Shown here: positions 1 to 37,139 of the stretch, one piece after another
Layout of the letters: every line of letters starts with the position of its first letter
Position numbering within the stretch: the stretch's first letter is position 1
Source: a virus
Reading direction: 5' to 3' (one strand)
Length of the DNA: 37,139 nt
Virus record (IMG/VR): IMGVR_UViG_3300028837_003362
Location: 1-37,139 of that record
Made by a program: the position numbers and the translations under genes
Notes under the pieces: model-generated
The model's database searches: none
The model's input: the letters and a program-made list of their open reading frames with translations, nothing else
What the model was told of the DNA's origin: nothing

Positions 1-161
1 ACTTTATGAGTTATAAAGTCCTTATGATCCTATAAGTTATTGAAATCATTGACAAAAAGGGGTGGCCCCTCGCTTTATTTGCTGGACGGCCCGCCTCGAT
101 CTGGGGGTGGGGTAGGCGTCACAGATTTATTCTGGATTTTAGCCTCCCCTACCTAAAAAGC

Positions 162-190
162 TTGACACGATATCGGAAATGTGTTAAGCA
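162..190 (+). promoter_or_regulatory. candidate sigma70-type promoter
   Basis: A perfect TTGACA at 162-167 is followed by a 17-base gap and TAAGCA at 185-190, a weak -10. GTGT and ACAC arms flank the -10, which could be an operator. The nearest downstream gene is about 800 bases away, so the target is unclear. Confidence 0.3.
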
Positions 191-271
191 TACACCATAA
201 CAAATTCAGGCAAATTATCATGCTCCAGATCGGTATAATAAAATATAAAAAAACACAACTTTACACAATGG

Positions 272-298
272 TCTATAACAATCTATAAGAATCTATAA
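272..298 (+). repeat. TCTATAA repeated three times at 10-bp spacing
   Basis: TCTATAA occurs at 272-278, 282-288 and 292-298, an exact 10-base period, in an A/T-rich stretch. Helically phased AT-rich direct repeats of this kind are seen in DNA-unwinding elements of origins. Here they sit directly before the TGTGACA cluster. Confidence 0.6.
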
Positions 299-301
299 AA
301 T

Positions 302-500
302 AAGTGGTTGAATTTATTACATTTCGTCTTTTTGTGACACTATTTTTGAGGTCTTAACTTATTGAAAACATTTCAGAAAAATAGGTTTTTGTGACACTTG
401 TGACACTACTTTTTGAGTATTGTCACAAAAAATTACTAATGATTTCAATAAGTTACCCACTACTGTGACACTACTTTTTATGTAATAAATTCAGCTACTT
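302..500. repeat. long-range inverted repeats around the TGTGACA cluster
   Basis: The 20 bases at 302-321 are the reverse complement of 481-500 with three mismatches. A related word, AATAAATTCA followed by TACTT, recurs near 698-710. Inside this pair, TAACTTATTGAAAACATT (about 355-372) is the reverse complement of about 437-455 with one mismatch. The nested symmetry suggests a structured protein-binding region. Confidence 0.55.
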
Positions 501-744
501 AGAGATAATGAAATACTATAGTGTCGAGCGTTTTGTGACACAACCACCTAAAAAAATATTGACCTTTCCAAAAATGATCAATGAGAAAAATATCCAAAAA
601 ATAAAATCCTTGTGTCTTGTCACATTTTCATATCTATGCTTAATTATATTAAGGGGTTATCCCTGTGACACTACTGTTTTTGTTCTGTCACACACTAATA
701 AATTCAAGTACTTGCGAGTCTCAGTGATGTCACATTGTGTCACA
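333..744. repeat. TGTGACA / TGTCACA iteron-like cluster (11 copies)
   Basis: TGTGACA is found on the + strand at about 333, 390, 399, 464, 534 and 664. Its reverse complement TGTCACA is at about 421, 618, 686, 728 and 738. Several copies share a longer form, TTTGTGACACTA followed by T-rich sequence. The density is far above chance and the spacing irregular. Most likely these are binding sites for a phage initiator or regulator. A similar string, TTTTTGACACTATTTTAGA, lies upstream of the portal gene near 10726-10744. Confidence 0.7.
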
Positions 745-967
745 CGACGAACACGAAGGGCCTTAAATCTTTTCAGAATTATCCCTTATATGCGAGGACG
801 ATAAACCAACAGGTATTATAACTAACCGGAATCACTGGACAATGACGGCGGGAAGAGGAGCGAGGCGTGATGTTACCAGCCACAAATCCATTATTTGATG
901 AGAGCGACCTACATTAAAAAATCTCCACTTTGGGATAAGTGGGACCAAGGGGTGATGAAGGGGGGTG

Positions 968-1270
968 ATGAAGATGGCGAAATCGGTGACATTGGATTTC
1001 CAACGTACGTTTCCATTAATCAAGTGCGTTGGTTGCAGAGTAGAATCGGTGACATTGGATTTCCAACGTACGTTTCCATTAATCAAGTGCGTTGATTGCA
1101 GAGTAGAATTTGTATTATTCGGTATATTGGTTAGTGAAAACGAATATACGGGAGAGAATGATGTTAGGTATATGCACCAATCTTCAGTTCATTTTTGTCC
1201 TTATTGTGGAGCAAAACAACCGAAGGAGCGAGGGGGTGTGAGTGATGCCAAATCCAAACGAGGGGGTTGA
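968..1270 (+). CDS. small zinc-ribbon protein with internal tandem duplication
   Basis: Predicted protein of about 100 residues with two halves of a zinc ribbon: CVGC (repeated as CVDC) near the N-terminus and CPYCG near the C-terminus. Four cysteines in two pairs suggest one metal site; the family is not recognised. The segment around the first cysteine pair is present twice because of a 63-bp tandem duplication, so the protein carries one extra pair. ATG 968 or 974 is preferred over GTG 965; a GGGGGG purine run precedes it. The 3' end overlaps the next gene. An overlapping frame at 898-1095 is an alternative. Confidence 0.5.
   Translation: MKMAKSVTLDFQRTFPLIKCVGCRVESVTLDFQRTFPLIKCVDCRVEFVLFGILVSENEYTGENDVRYMHQSSVHFCPYCGAKQPKERGGVSDAKSKRGG
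981..1106 (+). repeat. 63-bp tandem duplication
   Basis: Copies at 981-1043 and 1044-1106 are identical apart from one base near the end (GGTTGCAGAG versus GATTGCAGAG). The unit length is a multiple of three, so the duplication keeps the reading frame and adds 21 residues to the encoded protein. Confidence 0.95.
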
Positions 1271-1589
1271 GGGGGTTTTTGCTACTGGCGGTGTTACAAC
1301 TATTCCCATCGGAGACGTGCAAGACGTGCACGAAAGCGTGGTCCCCGATTTTAAGCCAGGCGCGATGATTCCGGTTAAAGATGTTGAAGACGTGGTGCGC
1401 CTTGTAACCAGCAACCGGGGGTTATTATTCAGGATAGCGCACGAGGCCCACACTATGGGCAGGGTTTATAACAGATTAGGAGAGCCCGAAAGCCCTGCCG
1501 GGGTATGCCGGATGCTCAAGGAAATGATTGACCGAGAACTTGAAACAATACCTGACCCGGATTTTATTTCAGAAGACGCGGGGACTTAA
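1245..1589 (+). CDS. hypothetical phage protein
   Basis: Predicted 114-residue acidic soluble protein with no signal peptide or membrane segment. Start is ATG 1245, immediately after an in-frame GTG and 6-10 bases after a GGAGCGAGGGGG purine tract. The C-terminal half (AHEAHTMGRVYNRL) reads as amphipathic helix. It overlaps the zinc-ribbon gene upstream, and its stop TAA overlaps the next ATG (TAATG), so translation is probably coupled. No family recognised. Confidence 0.65.
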   Translation: MPNPNEGVEGVFATGGVTTIPIGDVQDVHESVVPDFKPGAMIPVKDVEDVVRLVTSNRGLLFRIAHEAHTMGRVYNRLGEPESPAGVCRMLKEMIDRELETIPDPDFISEDAGT

Positions 1590-1780
1590 TGAAGATAAAC
1601 GCAGTCAAGGCTTATGCGAACAGGGTTTGGCGTGACCGTGCCAAGGACGAGGGTTTTGAGTCTGAGGAGGCCATGTGGCGGGCCTGGGTCTCGAGGTCTC
1701 GATCCGGTTTAGCCATTCTTTTCAACTGTACGGAGAAGACTATTTGTAACCGCATGAAAAAACACGGGATAGAGGGGTGA
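1589..1780 (+). CDS. small HTH-like protein
   Basis: Predicted 63-residue basic protein. Residues 41-61 (LAILFNCTEKTICNRMKKHG) fit a helix-turn-helix: a first helix, a turn at the NCT, and a recognition-like helix beginning EKTICNRM. The N-terminal half is rich in Arg and Trp. It may be a DNA-binding accessory or regulatory protein. The start overlaps the preceding stop (TAATG). The HTH is judged by eye and the target is unknown. Confidence 0.6.
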   Translation: MKINAVKAYANRVWRDRAKDEGFESEEAMWRAWVSRSRSGLAILFNCTEKTICNRMKKHGIEG

Positions 1781-1783
1781 ATT

Positions 1784-1940
1784 ATGGACACGAGAATTAG
1801 AAGGATTAAGGAAGCAATACCCTAAGTTTGGCGGGACTTTTCAGGAGGGCGAAATAGTTGAACTCAAGGGTAGCAAGTTTGAAGTCAGTAAAATCATACA
1901 GGGTGGATTGAAGTTGCGCCTATTACCTAAAGACGAATGA
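1784..1940 (+). pseudogene. small gene broken by a frame change
   Basis: ATG 1784 opens a frame of only 13 codons, stopping at 1825. The adjacent frame is open from just after 1772 to TGA 1938-1940 and reads like a genuine small protein (EGEIVELKGSKFEVSKI, then LKLRLLPKDE at its end), but it has no ATG, GTG or TTG at its 5' end. One indel between 1784 and about 1800 would join the start to this frame and give about 51 residues. Either a decayed gene or a sequence error. Confidence 0.45.
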
Positions 1941-2003
1941 TTAGGTCAAAAAGATTTCTAGTGACGCAAACCTTTTTTACCTTAGAGCAATAAGGGATCT
2001 TGC

Positions 2004-2051
2004 ATGAAAAATACCGTTACCAAGTGCACACAGATTCGGAAGGAGGGCTAA
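2004..2051 (+). CDS. 15-codon leader ORF
   Basis: A short frame, MKNTVTKCTQIRKEG, ends right at the start of the next gene, and its last codons contain that gene's ribosome binding site (AAGGAGGGC). It could be a coupling leader or the remnant of a gene end. Its middle overlaps the first copy of a 23-bp repeat that recurs at the start of the methyltransferase gene. Confidence 0.3.
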   Translation: MKNTVTKCTQIRKEG

Positions 2052-2424
2052 GTGCTTTCATGTACTTGTGGGGATCAGTATGAATGGTACTACATACCAC
2101 CAGATGATTTCGGCCAACTATCTAATCGCAAGAGGCGACCCCGTTGTGTGTCTTGCAATGCGCTTATTGATATGGGGGCTGATTGCCTGGAATTTGAGAG
2201 TTATCGTGAGCCAAGATCCTATTATGAAGAGTGCCGATTTGGGAGCGAAGTGCCAATGGCCTCCAGGTATCTGTGTGAATCGTGCGGAGAGATTTTCCTA
2301 AACCTGTCAAGCCTTGGGTACTGTATTGCCCTAGGTGACTGCATGAAGGACCTTCTGAAAGACTATTGGGAACTCACAGGTTTTAGGCCAACCAGGTTGT
2401 AACCGTTACCAAGTGGACGCAGAT
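2013..2424 (+). repeat. 23-bp direct repeats flanking a small gene
   Basis: ACCGTTACCAAGTG followed by SACRCAGAT occurs at 2013-2035 and again at 2402-2424, with two mismatches in 23 bases. The copies bracket the 116-residue zinc-ribbon gene almost exactly, which suggests that gene arrived by insertion or duplication, or could be lost by recombination between the repeats. Confidence 0.8.
2052..2402 (+). CDS. cysteine-rich zinc-ribbon protein
   Basis: Predicted 116-residue protein with three cysteine clusters: CTC at the N-terminus, RPRCVSC near residue 31, and CESCGEIF near residue 75. The spacing fits one or two zinc ribbons. Start is GTG 2052, seven bases after AAGGAGGGC. Proteins of this shape are common unassigned genes in phage accessory regions. 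It sits just before the DNA methyltransferase gene and between two 23-bp repeats. Function unknown. Confidence 0.65.
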   Translation: MLSCTCGDQYEWYYIPPDDFGQLSNRKRRPRCVSCNALIDMGADCLEFESYREPRSYYEECRFGSEVPMASRYLCESCGEIFLNLSSLGYCIALGDCMKDLLKDYWELTGFRPTRL

Positions 2425-4041
2425 ATTGACATGATACTCCAAGCCACAGCAACCCATATACCACTTAAGGATAAGTCGGTTGATTGCGTGATTACAGACC
2501 CGCCTTATGAATTGGGCTTTATGGGTAAGAAATGGGATTCAAGCGGTGTGGCCTTTCGAGTAGAAACTTGGCAAGAGGTTTTACGAGTGATGAAACCGGG
2601 GGCTATGTTGTTTTGTTTCGGCGGCACAAGGACACACCACAGGTTGATGTGTGCCATTGAGGATGCGGGGTTTGAGATACGAGATTGCATGATGTGGCTA
2701 TATGGATCTGGATTTCCAAAGTCACACGATATTAGCAAGGCGATTGATAGGGCTCTTTTTACGACACGCACAGCTAACCCTGATTTCCAAAAAGTTAGAG
2801 CATGGTTAAGAGCAAAGGTTAAAGCAAAGGGGTTGAAATATAAAGAGATTGACCGCGCCCTTGGTAATGAAAACAGTCACAAGGCATCTCATTATTTAGA
2901 CAACAGCCAGCCCCAACTCCCGACTCCCAATGATTGGGGAATTATAAAGAAAATGCTTGAATTGTCAGAAGATGATATTGACCGCCCCCCTAAATTGCTT
3001 GTCGAAACATTTGAAAGGGAAATTGTTGGATATAGACAGGTTCAACGGGGAGTAGCTTTTACAAGTGACGGTCCTGATAAGTTGCCCATCACGAAACCGC
3101 TATCCCCCGAAGCGCAAGCCTGGGAAGGCCAAGGAACAGCCCTAAAACCCGCCTGGGAGCCCATCATTCTTGCCATGAAACCCCTTGACGGAACCTTTGC
3201 ACAGAACGCCCTCAAGTGGGGCGTGGCGGGATTGAATATTGATGCGGGGAGGATCGAGACAAGCGAAAGCTTAACCGGGGGTTCTGTCACCTCTGATCGG
3301 AAACAACCAATTTCGGGAGATACAAGAAAAGGGAAAGCGCTAGGCATGTTTGAACCGGGAGCAAAAAGAAAAGAACCGTGGACGCAACCCCTTGGCCGTT
3401 GGCCTGCAAACGTAATTCTATCACACCATCCCGAATGTGAGCAGGTGGGGATAAAAAAAGTGAGAGGCACAAAACCCCACCCCGTCTATTCAAAGGTTGA
3501 GAAATATGAAGGCTATGGAACCATCACAAAAAAGCAGGGCGAAATCGTCAATAAGTACGAAGATGAAAACGGCCTTGAAACCGTAGAAGCCTGGAACTGC
3601 CATCCCGACTGTCCCGTGAGAATGCTGGACGAACAGAGTGGAACGCTAACAAGTGGGAAAATGACTGCAGGGACACAAAGGAGTACGGGTGGGGGTTATC
3701 ATGGCAATTTCCCCGCAACAGCGAACCTGCAAGATACCTATGCTGATTCAGGTGGGGCTTCTCGCTTCTTCTACTGTGCTAAAGCGTCACGGTCTGAGCG
3801 TGGCAAGGGCAACTATCACCCCACAGTCAAACCGCTTGCCTTAATCGAATACCTTGTACGCCTTGGCAGTAGGCCGGGCCACACCATATTTGACCCGTTC
3901 TTGGGATCTGGCGCGACTATAGATGCTTGTGACAAGCTAAACCGAACAGGCATCGGCCAGGACCTGTCCTGGGAGTACTTATCTGGCATTGCACAGGCCC
4001 GGATAGCAAGACCGCTACAGAGGGAGTTGTGCTGTCTATGA
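2413..4041 (+). CDS. site-specific DNA methyltransferase (N4-cytosine / N6-adenine type)
   Basis: Predicted 542-residue S-adenosylmethionine-dependent DNA methyltransferase that methylates an exocyclic amino group. The catalytic motif DPPY is at residues 29-32 and the AdoMet motif FDPFLGSGAT at 493-502, i.e. the permuted order of the beta class. GFMGKKWD, GGTRTHH and DAGFEIRD match the N-terminal half of phage-borne members. Residues about 115-205 look like an inserted helical domain, probably for target recognition. No restriction endonuclease gene lies nearby, so this is an orphan enzyme, likely protecting phage DNA from host restriction. GTG 2413 gives the full frame; ATG 2431 is an alternative start, and neither has a strong ribosome site. 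Confidence 0.92.
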   Translation: MDADIDMILQATATHIPLKDKSVDCVITDPPYELGFMGKKWDSSGVAFRVETWQEVLRVMKPGAMLFCFGGTRTHHRLMCAIEDAGFEIRDCMMWLYGSGFPKSHDISKAIDRALFTTRTANPDFQKVRAWLRAKVKAKGLKYKEIDRALGNENSHKASHYLDNSQPQLPTPNDWGIIKKMLELSEDDIDRPPKLLVETFEREIVGYRQVQRGVAFTSDGPDKLPITKPLSPEAQAWEGQGTALKPAWEPIILAMKPLDGTFAQNALKWGVAGLNIDAGRIETSESLTGGSVTSDRKQPISGDTRKGKALGMFEPGAKRKEPWTQPLGRWPANVILSHHPECEQVGIKKVRGTKPHPVYSKVEKYEGYGTITKKQGEIVNKYEDENGLETVEAWNCHPDCPVRMLDEQSGTLTSGKMTAGTQRSTGGGYHGNFPATANLQDTYADSGGASRFFYCAKASRSERGKGNYHPTVKPLALIEYLVRLGSRPGHTIFDPFLGSGATIDACDKLNRTGIGQDLSWEYLSGIAQARIARPLQRELCCL

Positions 4042-4244
4042 CCGTCAAATGTCTTAACTGCCGCAAGGAGTGGGACAAGCCAGCCAAGAATGACGGCATA
4101 TCCTCGTCCCTATGCCCTAAGTGCCTGACCCCGATCATTAGGGAGATCCAGAAACGCAAGGGCTACCACGATTGTTTCGGCAGGGCCACAGAGCCGTGCG
4201 ATAGGGAGTGCCGGTTCAAGAGCCTGTGCTGTGGGGGGCTATAG
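4038..4244 (+). CDS. small zinc-ribbon protein
   Basis: Predicted 68-residue protein with CLNC and CPKC forming a zinc ribbon in the N-terminal half and four further cysteines near the C-terminus (DCFG, PCDREC, LCC). Start is ATG 4038, which overlaps the methyltransferase stop as ATGA; GTG 4029 lies in the same frame. It may act with the methyltransferase, but only position supports that. Confidence 0.65.
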   Translation: MTVKCLNCRKEWDKPAKNDGISSSLCPKCLTPIIREIQKRKGYHDCFGRATEPCDRECRFKSLCCGGL

Positions 4245-4326
4245 TGTGGAACAACTCATAATTTCTGAAATAGCTACTCAAGTCGCTCGGCATTGTGGAT
4301 GGAGAAGGGTTTTCCGGAGGTGTAAA

Positions 4327-4731
4327 ATGAACCTTGAAGAGGCAATAAAGTTGATCCTGGGCAGGAAGGACACCCTTGAGGAGAAGGACCTTGCTTTGTG
4401 GCTTTTTGAGGTGGATGGCGTACGCTCTACTTATGTTTATATCGTTGACATAACGAGGGATACGTCAAGAAATGTCGGCGAGTGGTGGCATGTTACGTTC
4501 CACGTTATTGCCAAGGTTCCTTCTGTCAGAAGGACGTTGATTTTAAGAACTGAGCAGATGACTGGCGCGGAGACCTTTACTGTGGACGGTCAAAAGATGG
4601 CGTTTCTCCCGATCGATTTGAGCAAAGACGCGGAGTTTCAGGACAAAATGAGGGCCGGGAAGGTCAAACCCGCCCCGGTAGAGGCTCCTATGGGGGGATC
4701 CGGAAAGACGACGTTGAGGGTCGTGAAATAA
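4327..4731 (+). CDS. hypothetical protein
   Basis: Predicted 134-residue soluble protein. The open frame extends back to 4231, but ATG 4327 is chosen because GGAGGTG lies eight bases upstream and the sequence before it does not read like protein. The N-terminus is acidic and helical (LEEAIKLILGRKDTLEEKD), followed by a beta-rich middle (VDGVRSTYVYIVDI). No family recognised. It closes a run of accessory genes before the FN3 gene. Confidence 0.65.
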   Translation: MNLEEAIKLILGRKDTLEEKDLALWLFEVDGVRSTYVYIVDITRDTSRNVGEWWHVTFHVIAKVPSVRRTLILRTEQMTGAETFTVDGQKMAFLPIDLSKDAEFQDKMRAGKVKPAPVEAPMGGSGKTTLRVVK

Positions 4732-4743
4732 TGCCAGACGATC

Positions 4744-4770
4744 TTGTTGATCAATTGTAGGTACTATAAT
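4744..4770 (+). promoter_or_regulatory. weak promoter candidate upstream of FN3 gene
   Basis: A perfect -10 TATAAT lies at 4765-4770, 35 bases before the FN3 start codon. The -35 region is poor: TTGTTG at 4744-4749 gives only a 15-base spacer. A TTGATCAA palindrome at 4747-4754 overlaps it and could be an operator. Confidence 0.35.
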
Positions 4771-4804
4771 TATTCAAACCTTAAAACCATAAGGAGGCTT
4801 TATC

Positions 4805-5170
4805 ATGAAAAAAATTTTTTTGTTTTTCGTAGTGGTGCTGGTGTTATTGGGAGTGTCGACAGTTCCTGCGTTAACCGAGACTATTACTTTTGAATGGGAT
4901 GCGAATACCGAGGCCGACCTTGCCGGGTATAAGTTCTATGCTGGGGCAGCGTCTGAGACTTATGATCATATAACCCCCATAGATGTCGGCAACCTTACTG
5001 AGTATACGATAGACGTATCTTCCTGGCCTGACGGGATGTATTATTTTGCGGTGACCGCCTATGATAATCATGCCAACGAGAGCGGTTATAGCAATGAGGT
5101 TTCTCGAGCGGTGGACAACACGGCTCCGGCTGATCCGACCGGGTGTAGAGAGAAATTGATCATACCATGA
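4805..5170 (+). CDS. secreted fibronectin type III domain protein
   Basis: Predicted 121-residue exported protein. Residues 1-24 form a signal peptide: MKK, then a long hydrophobic run ending at VPALT. The rest is one FN3 domain with typical landmarks: WDANTEADLAGYKFY, GNLTEYTIDV, then MYYFAVTAYDNHANESGYSN. It lacks a lipobox cysteine at the cleavage region. AAGGAGG sits eight bases before ATG 4805. FN3 domains in phages often decorate virions or bind surfaces, but a signal peptide instead implies a periplasmic or surface product in the host cell. The C-terminus ends soon after the domain. Confidence 0.85.
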   Translation: MKKIFLFFVVVLVLLGVSTVPALTETITFEWDANTEADLAGYKFYAGAASETYDHITPIDVGNLTEYTIDVSSWPDGMYYFAVTAYDNHANESGYSNEVSRAVDNTAPADPTGCREKLIIP

Positions 5171-5178
5171 GGGCTTGA

Positions 5179-5592
5179 ATGCCACGCAATATGAGTTTCG
5201 CCATAACGACCCGGCAGGCGTATGAGAAAACGAAGGACGTTACTCGTCGCCTTGGCTGGTGGTTCCTCGAGCCCGGTGACCTTGTTCAGCAGGTCGAAAA
5301 AGCCATGGGCCTGAAGAAGGGCGAGAAGGTTAAAAAGATTCATTTGACCAGGGTTGTTGATACCTGTCCCGAGTGTTTGCACTGGATTACGGAGGCCGAG
5401 GTTCTAAGGGAGGGCTTCCCTGACCTGACTCCAGGTGAATTTGTGGCCATGTTTTGTAAACATAACAAGTGCTTGCCGGACGAGATAGTGAACAGGATCG
5501 AGTTTGAATATGTGTATCTGGTAAAGACTTATCGGGGCCATAGCTTTGTTCGTGGGTGCGAGTTTGCCGATGCCCGCGCTAAGAGGTTGTGA
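5179..5592 (+). CDS. ASCH-like phage protein
   Basis: Predicted 137-residue protein. The N-terminus (MSFAITTRQ, then KDVTRRLGWWFLEPGD, then GLKKGEKV) matches small phage proteins of the ASCH/PUA-like fold, thought to bind RNA or modified bases. A CPEC pair near residue 63 and CKHNKC near 93 are unusual additions. Start ATG 5179 follows GAGGGC. The stop overlaps the next start (TGATG). Family assignment is moderate; the ligand is unknown. Confidence 0.6.
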   Translation: MPRNMSFAITTRQAYEKTKDVTRRLGWWFLEPGDLVQQVEKAMGLKKGEKVKKIHLTRVVDTCPECLHWITEAEVLREGFPDLTPGEFVAMFCKHNKCLPDEIVNRIEFEYVYLVKTYRGHSFVRGCEFADARAKRL

Positions 5593-5861
5593 TGAAGAAA
5601 AAAGCAATTCGTGAAATGGTTGCAGTAACTCAGCTCGGCAAGACCTTGCTTGAATTCGATAAACTTGGGGTCCAGTACGAGTTGGTGCGGGACGGCAAAT
5701 TGGTTACCTTGTCGTTTAGCGTTGAGGCCGATTTTAAGGATTTGGCTAAGTTTGCAAGGTTCTGTAAACCGCAAGAGGCTCCTCCTGCAGATGCAGACGA
5801 TGAAGAAGAGGAAGCAATCCATGACGAGGGCAGCAATTGTCGTGGATGTAGGAGGTTTTAA
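5592..5861 (+). CDS. hypothetical acidic-tailed protein
   Basis: Predicted 89-residue protein, basic at the N-terminus with a compact middle (LLEFDKLGVQYELVRDGKLVTLSFSV), then an acidic run (DADDEEEE) and a C-terminal CRGC pair. ATG 5592 overlaps the preceding stop. The stop overlaps the next ATG (TAATG). Function unknown. Confidence 0.6.
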   Translation: MKKKAIREMVAVTQLGKTLLEFDKLGVQYELVRDGKLVTLSFSVEADFKDLAKFARFCKPQEAPPADADDEEEEAIHDEGSNCRGCRRF

Positions 5862-5983
5862 TGGTTCCGTATCCACCTTACGATGATGATACGATGACGG
5901 TATCGAATGGCGACGCGGCAAGTACGGTTTTGTGTGGGCCGCAGCTTGAGAGGCGGAGGGCCAACGGCAATCGGGATATGTGA
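5861..5983 (+). CDS. 40-residue hypothetical protein
   Basis: A short frame starting at ATG 5861 with GTAGGAGG seven bases upstream and a TAATG overlap with the previous gene. The product begins MVPYPPYDDDTMTV and ends with a basic tail. The good ribosome site and coupled start argue that it is translated, but no function can be inferred. Confidence 0.45.
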   Translation: MVPYPPYDDDTMTVSNGDAASTVLCGPQLERRRANGNRDM

Positions 5984-5992
5984 GGGTCGAAT

Positions 5993-6238
5993 ATGAATCA
6001 ACGAGGCACTCCTATGGGCAGCGATGAATTCAGGAAAACCATAGCTGGATGCGTGAGGCTGGGTGATCTGCGCGAAGGCGCTATCTTTGAAACAGCGAAG
6101 GGCGCCAGGGCCGTGAAGTCGGAATACTATTATGGCAACGAGCCGGGGTCGCAATGTTTATGTATTTTGCTTGAAAGCGGAGAGTTTGCTCATTTTCCAA
6201 ATAAAAATGATGAGTTGGTGAGAGAGGTGAAGCTTTGA
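5993..6238 (+). CDS. hypothetical phage protein
   Basis: Predicted 81-residue soluble protein. Residues 24-81 (VRLGDLREGAIFET, then VKSEYYYGNEPGSQC, then GEFAHFPNKNDELVREV) suggest a small beta-barrel fold like other short phage proteins of unknown role. Start ATG 5993 follows GAGGG eight bases upstream. Confidence 0.6.
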   Translation: MNQRGTPMGSDEFRKTIAGCVRLGDLREGAIFETAKGARAVKSEYYYGNEPGSQCLCILLESGEFAHFPNKNDELVREVKL

Positions 6239-6267
6239 ATTTGATACTATTCACCAAAAATCTTTGA

Positions 6268-6525
6268 GGAGATTGTCAAAAGGTTAAACGTGATTTTAAT
6301 CTGGAAGAATTAGGCATTGAGGTCCGAGGGCTTGATAATGTTGAGGATAGCCACAGCCCCGAGTGGTTGGCCCTTGTGGAGAGCTACGAGCTGCTTGCCT
6401 GGTACGAATTGGTAGAAGAAGCCGGTAAATCGCTTCCTATTTTGTGGATGGAAGAGAGGGGCTTTGTATCCGGGGATGCTGTGTATGGGGAGATTAAGCG
6501 GATAGCGAATGAGAGTCTATCGTAA
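6268..6525 (+). pseudogene. small reading frame lacking a usable start
   Basis: The frame open from 6268 to TAA 6523-6525 reads like a real acidic protein (FNLEELGIEVRGLDN, SPEWLALVESYELLAWYEL, GDAVYGEIKRI), but no ATG, GTG or TTG occurs in its first 40 codons. The neighbouring frame just upstream reads KIFEEIVKRLN, and a frame change near 6286-6291 would join it, though that frame also lacks an ATG. CTG 6301 is the only near-start codon. It is decayed, frameshifted, or mis-sequenced. Confidence 0.5.
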
Positions 6526-6561
6526 ATTGGCTGAAAAAATTGATAAAGGAGGATAAAAAAC

Positions 6562-7074
6562 ATGTTTGTATTATGGGAATGTGAGAAGGCTGATTATTCG
6601 GATAGCGTTGGGCGATATAGATATGATGAACCTGAAAGGCCTGGAAGAAACCACCAATTATTCGCATGGGCAAAACCTGAGAATGTTCACGAAACCGCGC
6701 TCGACGTATTTATGGCGGCTATCCAATTATTGAAAGATGGGGGGTATTGTCTGAGGTATTTACCTCCTTGTGATGTTTCTATGGATAGCCTGTATTTGGC
6801 TGGGAACAATAGGAATATTTTGCGTTTGATCCCAGCGATTAAGAGAGATAAGGGAACCCGTGATCGTCTTGTCATTACTCCGCCCAAGCCCGAGCAAACA
6901 GAAATGGAGAAATGGAAGGCCTCGATGCCGGAACTATCGGATTATTTGAGAAAAAAAGAGACCGATAGTTTCTCTGAGGCGGAAAAATTGTCGGTGCTTT
7001 TATCGTATGATGGGTGCATGGCAAGATACGGTGTAGCTATGAAAAAATGGATCAGCGAGATGCCGGATGCCTGA
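6562..7074 (+). CDS. hypothetical protein
   Basis: Predicted 170-residue soluble protein with no membrane or export signal. ATG 6562 follows AAAGGAGG with a ten-base gap. The sequence is mixed helix and strand, with aromatic N-terminal residues (VLWECEKADY) and a charged helical C-terminus. The last codons overlap the next gene by eight bases. Not recognised; position suggests an accessory role before packaging. Confidence 0.65.
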   Translation: MFVLWECEKADYSDSVGRYRYDEPERPGRNHQLFAWAKPENVHETALDVFMAAIQLLKDGGYCLRYLPPCDVSMDSLYLAGNNRNILRLIPAIKRDKGTRDRLVITPPKPEQTEMEKWKASMPELSDYLRKKETDSFSEAEKLSVLLSYDGCMARYGVAMKKWISEMPDA

Positions 7075-7291
7075 ATACACCATCCAGGTTCCTATTAGAG
7101 CGACTGCCTATGTGACCCTCGAGGCCGATTCTGAGTCTGAGGCTTTGAGAAAGGTGGCCGTCATGGATTTCCGATTAAGCCTTGAAGAAAGTGTTGATCG
7201 GAAGATACAGTTAACGTGGGAGACTTTGGTTGCGAGAATTGTTGGTAAATTGTACGGAAAGAACGCTACGAGGTGGCCGTGTCGGCTATAA
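7067..7291 (+). CDS. small hypothetical protein
   Basis: Predicted 74-residue protein starting MPEYTIQVPIRATAYVTLEADSE, a beta-strand pattern seen in short phage proteins of unknown role, followed by helix (SEALRKVAVMDF). It overlaps the genes on both sides, so all three are probably translated in series. Confidence 0.55.
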   Translation: MPEYTIQVPIRATAYVTLEADSESEALRKVAVMDFRLSLEESVDRKIQLTWETLVARIVGKLYGKNATRWPCRL

Positions 7292-7821
7292 AACTCAAAA
7301 AAATTTATGCTGAGAGAGGCGAAAAACAAGACTCTGTCTCCCTTGTCCTGTGGGATCTTGTCTCTGAGTGCAAGGACGATAAGTGCCCGCTGGTTAAGCG
7401 GTGCGATTATGTCAAGACCGGGCTGTGCTCGATGGAGACCCAGTATTTGAACGCCGTTACGGCACCGGTTGTGCGCATGCTGCAGGGCGATAATAAGAAT
7501 GTCTCGATGTTGTCCGAGATGGAGTTTTTAGACTATGGCCTGAAATGTTTACCGTTATACCACGATCTTGTCCGGGTTAAGATGGCTATCCTTGCCCTGG
7601 ACGCGATTGTCGTGGACGGGGCCCAGGGTGTGAGGGTGCATCCGCTGTTTAGGGAAAAGCGCGAAATTATCAAGGCTATTGAGGGTTTAGATATTACGAG
7701 AGTTTTAAGGGAGAGGTTTAAGAGTATTAAAAACGTTACCCCCGGGGAAGATATGTCGCCGAAAGAACGGGAGCAGGAAGGAAACCCGGACCTTGCCCGG
7801 CAGCTGATGGAAGTGAAATGA
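7273..7821 (+). CDS. putative terminase small subunit
   Basis: Predicted 182-residue protein immediately before the large terminase gene, overlapping it as ATGA. Position is the main evidence: the small subunit normally precedes the large one and recognises the packaging site. Residues about 126-145 (VHPLFREKREIIKAIEGLD) resemble the C-terminal part of P27-type small terminases. A cysteine cluster near residues 34-53 (CKDDKCPLVKRC, then C) is unusual for that family and may bind a metal. GTG 7273 follows TACGAGG; GTG 7279 is also possible. Assignment is an inference. Confidence 0.5.
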   Translation: MAVSAIKLKKIYAERGEKQDSVSLVLWDLVSECKDDKCPLVKRCDYVKTGLCSMETQYLNAVTAPVVRMLQGDNKNVSMLSEMEFLDYGLKCLPLYHDLVRVKMAILALDAIVVDGAQGVRVHPLFREKREIIKAIEGLDITRVLRERFKSIKNVTPGEDMSPKEREQEGNPDLARQLMEVK

Positions 7822-9680
7822 CAGACGCCCAGCTTAGAAGATACAGAAGGGGAGCTGAAGGTTTTTTTGCGTGGGCCGAGGAGAATGCTAAGGTCCCTAT
7901 CTACCCTGAGGGCTCTGTAATCCCCGAGTGGTACAGCCTGGGGAAGCTTCCGGACGATCCGCACCCCGGGACCGGTCGATCTTATAAGAGCATGTGGGAG
8001 GCGCAAAAAGAAGAACTCCGGGAGGCCCTCCGGATGGTGCGTGGGCGATTTGTGTACCGGCTGATTATTCTGTGCTGGCCTCGAGGGGAAGGCAAGAGCC
8101 TGGTTGTTTGCCTGATTGAGATCTGGCGTTTTCTGTGCTGGCCCCGCGAAAAAATTATGCTGGGCGCAAATTCCAAGGACCAGGTCAAGTTTGTTCATTA
8201 CGATATCATACGGGACATAATTTTAAACTCTCCGAAACTGGTTAATGAGGTAGGCCGAAAAAAGGTCAAATTAAAAGACATTTCCGTCCGTAACGAGTCG
8301 GGCGACATTCTTTCCATTATTCAGTGTGTGTCTTCGTTTTCGGGCATTTTTTCAAACATTACGAGTTTTACCTTCTCTGAAATGTTCGACATGAAGAACA
8401 CGAAGTTTTATACCCAGATCTACGGTTCTATCCGGAACATTCCTAATGCATTCGGCGCAATTGATTCCACGGTATCTGCTAAAACCCACGTTCTTTACAA
8501 GCTATTCAATACTGCGCAAAAAAGGATCAAGGAAAAAGGGACAAGCGCTCCACTCTTTTTTTCGTATAAGTGCTCCAAGGCTGGGGACCAGGGCGATTAC
8601 TGGAATCCCTACATGACCAAGGAGCAGCTTGACTCTTATCGCGATGAATTCCCGATGGGGGATTTTGAAAGATATTTCCTGAATTTATGGTCCGCAGGTG
8701 CGGAGAATATTTTTTCAGATGAGATGATCGCAGCGACCAACTATATTGGTGCTGACAAGCTTTTATTGAACCACGGTGTGGTGATTCAGTTGGTGACTAA
8801 CCGTATCAAGACGATGGACGAGGACAAAAAGTACAACCCCGAATTCCTGGAAAAGTTGTGGGATCAACAGGCCAAATTAGACAATATTGAGAGCCGCCTC
8901 TGGCCCGTAGAAGACATTTACAAAATTCGGGATCCTCAGGGCCTGCCCCTTGCTGCCACTCCCGACGCCCTTACCCGGCTGACCGATTTATTTGATACCG
9001 ACTGGGTTGTCCTGGCCGGCTGTGACCGGGCAGATCCTATGAAAAAAAGGACGGCGGCCAGATCGATTGTAACCATTTTGGCCAAGGGGCTTCCTGGCAG
9101 CCGGTCGACCCACCAGGTTGTTACCGATGAAGCTATTCCTCATTATATCTTCGTGTTGCTTCACCTTTTACACGTTGCCGATAGCAGTATCGAAGGGATT
9201 AAGGAGAGCCTTCGCCTGGCCAACATGGCCTATGACGGGATTGATATGTTCTGCGCAGAGCGTTGGGGGGTGCATGATGCCCCGGCTTGGCTGGCAGGAG
9301 AGGATATCGCGTTTGAGATTATTTATCCTACATATGACAGGCAGAAGGCCGCCTTTGTTGAACTATACAAGCTTTATGAGACCGGCCGGTTTAAGGCCCC
9401 GCCGTGCGTTGTTCCTGGTTCTGTAGGGCCTGATATTTTGAAAGAAGAGCCTACTGCGTTTATGCACAATCCTTTACCCGGGCCCACGGGTCCTCGTGGA
9501 TTCTATTCGGCTGAAAAGGATAAGAAATACGGGATTCAGGACGATGTGATGTATTCCCTGGCGTGGACGATTTATGGTGGCAGGATGCTGGGTGTTGACG
9601 ATTTTAGATCCAGGAGCTCAAACGTGTTTTTTGGTGAGATGTTCCAAAATAAGGGGCTTATGGGGAACTATGATGATTGA
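7818..9680 (+). CDS. terL: terminase large subunit
   Basis: Predicted 620-residue packaging motor that cuts concatemeric DNA and pumps it into the prohead using ATP. The N-terminal ATPase has a Walker A, PRGEGKS, at residues 88-94, and a Walker B-like hydrophobic strand near 181-191 (ITSFTFSEMFD). The C-terminal RNase H-fold nuclease shows its acidic residues in WVVLAGCDRADP (about 395), GIDMFCAERWG (about 475) and DDVMYSLAW (about 575). Length is typical. Start ATG 7818 overlaps the upstream stop. It ends in a frame overlapped by the next gene. Confidence 0.93.
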   Translation: MTDAQLRRYRRGAEGFFAWAEENAKVPIYPEGSVIPEWYSLGKLPDDPHPGTGRSYKSMWEAQKEELREALRMVRGRFVYRLIILCWPRGEGKSLVVCLIEIWRFLCWPREKIMLGANSKDQVKFVHYDIIRDIILNSPKLVNEVGRKKVKLKDISVRNESGDILSIIQCVSSFSGIFSNITSFTFSEMFDMKNTKFYTQIYGSIRNIPNAFGAIDSTVSAKTHVLYKLFNTAQKRIKEKGTSAPLFFSYKCSKAGDQGDYWNPYMTKEQLDSYRDEFPMGDFERYFLNLWSAGAENIFSDEMIAATNYIGADKLLLNHGVVIQLVTNRIKTMDEDKKYNPEFLEKLWDQQAKLDNIESRLWPVEDIYKIRDPQGLPLAATPDALTRLTDLFDTDWVVLAGCDRADPMKKRTAARSIVTILAKGLPGSRSTHQVVTDEAIPHYIFVLLHLLHVADSSIEGIKESLRLANMAYDGIDMFCAERWGVHDAPAWLAGEDIAFEIIYPTYDRQKAAFVELYKLYETGRFKAPPCVVPGSVGPDILKEEPTAFMHNPLPGPTGPRGFYSAEKDKKYGIQDDVMYSLAWTIYGGRMLGVDDFRSRSSNVFFGEMFQNKGLMGNYDD

Positions 9681-10071
9681 AAGGGCTCATCTTTTGGGAA
9701 AGGACGACGAGAAGACGTTGTGTGGGAAGAGCGGGTCGGAATGGATTAATCGCATAATAGATGCGAGAGTGGACGAAGTTTGTCCTGAGTGCTTGGAAGT
9801 ATTGAGGGTGAAGCATAGAAAAACATTACAGTTAAAGCCATTAAAATTAGCCCCTAAAGATTCCTCATATATTTGTTTAATAGCTAAATCGGGAGAAACA
9901 GAAGTGGCGTGGTGGGGTTTTGAGCATTTCAAGGAAAAGCGATGTTGGAATATACGTAATATCCCTGGCGGGGCGGTTCGATTGGAGTCGTCATTGGGTT
10001 CATATAAATATCGTGGATGGGTTAGATTTTCAGAATTGTTTGAATTTATAAGAGACAGGGTGACGAATTGA
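9670..10071 (+). CDS. hypothetical protein
   Basis: Predicted 133-residue protein starting inside the last codons of the terminase gene (ATG 9670 or 9673), with GGGG upstream. An N-terminal pair of half-sites, TLCGKSG and VCPECLEVL, suggests a small zinc-binding unit. The C-terminal part is beta-rich with many aromatic residues. The stop overlaps the next ATG. Function unknown. Confidence 0.6.
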   Translation: MMIERAHLLGKDDEKTLCGKSGSEWINRIIDARVDEVCPECLEVLRVKHRKTLQLKPLKLAPKDSSYICLIAKSGETEVAWWGFEHFKEKRCWNIRNIPGGAVRLESSLGSYKYRGWVRFSELFEFIRDRVTN

Positions 10072-10250
10072 TGAAAAAATCTGTGCAAGAAGAAGCGTTT
10101 ACACTGAGAAAAAAATGGGACGATCTTGTAAAAGCGACCAGGTATTGGGATCTTGTCCGGTGGATTATGGATCAGCTTGTCGTTTCTTTGGTTTGGTCAA
10201 AGCGAATTTGGAGAATCTTTAACGGCGACGCCAGGAGAAAAACTGATTGA
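10071..10250 (+). CDS. small basic hypothetical protein
   Basis: Predicted 59-residue Trp-rich basic protein (KKWDDLVKATRYWDLVRW, then VVSLVWSKRIWRIF). The middle could be an amphipathic or peripheral membrane helix but is too charged for a clear transmembrane span. ATG 10071 overlaps the preceding stop. Confidence 0.45.
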   Translation: MKKSVQEEAFTLRKKWDDLVKATRYWDLVRWIMDQLVVSLVWSKRIWRIFNGDARRKTD

Positions 10251-10270
10251 ACATGTAGAAAAGGAGTCCA

Positions 10271-10480
10271 ATGACAGCATACAACCTGTATAGCCATGGT
10301 CAGATGTGTGTAACCGATAAATTCCGCAAGGGGTTTGATCAAACAACCTGGCCTAAAGAAAACCCGTGTCGACGTAAATCCTGCCGGTTTTTTGGCAAGC
10401 CGGGGTGTTTCGAGGTTCAGACGGGCCGGGGCGCGGAGCGGTGTAATTGGTATGAGAAGGAGGGTGGGAAGAAAACATGA
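10271..10480 (+). CDS. small cysteine-rich protein
   Basis: Predicted 69-residue protein with cysteines spaced NPCRRKSCRFFGKPGC and one more near the C-terminus (RCNWY), consistent with a compact metal-binding knot. AAAAGGAG precedes ATG 10271. The stop overlaps the next start (ATGA). Confidence 0.6.
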   Translation: MTAYNLYSHGQMCVTDKFRKGFDQTTWPKENPCRRKSCRFFGKPGCFEVQTGRGAERCNWYEKEGGKKT

Positions 10481-10671
10481 AGCATTATACTTGCGATAAT
10501 TGCGAAGCGGTCATTTCAGGAGGAGATCCAAATGTTTTCTTGAACGGCATTATTGGGTCATCTGGTGGCATTTTATTGCCTGAACTGTTTCAAGAAAAGC
10601 ATTTTTGTGGTCCTGAGTGTTTTTGGCAATGGGTAGATAAACATCATCCTGGGGCCGAAATTGATTCTTAA
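10477..10671 (+). CDS. small zinc-ribbon protein
   Basis: Predicted 64-residue protein with CDNC at residues 5-8 and CGPEC near 44-48, a clear two-pair zinc-ribbon or treble-clef layout. It overlaps the preceding gene by four bases. It is one of several tiny zinc proteins in this genome. Function unknown. Confidence 0.65.
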   Translation: MKHYTCDNCEAVISGGDPNVFLNGIIGSSGGILLPELFQEKHFCGPECFWQWVDKHHPGAEIDS

Positions 10672-10749
10672 CTGGGACGATGAAAAATACGCAGCTGGTA
10701 CATTTTACCCCACCTTCCGTCATGTTTTTGACACTATTTTAGATTTTCC

Positions 10750-10779
10750 TTGACAAATTAATATTTTACAGTTTAGACT
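10750..10779 (+). promoter_or_regulatory. promoter candidate upstream of the head operon
   Basis: A perfect TTGACA at 10750-10755, an 18-base A/T-rich spacer and TAGACT at 10774-10779 lie just before the portal gene. It is the best promoter in the late region and occupies one of the few intergenic gaps (about 120 bases). A second TTGACA at 10728-10733 has no matching -10. Confidence 0.45.
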
Positions 10780-10790
10780 TTCAAGGTGAA

Positions 10791-12422
10791 ATGGGATCTT
10801 CACCTATGAATGCAGCTGAGATCGATCAGTATATCACCGACATCCCTGACGAAGTCATGACCTCCATGACTTTTTCCGTCCCATGGCAGTACGACGCTGA
10901 GTCGGGGGGGCGTAAGGATCCCGACGGTTTTGTTTATCATCCTTCCGACGACAAGGACGAAGGCGAACTCACCCGCGAAATACTCCAAAAAGAGATCTGG
11001 CAAAAAGCGCAACAGACTCCCCATTGTAATACGGCCATCAGGGGACTTGCTGGCCGACTGGCCGGCCGCGGCTTCGAAGTTTCTTGTGAGATCACAAAAA
11101 TCCAGGATATTATAGACGAAGTCTCAGATGATCATCGGAATCGTTTATTCTGTAATAATTACAAATATGCCCTGAGGGGCGAACTCGAGGGCGAGCTTCA
11201 TCTTTGCCTGACTTGTCACCCGGATGGCTTTATCGAGGTGGACTTTATCGACCCTGGTAGAATTGAAGGTTTCCAGGACGGTACCGGCGTTATCTGGCAT
11301 CCGAAAAAGGCAAACATGCCGCTTATTTACAATATCAAGGCTCCTACCAATAGTGACGTAACCGACCAGGATAAGTTTGATCAGCAAATCCCCAGCATAA
11401 ACATTGCGAGATACCCCGACTTGCTCGAGGTTGCATCTAAGCAATACGGGTTTGATAGGGCCCTGCTTGCGAAAAGTCAACGGTGGGGCAGCCGATTCCG
11501 AAGCCTTGGTCGCTTTAATCAATTCGTTGTGGCTTGGGATAAAAGCTGGATTACGCGGAGAAACGTGGGTCATCTTAGAACTATCCTAAAGTGGTCTAAT
11601 CTTTACGAAAACCTCAAGCTTTGGGAAGCTGACTACAAGAAGGCGGCTTCTGCCTATCTTTGGGTATTTAAAATCACGGATGCCAAGTCTTTTCGGATTT
11701 GGTTGGCCATGAGCGACGAAGATAAGCGAAAGACCATGATGACCGCCAAGAAAACCCCCGGAGCCTCGGTTATCCTTCCTCCTGGTATCGAATTGGATGT
11801 AAAGTATCCCCAGCTGCCCAAAATCTCAGACGAAGATCGTGATATTTTAAGGTTGATTACCGCTGGAACCGGTGAACCTGAGGACGTTATGACAGGGGCG
11901 GCACAAGGGCCATTCGCCTCGGTTAAGGCTTCAAGGGGGCCTTTTTCAGAGCGCACCGAGGATGAGAAGGATTCCTGGGAGATGTTCCTGCGGTACGATT
12001 TTTGGGGTAGCGTTTTCTTTTTGAAAAACAAGACTGCCGGCATGCCCGAGTTTTTTAGTTCGAGAGAGTGCGTTCGATTCGATGAGAAGCAAGAGCCGGT
12101 ATTCGTCAAAAGAAGGAAGCGACCTGAAAAGTGGTTAGAGTTCGTGTTCCCACCTTCGGGGGCAACGGAGGTCGATGAATCTCGTGCCAAGGCCCTGCTT
12201 GGCGTAAAACATGGTCCGCTGTCTGACACGCTCGGGATCGCTAAGAGTGAAGTGGCTAAACGGTTGGGCTTTACTAATTATCGTCAACAGCGGCTTAAAT
12301 ATGAAACCGAGAAAGAAAAATATCCGGAGCTGCCCTTGATGCTGGACGCTGAGTCGCTTCAGGAGAGCAAGGAGGCGGAACCTGCAAGACCTGCAAAACA
12401 GACCAAGACTGTCAAAAAATGA
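10791..12422 (+). CDS. portal protein
   Basis: Predicted 543-residue portal, the dodecameric ring at the capsid vertex through which DNA enters and to which the tail attaches. Evidence is length, position directly after packaging genes and before protease/scaffold, and family-like segments: HCNTAIRGLAGRLAGRGFEV near residue 78, FCNNYKYALRGELEGELHLC near 118, IDPGRIEGFQ, and a long central helix region. The C-terminus has a Lys/Glu-rich tail. ATG 10791 follows CAAGGTGAA. The stop overlaps the next ATG. Confidence 0.88.
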   Translation: MGSSPMNAAEIDQYITDIPDEVMTSMTFSVPWQYDAESGGRKDPDGFVYHPSDDKDEGELTREILQKEIWQKAQQTPHCNTAIRGLAGRLAGRGFEVSCEITKIQDIIDEVSDDHRNRLFCNNYKYALRGELEGELHLCLTCHPDGFIEVDFIDPGRIEGFQDGTGVIWHPKKANMPLIYNIKAPTNSDVTDQDKFDQQIPSINIARYPDLLEVASKQYGFDRALLAKSQRWGSRFRSLGRFNQFVVAWDKSWITRRNVGHLRTILKWSNLYENLKLWEADYKKAASAYLWVFKITDAKSFRIWLAMSDEDKRKTMMTAKKTPGASVILPPGIELDVKYPQLPKISDEDRDILRLITAGTGEPEDVMTGAAQGPFASVKASRGPFSERTEDEKDSWEMFLRYDFWGSVFFLKNKTAGMPEFFSSRECVRFDEKQEPVFVKRRKRPEKWLEFVFPPSGATEVDESRAKALLGVKHGPLSDTLGIAKSEVAKRLGFTNYRQQRLKYETEKEKYPELPLMLDAESLQESKEAEPARPAKQTKTVKK

Positions 12423-12787
12423 AAATCGAAGTCACTCAAGAAATTCGTGATCTTATCGAGTTGATCGATAAGAAGTACAGTGAGGCCAAGGAAGCAAAAA
12501 TCTCGCGCTTAAGCGTTGAGTGGGGCAAGTGGTCTCGGGAAATGAACGTGGAGCTTCGGAAAAAGGATGGCATTCTTTTCAAATATGTAACTATTTACTG
12601 GACGCTGAAATCTCAAATGCTGGAGATGTTTTTTAAGCATCCGTCAAAAATGGTTAAGGTGAGACGCAAAAAGCGGATGCAGAAGGAAATTGCCGATATC
12701 AAAAAAATTATTTTAACGGGGGATGTCGTCGGTGATGGGAATCTAACAGACACCGAATTACAGAGATTGATATTGAAAAATCAATAA
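12419..12787 (+). CDS. hypothetical head-region protein
   Basis: Predicted 122-residue, strongly helical, highly charged protein (EIRDLIELIDKKYSEAKEAK, KKRMQKEIADIKKII). It overlaps the portal stop as ATGA and lies just before a terminator, so it is the last gene of the portal unit. Its place between portal and protease suggests a head accessory role, but the family is not recognised. Confidence 0.6.
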   Translation: MKIEVTQEIRDLIELIDKKYSEAKEAKISRLSVEWGKWSREMNVELRKKDGILFKYVTIYWTLKSQMLEMFFKHPSKMVKVRRKKRMQKEIADIKKIILTGDVVGDGNLTDTELQRLILKNQ

Positions 12788-12824
12788 CGCGGGCTGATCA
12801 CTCTCGTTATTAGCCAAATTTTTT

Positions 12825-12874
12825 GAAAGGGTCTTTACCTGGCGCCAGGCCTTCGGTGAAGACCCTTTCTTTTT
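12825..12874 (+). terminator. rho-independent terminator
   Basis: A strong inverted repeat, GAAAGGGTCTT with AAGACCCTTTC, extends into ACC/GGT and closes on a loop containing TGGCGCCAG; it is followed by TTTTT at 12870-12874. It lies between the portal unit and the protease-scaffold gene. Partial termination here would set the ratio of portal to capsid transcripts. Confidence 0.85.
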
Positions 12875-12892
12875 GGCCCAGAGGAGAAGCAT

Positions 12893-14059
12893 ATGAACGA
12901 GACCCAAAAAATACCAAAAGCTGCACTGTGTTTTATGGACCCTGATTGCTTTGCCCAGGTAAAGGGTAATGATGAAGGGGATCAACTTACCATGGTGGTT
13001 TATAGTGGCGGGTTAATAAAAGATCATTGGTGGTGGGATGATCTTGCCATCGATCTTTCTGGTATGTCTTTCCCAAAGTCGAGATTCCCCATTTTAGAAA
13101 ATCATGATCAATCAAGGAAGCTTGCATTTGGTACAAAAAAGCCGTCGATCGATTCCGGGGCTCTTGTAATTAATAGCGCCGAGTTTGTTGATACTCCCGA
13201 GAGCGAGGAGTTCCGCAAGCTTTCCAAGCAGGGCTTTCCCTATGAGAGCTCCATGTATAGCAAGCCGACCGTGGTTGAGCGAGTTACGAAAGGGGCCAAG
13301 GTGGAGGTTAACGGTATGACCGTAACCGGTCCTGCCACTGTTTGGCGGAAGTGTATATTCAAGGAAGCTTCGGTCTGTGTTTTTGGCTGGGATTCAAACA
13401 CGAAAGCAACTGCTTTCGCAAACGAAGAGATCGAATTAACCGTTGAGACGGTTGGCGATAAAAAAGTTGAAGTAAAGGAGGTGACACACATGAAACTGGA
13501 AGAGTTAAGAGAGAAGCACCCCGAGTTGCTTGTTCAGATCGAGACCGATCTTCAGGCCAAATTCAATATTGACAAGGAGGCCATGGAGACCGCATTTGCT
13601 GCGGAGAAAGCTGATCTCGAGACAAGGCTTGCTCAAGAGAAGGCTGATCTAGAGAAGGATCTCGGGACCAAGTTGTCCGAGCGCGATGAGCGTATTTTGA
13701 AGCTTGAAAAGACCGACACCATCCGCGCGGAGAACGAGAGGGAGGCCGAGGCCGGCAAGATTTGGTCCGAGAAGCTGGCCAACAGCGATGTCGGGCCGGA
13801 GCTTCACGAGAAAGTGAAGCGGCACATCTTGACGTCGAAGTTCGTCAAGGATGGCGTGTTCGACAAGGAGGCCTTTGCTACGGCCGTGGATGCCGAGATC
13901 AAGGATTGGGAGGAACGGCTACCACACTCTTCTGTTTTAGGCGGCGGGTTTGGTAAGAAGGGAGTAGTTGACGAAAAACTCGCGGCCGAGGACAAAGCGG
14001 ACGAAAAACTCGCGGATGATATTTTTACAGCATCCGGAGGCAAAAAGGAGGTGGAATAA
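12893..14059 (+). CDS. prohead protease fused to scaffold
   Basis: Predicted 388-residue protein. Residues 1-195 fit a prohead maturation protease: PILENHDQSRKLAFG with the active-site-like His, then EFVDTPESEEFRKL, FPYESSMY and VWRKCIFKEASVCVFG, as in HK97/U35-type proteases. Residues 200-388 are a charged coiled coil (AAEKADLETRLAQEKADLEKD) typical of a scaffold, ending in a disordered acidic tail. GAGGAGA precedes ATG 12893. The protease would cleave itself and the scaffold after prohead assembly. An internal start yields scaffold alone. Confidence 0.8.
   Translation: MNETQKIPKAALCFMDPDCFAQVKGNDEGDQLTMVVYSGGLIKDHWWWDDLAIDLSGMSFPKSRFPILENHDQSRKLAFGTKKPSIDSGALVINSAEFVDTPESEEFRKLSKQGFPYESSMYSKPTVVERVTKGAKVEVNGMTVTGPATVWRKCIFKEASVCVFGWDSNTKATAFANEEIELTVETVGDKKVEVKEVTHMKLEELREKHPELLVQIETDLQAKFNIDKEAMETAFAAEKADLETRLAQEKADLEKDLGTKLSERDERILKLEKTDTIRAENEREAEAGKIWSEKLANSDVGPELHEKVKRHILTSKFVKDGVFDKEAFATAVDAEIKDWEERLPHSSVLGGGFGKKGVVDEKLAAEDKADEKLADDIFTASGGKKEVE
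13474..13492 (+). promoter_or_regulatory. internal ribosome binding site for nested scaffold
   Basis: AAAGGAGGTGA at 13474-13484 is an 11-base perfect complement to the usual 16S rRNA 3' end, with eight bases between GGAGG and ATG 13490. The ATG is in frame with the surrounding protease gene, exactly at the protease-scaffold junction. Confidence 0.85.
13490..14059 (+). CDS. scaffold protein from nested in-frame start
   Basis: Predicted 189-residue scaffold, identical to the C-terminal half of the protease-scaffold protein, starting MKLEELREKHPELL. It is almost all coiled coil and would be made in large excess over the full-length protein because of its very strong ribosome site. This is the arrangement of lambda C and Nu3. 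Scaffold guides capsid assembly and is removed by the protease. Confidence 0.75.
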   Translation: MKLEELREKHPELLVQIETDLQAKFNIDKEAMETAFAAEKADLETRLAQEKADLEKDLGTKLSERDERILKLEKTDTIRAENEREAEAGKIWSEKLANSDVGPELHEKVKRHILTSKFVKDGVFDKEAFATAVDAEIKDWEERLPHSSVLGGGFGKKGVVDEKLAAEDKADEKLADDIFTASGGKKEVE

Positions 14060-14062
14060 AAC

Positions 14063-14746
14063 ATGCCATTAGGACAAACACCATATGTTTTTCAGGGTGG
14101 CCAGGGAGACCTTCAGCGGATTTTTTATAGCGATCCGAATCTGGCCATGATGCACGCCATTACGATCCCTGCCGGTTACGGAGTTATTAAGGCCGGGATG
14201 GTCATGGGGATTATTACCGAGGGCAATAGAAAGAACCAGTATGTCCCGTACTGCCCCGTGGCTGATAGTCGGGAATTCGGTGCTGGGTTGGCTAATGTCC
14301 CGGGCCTTGAATACCTGACGAACGAGCCAGGTACCGACAAGGTAGGTCATGTAAGGCTGGAGCAGAGCTATAAGTTCGTGGTTGCTGATCACCTTGCTGC
14401 GTGGGACGACGACGATGTTCAAGTTGACCTGGGGGCCGTTACGGCCATTGACCGAACCACGTATCCTCACCTTGGGCTGATCACCGTTACCAACTCTTTT
14501 GGTTCGGAAACGGTTGCCAAGGGCGGCGCGATCGGAATTCAGACCTCTACCACTACGCCTTTTGTGGCTGCCAAGGGCATTCTTTTAGGCGCAGTAGATA
14601 CTGGCGAAGGGGAGAATGCCAAGGGCGGGCAGGGTGTTTTGGTTATTAAAAGCGCCATGCTCTACAAGGACAACCTTTTCAACTACAACGCCAATGTTCT
14701 TTCGGACCTGTCCGGTTCGGAGGATGGCAAATACTTGGTCATATAG
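14063..14746 (+). CDS. head decoration protein
   Basis: Predicted 227-residue beta-rich protein between scaffold and major capsid, the usual place of decoration proteins. The C-terminus (VLVIKSAMLYKDNLFNYNAN) and N-terminus (TPYVFQGGQGDLQRIFYSD) resemble phage head decoration proteins that trimerise on the capsid surface. AGGAGGTGG precedes ATG 14063. It could be a glycan acceptor for the downstream cassette; that is speculation. Confidence 0.6.
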   Translation: MPLGQTPYVFQGGQGDLQRIFYSDPNLAMMHAITIPAGYGVIKAGMVMGIITEGNRKNQYVPYCPVADSREFGAGLANVPGLEYLTNEPGTDKVGHVRLEQSYKFVVADHLAAWDDDDVQVDLGAVTAIDRTTYPHLGLITVTNSFGSETVAKGGAIGIQTSTTTPFVAAKGILLGAVDTGEGENAKGGQGVLVIKSAMLYKDNLFNYNANVLSDLSGSEDGKYLVI

Positions 14747-14763
14747 GAAGGGGGTGAATAAGC

Positions 14764-15993
14764 ATGATATCAATTAATGACATCCCGGCGCTTCGGTTGA
14801 CCGTGTTAAACAAGCTGGTCACGAAGTATATGGCTCCTCCGAACTTGATTCTGCGGAAGATGTTTGGTCGGCAGAATTATGAGACGGACAATATTGAATG
14901 GGAGTCCCAGATCGGCAGCAGGGGCATGACGCCCTTTGCCGGCGAGGATGCTCCGGCGCCGCAGGGTACCATGGTGGGCCTCGCGCAGAATTCTGCGCAT
15001 GCCGCATACTGGAAGGAGCGGTATTTTTTCGGCTCTTCTTTCCTGAACAACATTCGGGAGCCGGGGACTGATCGAAAACATCAAAAGGCAAAACGAACCC
15101 TGGGGGTTCAAACGCGAAACATGAGTAACCGGGCTTACCGTCGGGAAGAGTGGATGTTTGCGCAGATGCTTTGCAACGACGGTTTTACCTACAGCGACAA
15201 GAACGACAAGTACATTACCCTGGATTATGGAATCCCGGACGACAACAAGGTTGATCTTGGGGCTGATTATGAATGGGATACCGGGACCAAGAGGAATATT
15301 GTCAAGGATATCCTGGACGCGAATCTCGTCGTGTTAAACAACAATGCTGGAGTTTTAAGCCATTCTATTTTCACGACTGAGATTTTGCAGCTCATGATTC
15401 TTGACGACGGCCTCCAGACGCTTCTTATGAAGTCGTCATTTGGGAACGGTGACCTGTTCGCCAGGCCCATACCAGTACTGAGCGCTTTGCTTGGCATTGG
15501 TAATATGCACTTGTACGATGAGGCGTATCAGATTCGCGCGGTGTTGACATCCGCGCTTGCAGCTGGGGCCGGGCCACATACGGTCTATGTGAGCAGCACG
15601 GTAGATTTCGAGGTCGGTGGGACCCTGACCGTGCAGGACGTTTCGGCGGCAAAGGGCACGACCGAGACATTAACAATTACAGCGATTAGCTCTGACTCCG
15701 GAACAATTACCGCTACCGGGACGCTGACCTTGTCATACAAGGCCTCTGAGGACGTGGTCTACATGACAAAGAAATTTGTGCCTACCGATAAGTTCATTAT
15801 GTGGGCTGATTCGGTGGACGGGGAACCTATTGCCGAGTACATGGCTGCACCTCATATGTTGAGCAGGAAATGGGGACAGCAGGCTGACCGGAAGGAAAGA
15901 TGGGACCCCGATGGCGTGACTGTGCGAGTTTCAGATAAGGGCTTGCCTGTCTTGTACCATGAAGACGCTGTTTATCAATTAACCGTTACTTAG
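14764..15993 (+). CDS. major capsid protein (lambda E type)
   Basis: Predicted 409-residue HK97-fold capsid subunit. The N-terminus (LNKLVTKYMAPPNLILRKMF), GMTPFAGEDAPAPQG near 54-68, a middle of the E family (YDEAYQIR near 251-258), and KKFVPTDKFIMWAD near 336-349 match E-type capsids. Residues about 259-333 are an extra beta-rich, Thr/Ser-rich domain (TVYVSSTVDFEVGGTLTV, ETLTITAIS, TLTLSYKAS) inserted between conserved strands, probably exposed on the shell. GAAGGGGGTG precedes ATG 14764. Expected to be the most abundant virion protein. Confidence 0.88.
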   Translation: MISINDIPALRLTVLNKLVTKYMAPPNLILRKMFGRQNYETDNIEWESQIGSRGMTPFAGEDAPAPQGTMVGLAQNSAHAAYWKERYFFGSSFLNNIREPGTDRKHQKAKRTLGVQTRNMSNRAYRREEWMFAQMLCNDGFTYSDKNDKYITLDYGIPDDNKVDLGADYEWDTGTKRNIVKDILDANLVVLNNNAGVLSHSIFTTEILQLMILDDGLQTLLMKSSFGNGDLFARPIPVLSALLGIGNMHLYDEAYQIRAVLTSALAAGAGPHTVYVSSTVDFEVGGTLTVQDVSAAKGTTETLTITAISSDSGTITATGTLTLSYKASEDVVYMTKKFVPTDKFIMWADSVDGEPIAEYMAAPHMLSRKWGQQADRKERWDPDGVTVRVSDKGLPVLYHEDAVYQLTVT

Positions 15994-16007
15994 GGAGGAG
16001 GTGTACT

Positions 16008-16478
16008 ATGGAGCATAAAAAAGGTCCACTTCCTAGCCCCGGGTTGTTGGCGCAGATAGCCGCCAACGCCATGGTACCGCTGATGGCCAAGTATTCTGGT
16101 GAGCTTACCAGTCATATCTGGAAAGATCCCCTGGGTGCCGCAATTCTTGGTGGCAGGGTGTCTGAGGTTTTTTTGTCAGTCGAGGCTAGTGGTAAAGACG
16201 ATTCCAATACGCTTCAAATTGAGGCGGATGTCCTTATCAATGGAACCTCTTGTCTGACGACTTTACCTGCGATTGCCCATGTATCAGGCGAGGCTAGCCA
16301 GCACAAAACCACGGCGGTGGTAGGTGATACCGGTATTACCCGGTCGGTTATGAACCCGGCTGCGAATGAGTTCAGCATAGGGGACGTGCTCTCTTATAGC
16401 ATGGAGTTGACGCGGACAGCATCGCCTACGACAGAAATCAAAAATCCGGTTATAGTTGTGAAACTTGAGCCGGCGTAA
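16008..16478 (+). CDS. hypothetical head protein
   Basis: Predicted 156-residue protein after the capsid gene with a strong site, GGAGGAGGTG. The N-terminus (KGPLPSPGLLAQIAANAM) is helical; the rest alternates in beta pattern with many Thr, Ser and Ala (LQIEADVLINGTSCLTTL, IVVKLEPA at the end). Probably a minor head or capsid-associated component. No family recognised. Confidence 0.6.
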   Translation: MEHKKGPLPSPGLLAQIAANAMVPLMAKYSGELTSHIWKDPLGAAILGGRVSEVFLSVEASGKDDSNTLQIEADVLINGTSCLTTLPAIAHVSGEASQHKTTAVVGDTGITRSVMNPAANEFSIGDVLSYSMELTRTASPTTEIKNPVIVVKLEPA

Positions 16479-16499
16479 AAGGAAGGGAGGACTTAATCG

Positions 16500-17045
16500 A
16501 TGGATATCGAACGAGTACAATTACTAAGAACTTTGAAAACCGACAAGGTGTGGAAGAAGGGGACCATCTTTGATGCCAAAAAGGATGGTCGCCCGATTCC
16601 AGCTTTCGTAATCGCTGAGGTTAGGGCGAACAAGCCGACCGTAAAGGTGCTAAAGCCATCAGGCGGGTCGAGGGTAGAACCTGAGACCGCCAAGAAATGG
16701 CCGCCTTTAACCTTGGCAGAGCTGAAGGATGGGTACCCTGATCTGGTTGCTGAGCTCAAGGTCGAAGTCGAAATTGAGATAGAGAGCAGACCTTTAACCT
16801 TGGCAGAGTTGAGGGAGAGATACTCAGATCTGGTTGCTGAAATTGAGGAGGCTAAAGAGCCTGAGGCTAAAGAGCCTGAGGCTAAAGAGCCTGAGGCTAA
16901 AGAGCCTCTGACGGGGGCCGCCATTCTTCGCATGAACCACGGACAGGTTCTTGAGCTTTTTAAAGACGAGAAAGATTTTGAATCATTAAAAACCGAGAAA
17001 AGAACGGTTCTTGTCGGAATAGCCACAAAGAGGTTTGTTAAATGA
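16500..17045 (+). CDS. head-region protein with AKEPE repeats
   Basis: Predicted 181-residue protein with three visible parts. Residues 1-65 are a compact basic domain (KVWKKGTIFDAKKDGRPIP). Residues about 68-116 contain the motif PLTLAEL followed by YxDLVAE twice, an internal duplication. Residues about 117-136 are four tandem AKEPE units, a disordered acidic/proline linker. The last 45 residues are helical (ILRMNHGQVLELFKDEKDF). GGGAGG precedes ATG 16500, and the stop overlaps the next start. Its place after capsid suggests a capsid or connector accessory protein. Confidence 0.6.
   Translation: MDIERVQLLRTLKTDKVWKKGTIFDAKKDGRPIPAFVIAEVRANKPTVKVLKPSGGSRVEPETAKKWPPLTLAELKDGYPDLVAELKVEVEIEIESRPLTLAELRERYSDLVAEIEEAKEPEAKEPEAKEPEAKEPLTGAAILRMNHGQVLELFKDEKDFESLKTEKRTVLVGIATKRFVK
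16848..16907 (+). repeat. four tandem 15-bp repeats
   Basis: GAGGCTAAAGAGCCT occurs four times without a gap (16848, 16863, 16878, 16893). All copies are identical, so they arose recently by slippage. Each adds EAKEP to the protein. Copy number is likely variable between strains. Confidence 0.95.
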
Positions 17046-17494
17046 CCGAAGCTGGGCTGAAAACAGCGATTCAGCAAGAGCTGAAGGGGTTATCGGCGGA
17101 ATTCGATACGTTTGATTATACAAACGCGATCAATGCCGCGAAACGCGATACCGGCTGGGCTACCTACGGGACCGACTTCAGAGAGACTTGGATGTTGCAG
17201 CGAATTAAGCGGCACCTGTTTTCATATTTACAGACCGAGACGGCTGCTGATTTTAAGTACAAAACCATTCATTTGGATCAACCTTTTAAGAATTATAGCA
17301 AGCTTATCAAGGACATGGATGAGGCGTTTAAGGAAGTGATGGAGGAAGAGCCTCATCAGTTTGCAGACGTGAGTGCGTTTGAAATGTTCGGTACCCAGGT
17401 GGATTCTGGTTTTGCTACTGCGCCACAAACAGGTAGAGACATAACATATGATGAGGATCAGAGGATCATCATTACTCCCAACGAGGATAGCTGA
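17042..17494 (+). CDS. putative head-tail adaptor
   Basis: Predicted 150-residue, mainly helical protein (AIQQELKGLSAEFD, YTNAINAAKRDTGW, LQRIKRHLFSYLQTETAADF) with a flexible C-terminus. Size, helical content and place after the capsid genes fit the adaptor that attaches to the portal ring in HK97-like phages. ATG 17042 overlaps the upstream stop as ATGA. The call rests on position more than on motif. Confidence 0.5.
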   Translation: MTEAGLKTAIQQELKGLSAEFDTFDYTNAINAAKRDTGWATYGTDFRETWMLQRIKRHLFSYLQTETAADFKYKTIHLDQPFKNYSKLIKDMDEAFKEVMEEEPHQFADVSAFEMFGTQVDSGFATAPQTGRDITYDEDQRIIITPNEDS

Positions 17495-17540
17495 CAGCAA
17501 GCGGTTGTTAGCATCATAGCATGCAGCTAAGAGGGCTGTC

Positions 17541-18155
17541 GTGTCGATAGGGTCTAAGCTTAAAACGAAAGTTTATAAGAAGCTGGGGACAGCTTTTACT
17601 ATAATCAGGGGTAGCGGCAATGTTACCGGCGAATACCTGGATTATGAAATAAATAAACAGGTTACGAAGCCGTTCATTCGGGCCTTTTTTCTTGAGGCCG
17701 AGCTGTCTTATGACACCGAGGCTGTTGTCGGCGACGTGGTTCAGTTTGACGATGAGCGCGTTTTCTTGGTGATGAACAAGACGCCTGAGCAATTTAGAAA
17801 TGCGCCGATTTTACAGGGATGCGTTTTTTATAAATGTAATGTCTCGGGTGAAATTCTGCGATCTTCAGAGGCCCGGAGTACCCAGACATACCACAAAGAA
17901 CAAAGCTGGGAGACCATCCGCGAGGATTGTTACGCCCTTCAGACTGAATCCCTGTTCGGCCATGAATTAGACTCTGATCAGGAGCTGGGGATGATGGGTC
18001 TTAAGAAAGACGAGCTCTACATTCCTTCTTCTTTCGATATCCGGGTGAATGATAGGTACCAATCTGCAAGCGGTGAGTATTATCGGGTGGAAGTCGTAAA
18101 GAAAAGGCGTTTTGCTGGGGTGGATGTATGTGAGATAGGAGAGGATACCAGATAG
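17541..18155 (+). CDS. putative head-completion protein
   Basis: Predicted 204-residue protein starting at GTG 17541, eight bases after AAGAGGG. Beta-rich segments (EAVVGDVVQFDDERVFLVMN, then GEYYRVEVVKKRRFAGVDVC at the end) resemble the small barrel of head-tail stopper proteins, whose C-terminal strand pattern ends similarly. It follows the adaptor candidate, so a stopper or joining role is likely. The stop overlaps the next GTG. Confidence 0.5.
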   Translation: MSIGSKLKTKVYKKLGTAFTIIRGSGNVTGEYLDYEINKQVTKPFIRAFFLEAELSYDTEAVVGDVVQFDDERVFLVMNKTPEQFRNAPILQGCVFYKCNVSGEILRSSEARSTQTYHKEQSWETIREDCYALQTESLFGHELDSDQELGMMGLKKDELYIPSSFDIRVNDRYQSASGEYYRVEVVKKRRFAGVDVCEIGEDTR

Positions 18156-18355
18156 TGTTAGCTGGAAAAATCATAAAACTTACTTGGTTAGGCGACCACT
18201 GGAGGTTGAATATTGATGGGATGATAAAAATTTTCACCAGTGATCATGCCATGAATATTTGGCTTGTTGATATTCTTGATAAAGTCAAGGATTTAGGGAA
18301 AAAGAAACTCTTACTCGACGACCTTAACAAATTCCTTATTATGGGGGAACATTGA
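18155..18355 (+). CDS. small hypothetical protein
   Basis: Predicted 66-residue protein starting at GTG 18155, with AGGAGAGG ten bases upstream. Composition is hydrophobic and basic (LTWLGDHWRLNIDGMIKIF, then DKVKDLGKKKLLLDDLNKFL). It is the last gene before the glycan cassette and overlaps its first gene by four bases, so the cassette is translationally coupled to the head genes. Confidence 0.55.
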   Translation: MLAGKIIKLTWLGDHWRLNIDGMIKIFTSDHAMNIWLVDILDKVKDLGKKKLLLDDLNKFLIMGEH

Positions 18356-20385
18356 AAAAAATTCTTTTTGTAGGTGATCATCCTCTTGCCATGTCCGGCA
18401 ACGGGAATATGATGGCCGCGGTCCTCTCTCAGGTTGATATGGCCAAGTATCAAGTTTCTTGTTTTGCAGCTGGGCCGTCGTCCGTAACTGTGAAATCCAT
18501 GCGCCCGTGGCCGTTTTTGCTTTTTGATTGGACCAATAGGCCTGAGGGCGACGTTGTTGCCAAGCTTCTAAAAATTCTTCAGACGGTTGAATTTGATGTA
18601 CTGTTAATGGTGGGGATAGATCTATGGCAATATGCCAGCATCTTTCCGCAGATTGATGAGATTAGAAGGCAAAGAGGTTTTAAATGGGCAGCCATATTCC
18701 CCTACGATTTACAGCAATTGAGAAATGACTGGATCGATTTAATGTGGGTTTTGGATTTTCCGCTGGTTTATTCCAAGTATGGCTTGAAGATGTTGAAGGA
18801 TCATGTCCCGGGAATTAGGTATTTCAGGCCGCCTCTTCATAATGCCAACCTTTTTTGTCCGTCTGCTGAGGATGATAGGGCCAAAGATAGGCGCGTGTTG
18901 TTCCCGACTATCCAGGACGATGCTTTGATCTTCGGTTTTGTCGGGAAGAATCAATTTAGGAAGGGTATCCCTCGACTACTTAAAGCATTTATGGAAGCCA
19001 AGGAACGAGTTCCAGGTATTATTCTTTACCTGCATACCGAGCTTAACGGGAAGCTCAATTTAAAGCAAATGGCCAGAGATTATGGTGCCGGTACCGGTGA
19101 TTTAACAGCGAAAGAGGAAAACAAAAAGTGTTCCGCAAGCCGAATGGTCAAAGTTTATAACAGCATAGACTGTCTTGTGAATTGTACCTTTCAGGAGGGT
19201 CTTTCTTGGACTCCCCTCGAGGCGATGCTATGTGGGACCCCGGTGATTGCTTCAGACACTACTGCACAGACTGAACTTGTTGAGGGAGCCGGGAGATTGG
19301 TCCCAGTGATTGAACGGGAATACGTCCCAGTTTTAACTCAATCCGGGAGATCTTTTGTAGACGCCAAGGCTTGTTCTGTAGGGGGCATACGAGAGGCCAT
19401 AGTAACGGTTGCCAAAGATGCTGATCTTAGAGAGAAAATGCGGGGGGATGGGATAAGGAGAGCCAAAAGGTGGCTTGCGGGGGTGTCTGATATCAATCCA
19501 TTTTTGGCCGAAGCAACAAAGAAAGAAACCGTGACCGTCCAAAGCAAAATCAATAAGATTCTTTTCATTCAACATTCTGCGGCCGGCGACGTGTTAATGA
19601 CGACTCAATGCTTAAAGGGAATTAAGGAGCGGCACAAAGGCCTGGAGTTATGCTATATGACCCAACCTCAGTATGCCGATATCGTTGCTGGGAATCCACA
19701 CGTTGATGAGATTGTGCCGTGGAAACCCGAAGAAGGTCCAAGGTATGAAGTTCTTTACAATCCTCACGGAGACCACATTTTACGGGGCGGATTTAATTCT
19801 CTTGATGTGCCGCTTCATTCTATGTACCCGCATTTTTGCCGAGTGGAGCCTGACGAAATATTCATCGAGCAGGTACCATTGACCGGGGTTGAATTACCCG
19901 AAGAATACATCGTTGTTCATACGACCGGGGGAGATCCGGAATATCGGGTGTATCCATATATGGACATTGTGTTGAAGGGCATTGGCCTGCCGGCGGTTCA
20001 GCTGGGTTCATCTCTCGACGTTGCTTGTCATGGGGCAGCAATGGATTTTCGAAACAAGCTTACTTTTCGTGAGTCAGCATGGGTCGTAGCGCATGCCAAG
20101 GGGGCGATAGTTGTGGATAGCTTTATGAGTCATTTGTGTGGAGCCCTTGGGATACCGGTGGTGGTTTTATATGGTCCGGCTCCGGCACGCGTTGTCGGGC
20201 CCCGTATTCAAAATGGTGGTGGTTATGTTGCCATGGAGCCCAATATGCTGGATGTCTGTAAATCAATGACTCGATGTTGGGGTTCTCGGAATAGAATGGG
20301 AGTCAATAAATGCGCTTCGCCGTGCATAAAAACATTGAATCCGCTGTCTGTGAAAAAGGCTTTTTTGAACTTGATCGAACAATAA
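18352..20385 (+). CDS. two-domain glycosyltransferase: GT4-type fused to GT9-type
   Basis: Predicted 677-residue fusion. Residues 1-390 form a GT-B glycosyltransferase: ILFVGDHPLAMSGNGNM at the N-terminus, GFVGKNQFRKGIPRLLKAF, and the donor-site motif EGLSWTPLEAMLCGTPVIAS near 285. Residues about 398-677 form a second GT-B unit of the GT9 (heptosyltransferase) type: ILFIQHSAAGDVLMTTQCLKG, YIVVHTTGGDPEYR, and VVDSFMSHLCGALGIPVVVL near the C-terminus. Such a protein could add two consecutive sugars. Start is TTG 18352, overlapping the previous stop, with GGGGGAAC upstream. First gene of the cassette. Acceptor unknown. Confidence 0.85.
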   Translation: MKKILFVGDHPLAMSGNGNMMAAVLSQVDMAKYQVSCFAAGPSSVTVKSMRPWPFLLFDWTNRPEGDVVAKLLKILQTVEFDVLLMVGIDLWQYASIFPQIDEIRRQRGFKWAAIFPYDLQQLRNDWIDLMWVLDFPLVYSKYGLKMLKDHVPGIRYFRPPLHNANLFCPSAEDDRAKDRRVLFPTIQDDALIFGFVGKNQFRKGIPRLLKAFMEAKERVPGIILYLHTELNGKLNLKQMARDYGAGTGDLTAKEENKKCSASRMVKVYNSIDCLVNCTFQEGLSWTPLEAMLCGTPVIASDTTAQTELVEGAGRLVPVIEREYVPVLTQSGRSFVDAKACSVGGIREAIVTVAKDADLREKMRGDGIRRAKRWLAGVSDINPFLAEATKKETVTVQSKINKILFIQHSAAGDVLMTTQCLKGIKERHKGLELCYMTQPQYADIVAGNPHVDEIVPWKPEEGPRYEVLYNPHGDHILRGGFNSLDVPLHSMYPHFCRVEPDEIFIEQVPLTGVELPEEYIVVHTTGGDPEYRVYPYMDIVLKGIGLPAVQLGSSLDVACHGAAMDFRNKLTFRESAWVVAHAKGAIVVDSFMSHLCGALGIPVVVLYGPAPARVVGPRIQNGGGYVAMEPNMLDVCKSMTRCWGSRNRMGVNKCASPCIKTLNPLSVKKAFLNLIEQ

Positions 20386-20407
20386 TCCGAAAGGAAGGGG
20401 AAATAGT

Positions 20408-21139
20408 ATGATCATACTTTTACAGTCACTTAATGAGGAAAAAATGGTAGAGCCCGTCATTGGTGATTTCTATGATTGCGACTGGGTATCCCGGATCATT
20501 GTAATCGATGGTGGTAGCCAGGACTTTACGGTTTCGAGAATTATGCGGTTCGGTAAGAAGTGCTCGGTTTATCACCATCATTATGATCGTAAATATCATT
20601 CTGCTCAAAGTATGCAGCGCAATATCTCACTGTCTTATGTCCCACTTGGCGAGATTTGTTTTATACTCGATTTCGATGAGAAAATGTCTGATGACCTGAA
20701 AGCCTTTCTTGCTGATGTAGACAAGTATGGGATGCCAGAGGGGTCGGATGTTGTGCATGTTTCCAGAATCTCATATGAATCTATGAGACACGAAGATTCA
20801 CCGTTTGCTTTATTGGATGAGCAGGGATTCCCGATTCCCTCTCATACCATTGGGCAGTATCCCGATTTTCAATCGAGGCTGATTAAGCGTAACAATGAGA
20901 TATTTTTCATTAATTCTCCGCATCATATTTTGATAGGCGGGAAAAAACAAATCTCGCGCGAGGATACAGACATCATTCATTATCACGGCAAGACTGACGC
21001 AAGGGACCGGGAGAATATCGAGATTTTGTGGGCATATACGCAGGCCCGGCGAAAAGAGCTGGGTCTTGCTCCGGAAGTATTTGAAGCAAAATTGAAGCCC
21101 GAGTTTGCCGAATATGGGAGTCCTGGATATTGGAAATGA
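20408..21139 (+). CDS. GT2-type glycosyltransferase
   Basis: Predicted 243-residue GT-A glycosyltransferase. It has the family order: IILLQSLNEE, VIDGGSQDFT near 33-41, and a metal-binding DFD at 88-90 (CFILDFDEKM), where the classical SDGS is replaced by IDGGS. Shorter than many GT2 enzymes but the core is complete. No membrane helices, so it is cytoplasmic and uses nucleotide sugars. GGAAGGGG precedes ATG 20408. The stop overlaps the aminotransferase start as ATGA. Confidence 0.75.
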   Translation: MIILLQSLNEEKMVEPVIGDFYDCDWVSRIIVIDGGSQDFTVSRIMRFGKKCSVYHHHYDRKYHSAQSMQRNISLSYVPLGEICFILDFDEKMSDDLKAFLADVDKYGMPEGSDVVHVSRISYESMRHEDSPFALLDEQGFPIPSHTIGQYPDFQSRLIKRNNEIFFINSPHHILIGGKKQISREDTDIIHYHGKTDARDRENIEILWAYTQARRKELGLAPEVFEAKLKPEFAEYGSPGYWK

Positions 21140-22266
21140 TCAGTTTGTTTAAGCCGCACATGGGAGACGAGGAACTGAATAGCCTGAAAGATATTTTTAA
21201 ATCAGGCTGGATCGGATTGGGTCCAAAGACTGAACGGTTTGAAAAGGAGTTCGCAGAATACGTTGGTTGTAGGTATGCCGTGGGGCTTAATTCTGCAACC
21301 GCTGCGCTGGATCTGTCCTTGAAGTTGTTGAATATTGGTCATGGTGATGAGGTCCTGGTGCCGACCGTAACATTTGTTTCGACCGCGCATGTGGTGAAAT
21401 ATAATTTAGCGGATCCTATATTTGTAGATGTAGATCAGGATTTATTGATTGACCCGGAAGATCTTAAGCGAAAAATTACTCCAAGGACAAAGGCGATTAT
21501 CCCCGTTCATTACGCCGGCAGGCCCGTAGACATGGATAAATTGTGGGAAATCACGACCCAAAGCGACATTCCCATTATAGAGGATGCCGCCCATGCTTGT
21601 GGATCTGTTTACAAAGGAAATAAATGCGGGAGCCTTGGCACAATAGGATGTTTTAGCTTCCATGCTGTAAAGAACTTGGCTATGGGAGACGGCGGAGCCA
21701 TTACTACGAACAGCAAAGAATTATACGAGAGAGCAAAAAGACTCCGCTGGTTGGGGATTGACAAGTCTACGTGGGCCAGGAACGATGAAAACAAAAGTTA
21801 CTGGTGGGAGTATTCAGTTGGTGAGGTTGGGTTAAAATGCCACATGAACGACATAGCGGCCTCGATAGGCTTGGTCCAATTATCAAAACTTGATCGAATG
21901 AATGCTCGGCGCAGAGAAATAGCTGAAAAGTACATGAAGGGTTTTGAGGATTTATCTAGAGTGGTAACTCCGGTGATGGATACAGATGATTCCACATCCT
22001 CTTGGCATATATATTGTGTAAAATGTCAGCAGAGAAATGAACTAAGTATTTATTTGAGCAAGAAAGGAATAGCAACCGGGGTTCATTACAAACCCATTCA
22101 TTTGTATAAATGCTATGGGAATACTCCGAGTTTGCCAAAAGCTGAGAAGTATTTTGAGCAAATATTATCGTTACCCATGCACCCGGGGTTGACGGAGACC
22201 GAAGTTAACGCAGTGATTGACGAAATTCATTCTTTTTACATAATGATGGACTATGGCATAAAATGA
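21136..22266 (+). CDS. DegT/DnrJ/EryC1/StrS-family sugar aminotransferase
   Basis: Predicted 376-residue PLP enzyme that transfers an amino group to a keto sugar nucleotide. Diagnostic parts: GLGPKTERFEKEFAEYVG at 27-44, NSATAALDL at 52-60, PTVTFVSTAH, IEDAAHACGS at 148-157, and SFHAVKNLAMGDGGAI at 174-189, where K179 is the Schiff-base lysine. VHYKPIHLY lies near the C-terminus. Full length for the family. It implies synthesis of an amino sugar, with the GNAT enzyme of this cassette as the likely acetylation step. ATG 21136 overlaps the upstream stop. Confidence 0.93.
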   Translation: MISLFKPHMGDEELNSLKDIFKSGWIGLGPKTERFEKEFAEYVGCRYAVGLNSATAALDLSLKLLNIGHGDEVLVPTVTFVSTAHVVKYNLADPIFVDVDQDLLIDPEDLKRKITPRTKAIIPVHYAGRPVDMDKLWEITTQSDIPIIEDAAHACGSVYKGNKCGSLGTIGCFSFHAVKNLAMGDGGAITTNSKELYERAKRLRWLGIDKSTWARNDENKSYWWEYSVGEVGLKCHMNDIAASIGLVQLSKLDRMNARRREIAEKYMKGFEDLSRVVTPVMDTDDSTSSWHIYCVKCQQRNELSIYLSKKGIATGVHYKPIHLYKCYGNTPSLPKAEKYFEQILSLPMHPGLTETEVNAVIDEIHSFYIMMDYGIK

Positions 22267-23369
22267 CAACATCATTCGATCCAGAGACGGGAATTTTATA
22301 CGGTGGCAAGTATAGCTTGGATGGAGAGTTAATAAAAGCCATCTGCGCTACATTTTACCCTGTTAAGGTTGCTGATTTGGGTTGCGGTGAGGGGGCTTAC
22401 TGTAAGGTTTGTTCAGAGCATGGATGTAGGGCTGACGGGTACGAAGGGAACTCGGTGGCCTGTCAGAATGCGGTTTGTGATAGCATAGAATGTGTAGATT
22501 TATCAAAACCGGCAGAACCGAAAGATGACTATGACCTGGTTCTTTGTTTGGAATTGGGAGAACACATACCAAAAAGATGCCAGGACGTATTTATTGATAA
22601 CCTGGCCAGGTTTTCTAAAGATGTGCTTATTTTAAGTTGGGCCGTTCCGGGTCAGGGAGGGACGGGTCACGTAAATTGTTTGTCAAACGAGACTGTTATT
22701 GGATTAATGAGAGATAAAAGCTTTGATTTTGACAAAAGCATGTCGGAATATCTTAGACAAAATTCAAAACTGTCGTGGTTTAAAAATACCTTAATGGTGT
22801 TTAGAAGAGCATATGATATTTTTGATAGTTCAGTGCGCTATTCTAACCATCTTGATTTTATGCCCCGCGTTGTCAATCACCTCGGTATTAAATTTATGGC
22901 CGAGATAGGAGTATTGAACGGGTCGCTGTCGGGGACTATTTTGAATAAATGTCCTCAAGTCAGAACTTTATATCTTATCGATCCTTGGCAGTCATTTACG
23001 TCTAGCTGTACGCAAGAAATTTGGGATAAGAGATATGCAGACGTAGAAGTTAAAATGAAACAATATGGTGATAGGGCTAATATTTTAAGATTAACATCAC
23101 TCGAAGCGGCAAAATTATTTGAACCGGAAAGCCTTGATTTGGTTTATATCGACGCTAACCATTCATTTAAGCACGTGGATGAAGACATAAAGGCATGGTG
23201 GCCTAAGATACGATCAACCGGTTATCTTGCAGGGCACGATATCGGGGACTCTCGGTGGCCAGGCGTTTTGAAGGCTGTTGAGGCTAATTTTGGCAAGCAA
23301 TACTTTTGCGGGCATCCCATGACTAATTGGGATGGTGTCTGGATTGTAAAAAAGGACGCAGTAGAATAA
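22263..23369 (+). CDS. fusion of two class I methyltransferases
   Basis: Predicted 368-residue protein with two AdoMet-binding domains. The N-terminal one (residues 1-180) has VADLGCGEGAYC at about 36-47 and DLVLCLELGEHI near 90. The C-terminal one (about 200-368) resembles the Methyltransf_24 family: MAEIGVLNGSLSG near 212, LYLIDPW, LDLVYIDANHSFKHVDEDI and GYLAGHDI. Substrates are probably glycan hydroxyl or carboxyl groups, judging by neighbours. The start overlaps the aminotransferase stop, and the stop overlaps the next ATG. Confidence 0.8.
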   Translation: MTTSFDPETGILYGGKYSLDGELIKAICATFYPVKVADLGCGEGAYCKVCSEHGCRADGYEGNSVACQNAVCDSIECVDLSKPAEPKDDYDLVLCLELGEHIPKRCQDVFIDNLARFSKDVLILSWAVPGQGGTGHVNCLSNETVIGLMRDKSFDFDKSMSEYLRQNSKLSWFKNTLMVFRRAYDIFDSSVRYSNHLDFMPRVVNHLGIKFMAEIGVLNGSLSGTILNKCPQVRTLYLIDPWQSFTSSCTQEIWDKRYADVEVKMKQYGDRANILRLTSLEAAKLFEPESLDLVYIDANHSFKHVDEDIKAWWPKIRSTGYLAGHDIGDSRWPGVLKAVEANFGKQYFCGHPMTNWDGVWIVKKDAVE

Positions 23370-24259
23370 TGAGAATTTTGATAACGGGGGGAACCGGGTT
23401 GCTTGGTGTTGCTTTGCAACGGTCGGCGCCTACTGGCAGTCAGGTATTTTCAATTTATTCTTCTGGTCGCTCTTTGTCTGAACAGCTTCTGTTCCCTATA
23501 GTTGTCTCTAATGTGGTTAATAGAGAGAAGATGCAAGCGATTTTTGAATGGACCCTGCCTGACGTTGTGATTCATACGGCTGCTATTGGGAGCGTTGATT
23601 TTGCTGAAAAGAATCGTGAGCAGGCTAGAAAAGTCAATGTAGGTGGGACAAGAGTTGTTGCTGAGCTGTGCCAAGTTTTTAAGTCCCGACTTGTTTATAT
23701 ATCTTCAAATGCTGTTTTTGATGGTCGTGCTCCGTTTTATTCCGAGGCTGCGCCAGTCAACCCGATCAATTATTACGGGCAATTAAAAGTTGAAGCCGAA
23801 AATATTGTTCGTGAAAGTAGTATATCATGGATCATCATTCGTCCTATTTTGATGTATGGTTGGCCATATCCTGGTGGACGGGGCAATCCAGTGGTACGGT
23901 GGGTGCGCTCCCTGGAAGATGGTGAATTTATAAAGGTTGTTAATAATGTATTTAGCAAACCCCTCCCTGCGTGGTCGTGTGCAGAGGTTGTATGGGAAGC
24001 GATTCGCCAATGCCGAACCGGTGGAATATACCATGCTGCAGGGAGAGATCATTTATCCCTTTATCAGTTTGCCTTACGAGTTGCGAAAATATTTGATTTG
24101 GATTCAAGATTAATTATTCCGGTCCTGGATTCTTATTTCCCCGAGCTTGCACCACGTCCAAAAGATACGTCTTTTGAAACATTAAAGATGGAGAACGAAC
24201 TGGGCGTTAAAGCTATCGGGGTTGAGGAAGGGCTTCTTCGCATGAGAGACCGACGATGA
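23369..24259 (+). CDS. NAD(P)-dependent sugar reductase/epimerase (RmlD-like SDR)
   Basis: Predicted 296-residue extended short-chain dehydrogenase. The nucleotide-binding motif GGTGLLG is at residues 7-13, VVIHTAAIG at 66-74, VYISSNAVFDG at 109-119, and the catalytic pair Y136 and K140 in YYGQLK. The layout is closest to dTDP-4-dehydrorhamnose reductase-like enzymes. It would reduce or epimerise a nucleotide sugar for the cassette's transferases. ATG 23369 overlaps the upstream TAA. No RmlA, B or C partner is present here. Confidence 0.85.
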   Translation: MRILITGGTGLLGVALQRSAPTGSQVFSIYSSGRSLSEQLLFPIVVSNVVNREKMQAIFEWTLPDVVIHTAAIGSVDFAEKNREQARKVNVGGTRVVAELCQVFKSRLVYISSNAVFDGRAPFYSEAAPVNPINYYGQLKVEAENIVRESSISWIIIRPILMYGWPYPGGRGNPVVRWVRSLEDGEFIKVVNNVFSKPLPAWSCAEVVWEAIRQCRTGGIYHAAGRDHLSLYQFALRVAKIFDLDSRLIIPVLDSYFPELAPRPKDTSFETLKMENELGVKAIGVEEGLLRMRDRR

Positions 24260-24963
24260 GCGATGTTACTATTCTTGTAGGGACATTAGATCCATATGAA
24301 GCAGCGTGGCCGGTTTTTTGTCATGGGATAGAAAAATATTGGCCGGATTGTCCCTGGCTTATTAAAGCCGCTACAAATTATCTCGATTTCCCTTGTGGTG
24401 AGGGCCTAAAAATTGGAGCTTATAAGAATTGGGCCAGGAATACTATATTAAGCTTGCAAAGATTAGACGCGCCAGTTGTTTTTTGGATGCTTGAGGACTC
24501 ATGGCTTACTGATTTTCCTAATACAGAAGCACTGAAACAATTTGCACAATATATTTTAGATGGCAAGACTGATTATATCAGGCTTATTAATTCGAAAGCA
24601 GTTAGGAGTGCCGGGCAGGCATCATTTGATGATAGGCTTTTTGTTTTTTCAGATAATTCTCGATACCGGGCTTCTCTTTGTCCGAGTATTTGGAATAGAC
24701 AAGCCTTTATCGATTTATTGAAGGATGGGGAGTCTGCATGGGACTTTGAAATAAAGGGCTCTGTGCGAAGTAGAGGGCATGTTTTTTGTTGTACGCTTGC
24801 CTGGGATTGGGTTTATCTCCCGATTGCTTTCCCGTCCAAAAATTCGGAGTGGTCCTGTACTCCAATTGGGCGTGGTAAGTGGACAGGAGTAGCGAAGAAA
24901 TACGTAGAGCGAGAAGGTTTATCGGTTGATTTTTCACGACGGCCTATTGATGGTGTAAAATGA
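24256..24963 (+). CDS. putative GT-A-like glycosyltransferase
   Basis: Predicted 235-residue protein starting MSDVTILVGTLDPYEAAWPV. The segment VVFWMLEDSWLTDFPN near 80 resembles the acidic metal site of GT-A enzymes, and ASLCPSIWNRQAFIDLL near 138 followed by SAWDFEIKGS matches uncharacterised glycosyltransferase-like proteins found in sugar clusters. It may be a divergent transferase; no classical DxD is seen. It overlaps genes on both sides. Confidence 0.5.
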   Translation: MSDVTILVGTLDPYEAAWPVFCHGIEKYWPDCPWLIKAATNYLDFPCGEGLKIGAYKNWARNTILSLQRLDAPVVFWMLEDSWLTDFPNTEALKQFAQYILDGKTDYIRLINSKAVRSAGQASFDDRLFVFSDNSRYRASLCPSIWNRQAFIDLLKDGESAWDFEIKGSVRSRGHVFCCTLAWDWVYLPIAFPSKNSEWSCTPIGRGKWTGVAKKYVEREGLSVDFSRRPIDGVK

Positions 24964-25064
24964 AGGATTATCTTAAAGATTCTACGGTTAAAAAAGTACA
25001 GGATGCAATGGTCGCTGAGATGGGTGATCTTCACGGATTATATACAAAGGGATACGATGTTTAA
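24960..25064 (+). CDS. 34-residue hypothetical protein
   Basis: A short frame starting ATGA-coupled at 24960 and ending inside the next gene's start. The product MKDYLKDSTVKKVQDAMVAE and so on is charged and helical. Its codons carry the next gene's ribosome site (AAAGGGAT). It may be a coupling peptide or a small real protein. Confidence 0.4.
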   Translation: MKDYLKDSTVKKVQDAMVAEMGDLHGLYTKGYDV

Positions 25065-25929
25065 GATACATTACAGGAATTTACATGGTACAACAAATCT
25101 TCCCTGGCAAAAAGCCTTTCGTAAACATGGGGAGTTATCATTAGGGAATATAAGTTCTGGTGGATTCCCTGACGAGATAGATCATCTTCATTTGGGCGGG
25201 AGCTGTAAAGGTGCTGCTTCAATCAGGGGCAATCCAATAACTGTAACTGATGTAAAAAAGGTTCAGTCAGATACAGGATGCGCGGTCAGTGTGTTTTTTG
25301 GCGATCCCGTGGCCTCAAGATTTAGATTTCATCACGATTTACTTGATGCGGATATCCCAAGATTAAAGGTTTATTCAGCGGCTTTATACGGGACTCCTAT
25401 GTGGAGGCCTGAGGTTACCTGGGTTCTGCACCCCACGGATGAAGACATTTTTAAATTGGTTGAGCATAAAGAGAATGATACTGTTTTATTTGTTGGCACG
25501 CTTACGCCGAATAGAAGAGAGGTGATTTCTGCTCTTCGTGCGGTCGGCATAAAAGTTGATGTCGTTGGTAACGGGGGGAATATTCCATCAAAGTTTGGGA
25601 AAGACCTTGTTAAACTATCCAGGAATTATTCGATAAGTATCGGTATCGCTTACGATGAGGATAGGCCGAAGACCAGGTACTCTTCTACGCGATTGCCGAA
25701 CGCCCTGGCAATGGGGTTGGTTTATATGGAATCCGATTTTGATTTGACCGGAGTTTTTTACCCAAGCGAGATTATTCAATGGCGCAGAATTACTGATTTG
25801 ATTTACAAGATCAGATACTACCAACGCAATATTGAAGGCGGTCGTAGAATTATGGAGAGAGGCCGTGCAAGAGTCATGGGGAATTGGACATTCAATAAAT
25901 TAGCTGAAAGATTTATAAGAGAAAAATGA
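25057..25929 (+). CDS. GT-B-type glycosyltransferase
   Basis: Predicted 290-residue protein. Its C-terminal half resembles CgeB/group 1 transferases: TVLFVGTLTPNRREVISAL near 147, VDVVGNGG, and YSSTRLPNALAMGLVYMESD near 205, the nucleotide-sugar binding loop. The N-terminal half is short, as in compact GT-B proteins. ATG 25057 is chosen over the upstream end of the frame because AAAGGGAT lies five bases before it. Acceptor unknown. Confidence 0.7.
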   Translation: MFKIHYRNLHGTTNLPWQKAFRKHGELSLGNISSGGFPDEIDHLHLGGSCKGAASIRGNPITVTDVKKVQSDTGCAVSVFFGDPVASRFRFHHDLLDADIPRLKVYSAALYGTPMWRPEVTWVLHPTDEDIFKLVEHKENDTVLFVGTLTPNRREVISALRAVGIKVDVVGNGGNIPSKFGKDLVKLSRNYSISIGIAYDEDRPKTRYSSTRLPNALAMGLVYMESDFDLTGVFYPSEIIQWRRITDLIYKIRYYQRNIEGGRRIMERGRARVMGNWTFNKLAERFIREK

Positions 25930-26000
25930 GACTGTTCGGAAGTATTGGTTTTTATAGACCGAAGACGCATGGGGCGCTTATGTGCGTACAAAAAAGATGA
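25926..26000 (+). CDS. 24-codon ORF, possible gene remnant
   Basis: A short frame coupled at both ends: its ATG overlaps the previous stop and its TGA overlaps ATG 25997. The product MRLFGSIGFYRPKTHGALMC and so on reads like the N-terminus of a longer protein that is no longer present. It could be a leader or the scar of a deleted gene. Confidence 0.35.
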   Translation: MRLFGSIGFYRPKTHGALMCVQKR

Positions 26001-26488
26001 TATTGCTTAGAGACATCAAAGAATCTGATTTAGAGAACTTGCGCCGATGGCGAATGTCTCCGGAGGTAACAAAATATCTATTTACAGACCCGGTTATAAC
26101 AGAAGAAGATCAGAAACGGTGGTACGAAGAAATGAAGAAGGGGGGCGATATTTATTGGGTCGTCAATTTTAAAGGTGTAGATATAGGATATGCCTCTTTG
26201 AACAGAATTGATACTCAAAGCAAAAGTGCTGACCCGGGGGTATATATTGGTGAGGCTGAATATCGCGGGGTCGGATTGGGCGGGGGTATATTAAAAATGG
26301 TTGAGGAGTATGCTTTCGAGGTCCAGAATTTGCGCAAGCTGTATGGCTATATTTTGTCCGGGAACCGTCCAGCCATAAAAATTTATATTAAGAATGGTTG
26401 GGTAAGAGAAGGTGTTTTGGAATCTCATATTGTAAAGCATGGCAAGCTGCATGACGTTGAAATAATGTCCCTGCTGAGGAGTCCATGA
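25997..26488 (+). CDS. GNAT-family N-acetyltransferase (sugar-modifying)
   Basis: Predicted 163-residue acetyltransferase using acetyl-CoA. Landmarks: LLRDIKESDLENLRRWR, WYEEMKKGG, VDIGYASLNRID, YIGEAEYRGVGLGGG (the acetyl-CoA loop, near 85-100) and GNRPAIKIYIKNGWVREG at the family C-terminus. The pattern matches PseH-like enzymes that acetylate the 4-amino group of a nucleotide amino sugar, which fits the aminotransferase upstream. ATG 25997 is preferred because it overlaps the previous stop; GTG 25982 is also in frame. Confidence 0.85.
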   Translation: MILLRDIKESDLENLRRWRMSPEVTKYLFTDPVITEEDQKRWYEEMKKGGDIYWVVNFKGVDIGYASLNRIDTQSKSADPGVYIGEAEYRGVGLGGGILKMVEEYAFEVQNLRKLYGYILSGNRPAIKIYIKNGWVREGVLESHIVKHGKLHDVEIMSLLRSP

Positions 26489-27351
26489 AAATAAAAATTG
26501 TTGCTCTTTCAGATGCCATGCGGAACATCAAAGATGGTGACTACTGGGTCAAAAAAGACCTTGAGGCAGAATTTGCAAAAAGAGGTTACGAGATAGTGGA
26601 TAGCAGGGCTGACTTAGATTTTTATTTATTTGGATTGTATACCTCTGCTCATCACATGTCGGCACCTCGAAGATTTTGTTGGGTATACTCACATCCGGAT
26701 TTGATAGGGAGAGATCAATGGCCTAATTTTGCAAAGCAGTTTGAACACATATTTGTTCTTTCAAGTGACTTTATCTTTAGTGAAAAGTTTAAAGGACACA
26801 AAGCTTCGGTGTTGCTTGGAGCTTCTTCAAAAGAATTTGTGCCCCGCAAAGAGATTAAATATGACATCGTCTTTGTGGGATCCATGAGGCATGGCAAAAG
26901 GCTGGATACGATAAGGCATCTTGTTGAATCTGATAAATATAAAATTTGTATTGCTGGTCTTGGATGGCCGAAGGCCTTGGGCAATCTAATAGAAAAAGTT
27001 GATTACAAGGGTGACTATGTTGACAATCACCTTTTAGGGAATCTTTTCAATCAGGGGTTGCTTTCATTTTATTCAGCTCATGAAGATATGCGGTCGGCCG
27101 GTTTTGTTGCTGTTCGAATCTTGGATATTTTTAGAAGTAGCGAGTGTTTATGTATATCAGACGAAAACGCAGGTCTTAAAGACATATTCAGGGCTATCCC
27201 AACATATGAGAATGTAAATGAATTAATGCTTAAGATAGATTGGTATTTAGAGCATTCAGTGGAACGCGCAATGGTTGCAGAACAATGCAGGCAGGACGCC
27301 GAGCAACACACCTTCGGTAGGGCTGTCACGGAGATTGAAAGATGGATATAA
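26485..27351 (+). CDS. CgeB-like GT-B glycosyltransferase
   Basis: Predicted 288-residue protein. YDIVFVGSMRHGKRLDTI near 130, ICIAGLGWP near 154, and the C-terminal DMRSAGFVAVRILDIFRSSE and LCISDENAGLKDIF pattern are typical of CgeB-like glycosyltransferases. The N-terminal half carries VALSDAMRNIKDGDYWVKKD and HPDLIGRDQWPNF. No membrane segment. It overlaps both neighbours by four to ten bases. Confidence 0.7.
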   Translation: MKIKIVALSDAMRNIKDGDYWVKKDLEAEFAKRGYEIVDSRADLDFYLFGLYTSAHHMSAPRRFCWVYSHPDLIGRDQWPNFAKQFEHIFVLSSDFIFSEKFKGHKASVLLGASSKEFVPRKEIKYDIVFVGSMRHGKRLDTIRHLVESDKYKICIAGLGWPKALGNLIEKVDYKGDYVDNHLLGNLFNQGLLSFYSAHEDMRSAGFVAVRILDIFRSSECLCISDENAGLKDIFRAIPTYENVNELMLKIDWYLEHSVERAMVAEQCRQDAEQHTFGRAVTEIERWI

Positions 27352-28070
27352 AAACCTGCTTTGCAATGGTTATAACTAGAAACTACCTTACCATGGCACA
27401 GGTGGCCCTGCGGAGTTTGCGATTAAATAGTGGGTTTGATATTCCATGCTATATATTTTGTACTGATAACGCGGATCCGAGTCAAGATTATCAATCAATA
27501 GATTACAGGACCGACGCACTTTTTGCCTTATATGACAATCTAATAATCCAAAAAGTAGATACGGAGAAATACAAACAGTATGGGAAGGAGTGGCCTGGTT
27601 ATTGGAGTCATGAAGTATTTAACATTAAGGGATATGATAGGGTAATTTTCAGCGATGCTGATGTTATTTGCCTTGGAAAATTAACCGACCTCCCCGTGGT
27701 TGATCTTGGGATGGTATTCGAAAATCCACGGAACCAGTTCTTTGCCGGTTTTCTTTCAGTTGGGAAGAAGTATCTTAATGCAGAAACGTACAATGCGGTT
27801 TTAAAACATCAAAAAAAACCTGGGACCTGGGGCCGGGATCAAGCTGTTTATAATGAATACTTTAAAAAAGGTGAAATAACAGAGCTCCCCGGCAAATATA
27901 CCACGGTGACAAATAAAAAATGTGATGATATCAGAATGTTGCATTATATTTTTAAGCCAGGCCCGACCTCAAGATTGTCTCCAGAATATCGTAAATTATG
28001 GAATGTTCATGCGTTAGCAGTAGACGAAGAGTTAAAGAAGGCCGGATTGTTTCAACAACCCTGCAAGTGA
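27342..28070 (+). CDS. GT8-type glycosyltransferase
   Basis: Predicted 242-residue GT-A enzyme of the glycogenin/LPS galactosyltransferase type. Its metal site is DAD at 105-107 in YDRVIFSDADVIC, and AGFLSVGKKYL, GRDQAVYNEYF and MLHYIFKPGP supply the remaining family landmarks (the last with the usual His before the C-terminus). It probably transfers glucose or galactose from UDP-sugar. It overlaps the preceding gene. Confidence 0.82.
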   Translation: MDIKTCFAMVITRNYLTMAQVALRSLRLNSGFDIPCYIFCTDNADPSQDYQSIDYRTDALFALYDNLIIQKVDTEKYKQYGKEWPGYWSHEVFNIKGYDRVIFSDADVICLGKLTDLPVVDLGMVFENPRNQFFAGFLSVGKKYLNAETYNAVLKHQKKPGTWGRDQAVYNEYFKKGEITELPGKYTTVTNKKCDDIRMLHYIFKPGPTSRLSPEYRKLWNVHALAVDEELKKAGLFQQPCK

Positions 28071-28085
28071 AGGGAGATCGATTCT

Positions 28086-28631
28086 ATGGCAATGACAGGA
28101 TTACAAACAGTTCTTGATAATATTAGGCCAAGCTTTGAGTACAATGTTTTGCATGTCGAAAAGTTTTTGATCGGTAAAGGCCTCGATATGGGCTGTGGTA
28201 ATTGCCCCTTGCTCAGAGGTGACTGCTTCCACGTAGACCAGGCCCCGCAGCCGATAGCCGCCGAACAGGTTGGCCAAGGCTGGGTTATTCGGGCGGATGC
28301 TGTAAAATTTGATCCTGGGTACAAGGTTGATTATGTATTTTCATCTCATATGGTTGAAGATCTTCCGACAAAACAGGCAATGATAGATTGCTTAAATGGG
28401 TGGGTTGAGTTGCTGAATCCGGGAGGGCATATCGTGCTTTTGATCCCTAACATGCAGGATAGGCTTTACCCTACGGTTGCCGAGGGCGGGAACCCGTCTC
28501 ACCGTATTGATGTCGGGGTTCCGTTTATAAATGAGATCGAACCTGATTTGAAAGATTTGAAGCTTATTCAGATTGATACCATCCCGCACAATAAGAGCTG
28601 TACGCTGGATGTGGTGTTTAAAAAAATATGA
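28086..28631 (+). CDS. class I SAM-dependent methyltransferase
   Basis: Predicted 181-residue methyltransferase. The AdoMet motif GLDMGCGNCPL is at 32-42, VDQAPQP supplies the acidic strand end, VDYVFSSHMVEDL lies near 83-95 and LLNPGGHIVLLIPNMQDR near 113-130. Proteins of this type often follow glycosyltransferases in O-antigen and phage clusters. GAAGGGAG precedes ATG 28086. It closes the cassette; its stop overlaps the next gene as ATGA. Confidence 0.8.
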   Translation: MAMTGLQTVLDNIRPSFEYNVLHVEKFLIGKGLDMGCGNCPLLRGDCFHVDQAPQPIAAEQVGQGWVIRADAVKFDPGYKVDYVFSSHMVEDLPTKQAMIDCLNGWVELLNPGGHIVLLIPNMQDRLYPTVAEGGNPSHRIDVGVPFINEIEPDLKDLKLIQIDTIPHNKSCTLDVVFKKI

Positions 28632-28819
28632 AATCACGAAAAGGAATAACCCGCAGAGAAAAGGCTGTGATCTTGGAAGCTGTTAAAAAGCATTCAGGTG
28701 AAGACGCAGAGATCGAGGTTGAGACTGAACGGCGCACTTATCGAATTAAAATAGAAAACGGCGTAGCGATCCTGCCTTCAGGTAAGGCGTTTGAAGTTGA
28801 TGCGAGACACATATGCTGA
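28628..28819 (+). CDS. small basic hypothetical protein
   Basis: Predicted 63-residue protein: a basic N-terminal helix (KSRKGITRREKAVILEAVKK) followed by beta strands (AEIEVETERRTYRIKIENGV). It is coupled to the last cassette gene. It is unclear whether it belongs to the cassette or to the neck genes. Not recognised. Confidence 0.55.
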   Translation: MKSRKGITRREKAVILEAVKKHSGEDAEIEVETERRTYRIKIENGVAILPSGKAFEVDARHIC

Positions 28820-29208
28820 CTTTATATGTTTTCCCATGCGACAATCCAAAGCTTCACGATCCAGAGAGGGCAAAAGCTTCTTTCGGGGATGCCGTGCAAT
28901 TCAGCCAAGCACTGAAAGATCGACGCCTGGACTTAGTATGCAATCACCAGATCCCATGGTACGGGTATGTTTTCTCTGATGAGTATCTCGACGATAAAGC
29001 GAAAGCAGCTCTACCAACTTTTTTGGCAGTCGGGGGTTTTGATTGCTTGATTCTAATGAAAAAGATTATGGTTGATGGAGAAATGAGAGTCACACAGGCA
29101 CCAAGGATATTCAAGAAAGATGTGAGGCTTGCTGAAAATACTCATATTCCGGAGGGCCACGATTCGCTTATCTTTGAACGGATGCTCGATGGCTGGATAC
29201 GCTCATGA
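28813..29208 (+). CDS. hypothetical neck-region protein
   Basis: Predicted 131-residue soluble protein starting MLTLYVFPCDNPKLHDPERA. It overlaps both neighbours. It lies directly before a minor tail/neck gene, so a structural or assembly role is likely, but no family is recognised. Confidence 0.55.
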   Translation: MLTLYVFPCDNPKLHDPERAKASFGDAVQFSQALKDRRLDLVCNHQIPWYGYVFSDEYLDDKAKAALPTFLAVGGFDCLILMKKIMVDGEMRVTQAPRIFKKDVRLAENTHIPEGHDSLIFERMLDGWIRS

Positions 29209-29720
29209 TTGCGATGAGGCTTGATAAAACCGATTTTGCCAGGGTCATGAAAGCCCTGAAGTCGATTCGGTATAAATTGAAGTGGCTGACTACGGTCGAT
29301 GGCGGCGAATTGAATCGACGATGCTCGATTGGCTATGCGCAGCTTCTTGTTAGAAATATTATGACTTTTCAGAGGCCAAGCCCTCCATATACCCCGAGAT
29401 ATAGAACGTGGAAATTTGAATATGGAAAAATGGGGTATCCGGCTCCATGGAGGCTTTACGGTGATCTTGTCAGGAATATTATTAATTTTAGGTCCGGCGC
29501 TGGTTGGATGGGTGGCATCCCCGCAAATGTGTATGACCAGGGGGGCAAATCGTGGGGCGGGAGGGGCGATAAAGGCAAGCCCAAGAGGATAGCCATGTAT
29601 GCAGCCGTTAATGAGCTTAGGCGCCCTGTTTTTGGCCCTACCATGGAAGAATACGCTCAGGACGCATGGCCTAAGCAGGGATCGCTTGCTTTGAAGGAAG
29701 TTGGGGGGGCTTGGAGGTAA
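29205..29720 (+). CDS. putative minor tail / neck protein (gp10-like)
   Basis: Predicted 171-residue basic protein. The segment RPSPPYTPRYRTWKFEYGKM followed by LYGDLVRNIINFRSG fits the tail-completion or virion-morphogenesis type proteins found between connectors and tail terminator. The C-terminus (YAQDAWPKQGSLALKEV) is helical. ATG 29205 overlaps the preceding stop. Confidence 0.55.
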   Translation: MIAMRLDKTDFARVMKALKSIRYKLKWLTTVDGGELNRRCSIGYAQLLVRNIMTFQRPSPPYTPRYRTWKFEYGKMGYPAPWRLYGDLVRNIINFRSGAGWMGGIPANVYDQGGKSWGGRGDKGKPKRIAMYAAVNELRRPVFGPTMEEYAQDAWPKQGSLALKEVGGAWR

Positions 29721-29722
29721 AG

Positions 29723-29956
29723 ATGATTGACGCCGAATTAGAACAGTTGCTCATTGGTAAAGAGATAAAAAGCGTAGAATTCCGGCATGGTATCTCTCCG
29801 CATTGTAATTACGTGAAAAATCTTATTTTTACGGATGGTATGAAGCTACATTTTCGGGTTGAGCCTAAATCGGATTTTAGGGCTCAGGTAATGGAGAAAC
29901 AAATTCCATGGATATGGGATGAAGTAACGGTTAATGGAGAATTGAAAAAGCGATGA
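29723..29956 (+). CDS. small hypothetical protein
   Basis: Predicted 77-residue protein. ATG 29723 is chosen because GGAGG lies five to nine bases upstream; an in-frame TTG at 29711 is unlikely. Beta-rich (IKSVEFRHGISPHCNYVKNL, KLHFRVEPKSDF). The stop overlaps the next gene. Function unknown. Confidence 0.6.
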   Translation: MIDAELEQLLIGKEIKSVEFRHGISPHCNYVKNLIFTDGMKLHFRVEPKSDFRAQVMEKQIPWIWDEVTVNGELKKR

Positions 29957-30174
29957 TCCTCAGAGTAGTAAATGTCCAGCCAAAAGACGTTTATATAACA
30001 TTCGAGATAAGCCTTAAGAACGCCGATTTGGTACTCGCCGGCCTCGAACAAAGCGAGGTCAAGTTTAAAGCCGAGGAGCCCGAAACGGTAGCTGCAAAAA
30101 ATGCGGTTGAAGGCCTTTTCAAAGATTTAAATGAAATAGTGGAGGGGTTGAGGAAAGATGGGGTATCGCCATGA
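29953..30174 (+). CDS. small hypothetical protein
   Basis: Predicted 73-residue protein: beta-rich first half (VYITFEISLKNADLVLAGLE) and an acidic helical second half (AKNAVEGLFKDLNEIVEGLR). ATGA overlap with the previous gene and a similar overlap with the next. Not recognised. Confidence 0.55.
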   Translation: MILRVVNVQPKDVYITFEISLKNADLVLAGLEQSEVKFKAEEPETVAAKNAVEGLFKDLNEIVEGLRKDGVSP

Positions 30175-30641
30175 GCCTTGATGCAACGGCCAGAGAGGCA
30201 AATATTCGGGATAGTATTAAGCGCTATTTCGTAACAAATCTTTATGATACCGAGGGCTTAGAGGTAATGTTTGATAAATCTCTATCTACCCCTGATCTGA
30301 CCGACAAATCTGTTGATAAGTGGGTGGTTATAAATTTTGGGGCGATGGTGCTTGGATCTTCGTCGGAGTTGTATCTAAATATCTTTGCGTGTTCCAGAAA
30401 AGACGCGGAGGGATTTAAGCTGGCTCAGACAAGAGACAAAGTTATGGGATATTTGTCAGACACGACAAAAACGGATTGTATGGCAAGGATCCCGTTTTAC
30501 AGGAGTTCTGCCACCGAGGCGTGGACGCTGATTGGGGCCCTTGTAGTACAAGAAGTTACAGAGGGACCTCAAATTGAGGCAGAGGACATGACAAAATTTA
30601 AACAATTGACTGTAAGATTATTTTGGTCTGCGAAAGTGTGA
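30171..30641 (+). CDS. putative tail terminator
   Basis: Predicted 156-residue protein in the usual place of the tail terminator, before the tail tube gene. The order fits: an N-terminal helix (REANIRDSIKRYF), then KWVVINFGAM, LYLNIFACSRKDAEGFKLAQ, and C-terminal strands (FKQLTVRLFWSAKV) as in small alpha/beta terminator proteins that cap the tube. Called by position and general pattern. Confidence 0.5.
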   Translation: MSLDATAREANIRDSIKRYFVTNLYDTEGLEVMFDKSLSTPDLTDKSVDKWVVINFGAMVLGSSSELYLNIFACSRKDAEGFKLAQTRDKVMGYLSDTTKTDCMARIPFYRSSATEAWTLIGALVVQEVTEGPQIEAEDMTKFKQLTVRLFWSAKV

Positions 30642-30648
30642 TGTTATA

Positions 30649-31359
30649 ATGATAAAGGGGTCGAAACATTCCGTGGAAACAAGAAAAAAGATATCAGAGA
30701 TTCAGCGGGGCAGAAAAACCTCTATTGAGACTAGAGAAAAAATGTCAAAAGCTCAGCGGGGGAGAAAAGTTTCCGCCGAAGGTAGAAAGAGAATGTCAGA
30801 AGCTCAGTGTGGAAGAAAAAGGGCGTCTATTGAAGCGAGAAGAAAGATGTCAGAATCTCGTACAGGCAAAAAGGCTTCTGCTGAAACCAAAAGAAAGATG
30901 TCAGAATCCGCGCGTGGCAGGAAGTGTTCAGCGGAGACGAGAAAGAAAATATCAAGAATTCATAAAGGAAAAGTGGTTTCTATTGAAGCGAGAAGAAAAA
31001 TGTCGAAGGCCCAGACTGGTAAAAAACTTTCTGCTGAACATAGAAAGAGAATATCGGAAGCTCAGCGTGGGGGGAAGCATTATAACTGGAAAGGTGGTAT
31101 TTCTTGTGAGCCCTATTGTGATGCTTGGGCAGATCAAGAATATAAGGAATCCATTAAAGAGCGTGATGGTTTCCAATGCCAAAATCCGGAATGTTGGGGA
31201 AAAGATACCATGCTCACGGTTCATCATATTAATTATATTAAGAAGGATTGTCATCCTGATAATCTGATTACACTGTGCAGATCTTGTAATTCAAGAGCTA
31301 ATACTAACCGAGATTATTGGAGTAGTTTGTATCAAGGCATGAGGAAAAAGGTAGCATGA
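30649..31359 (+). CDS. HNH homing endonuclease with eight NUMOD3 repeats
   Basis: Predicted 236-residue nuclease, very basic. Residues 4-140 are eight NUMOD3 units of 17-18 residues (pattern GRKxSxExRxKMSEAQR), known DNA-binding modules of homing endonucleases. Residues about 140-236 form an HNH domain: YNWKGGIS, the zinc pair QCQNPEC, the catalytic VHHINYI, and LCRSCNSRAN. Typical family members carry one to three NUMOD3 units, so eight is many. It lies between tail genes with no relation to assembly, so it is a selfish mobile gene. ATG 30649 follows the terminator stop by a few bases. Confidence 0.92.
   Translation: MIKGSKHSVETRKKISEIQRGRKTSIETREKMSKAQRGRKVSAEGRKRMSEAQCGRKRASIEARRKMSESRTGKKASAETKRKMSESARGRKCSAETRKKISRIHKGKVVSIEARRKMSKAQTGKKLSAEHRKRISEAQRGGKHYNWKGGISCEPYCDAWADQEYKESIKERDGFQCQNPECWGKDTMLTVHHINYIKKDCHPDNLITLCRSCNSRANTNRDYWSSLYQGMRKKVA
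30658..31068 (+). repeat. 51-bp coding repeats (NUMOD3 array)
   Basis: Eight consecutive units of 51 bases (one has 54) encode the NUMOD3 modules. They are diverged in sequence but keep codon phase, so they are old protein-level repeats, not recent slippage. Confidence 0.85.
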
Positions 31360-31601
31360 TGATTGTCAAGGATCTAATAGAAAAACCAAAAAATTTCGCT
31401 AAGTGTGAGAAGTGTGGCAAACTTCTTATACAAAGGCAGGAGAACGGTTTGTGGTATTTCAGGTTTGGTTTCAAAAAAGATGATCGTGTCGAGCCATATA
31501 TCGAGCAATATATTCACGGCAATATACGAATGAAGTGCCTGCGCAGATCGTGCGGGCACTGGAATGTTTTAAACTATTTACCGTTTCAGATACAGATTTA
31601 A
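31356..31601 (+). CDS. Com-like zinc-ribbon protein
   Basis: Predicted 81-residue protein. KCEKCGKLLIQ near 16-26 and IRMKCLRRSCGHWNVLNYL near 58-76 form a two-pair zinc ribbon in the arrangement of phage Mu Com, a translational activator that binds mRNA. No Mom partner is seen. A longer central loop separates the pairs. ATG 31356 overlaps the HNH stop, so it may travel with it. The Com assignment is tentative. Confidence 0.45.
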   Translation: MMIVKDLIEKPKNFAKCEKCGKLLIQRQENGLWYFRFGFKKDDRVEPYIEQYIHGNIRMKCLRRSCGHWNVLNYLPFQIQI

Positions 31602-31710
31602 GAAATTCAATTCAGAGTCACATATCACCCAATCAGCCTTGAGCTGAACCTACCACCGACTTCTGGAACGCAATCTCTGATAGTAGCTCCAAAAAAATAG
31701 GCTTTGCTGC
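31602..31710 (+). other. intergenic gap before tail tube
   Basis: About 110 bases. In the frame of the upstream gene, after its TAA, there is a further open stretch of about 32 codons that ends at a TAG near 31700 and has no start codon. No promoter or hairpin is convincing. Confidence 0.4.
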
Positions 31711-31722
31711 AAAGGAGGTGAT
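31711..31722 (+). promoter_or_regulatory. very strong ribosome binding site for tail tube gene
   Basis: AAAGGAGGTGAT is a 12-base perfect match to the sequence complementary to the bacterial 16S rRNA 3' end, eight bases from GTG 31727. An ATG at 31725, out of frame, would give only 16 codons. The strength fits a protein needed in high copy number. Confidence 0.8.
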
Positions 31723-31726
31723 TCAT

Positions 31727-32326
31727 GTGGCCAGAAAAGGACCAATTACGACTGATACAACTACTATTGCATTAGGTCTTGCTCAAATTCGTGTAGGGAG
31801 TTCGTCAGACAACATTGCTGATATTCATCCGGCTTTGTCCTCAAGTGATTCTATTGGGGCGTTGGCGAATACTACGTGGAGGGGCCCGGCTGAGTGGTAC
31901 AAGCTGGAGTCCGGTTTTCCGTTGATCGAGGATTTTACAACCCCGATCAGGGAAGCTGCTCATCTCGAATGTGCATTTAAGGAGATAACCCCCGCTAATG
32001 TCGCTCTTGCTTACGGGCACGATCCTAACGCATCCCCGTACAGCACCATGACCGTTCATTCGGGGGAGGTGCCACTGGGCGGCAGGTCAGCCCCGGATTA
32101 TATCCGGATGGAGGCCAGGTACACGTATCCAAGCGGGACGGATTACATGGATATTATCTTTCCTAGAGCGCAGGTTTCGGCTAACCCCGAGGTTGCTTTA
32201 GCGGAAGCAGATGCTGCGGCTATCACAATTACGTTCGAGTCTAAGAACGCAAGTTCTGATGTCACGGACGGTAACGCAGTATGGGACGACAAGCCCCTGG
32301 GGCGCATTTATTGGCATTCTGATTAA
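31727..32326 (+). CDS. major tail tube protein
   Basis: Predicted 199-residue beta-rich protein. The start MARKGPITTDTTTIALGLAQ and the repeated strand pattern are typical of siphovirus tail tube subunits, whose hexamers stack to form the tail shaft. It is followed directly by the tail chaperone pair, the conserved order. Start is GTG 31727, set by the strong site at 31711. A GTG at 31718 overlaps that site and is rejected. Confidence 0.75.
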   Translation: MARKGPITTDTTTIALGLAQIRVGSSSDNIADIHPALSSSDSIGALANTTWRGPAEWYKLESGFPLIEDFTTPIREAAHLECAFKEITPANVALAYGHDPNASPYSTMTVHSGEVPLGGRSAPDYIRMEARYTYPSGTDYMDIIFPRAQVSANPEVALAEADAAAITITFESKNASSDVTDGNAVWDDKPLGRIYWHSD

Positions 32327-32360
32327 CCTATAACTAGTCCTTTTAAGGAGAAAAACTATC

Positions 32361-32912
32361 ATGTCAGAGAATTCAAAACTAAATCCACAAATAAAGACTG
32401 TGGAAATTGGCGTTCGGGAACTGCGAGAGATTCCGATTTATCCGTTATCCTTTGCAGACCAGCTGGAGATGACAGACCTTATTACCAAAACCGTGCAGGA
32501 GTTTTTTGCACGCCGGGGAGAGATGATTGGGCCGGAGCCTAAAGAACCTCAGGAGGGCCCCGAGTCCGAGGAAGCTGACCTTCAAAAGCCCAAAAACTTG
32601 GAAGTTGTATCTTTTATCGTCGGGCTGATTCGAGAAAACATAGAGAGAATTCTCAAGCTCATTACTGACGATTTAGGGGAAGATCCCCTGCGGGAGATTA
32701 CGAATTTACAACTCCTTGAAATTGTGGACATTATTTATGTTGTCAATTATGAAAGCATATCAAAAAACGTGAAAGACCTCTTCGAGAAAGTGAGAAGCGT
32801 ATTACCTTCGAAGAGGTCATTACTGGAATCTGTGAAAGATACCCCCAGTACAGACTCGAAGACTTCTACCGAAAGTCCTGGAGAGAAGGAGGACTTACCT
32901 TCGGACAAATAA
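32361..32912 (+). CDS. tail assembly chaperone (G-type)
   Basis: Predicted 183-residue protein. N-terminus: VRELREIPIYPLSFADQLEM; central acidic linker (GPEPKEPQEGPESEE); then helices. It is the first product of the chaperone pair that binds the tape measure before tail tube polymerises. AAGGAG precedes ATG 32361. The slippery site lies at codons 134-136. The last 47 codons overlap the T frame and are Ser/Thr-rich, so only the part before the shift is likely constrained. Confidence 0.85.
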   Translation: MSENSKLNPQIKTVEIGVRELREIPIYPLSFADQLEMTDLITKTVQEFFARRGEMIGPEPKEPQEGPESEEADLQKPKNLEVVSFIVGLIRENIERILKLITDDLGEDPLREITNLQLLEIVDIIYVVNYESISKNVKDLFEKVRSVLPSKRSLLESVKDTPSTDSKTSTESPGEKEDLPSDK

Positions 32913-33040
32913 CCGTTTTGGCCGAACATGCGAGTAAGCGCGAAATGGTTAGGGCGAAGTTCCAAATTGCCCTGCATGGCGGAAAAGTGGAAGACGAGCC
33001 GGCAAAGCAAGAGGGTTGGTTTAAGGATCCGGCCGGCTGA
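32361..33040 (+). CDS. frameshifted tail assembly chaperone (GT fusion)
   Basis: Predicted 226-residue product of -1 ribosomal frameshifting. It shares 136 codons with G, then switches at 32768 to the overlapping frame ending at TGA 33038-33040. The T part reads KRITFEEVITGICERYPQY, then RLEDFYRKSWREGGLTFG and ends GWFKDPAG, a typical chaperone T domain that contacts the tail tube. This frame has no start codon suitable for separate translation and needs the shift. It ends eight bases before the tape measure start. Confidence 0.88.
32762..32818 (+). promoter_or_regulatory. programmed -1 frameshift signal
   Basis: The slippery heptamer A AAA AAC lies at 32762-32768 in the correct phase of the G frame (TCA AAA AAC). 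After a 6-base spacer, an 11-bp perfect stem forms between 32775-32785 (GACCTCTTCGA) and 32808-32818 (TCGAAGAGGTC) around a 22-base loop. The -1 frame entered is the T frame. Confidence 0.92.
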
Positions 33041-33048
33041 CAGCGGCT

Positions 33049-34236
33049 ATGAAGGTAACGGCCTCCTATGGCCTTGCTGCGACCGCGATCTTTGGGGTAA
33101 TCAACGCGTTTAAGGCGGGTACGGCAGCCATCTTTGATTTTGATCAGGCGTTAAAGAATCTCCAGGCCATTACCGGGGCGATAGATGCTGAAATAGCCGT
33201 CCTGGGTGATAAGATCAGGGAGGTCGCAGCAAGGACGAAGTATTCTGCTAAAGAGGTCTCGGATGCCACGGTTCTTTTAGGCCAAGCCGGATTCGATGCT
33301 GCTGAGTCTTTGGACGCTATTGAAGCGGTTGCTATGTTGGCAACTGGTACCTTGACCAGCATGACTACAACCGCAGATCTTTTAACAACGGCAATCCGTG
33401 CCTTCAACCTTGATGCTTCAGAATCAGGCAGGGTTGCAGACATCTTTGCCAGTGCGGTTAATAAATCCAAGCTCACGGTTGATAAACTTAGAATTGCGTT
33501 TAATTATTTAGGACCGGTTGCAAGTAACGCCGGTCTTAAGCTTGAAGAAACGGCAGCAGGAGCTATGGTGTTGGGGACAGCCGGTTTGCGAGGATCAACC
33601 ATAGGCACAGGCTTCAGGCAGGTCCTTGCTCGTCTTATAGCTCCCTCTGAAAAACTCAGGCTTGCCTTCCGGGCTGCAGGCGCTGATCTTGAGAAACTCA
33701 ATCCTTTAACCAATGACTTTTCCGTTGTTCTCGATGAGTTGTCAAAGGTCGTGACTCATACTGGTGTTGCTATTAGATTATTTGGGATGCGGGGTTCTGC
33801 AGCGGCTGTTGCCCTTGCTAAGGGCAACGATAATTATAAGGAGATGCTCGATTATGTTTATCGTGTAGGCGTTGCGACTGAAATGGCCGAGAAGCAGATG
33901 GAGGGCCTCGGCGTAATGGCTAAAAACCTGGGCGATAAGCTCCACAATTTGGCGATCGCTCTTGGTGAGGGGGGCATTGCCGGGGCCTTTAGGGTTGTAT
34001 TGAACATATTGAGACCCTTAGTCGATCTTATGACGCTCGCTGCTGATAATGTGGTTGGCAGATTTATTGTGGCGGTCACGAGCTTGACTGCGGTAATGAC
34101 GGCGCTTACCTTGGCGGTTCGGTATTTGGTGATTCAGCTTTCGGCTATTACGATTGGATTGTCGGTTGCTGCATTAAAGGCTAAAATGTTTAAAGAAGGT
34201 GCAAGTCTTTTAGTTCCGTCGCTGAGCAGACGATAG
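33049..34236 (+). CDS. tail tape measure protein, N-terminal part
   Basis: Predicted 395-residue N-terminal portion of the tape measure, the protein that sets tail length. Family-like sequence: FDFDQALKNLQAITGAIDAE near 29-48, ARTKYSAKEVSDATVLLGQA near 60-79, then ATGTLTSMTTTADLLTTAIR and a membrane-like run near 330-375. The frame then meets TAG 34234-34236, although the protein continues in the -1 frame (see next entry). ATG 33049 has no clear ribosome site; translation is probably coupled to the GT stop. Confidence 0.85.
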   Translation: MKVTASYGLAATAIFGVINAFKAGTAAIFDFDQALKNLQAITGAIDAEIAVLGDKIREVAARTKYSAKEVSDATVLLGQAGFDAAESLDAIEAVAMLATGTLTSMTTTADLLTTAIRAFNLDASESGRVADIFASAVNKSKLTVDKLRIAFNYLGPVASNAGLKLEETAAGAMVLGTAGLRGSTIGTGFRQVLARLIAPSEKLRLAFRAAGADLEKLNPLTNDFSVVLDELSKVVTHTGVAIRLFGMRGSAAAVALAKGNDNYKEMLDYVYRVGVATEMAEKQMEGLGVMAKNLGDKLHNLAIALGEGGIAGAFRVVLNILRPLVDLMTLAADNVVGRFIVAVTSLTAVMTALTLAVRYLVIQLSAITIGLSVAALKAKMFKEGASLLVPSLSRR

Positions 34237-37139
34237 AGCTTCAGAAGCAATCAATCATGCTTGCTAAGGCGGGATTTCAATTAGAGGCTTATGCTGAACA
34301 ACTGGACAAAGCTAAAGAAGGCTCAAGAGAATACGAAGCTATCATGGAACGGCTTCTGAATGATTACCCGGAATTAGCTGATGCTGTAGATTTGACCACG
34401 ATGAAGTGGAAGGACCAGGGGGAGGCATTAAAAGAATTAATCGATTTGAAGCATGATGAATATGTGGGGAAATTAATTGAGCTTGTGGGCGAATATGGTG
34501 ACAAGATTGATAGTCTTAGGGTGAAGATTGCTTTACATGCTTTAACGATTGGCAAGGTGACCAAAGACACAAAGGAATTTTGGGAGGAAACAAAAAGGGG
34601 CGAATACGCATTCCCCGGGGCCGAAAAGCTTGCTGGAAAAATTATAGAAGCTTTTGGTACGGCATGGGATTTCATGAAATTCTCGACCAAGGAAGCATCT
34701 GATTTTTACAAAAAGAAATTATTAGGCATGGCTGAAGATACCAAAGAGGTTACCGAAACAATCGAATTGCAACAGGAAACAATAAAGACCATAGCTGGCA
34801 GATTAAAGAAATACGGGATAGATGCTGAGTCCACAATAGGAGTAATCGCAGCCTCAATTTACGCACTTGGCGAAAAGTCTATGGAGGCCGCGATTAAAAT
34901 GGCGGCTGCCGTGAAGCAATATCTTGGGACTACGGACGCACCCGAAGTTGACGCTGGTGAGCGTCTCACTAATTTGGCGATGTTGTTAGACAAGGAATGG
35001 CATGCGTGGGGCGAGTTCTATCAAAAGTTAGACTGGCTTCGTCAAAATGAATTAGTGGCCGCATTCGAGGCGGCTGAAAAGAAAATAACAAAAGAACGGG
35101 AGACTTTAAAGGTAAGATATGCCGTTGAGTTGGCTGATGCTAAAACCAGAGTTGAGACTGAAGCCAAGATCCAAATAATTTTGGCTGATATTAGAGCAGA
35201 TGCCCTTGAGAAGTTTAAAAAGTCACTGGATAGCAGGAAAAAGACGTATCTTGATTTCTTTAAAGAATTAGAAGTGCTTAGCTTAAGGGCTGACGACAAG
35301 AAAGAAGAAGCTGAAATTGCAAGGGCTGGAATCGCACATGATAAAAGGCTGAAGGCATTTGTAAAAGAATTAAAAGACAGATTTGATTTAGAGAAAGATT
35401 ATGCGACTGAGCTTGATGCGTATACAAAAAAGAGTGAAGAGACAAGACGAAAAGAGGTTGCTCAAATTCAAGCCAAATACGCAAAAAAGCGCTTAGACAA
35501 TGAAGTAGAGACAGCAATAGAAACAGAAAAGCTTATGCTTGAGATTGCCAAGAAAGGCGCCGACGAGCGCGTAGCGGCGGGTATTGATACTATTGCGGAG
35601 GGGAACCGCAAGAAGGCAGAACTAGAAGTGCAGTATCACTGGACGGTTGCCAAGATTTATACTGCCATATTCAATGATATTAAAACAAAATACGGGGAGG
35701 ACACGAAAGAATATGTAAATGCCTTGAATGATAAATTGAAGGCTACTGCCGAGTTTGCGAAAGCTCAGGCTAAACTGATTACGGTTGACTTAAAGGACCT
35801 GAAGGAGTCTGAAAAGATATTAGAATCTTTCATTAATCGCGTCATGACGACATGGGCAGATGCTTTTGCCGATATGTTTAAGGGTAGTTTTGAAGATTTT
35901 CAGGATTTGATGCGCAAAATGAGTGACCTGTTCATTGATACCTTGGCGGCGATGGCGGCAAAAGCTGCTACCACAAAAATTATGGTGTCTATAGATCAGC
36001 CCACCACTACTTCTACGAATGCTAACTGGGGTGGCGGTACTGGTGGCGGGGGGTGGGGTTACGGTGCAATTGTTGCTATGGTTTTGGGGTCAGTCGTCTC
36101 GGTTCTTGGGGCGAAGAGCGACCGTAAAAAAGAAGCAGCCGCACGCGAGCGGGCGCTTGGCAAGGCCTACCATGATATAACAAAAGAAATTGACCGGATG
36201 TTAGAATCTTTAACTCCCGTTGGGGAAGCATTTCGTGATCTAAACGACCAGTTTAACGCTTATTGGTATACGCTTTCGCAGCTCGGAGCGTCTATGGAAC
36301 AACTAGCCAACATCGAAGAGAAACGAGCTGAGGCTGTCGCCCATCTTAGAGAAGAAATGTTGCAGGATTTCATTGTACCCCTTAAGGATGTAATCGCGTC
36401 TTTCACTCTTGGGCCTGGTGACTATGAAAGATATAAACTTGATGTTTGGTATGATGAACAAATCGAGGCCGCTCGTTTGTTGGGTGCTGAGGCTGTTACG
36501 CTTTTACGTGAAGCATATGAATTGAGTAAGTTGCAGTATACTTTGAAACTGCAGGAAACCCTTTTGGGTGAAAGTGAGGGTTATGAACAAATAATAGCCA
36601 CCATTGGCATGACACCGGTTGAAATGCAACTATATGCGCTAGCGCAAGCTAGTGAAGCTGCTGGTGACGTTTTTTCAGATGTTGTTGACGAGATAGCTTT
36701 TCTATATGGTGAAGCTGATAGGTATGCATCCTCCATACATGACCTAACTGTTGAGTTGGCTGATCTGCAATCAAGTTACGACAAAATTACACAGGGCTAT
36801 GCAGATTATAAAGCAATGTATCAAACATTGGGAGACATGTTTAATATGGGCGTTGAGGGTGGTAAATTCTGGATGGACTACATGTATTCAGAGTGGTCAG
36901 CTGGAGTCTCAGACTGGTACAACCAATGGATTTACTTAAGTGATGATCTTATATCAGAGTTACATTCTCTGTTTATAGCTCGTGAAGCATACGAAGCGGC
37001 TCAATACACAATCGCTCCACTGCTGTTATCTATACCGGCAGAGATAGAATCAATTTCTGCTGCGCTTAGTGATTTGCTATTGACAATAGCTGAATTAGAA
37101 GAGCAATTAGAAAGCGCAACAGGTCTTGAGCAGCAAGCC
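34194..37139 (+). CDS. tail tape measure protein, C-terminal part (continues past window)
   Basis: Open from 34194 (after TAA 34191-34193) to the end of the window, more than 980 codons without stop; partial at the 3' end. It is -1 relative to the N-terminal part, and the two overlap only at 34194-34233. It has long coiled coils (AFEAAEKKITKERETLKVRY), and near 35860-35960 MFKGSFEDFQDLMRKMSD, a tape-measure C-terminal hallmark, followed by a Gly-rich hydrophobic segment near 36025-36110. If separate, it would start at ATG 34257, which lacks a ribosome site. One missing base in the TTTT run at 34208-34211 would explain the break. Confidence 0.82.

Follow-up and report, generated by a model that had tools for sequence, protein, structure and literature searches.

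The window analysed here is a stretch of viral DNA of 37,139 nucleotides, taken from an incomplete record whose end falls inside a gene. On its plus strand, the major head protein (14764–15993; phrog_29 major head protein, E 2.8e-26), which is the anchor gene of the region, is preceded by a weakly matching, lambda-D-like head decoration protein (14063–14746; Pfam HDPD E 0.005, PHROG head decoration E 0.0013) and followed by a 156-residue Ser/Thr-rich protein (16008–16478). Further downstream on this strand lies a block of sugar-related genes (18352–28631), bounded on the left by the gene at 17541–18155 and on the right by the gene at 29205–29720. The left flank occupies the head-completion position, a function assigned by synteny only: across 112 clusters of sequence-distinct relatives its homologues immediately precede the cassette or, where there is none, the vacant site, and its best PHROG match is a head-tail adaptor (E 0.026). 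The right-hand gene belongs to a tail completion or Neck1 family, a name given to three PHROGs matched by 8, 5 and 4 of 20 members, the window copy itself having no match. The first-pass annotation, which had placed the block between head and neck genes, is thus borne out for the neck side through the PHROGs of relatives, and for “head completion” by position only. The junctions are occupied by small lineage-specific genes, one on the left (18155–18355, plus strand) with a homologue in a single relative (G001) and one on the right (28628–28819, plus strand) with none among the relatives mapped; the latter is followed by a conserved gene (28813–29208, plus strand), the first past the cassette, whose homologues precede the Neck1 gene in most relatives. 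The tape measure gene lies at 33049–34236. PDB profile searches of the head, neck and tail flank families (17541, 29205, 30171 and 17042) gave no usable match.

The block itself comprises eleven closely packed genes, as the first-pass annotation had described, with inter-gene spacings of −10 to +52 bases (−4 at many junctions): five recognised glycosyltransferases (GTs), a DegT aminotransferase, a PseH-type GNAT acetyltransferase, an RmlD-like reductase, two methyltransferase genes and one gene without family, all on the plus strand. Gene 1 (18352–20385) is a GT4-GT9 fusion, both Pfam domains being above cut-off in a single 677-residue protein with two GT-B folds. Gene 2 (20408–21139), where the exchanged part begins, had been called a GT2; a PHROG beta-1,4-GT match (6e-10) agrees with this, the Pfam GT2-like match being weak and under cut-off. 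It is followed by a DegT/PseC-like nucleotide-sugar aminotransferase (21130–22266; Pfam 4e-117), for which NCBIfam PseC is the best match below its equivalog cut-off (328.6 vs 423.5), so that we file it as DegT family only, by a two-domain SAM methyltransferase (22263–23369; Pfam Methyltransf_23 and Methyltransf_24), and by the RmlD-like sugar reductase (23369–24259; Pfam 8e-54, NCBIfam rmlD below cut-off), whose start is most likely the ATG at 23369, in a TAATG junction, instead of 23327. Of the “up to three further GTs” proposed earlier, two are recognised as Glyco_trans_1_2 proteins above cut-off (25003–25929, Pfam 1.1e-7; 26485–27351, Pfam 4.9e-10), and the third (24256–24963), possibly a GT, has no match in Pfam or PHROG. 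Between the former two lies the PseH-type sugar N-acetyltransferase (25982–26488), above the NCBIfam PseH equivalog cut-off (98.1 vs 93.1 bits). The block ends with a GT8-family GT (27342–28070; Pfam 9e-8, above cut-off) and the second of the methyltransferases claimed earlier (28086–28631), a weak Pfam match just under cut-off (1e-3). Pfam likewise confirms the DegT, RmlD-like, GNAT and GT8 assignments. Of the other enzymes needed for a complete pseudaminic acid pathway, PseB, PseG, PseI and PseF are absent among the window cassette genes scanned.

In the GT4 half of the fusion, the GT-B fold is combined with the E-x7-E signature of the GT4 family: E282 is kept in 20 of 20 homologues and E290 in 19 of 20, and a fold comparison of this half alone matches PDB 3oy2 (Z 36, 15% identity). 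That structure is B736L, a GT of the PBCV/NY2A chlorella viruses and the closest solved fold to the GT4 half, although it comes from a eukaryotic virus, has a single domain and is of putative function. The GT9 half scores above the Pfam curated cut-off (25.1 vs 22 bits) and retains the N-terminal GD motif (G412-D413) in 20/20 homologues, which by sequence places it in the GT9 heptosyltransferase family, as family membership only, with no heptose donor implied. A scan with the single fusion sequence returned zero relatives; a profile scan found them.

Among the 112 clusters of relatives, the fusion follows the same head gene in 65, starting at most 100 bp from it in 60 of these. Where the neck gene is also visible (34 of the 65), the head-to-neck distance ranges from 2.4 to 16.4 kb (median 7.1 kb), whereas in 33 other clusters the site is empty, the neck gene coming directly after the head gene with a gap of 60–727 bp. 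In 44 of 49 clusters, gene 1 is followed within 1.5 kb by a GT2-family gene. The comparison of related contigs suggested by the first-pass annotation therefore finds the cassette between the same flanks again and again, and this repetition of one gene order in dozens of independent contigs is more than chance. It also disposes of the idea that a mis-assembly, or a host O-antigen locus joined in error, produced the arrangement: the G+C content of the cassette (~40–46%) is indeed below that of the head genes, but identical junctions recur across many metagenomes, on dozens of contigs, and flanks and cassette share one contig in 34 sequence-distinct relatives, which leaves an artefact a practically negligible probability.

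The lineage has no close cultured relative, and among cultured phages no relatives were found for the capsid, terminase, 16008, GT2, GT8 or 26485 GT proteins. Host assignment through MAG contigs was abandoned, as the three labelled contigs (Melioribacter, Alphaproteobacteria and Paludibacteraceae) were too mixed and possibly mis-binned.

The content of the site changes between relatives. The relative G011 and the relative G006 share 80% backbone identity and none of their 8–9 cassette genes, while G011 and the window, at 60% backbone identity, have 7 of 9–10 in common; in this second pair the GT2 is 77% identical and the fusion only 52%. The GT2 tree groups the window with G011 and G013 at 100% support, a clade rejected by both the fusion gene (p 1e-5) and the backbone (p 2e-4). 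At the right-hand edge, 28086–28631 is 72% identical in G011, and the genes next downstream 27–43%. In these comparisons, all genes past gene 1 are exchanged among related phages, and the fusion is constant, its evolution tracking the phage backbone. The 149 cassette proteins of 24 relatives include GT2, GT4, GT8, methyltransferases (O-methyltransferases also being among the additions), carbamoyl- and pyruvyl-transferases and 24 radical SAM proteins, 11 of them with a B12-binding domain. By analogy, the exchange resembles bacterial swapping of surface-sugar loci and would amount to a “serotype-like” diversity. A mobile cargo island (“moron”), merely tolerated at a permissive site and with a function not tied to the virion, could also be highly variable, have empty sites and lie, as here, near a homing-endonuclease gene. 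We regard this as very improbable, since the first gene is constant with intact active-site signatures, one site is used in 65 clusters, glycan-type enzymes dominate the content, and neither integrases nor transposases figure in the list of cassette families.

Co-transcription with the capsid genes is plausible from the unbroken gene coupling; promoter-like sites in the sequence are at chance (33 found vs 33.2 expected) and terminator-like sites close to it (20 vs 15.9 ± 4.1). The cassette proteins are predicted to be nearly all soluble, hydrophobic segments of at least 1.8 being found in 0 of the window cassette genes and 4 of 159 of those of relatives. This bears on the proposal that the enzymes remodel the host surface, changing the LPS, capsule or other surface glycan of the infected cell and thereby blocking superinfection or the sticking of progeny to debris. 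Serotype conversion is the classic role of phage GTs, members of the GT8, GT9, PseH and RmlD families often take part in LPS/O-antigen work, and superinfection exclusion late in infection would also be compatible with structural timing. Nevertheless, the cassettes examined contain nothing recognisable as a flippase, a polymerase, an initiating phosphoglycosyltransferase or a membrane protein of GtrA/GtrC type. Neither the layout of a gtr-type serotype-converting cassette (GtrA flippase and GtrC next to an integrase or attachment site) nor that of an O-antigen or capsule locus (initiating phosphoglycosyltransferase, Wzx flippase and Wzy polymerase) was recognised. There is no tie to an integrase (none in the window record; absent in 16 of 20 records, five of 80–92 kb included), and the cassette is strictly linked to head genes. 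The first-pass annotation had left the choice between virions and host surface; the lack of membrane and lipid-carrier genes and of a lysogeny link, together with the head-gene linkage, narrows it in favour of the virion, and we consider host-surface remodelling rather unlikely.

Glycosylation of the phage DNA against nucleases is a further conceivable use, as virus-encoded GTs are able to assemble varied DNA-linked glycans (Pyle et al. 2024, as described in PMC12619734). A gene of the thymidylate synthase/hydroxymethylase family, however, was found in 0 of 20 records (five of 80–92 kb; records may be fragments) and in 9 of 14 controls; Tet/JBP dioxygenases were found in 0 of 20 records, the control genomes likewise giving no match. 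Sugar-nucleotide synthesis with several GTs inside a structural block is also an unusual layout for DNA glycosylation, and we give DNA hypermodification very little credence.

If the glycan is instead placed on the particle, the Ser/Thr-rich 16008–16478 protein, a candidate for a surface or decoration protein, may be an acceptor; the alternative would be the capsid or a different protein of the head. The alignment shows an N-terminal GPxPS motif and an invariant INGT, and the AF2 model (mean pLDDT 72) matches TNF/C1q/viral jelly-roll-like folds, every Z being below 8, which is only suggestive of a jelly-roll; a PDB profile search with the family gave nothing. In two sets that had been gathered with these same genes as baits, the protein is present in 47 cassette-bearing clusters and in 0 of 34 empty-site clusters, an association that largely reflects a single event at the level of one clade (the tree shows 2 and 3 changes). 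In four more of the cassette-bearing clusters, its slot is taken by other small proteins with a GPWP motif. Since nine cassette-bearing clusters are without any 16008-type protein, it cannot be the only acceptor, and with so few tree changes we rejected it as a sole, statistically supported one.

The placement of the cassette is less exceptional than first thought. In mycobacteriophage Corndog (cluster O, gp35-gp38), an O-methyltransferase and three GT genes lie between portal and protease (PMC4351075), and the window group shares with Corndog, and with Che8 (gp110) and Myrna, GT and O-methyltransferase genes placed within the structural block. The Corndog enzymes are reported to be made in infected cells and not identified in virions, and the capsid or tail tube of Corndog, Che8 and Myrna is reported to be glycosylated by phage GTs (PMC4351075; Freeman et al. 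2023, via PMC12363180). Corndog differs in having four genes at its site, with no sugar-nucleotide synthesis genes named there, whereas the window group has up to ~16 kb at a head-completion-position/neck site, with a constant GT4-GT9 and swapped contents. A tblastn search of GT4-GT9, GT2, GT8 and the 26485 GT against 50,697 phage records gave zero mycobacteriophage matches, Corndog not being located under two accessions. The hypervariable island of pelagimyophages and cyanomyophages also lies in the structural region, between VrlC and the neck gene gp14, with several GTs and deoxy-sugar genes, and its authors proposed host O-chain modification, the same purpose as in the host-surface proposal; it differs in belonging to T4-like phages, averaging 44.6 kb and carrying tail fibres, with no constant GT4-GT9 first gene described (PMC7029224). 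In Microcystis phage Mae-JY09 (PP395641), the gene for a GT4 with 26% identity to the GT4 half of the fusion separates the capsid gene from that of the head-tail adaptor, but this is an unrelated phage with a single recognised GT and no annotated sugar-nucleotide genes. Bacterial O-antigen and flagellin glycosylation loci (PseC/PseH, RmlD, WecE/ArnB-type) share the enzyme families and the locus-swapping logic; the window cassette differs in lacking lipid-carrier, flippase, polymerase and ligase genes and in lying in a phage structural block.

On balance, the locus probably directs late synthesis and transfer of a glycan that decorates the phage's own particle, arranged like a bacterial serotype locus. 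From host precursors, the soluble DegT, PseH-type and RmlD-like enzymes would produce an acylated amino-deoxy sugar linked to a nucleotide. The constant fusion, acting in the cytoplasm, would start or extend a sugar on a protein of the head or the neck; lengthening of the chain would fall to the variable GTs (GT2, two GT4-like and GT8), and methyltransferases (in relatives also B12-radical SAM, carbamoyl- and pyruvyl-transferases) would cap it. Recombination replacing all genes past gene 1 would then alter the glycan and keep the acceptor, possibly serving escape from phage-binding factors or an altered particle surface. A host glycan or a small molecule would also be a conceivable substrate of these enzymes.

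Virion glycosylation is already known from mycobacteriophages, and the present arrangement would be a variant with a constant anchor enzyme and exchanged contents, a combination typical of a surface sugar under diversifying selection. To our knowledge, glycosylation of virions has been directly demonstrated in few phages only, chiefly mycobacteriophages. More tentatively, and less probably than not, a lineage of tailed phages may have evolved a “serotype locus”, in which exchangeable cassettes and one constant dual-domain GT build elaborate glycans (B12-radical-SAM, carbamoyl and pyruvyl in some relatives), with a dedicated head-surface protein of jelly-roll type as their carrier, making the virions of close relatives antigenically or adhesively distinct. 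If the sugar does sit on the particle, these phages would undergo serotype-like switching, raising the question of what recognises bare phage capsids in nature, and the relatives would be a natural source of GT, methyltransferase and B12-radical-SAM enzyme sets, perhaps all working on one defined acceptor.

The window is an entire IMG/VR virus record (37,139 bases), in which no tRNAs were found and whose 3'-most gene is incomplete, running past the record end. Its anchor genes encode a terminase-like protein (7818-9680), a head maturation protease (12893-14059), the major head protein (14764-15993) and the tape measure (33049-34236). Searches of 50,697 phage records with the major head protein, the terminase and the GT2 protein returned no hit, and the virus thus represents a lineage without a close cultured relative in that collection. 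Additionally, a DNA N4/N6 methyltransferase (2413-4041, 542 residues) shows matched blocks near both ends, separated by a long middle stretch.

The composition that the first-pass annotation had given for the glycan-building cassette (18352-28631) was borne out by Pfam and PHROG family matches: a GT4-GT9 fusion of 677 residues (gene 1, 18352-20385), a GT2-like protein, a DegT aminotransferase, a two-domain methyltransferase, an RmlD-like reductase (its gene probably starting at 23369), two Glyco_trans_1_2 glycosyltransferases, a GNAT protein, a GT8 protein and a weak methyltransferase match, with 24256-24963 the sole gene left without a family assignment. Spacing between these genes is -10 to +52 bases. 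The GNAT protein scores above the NCBI PseH cut-off (98.1 versus 93.1), and the DegT protein is nearest to PseC, yet scores under its cut-off.

A capsid search gave ten relatives, onto which the window genes were mapped; in these, the GT4-GT9 fusion and then the GT2 gene come after the head gene (17541-18155 in the window), with the Neck1-family gene (29205-29720 in the window) 8-16 kb further on. This recurring order settles the question of misassembly. Profile searches with the 16008-16478 product, the capsid and the fusion raised the set to about 240 loci and records, which were clustered at 95% on the head gene into 112 clusters. The fusion follows the head gene in 65 of these (within 100 bp in 60), and 33 have an empty site, with the neck gene 60-727 bp past the head gene and no cassette. 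Where both ends were seen (34 clusters), the distance to the neck gene is 2.4-16.4 kb (median 7.1 kb); it is 2.4-2.5 kb in the L247/L248 pair and in L191, where no glycan gene other than the fusion is present at this site. Locus L147 (IMGVR_UViG_3300009506_000026) lacks the fusion, yet has its Neck1 gene 3.2 kb past the head gene, the site here holding another insert. Additional DNA separates head gene and fusion in L244, L249 and L240 (1.3-1.7 kb) and in L231 (0.7 kb). HNH/homing-endonuclease-like genes also occur around the head-neck region, at sites varying from relative to relative (30649-31359 in the window, by PHROG; G006 12570-13412, G009 2602-3567 and G013 13366-14217, by partial similarity). 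Capsid relatives lie in three unrelated MAGs (contigs L191-L193, the last with an empty site), whose labels, Melioribacter (L191), Alphaproteobacteria and Paludibacteraceae, do not establish the host.

Gene 1 is constant, while the rest of the cassette is exchanged. The predicted fold of the fusion comprises two GT-B domains (mean pLDDT 87), the GT4 half resembling chlorella-virus 3oy2 (Z 36.2, rmsd 2.9 over 362 residues); the GT4 E-x7-E and GT9 GD signatures are kept in 19-20 of 20 sequences, and fusion identities track those of the backbone. The GT2 tree, by comparison, groups the window with the related loci G011 and G013 with full support, a grouping rejected by the backbone (p 0.0002) and by the fusion gene (p 1e-5). 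Identity between the window and G011 is 68-78% for cassette proteins, 52% for the fusion and 27-43% for the genes right after the cassette, which places exchange boundaries after gene 1 and after 28086-28631. Conversely, G011 and G006 agree at 80% of backbone residues but have no cassette gene in common at 60% identity.

Among 149 cassette proteins surveyed from relatives, radical SAM (24) and B12-binding (11) proteins accompany GT2 families, GT4, GT8, several methyltransferase families, pyruvyl transferase, GDP-mannose dehydratase and carbamoyltransferase (NodU-like in L203, 13481-15070). The radical SAM proteins examined group with B12-binding families, passing no curated NCBIfam cut-off. 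Such proteins, of about 400 residues, are common in relatives' cassettes, often as the last gene (L206:16934-18136, L220:15242-16450, L214:11617-12849, L216:18300-19514), and are absent from the window's. An integrase was detected in 4 of the 20 records searched, though not in any of the five of 80-92 kb (G021-G025); a search for thymidylate-synthase-family genes, whose control worked, found none in the 20.

The first-pass annotation had proposed a glycan added to virions or to the host surface. The second role is also the one proposed for pelagimyophages, whose glycosyltransferase-carrying island, always between VrlC and the neck gene gp14, was read by its authors as modifying the host O-chain (PMC7029224). 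Hydrophobic segments, however, are found in just 4 of 159 proteins, which argues against lipid-linked surface polysaccharide synthesis, and we regard host-surface remodelling as rather unlikely; DNA modification or inert cargo we consider improbable.

For a glycan directed at the virion, the product of 16008-16478, directly after the capsid gene, is a candidate acceptor. This Ser/Thr-rich protein of 156 residues carries an N-terminal GPxPS and an invariant INGT motif, and the fold modelled for it (pLDDT 72) is similar to TNF/C1q and viral jelly rolls, every match lying below Z 8 (7.0 for cyanophage Pam1 capsid chain 7eel_H). The protein was found in 47 cassette-bearing clusters versus none of 34 empty-site clusters; in four further cassette-bearing clusters, this slot holds other small proteins bearing a GPWP motif. 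Nevertheless, both cluster sets were collected with 16008-type and cassette genes as baits, the two traits switch just 2-3 times on the tree and neither protein type is present in nine of the cassette-bearing clusters, so that this candidate is a lead and not a result. By eye, the next small gene (16500-17045; G002 9169-9528, G006 11592-12056, L194 7063-7428 and others) has about 50 conserved N-terminal residues and a C-terminal part varying among relatives (C2H2 zinc-finger-like, HTH-like or a Lys-rich tail).

Between its portal and protease genes, Corndog has an O-methyltransferase, two glycosyltransferases and a putative N-acetylglucosaminyltransferase; infected cells contained all four, none was identified in particles, and capsid modification was suggested (PMC4351075). 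Freeman et al. 2023 are cited as reporting that Che8, Corndog and Myrna have glycosylated proteins (PMC12363180). In Microcystis phage Mae-JY09, a GT4 gene lies between those for the capsid and the head-tail adaptor. Given these parallels and that of the pelagimyophages, neither the site nor the idea is unique; what is new here is the constant GT4-GT9 anchor, the cassette size and the documented swapping. The cassette and its placement between head and neck genes stand as first described, and the interpretation is narrowed: on balance, we favour the cassette being a virion-directed glycan locus.
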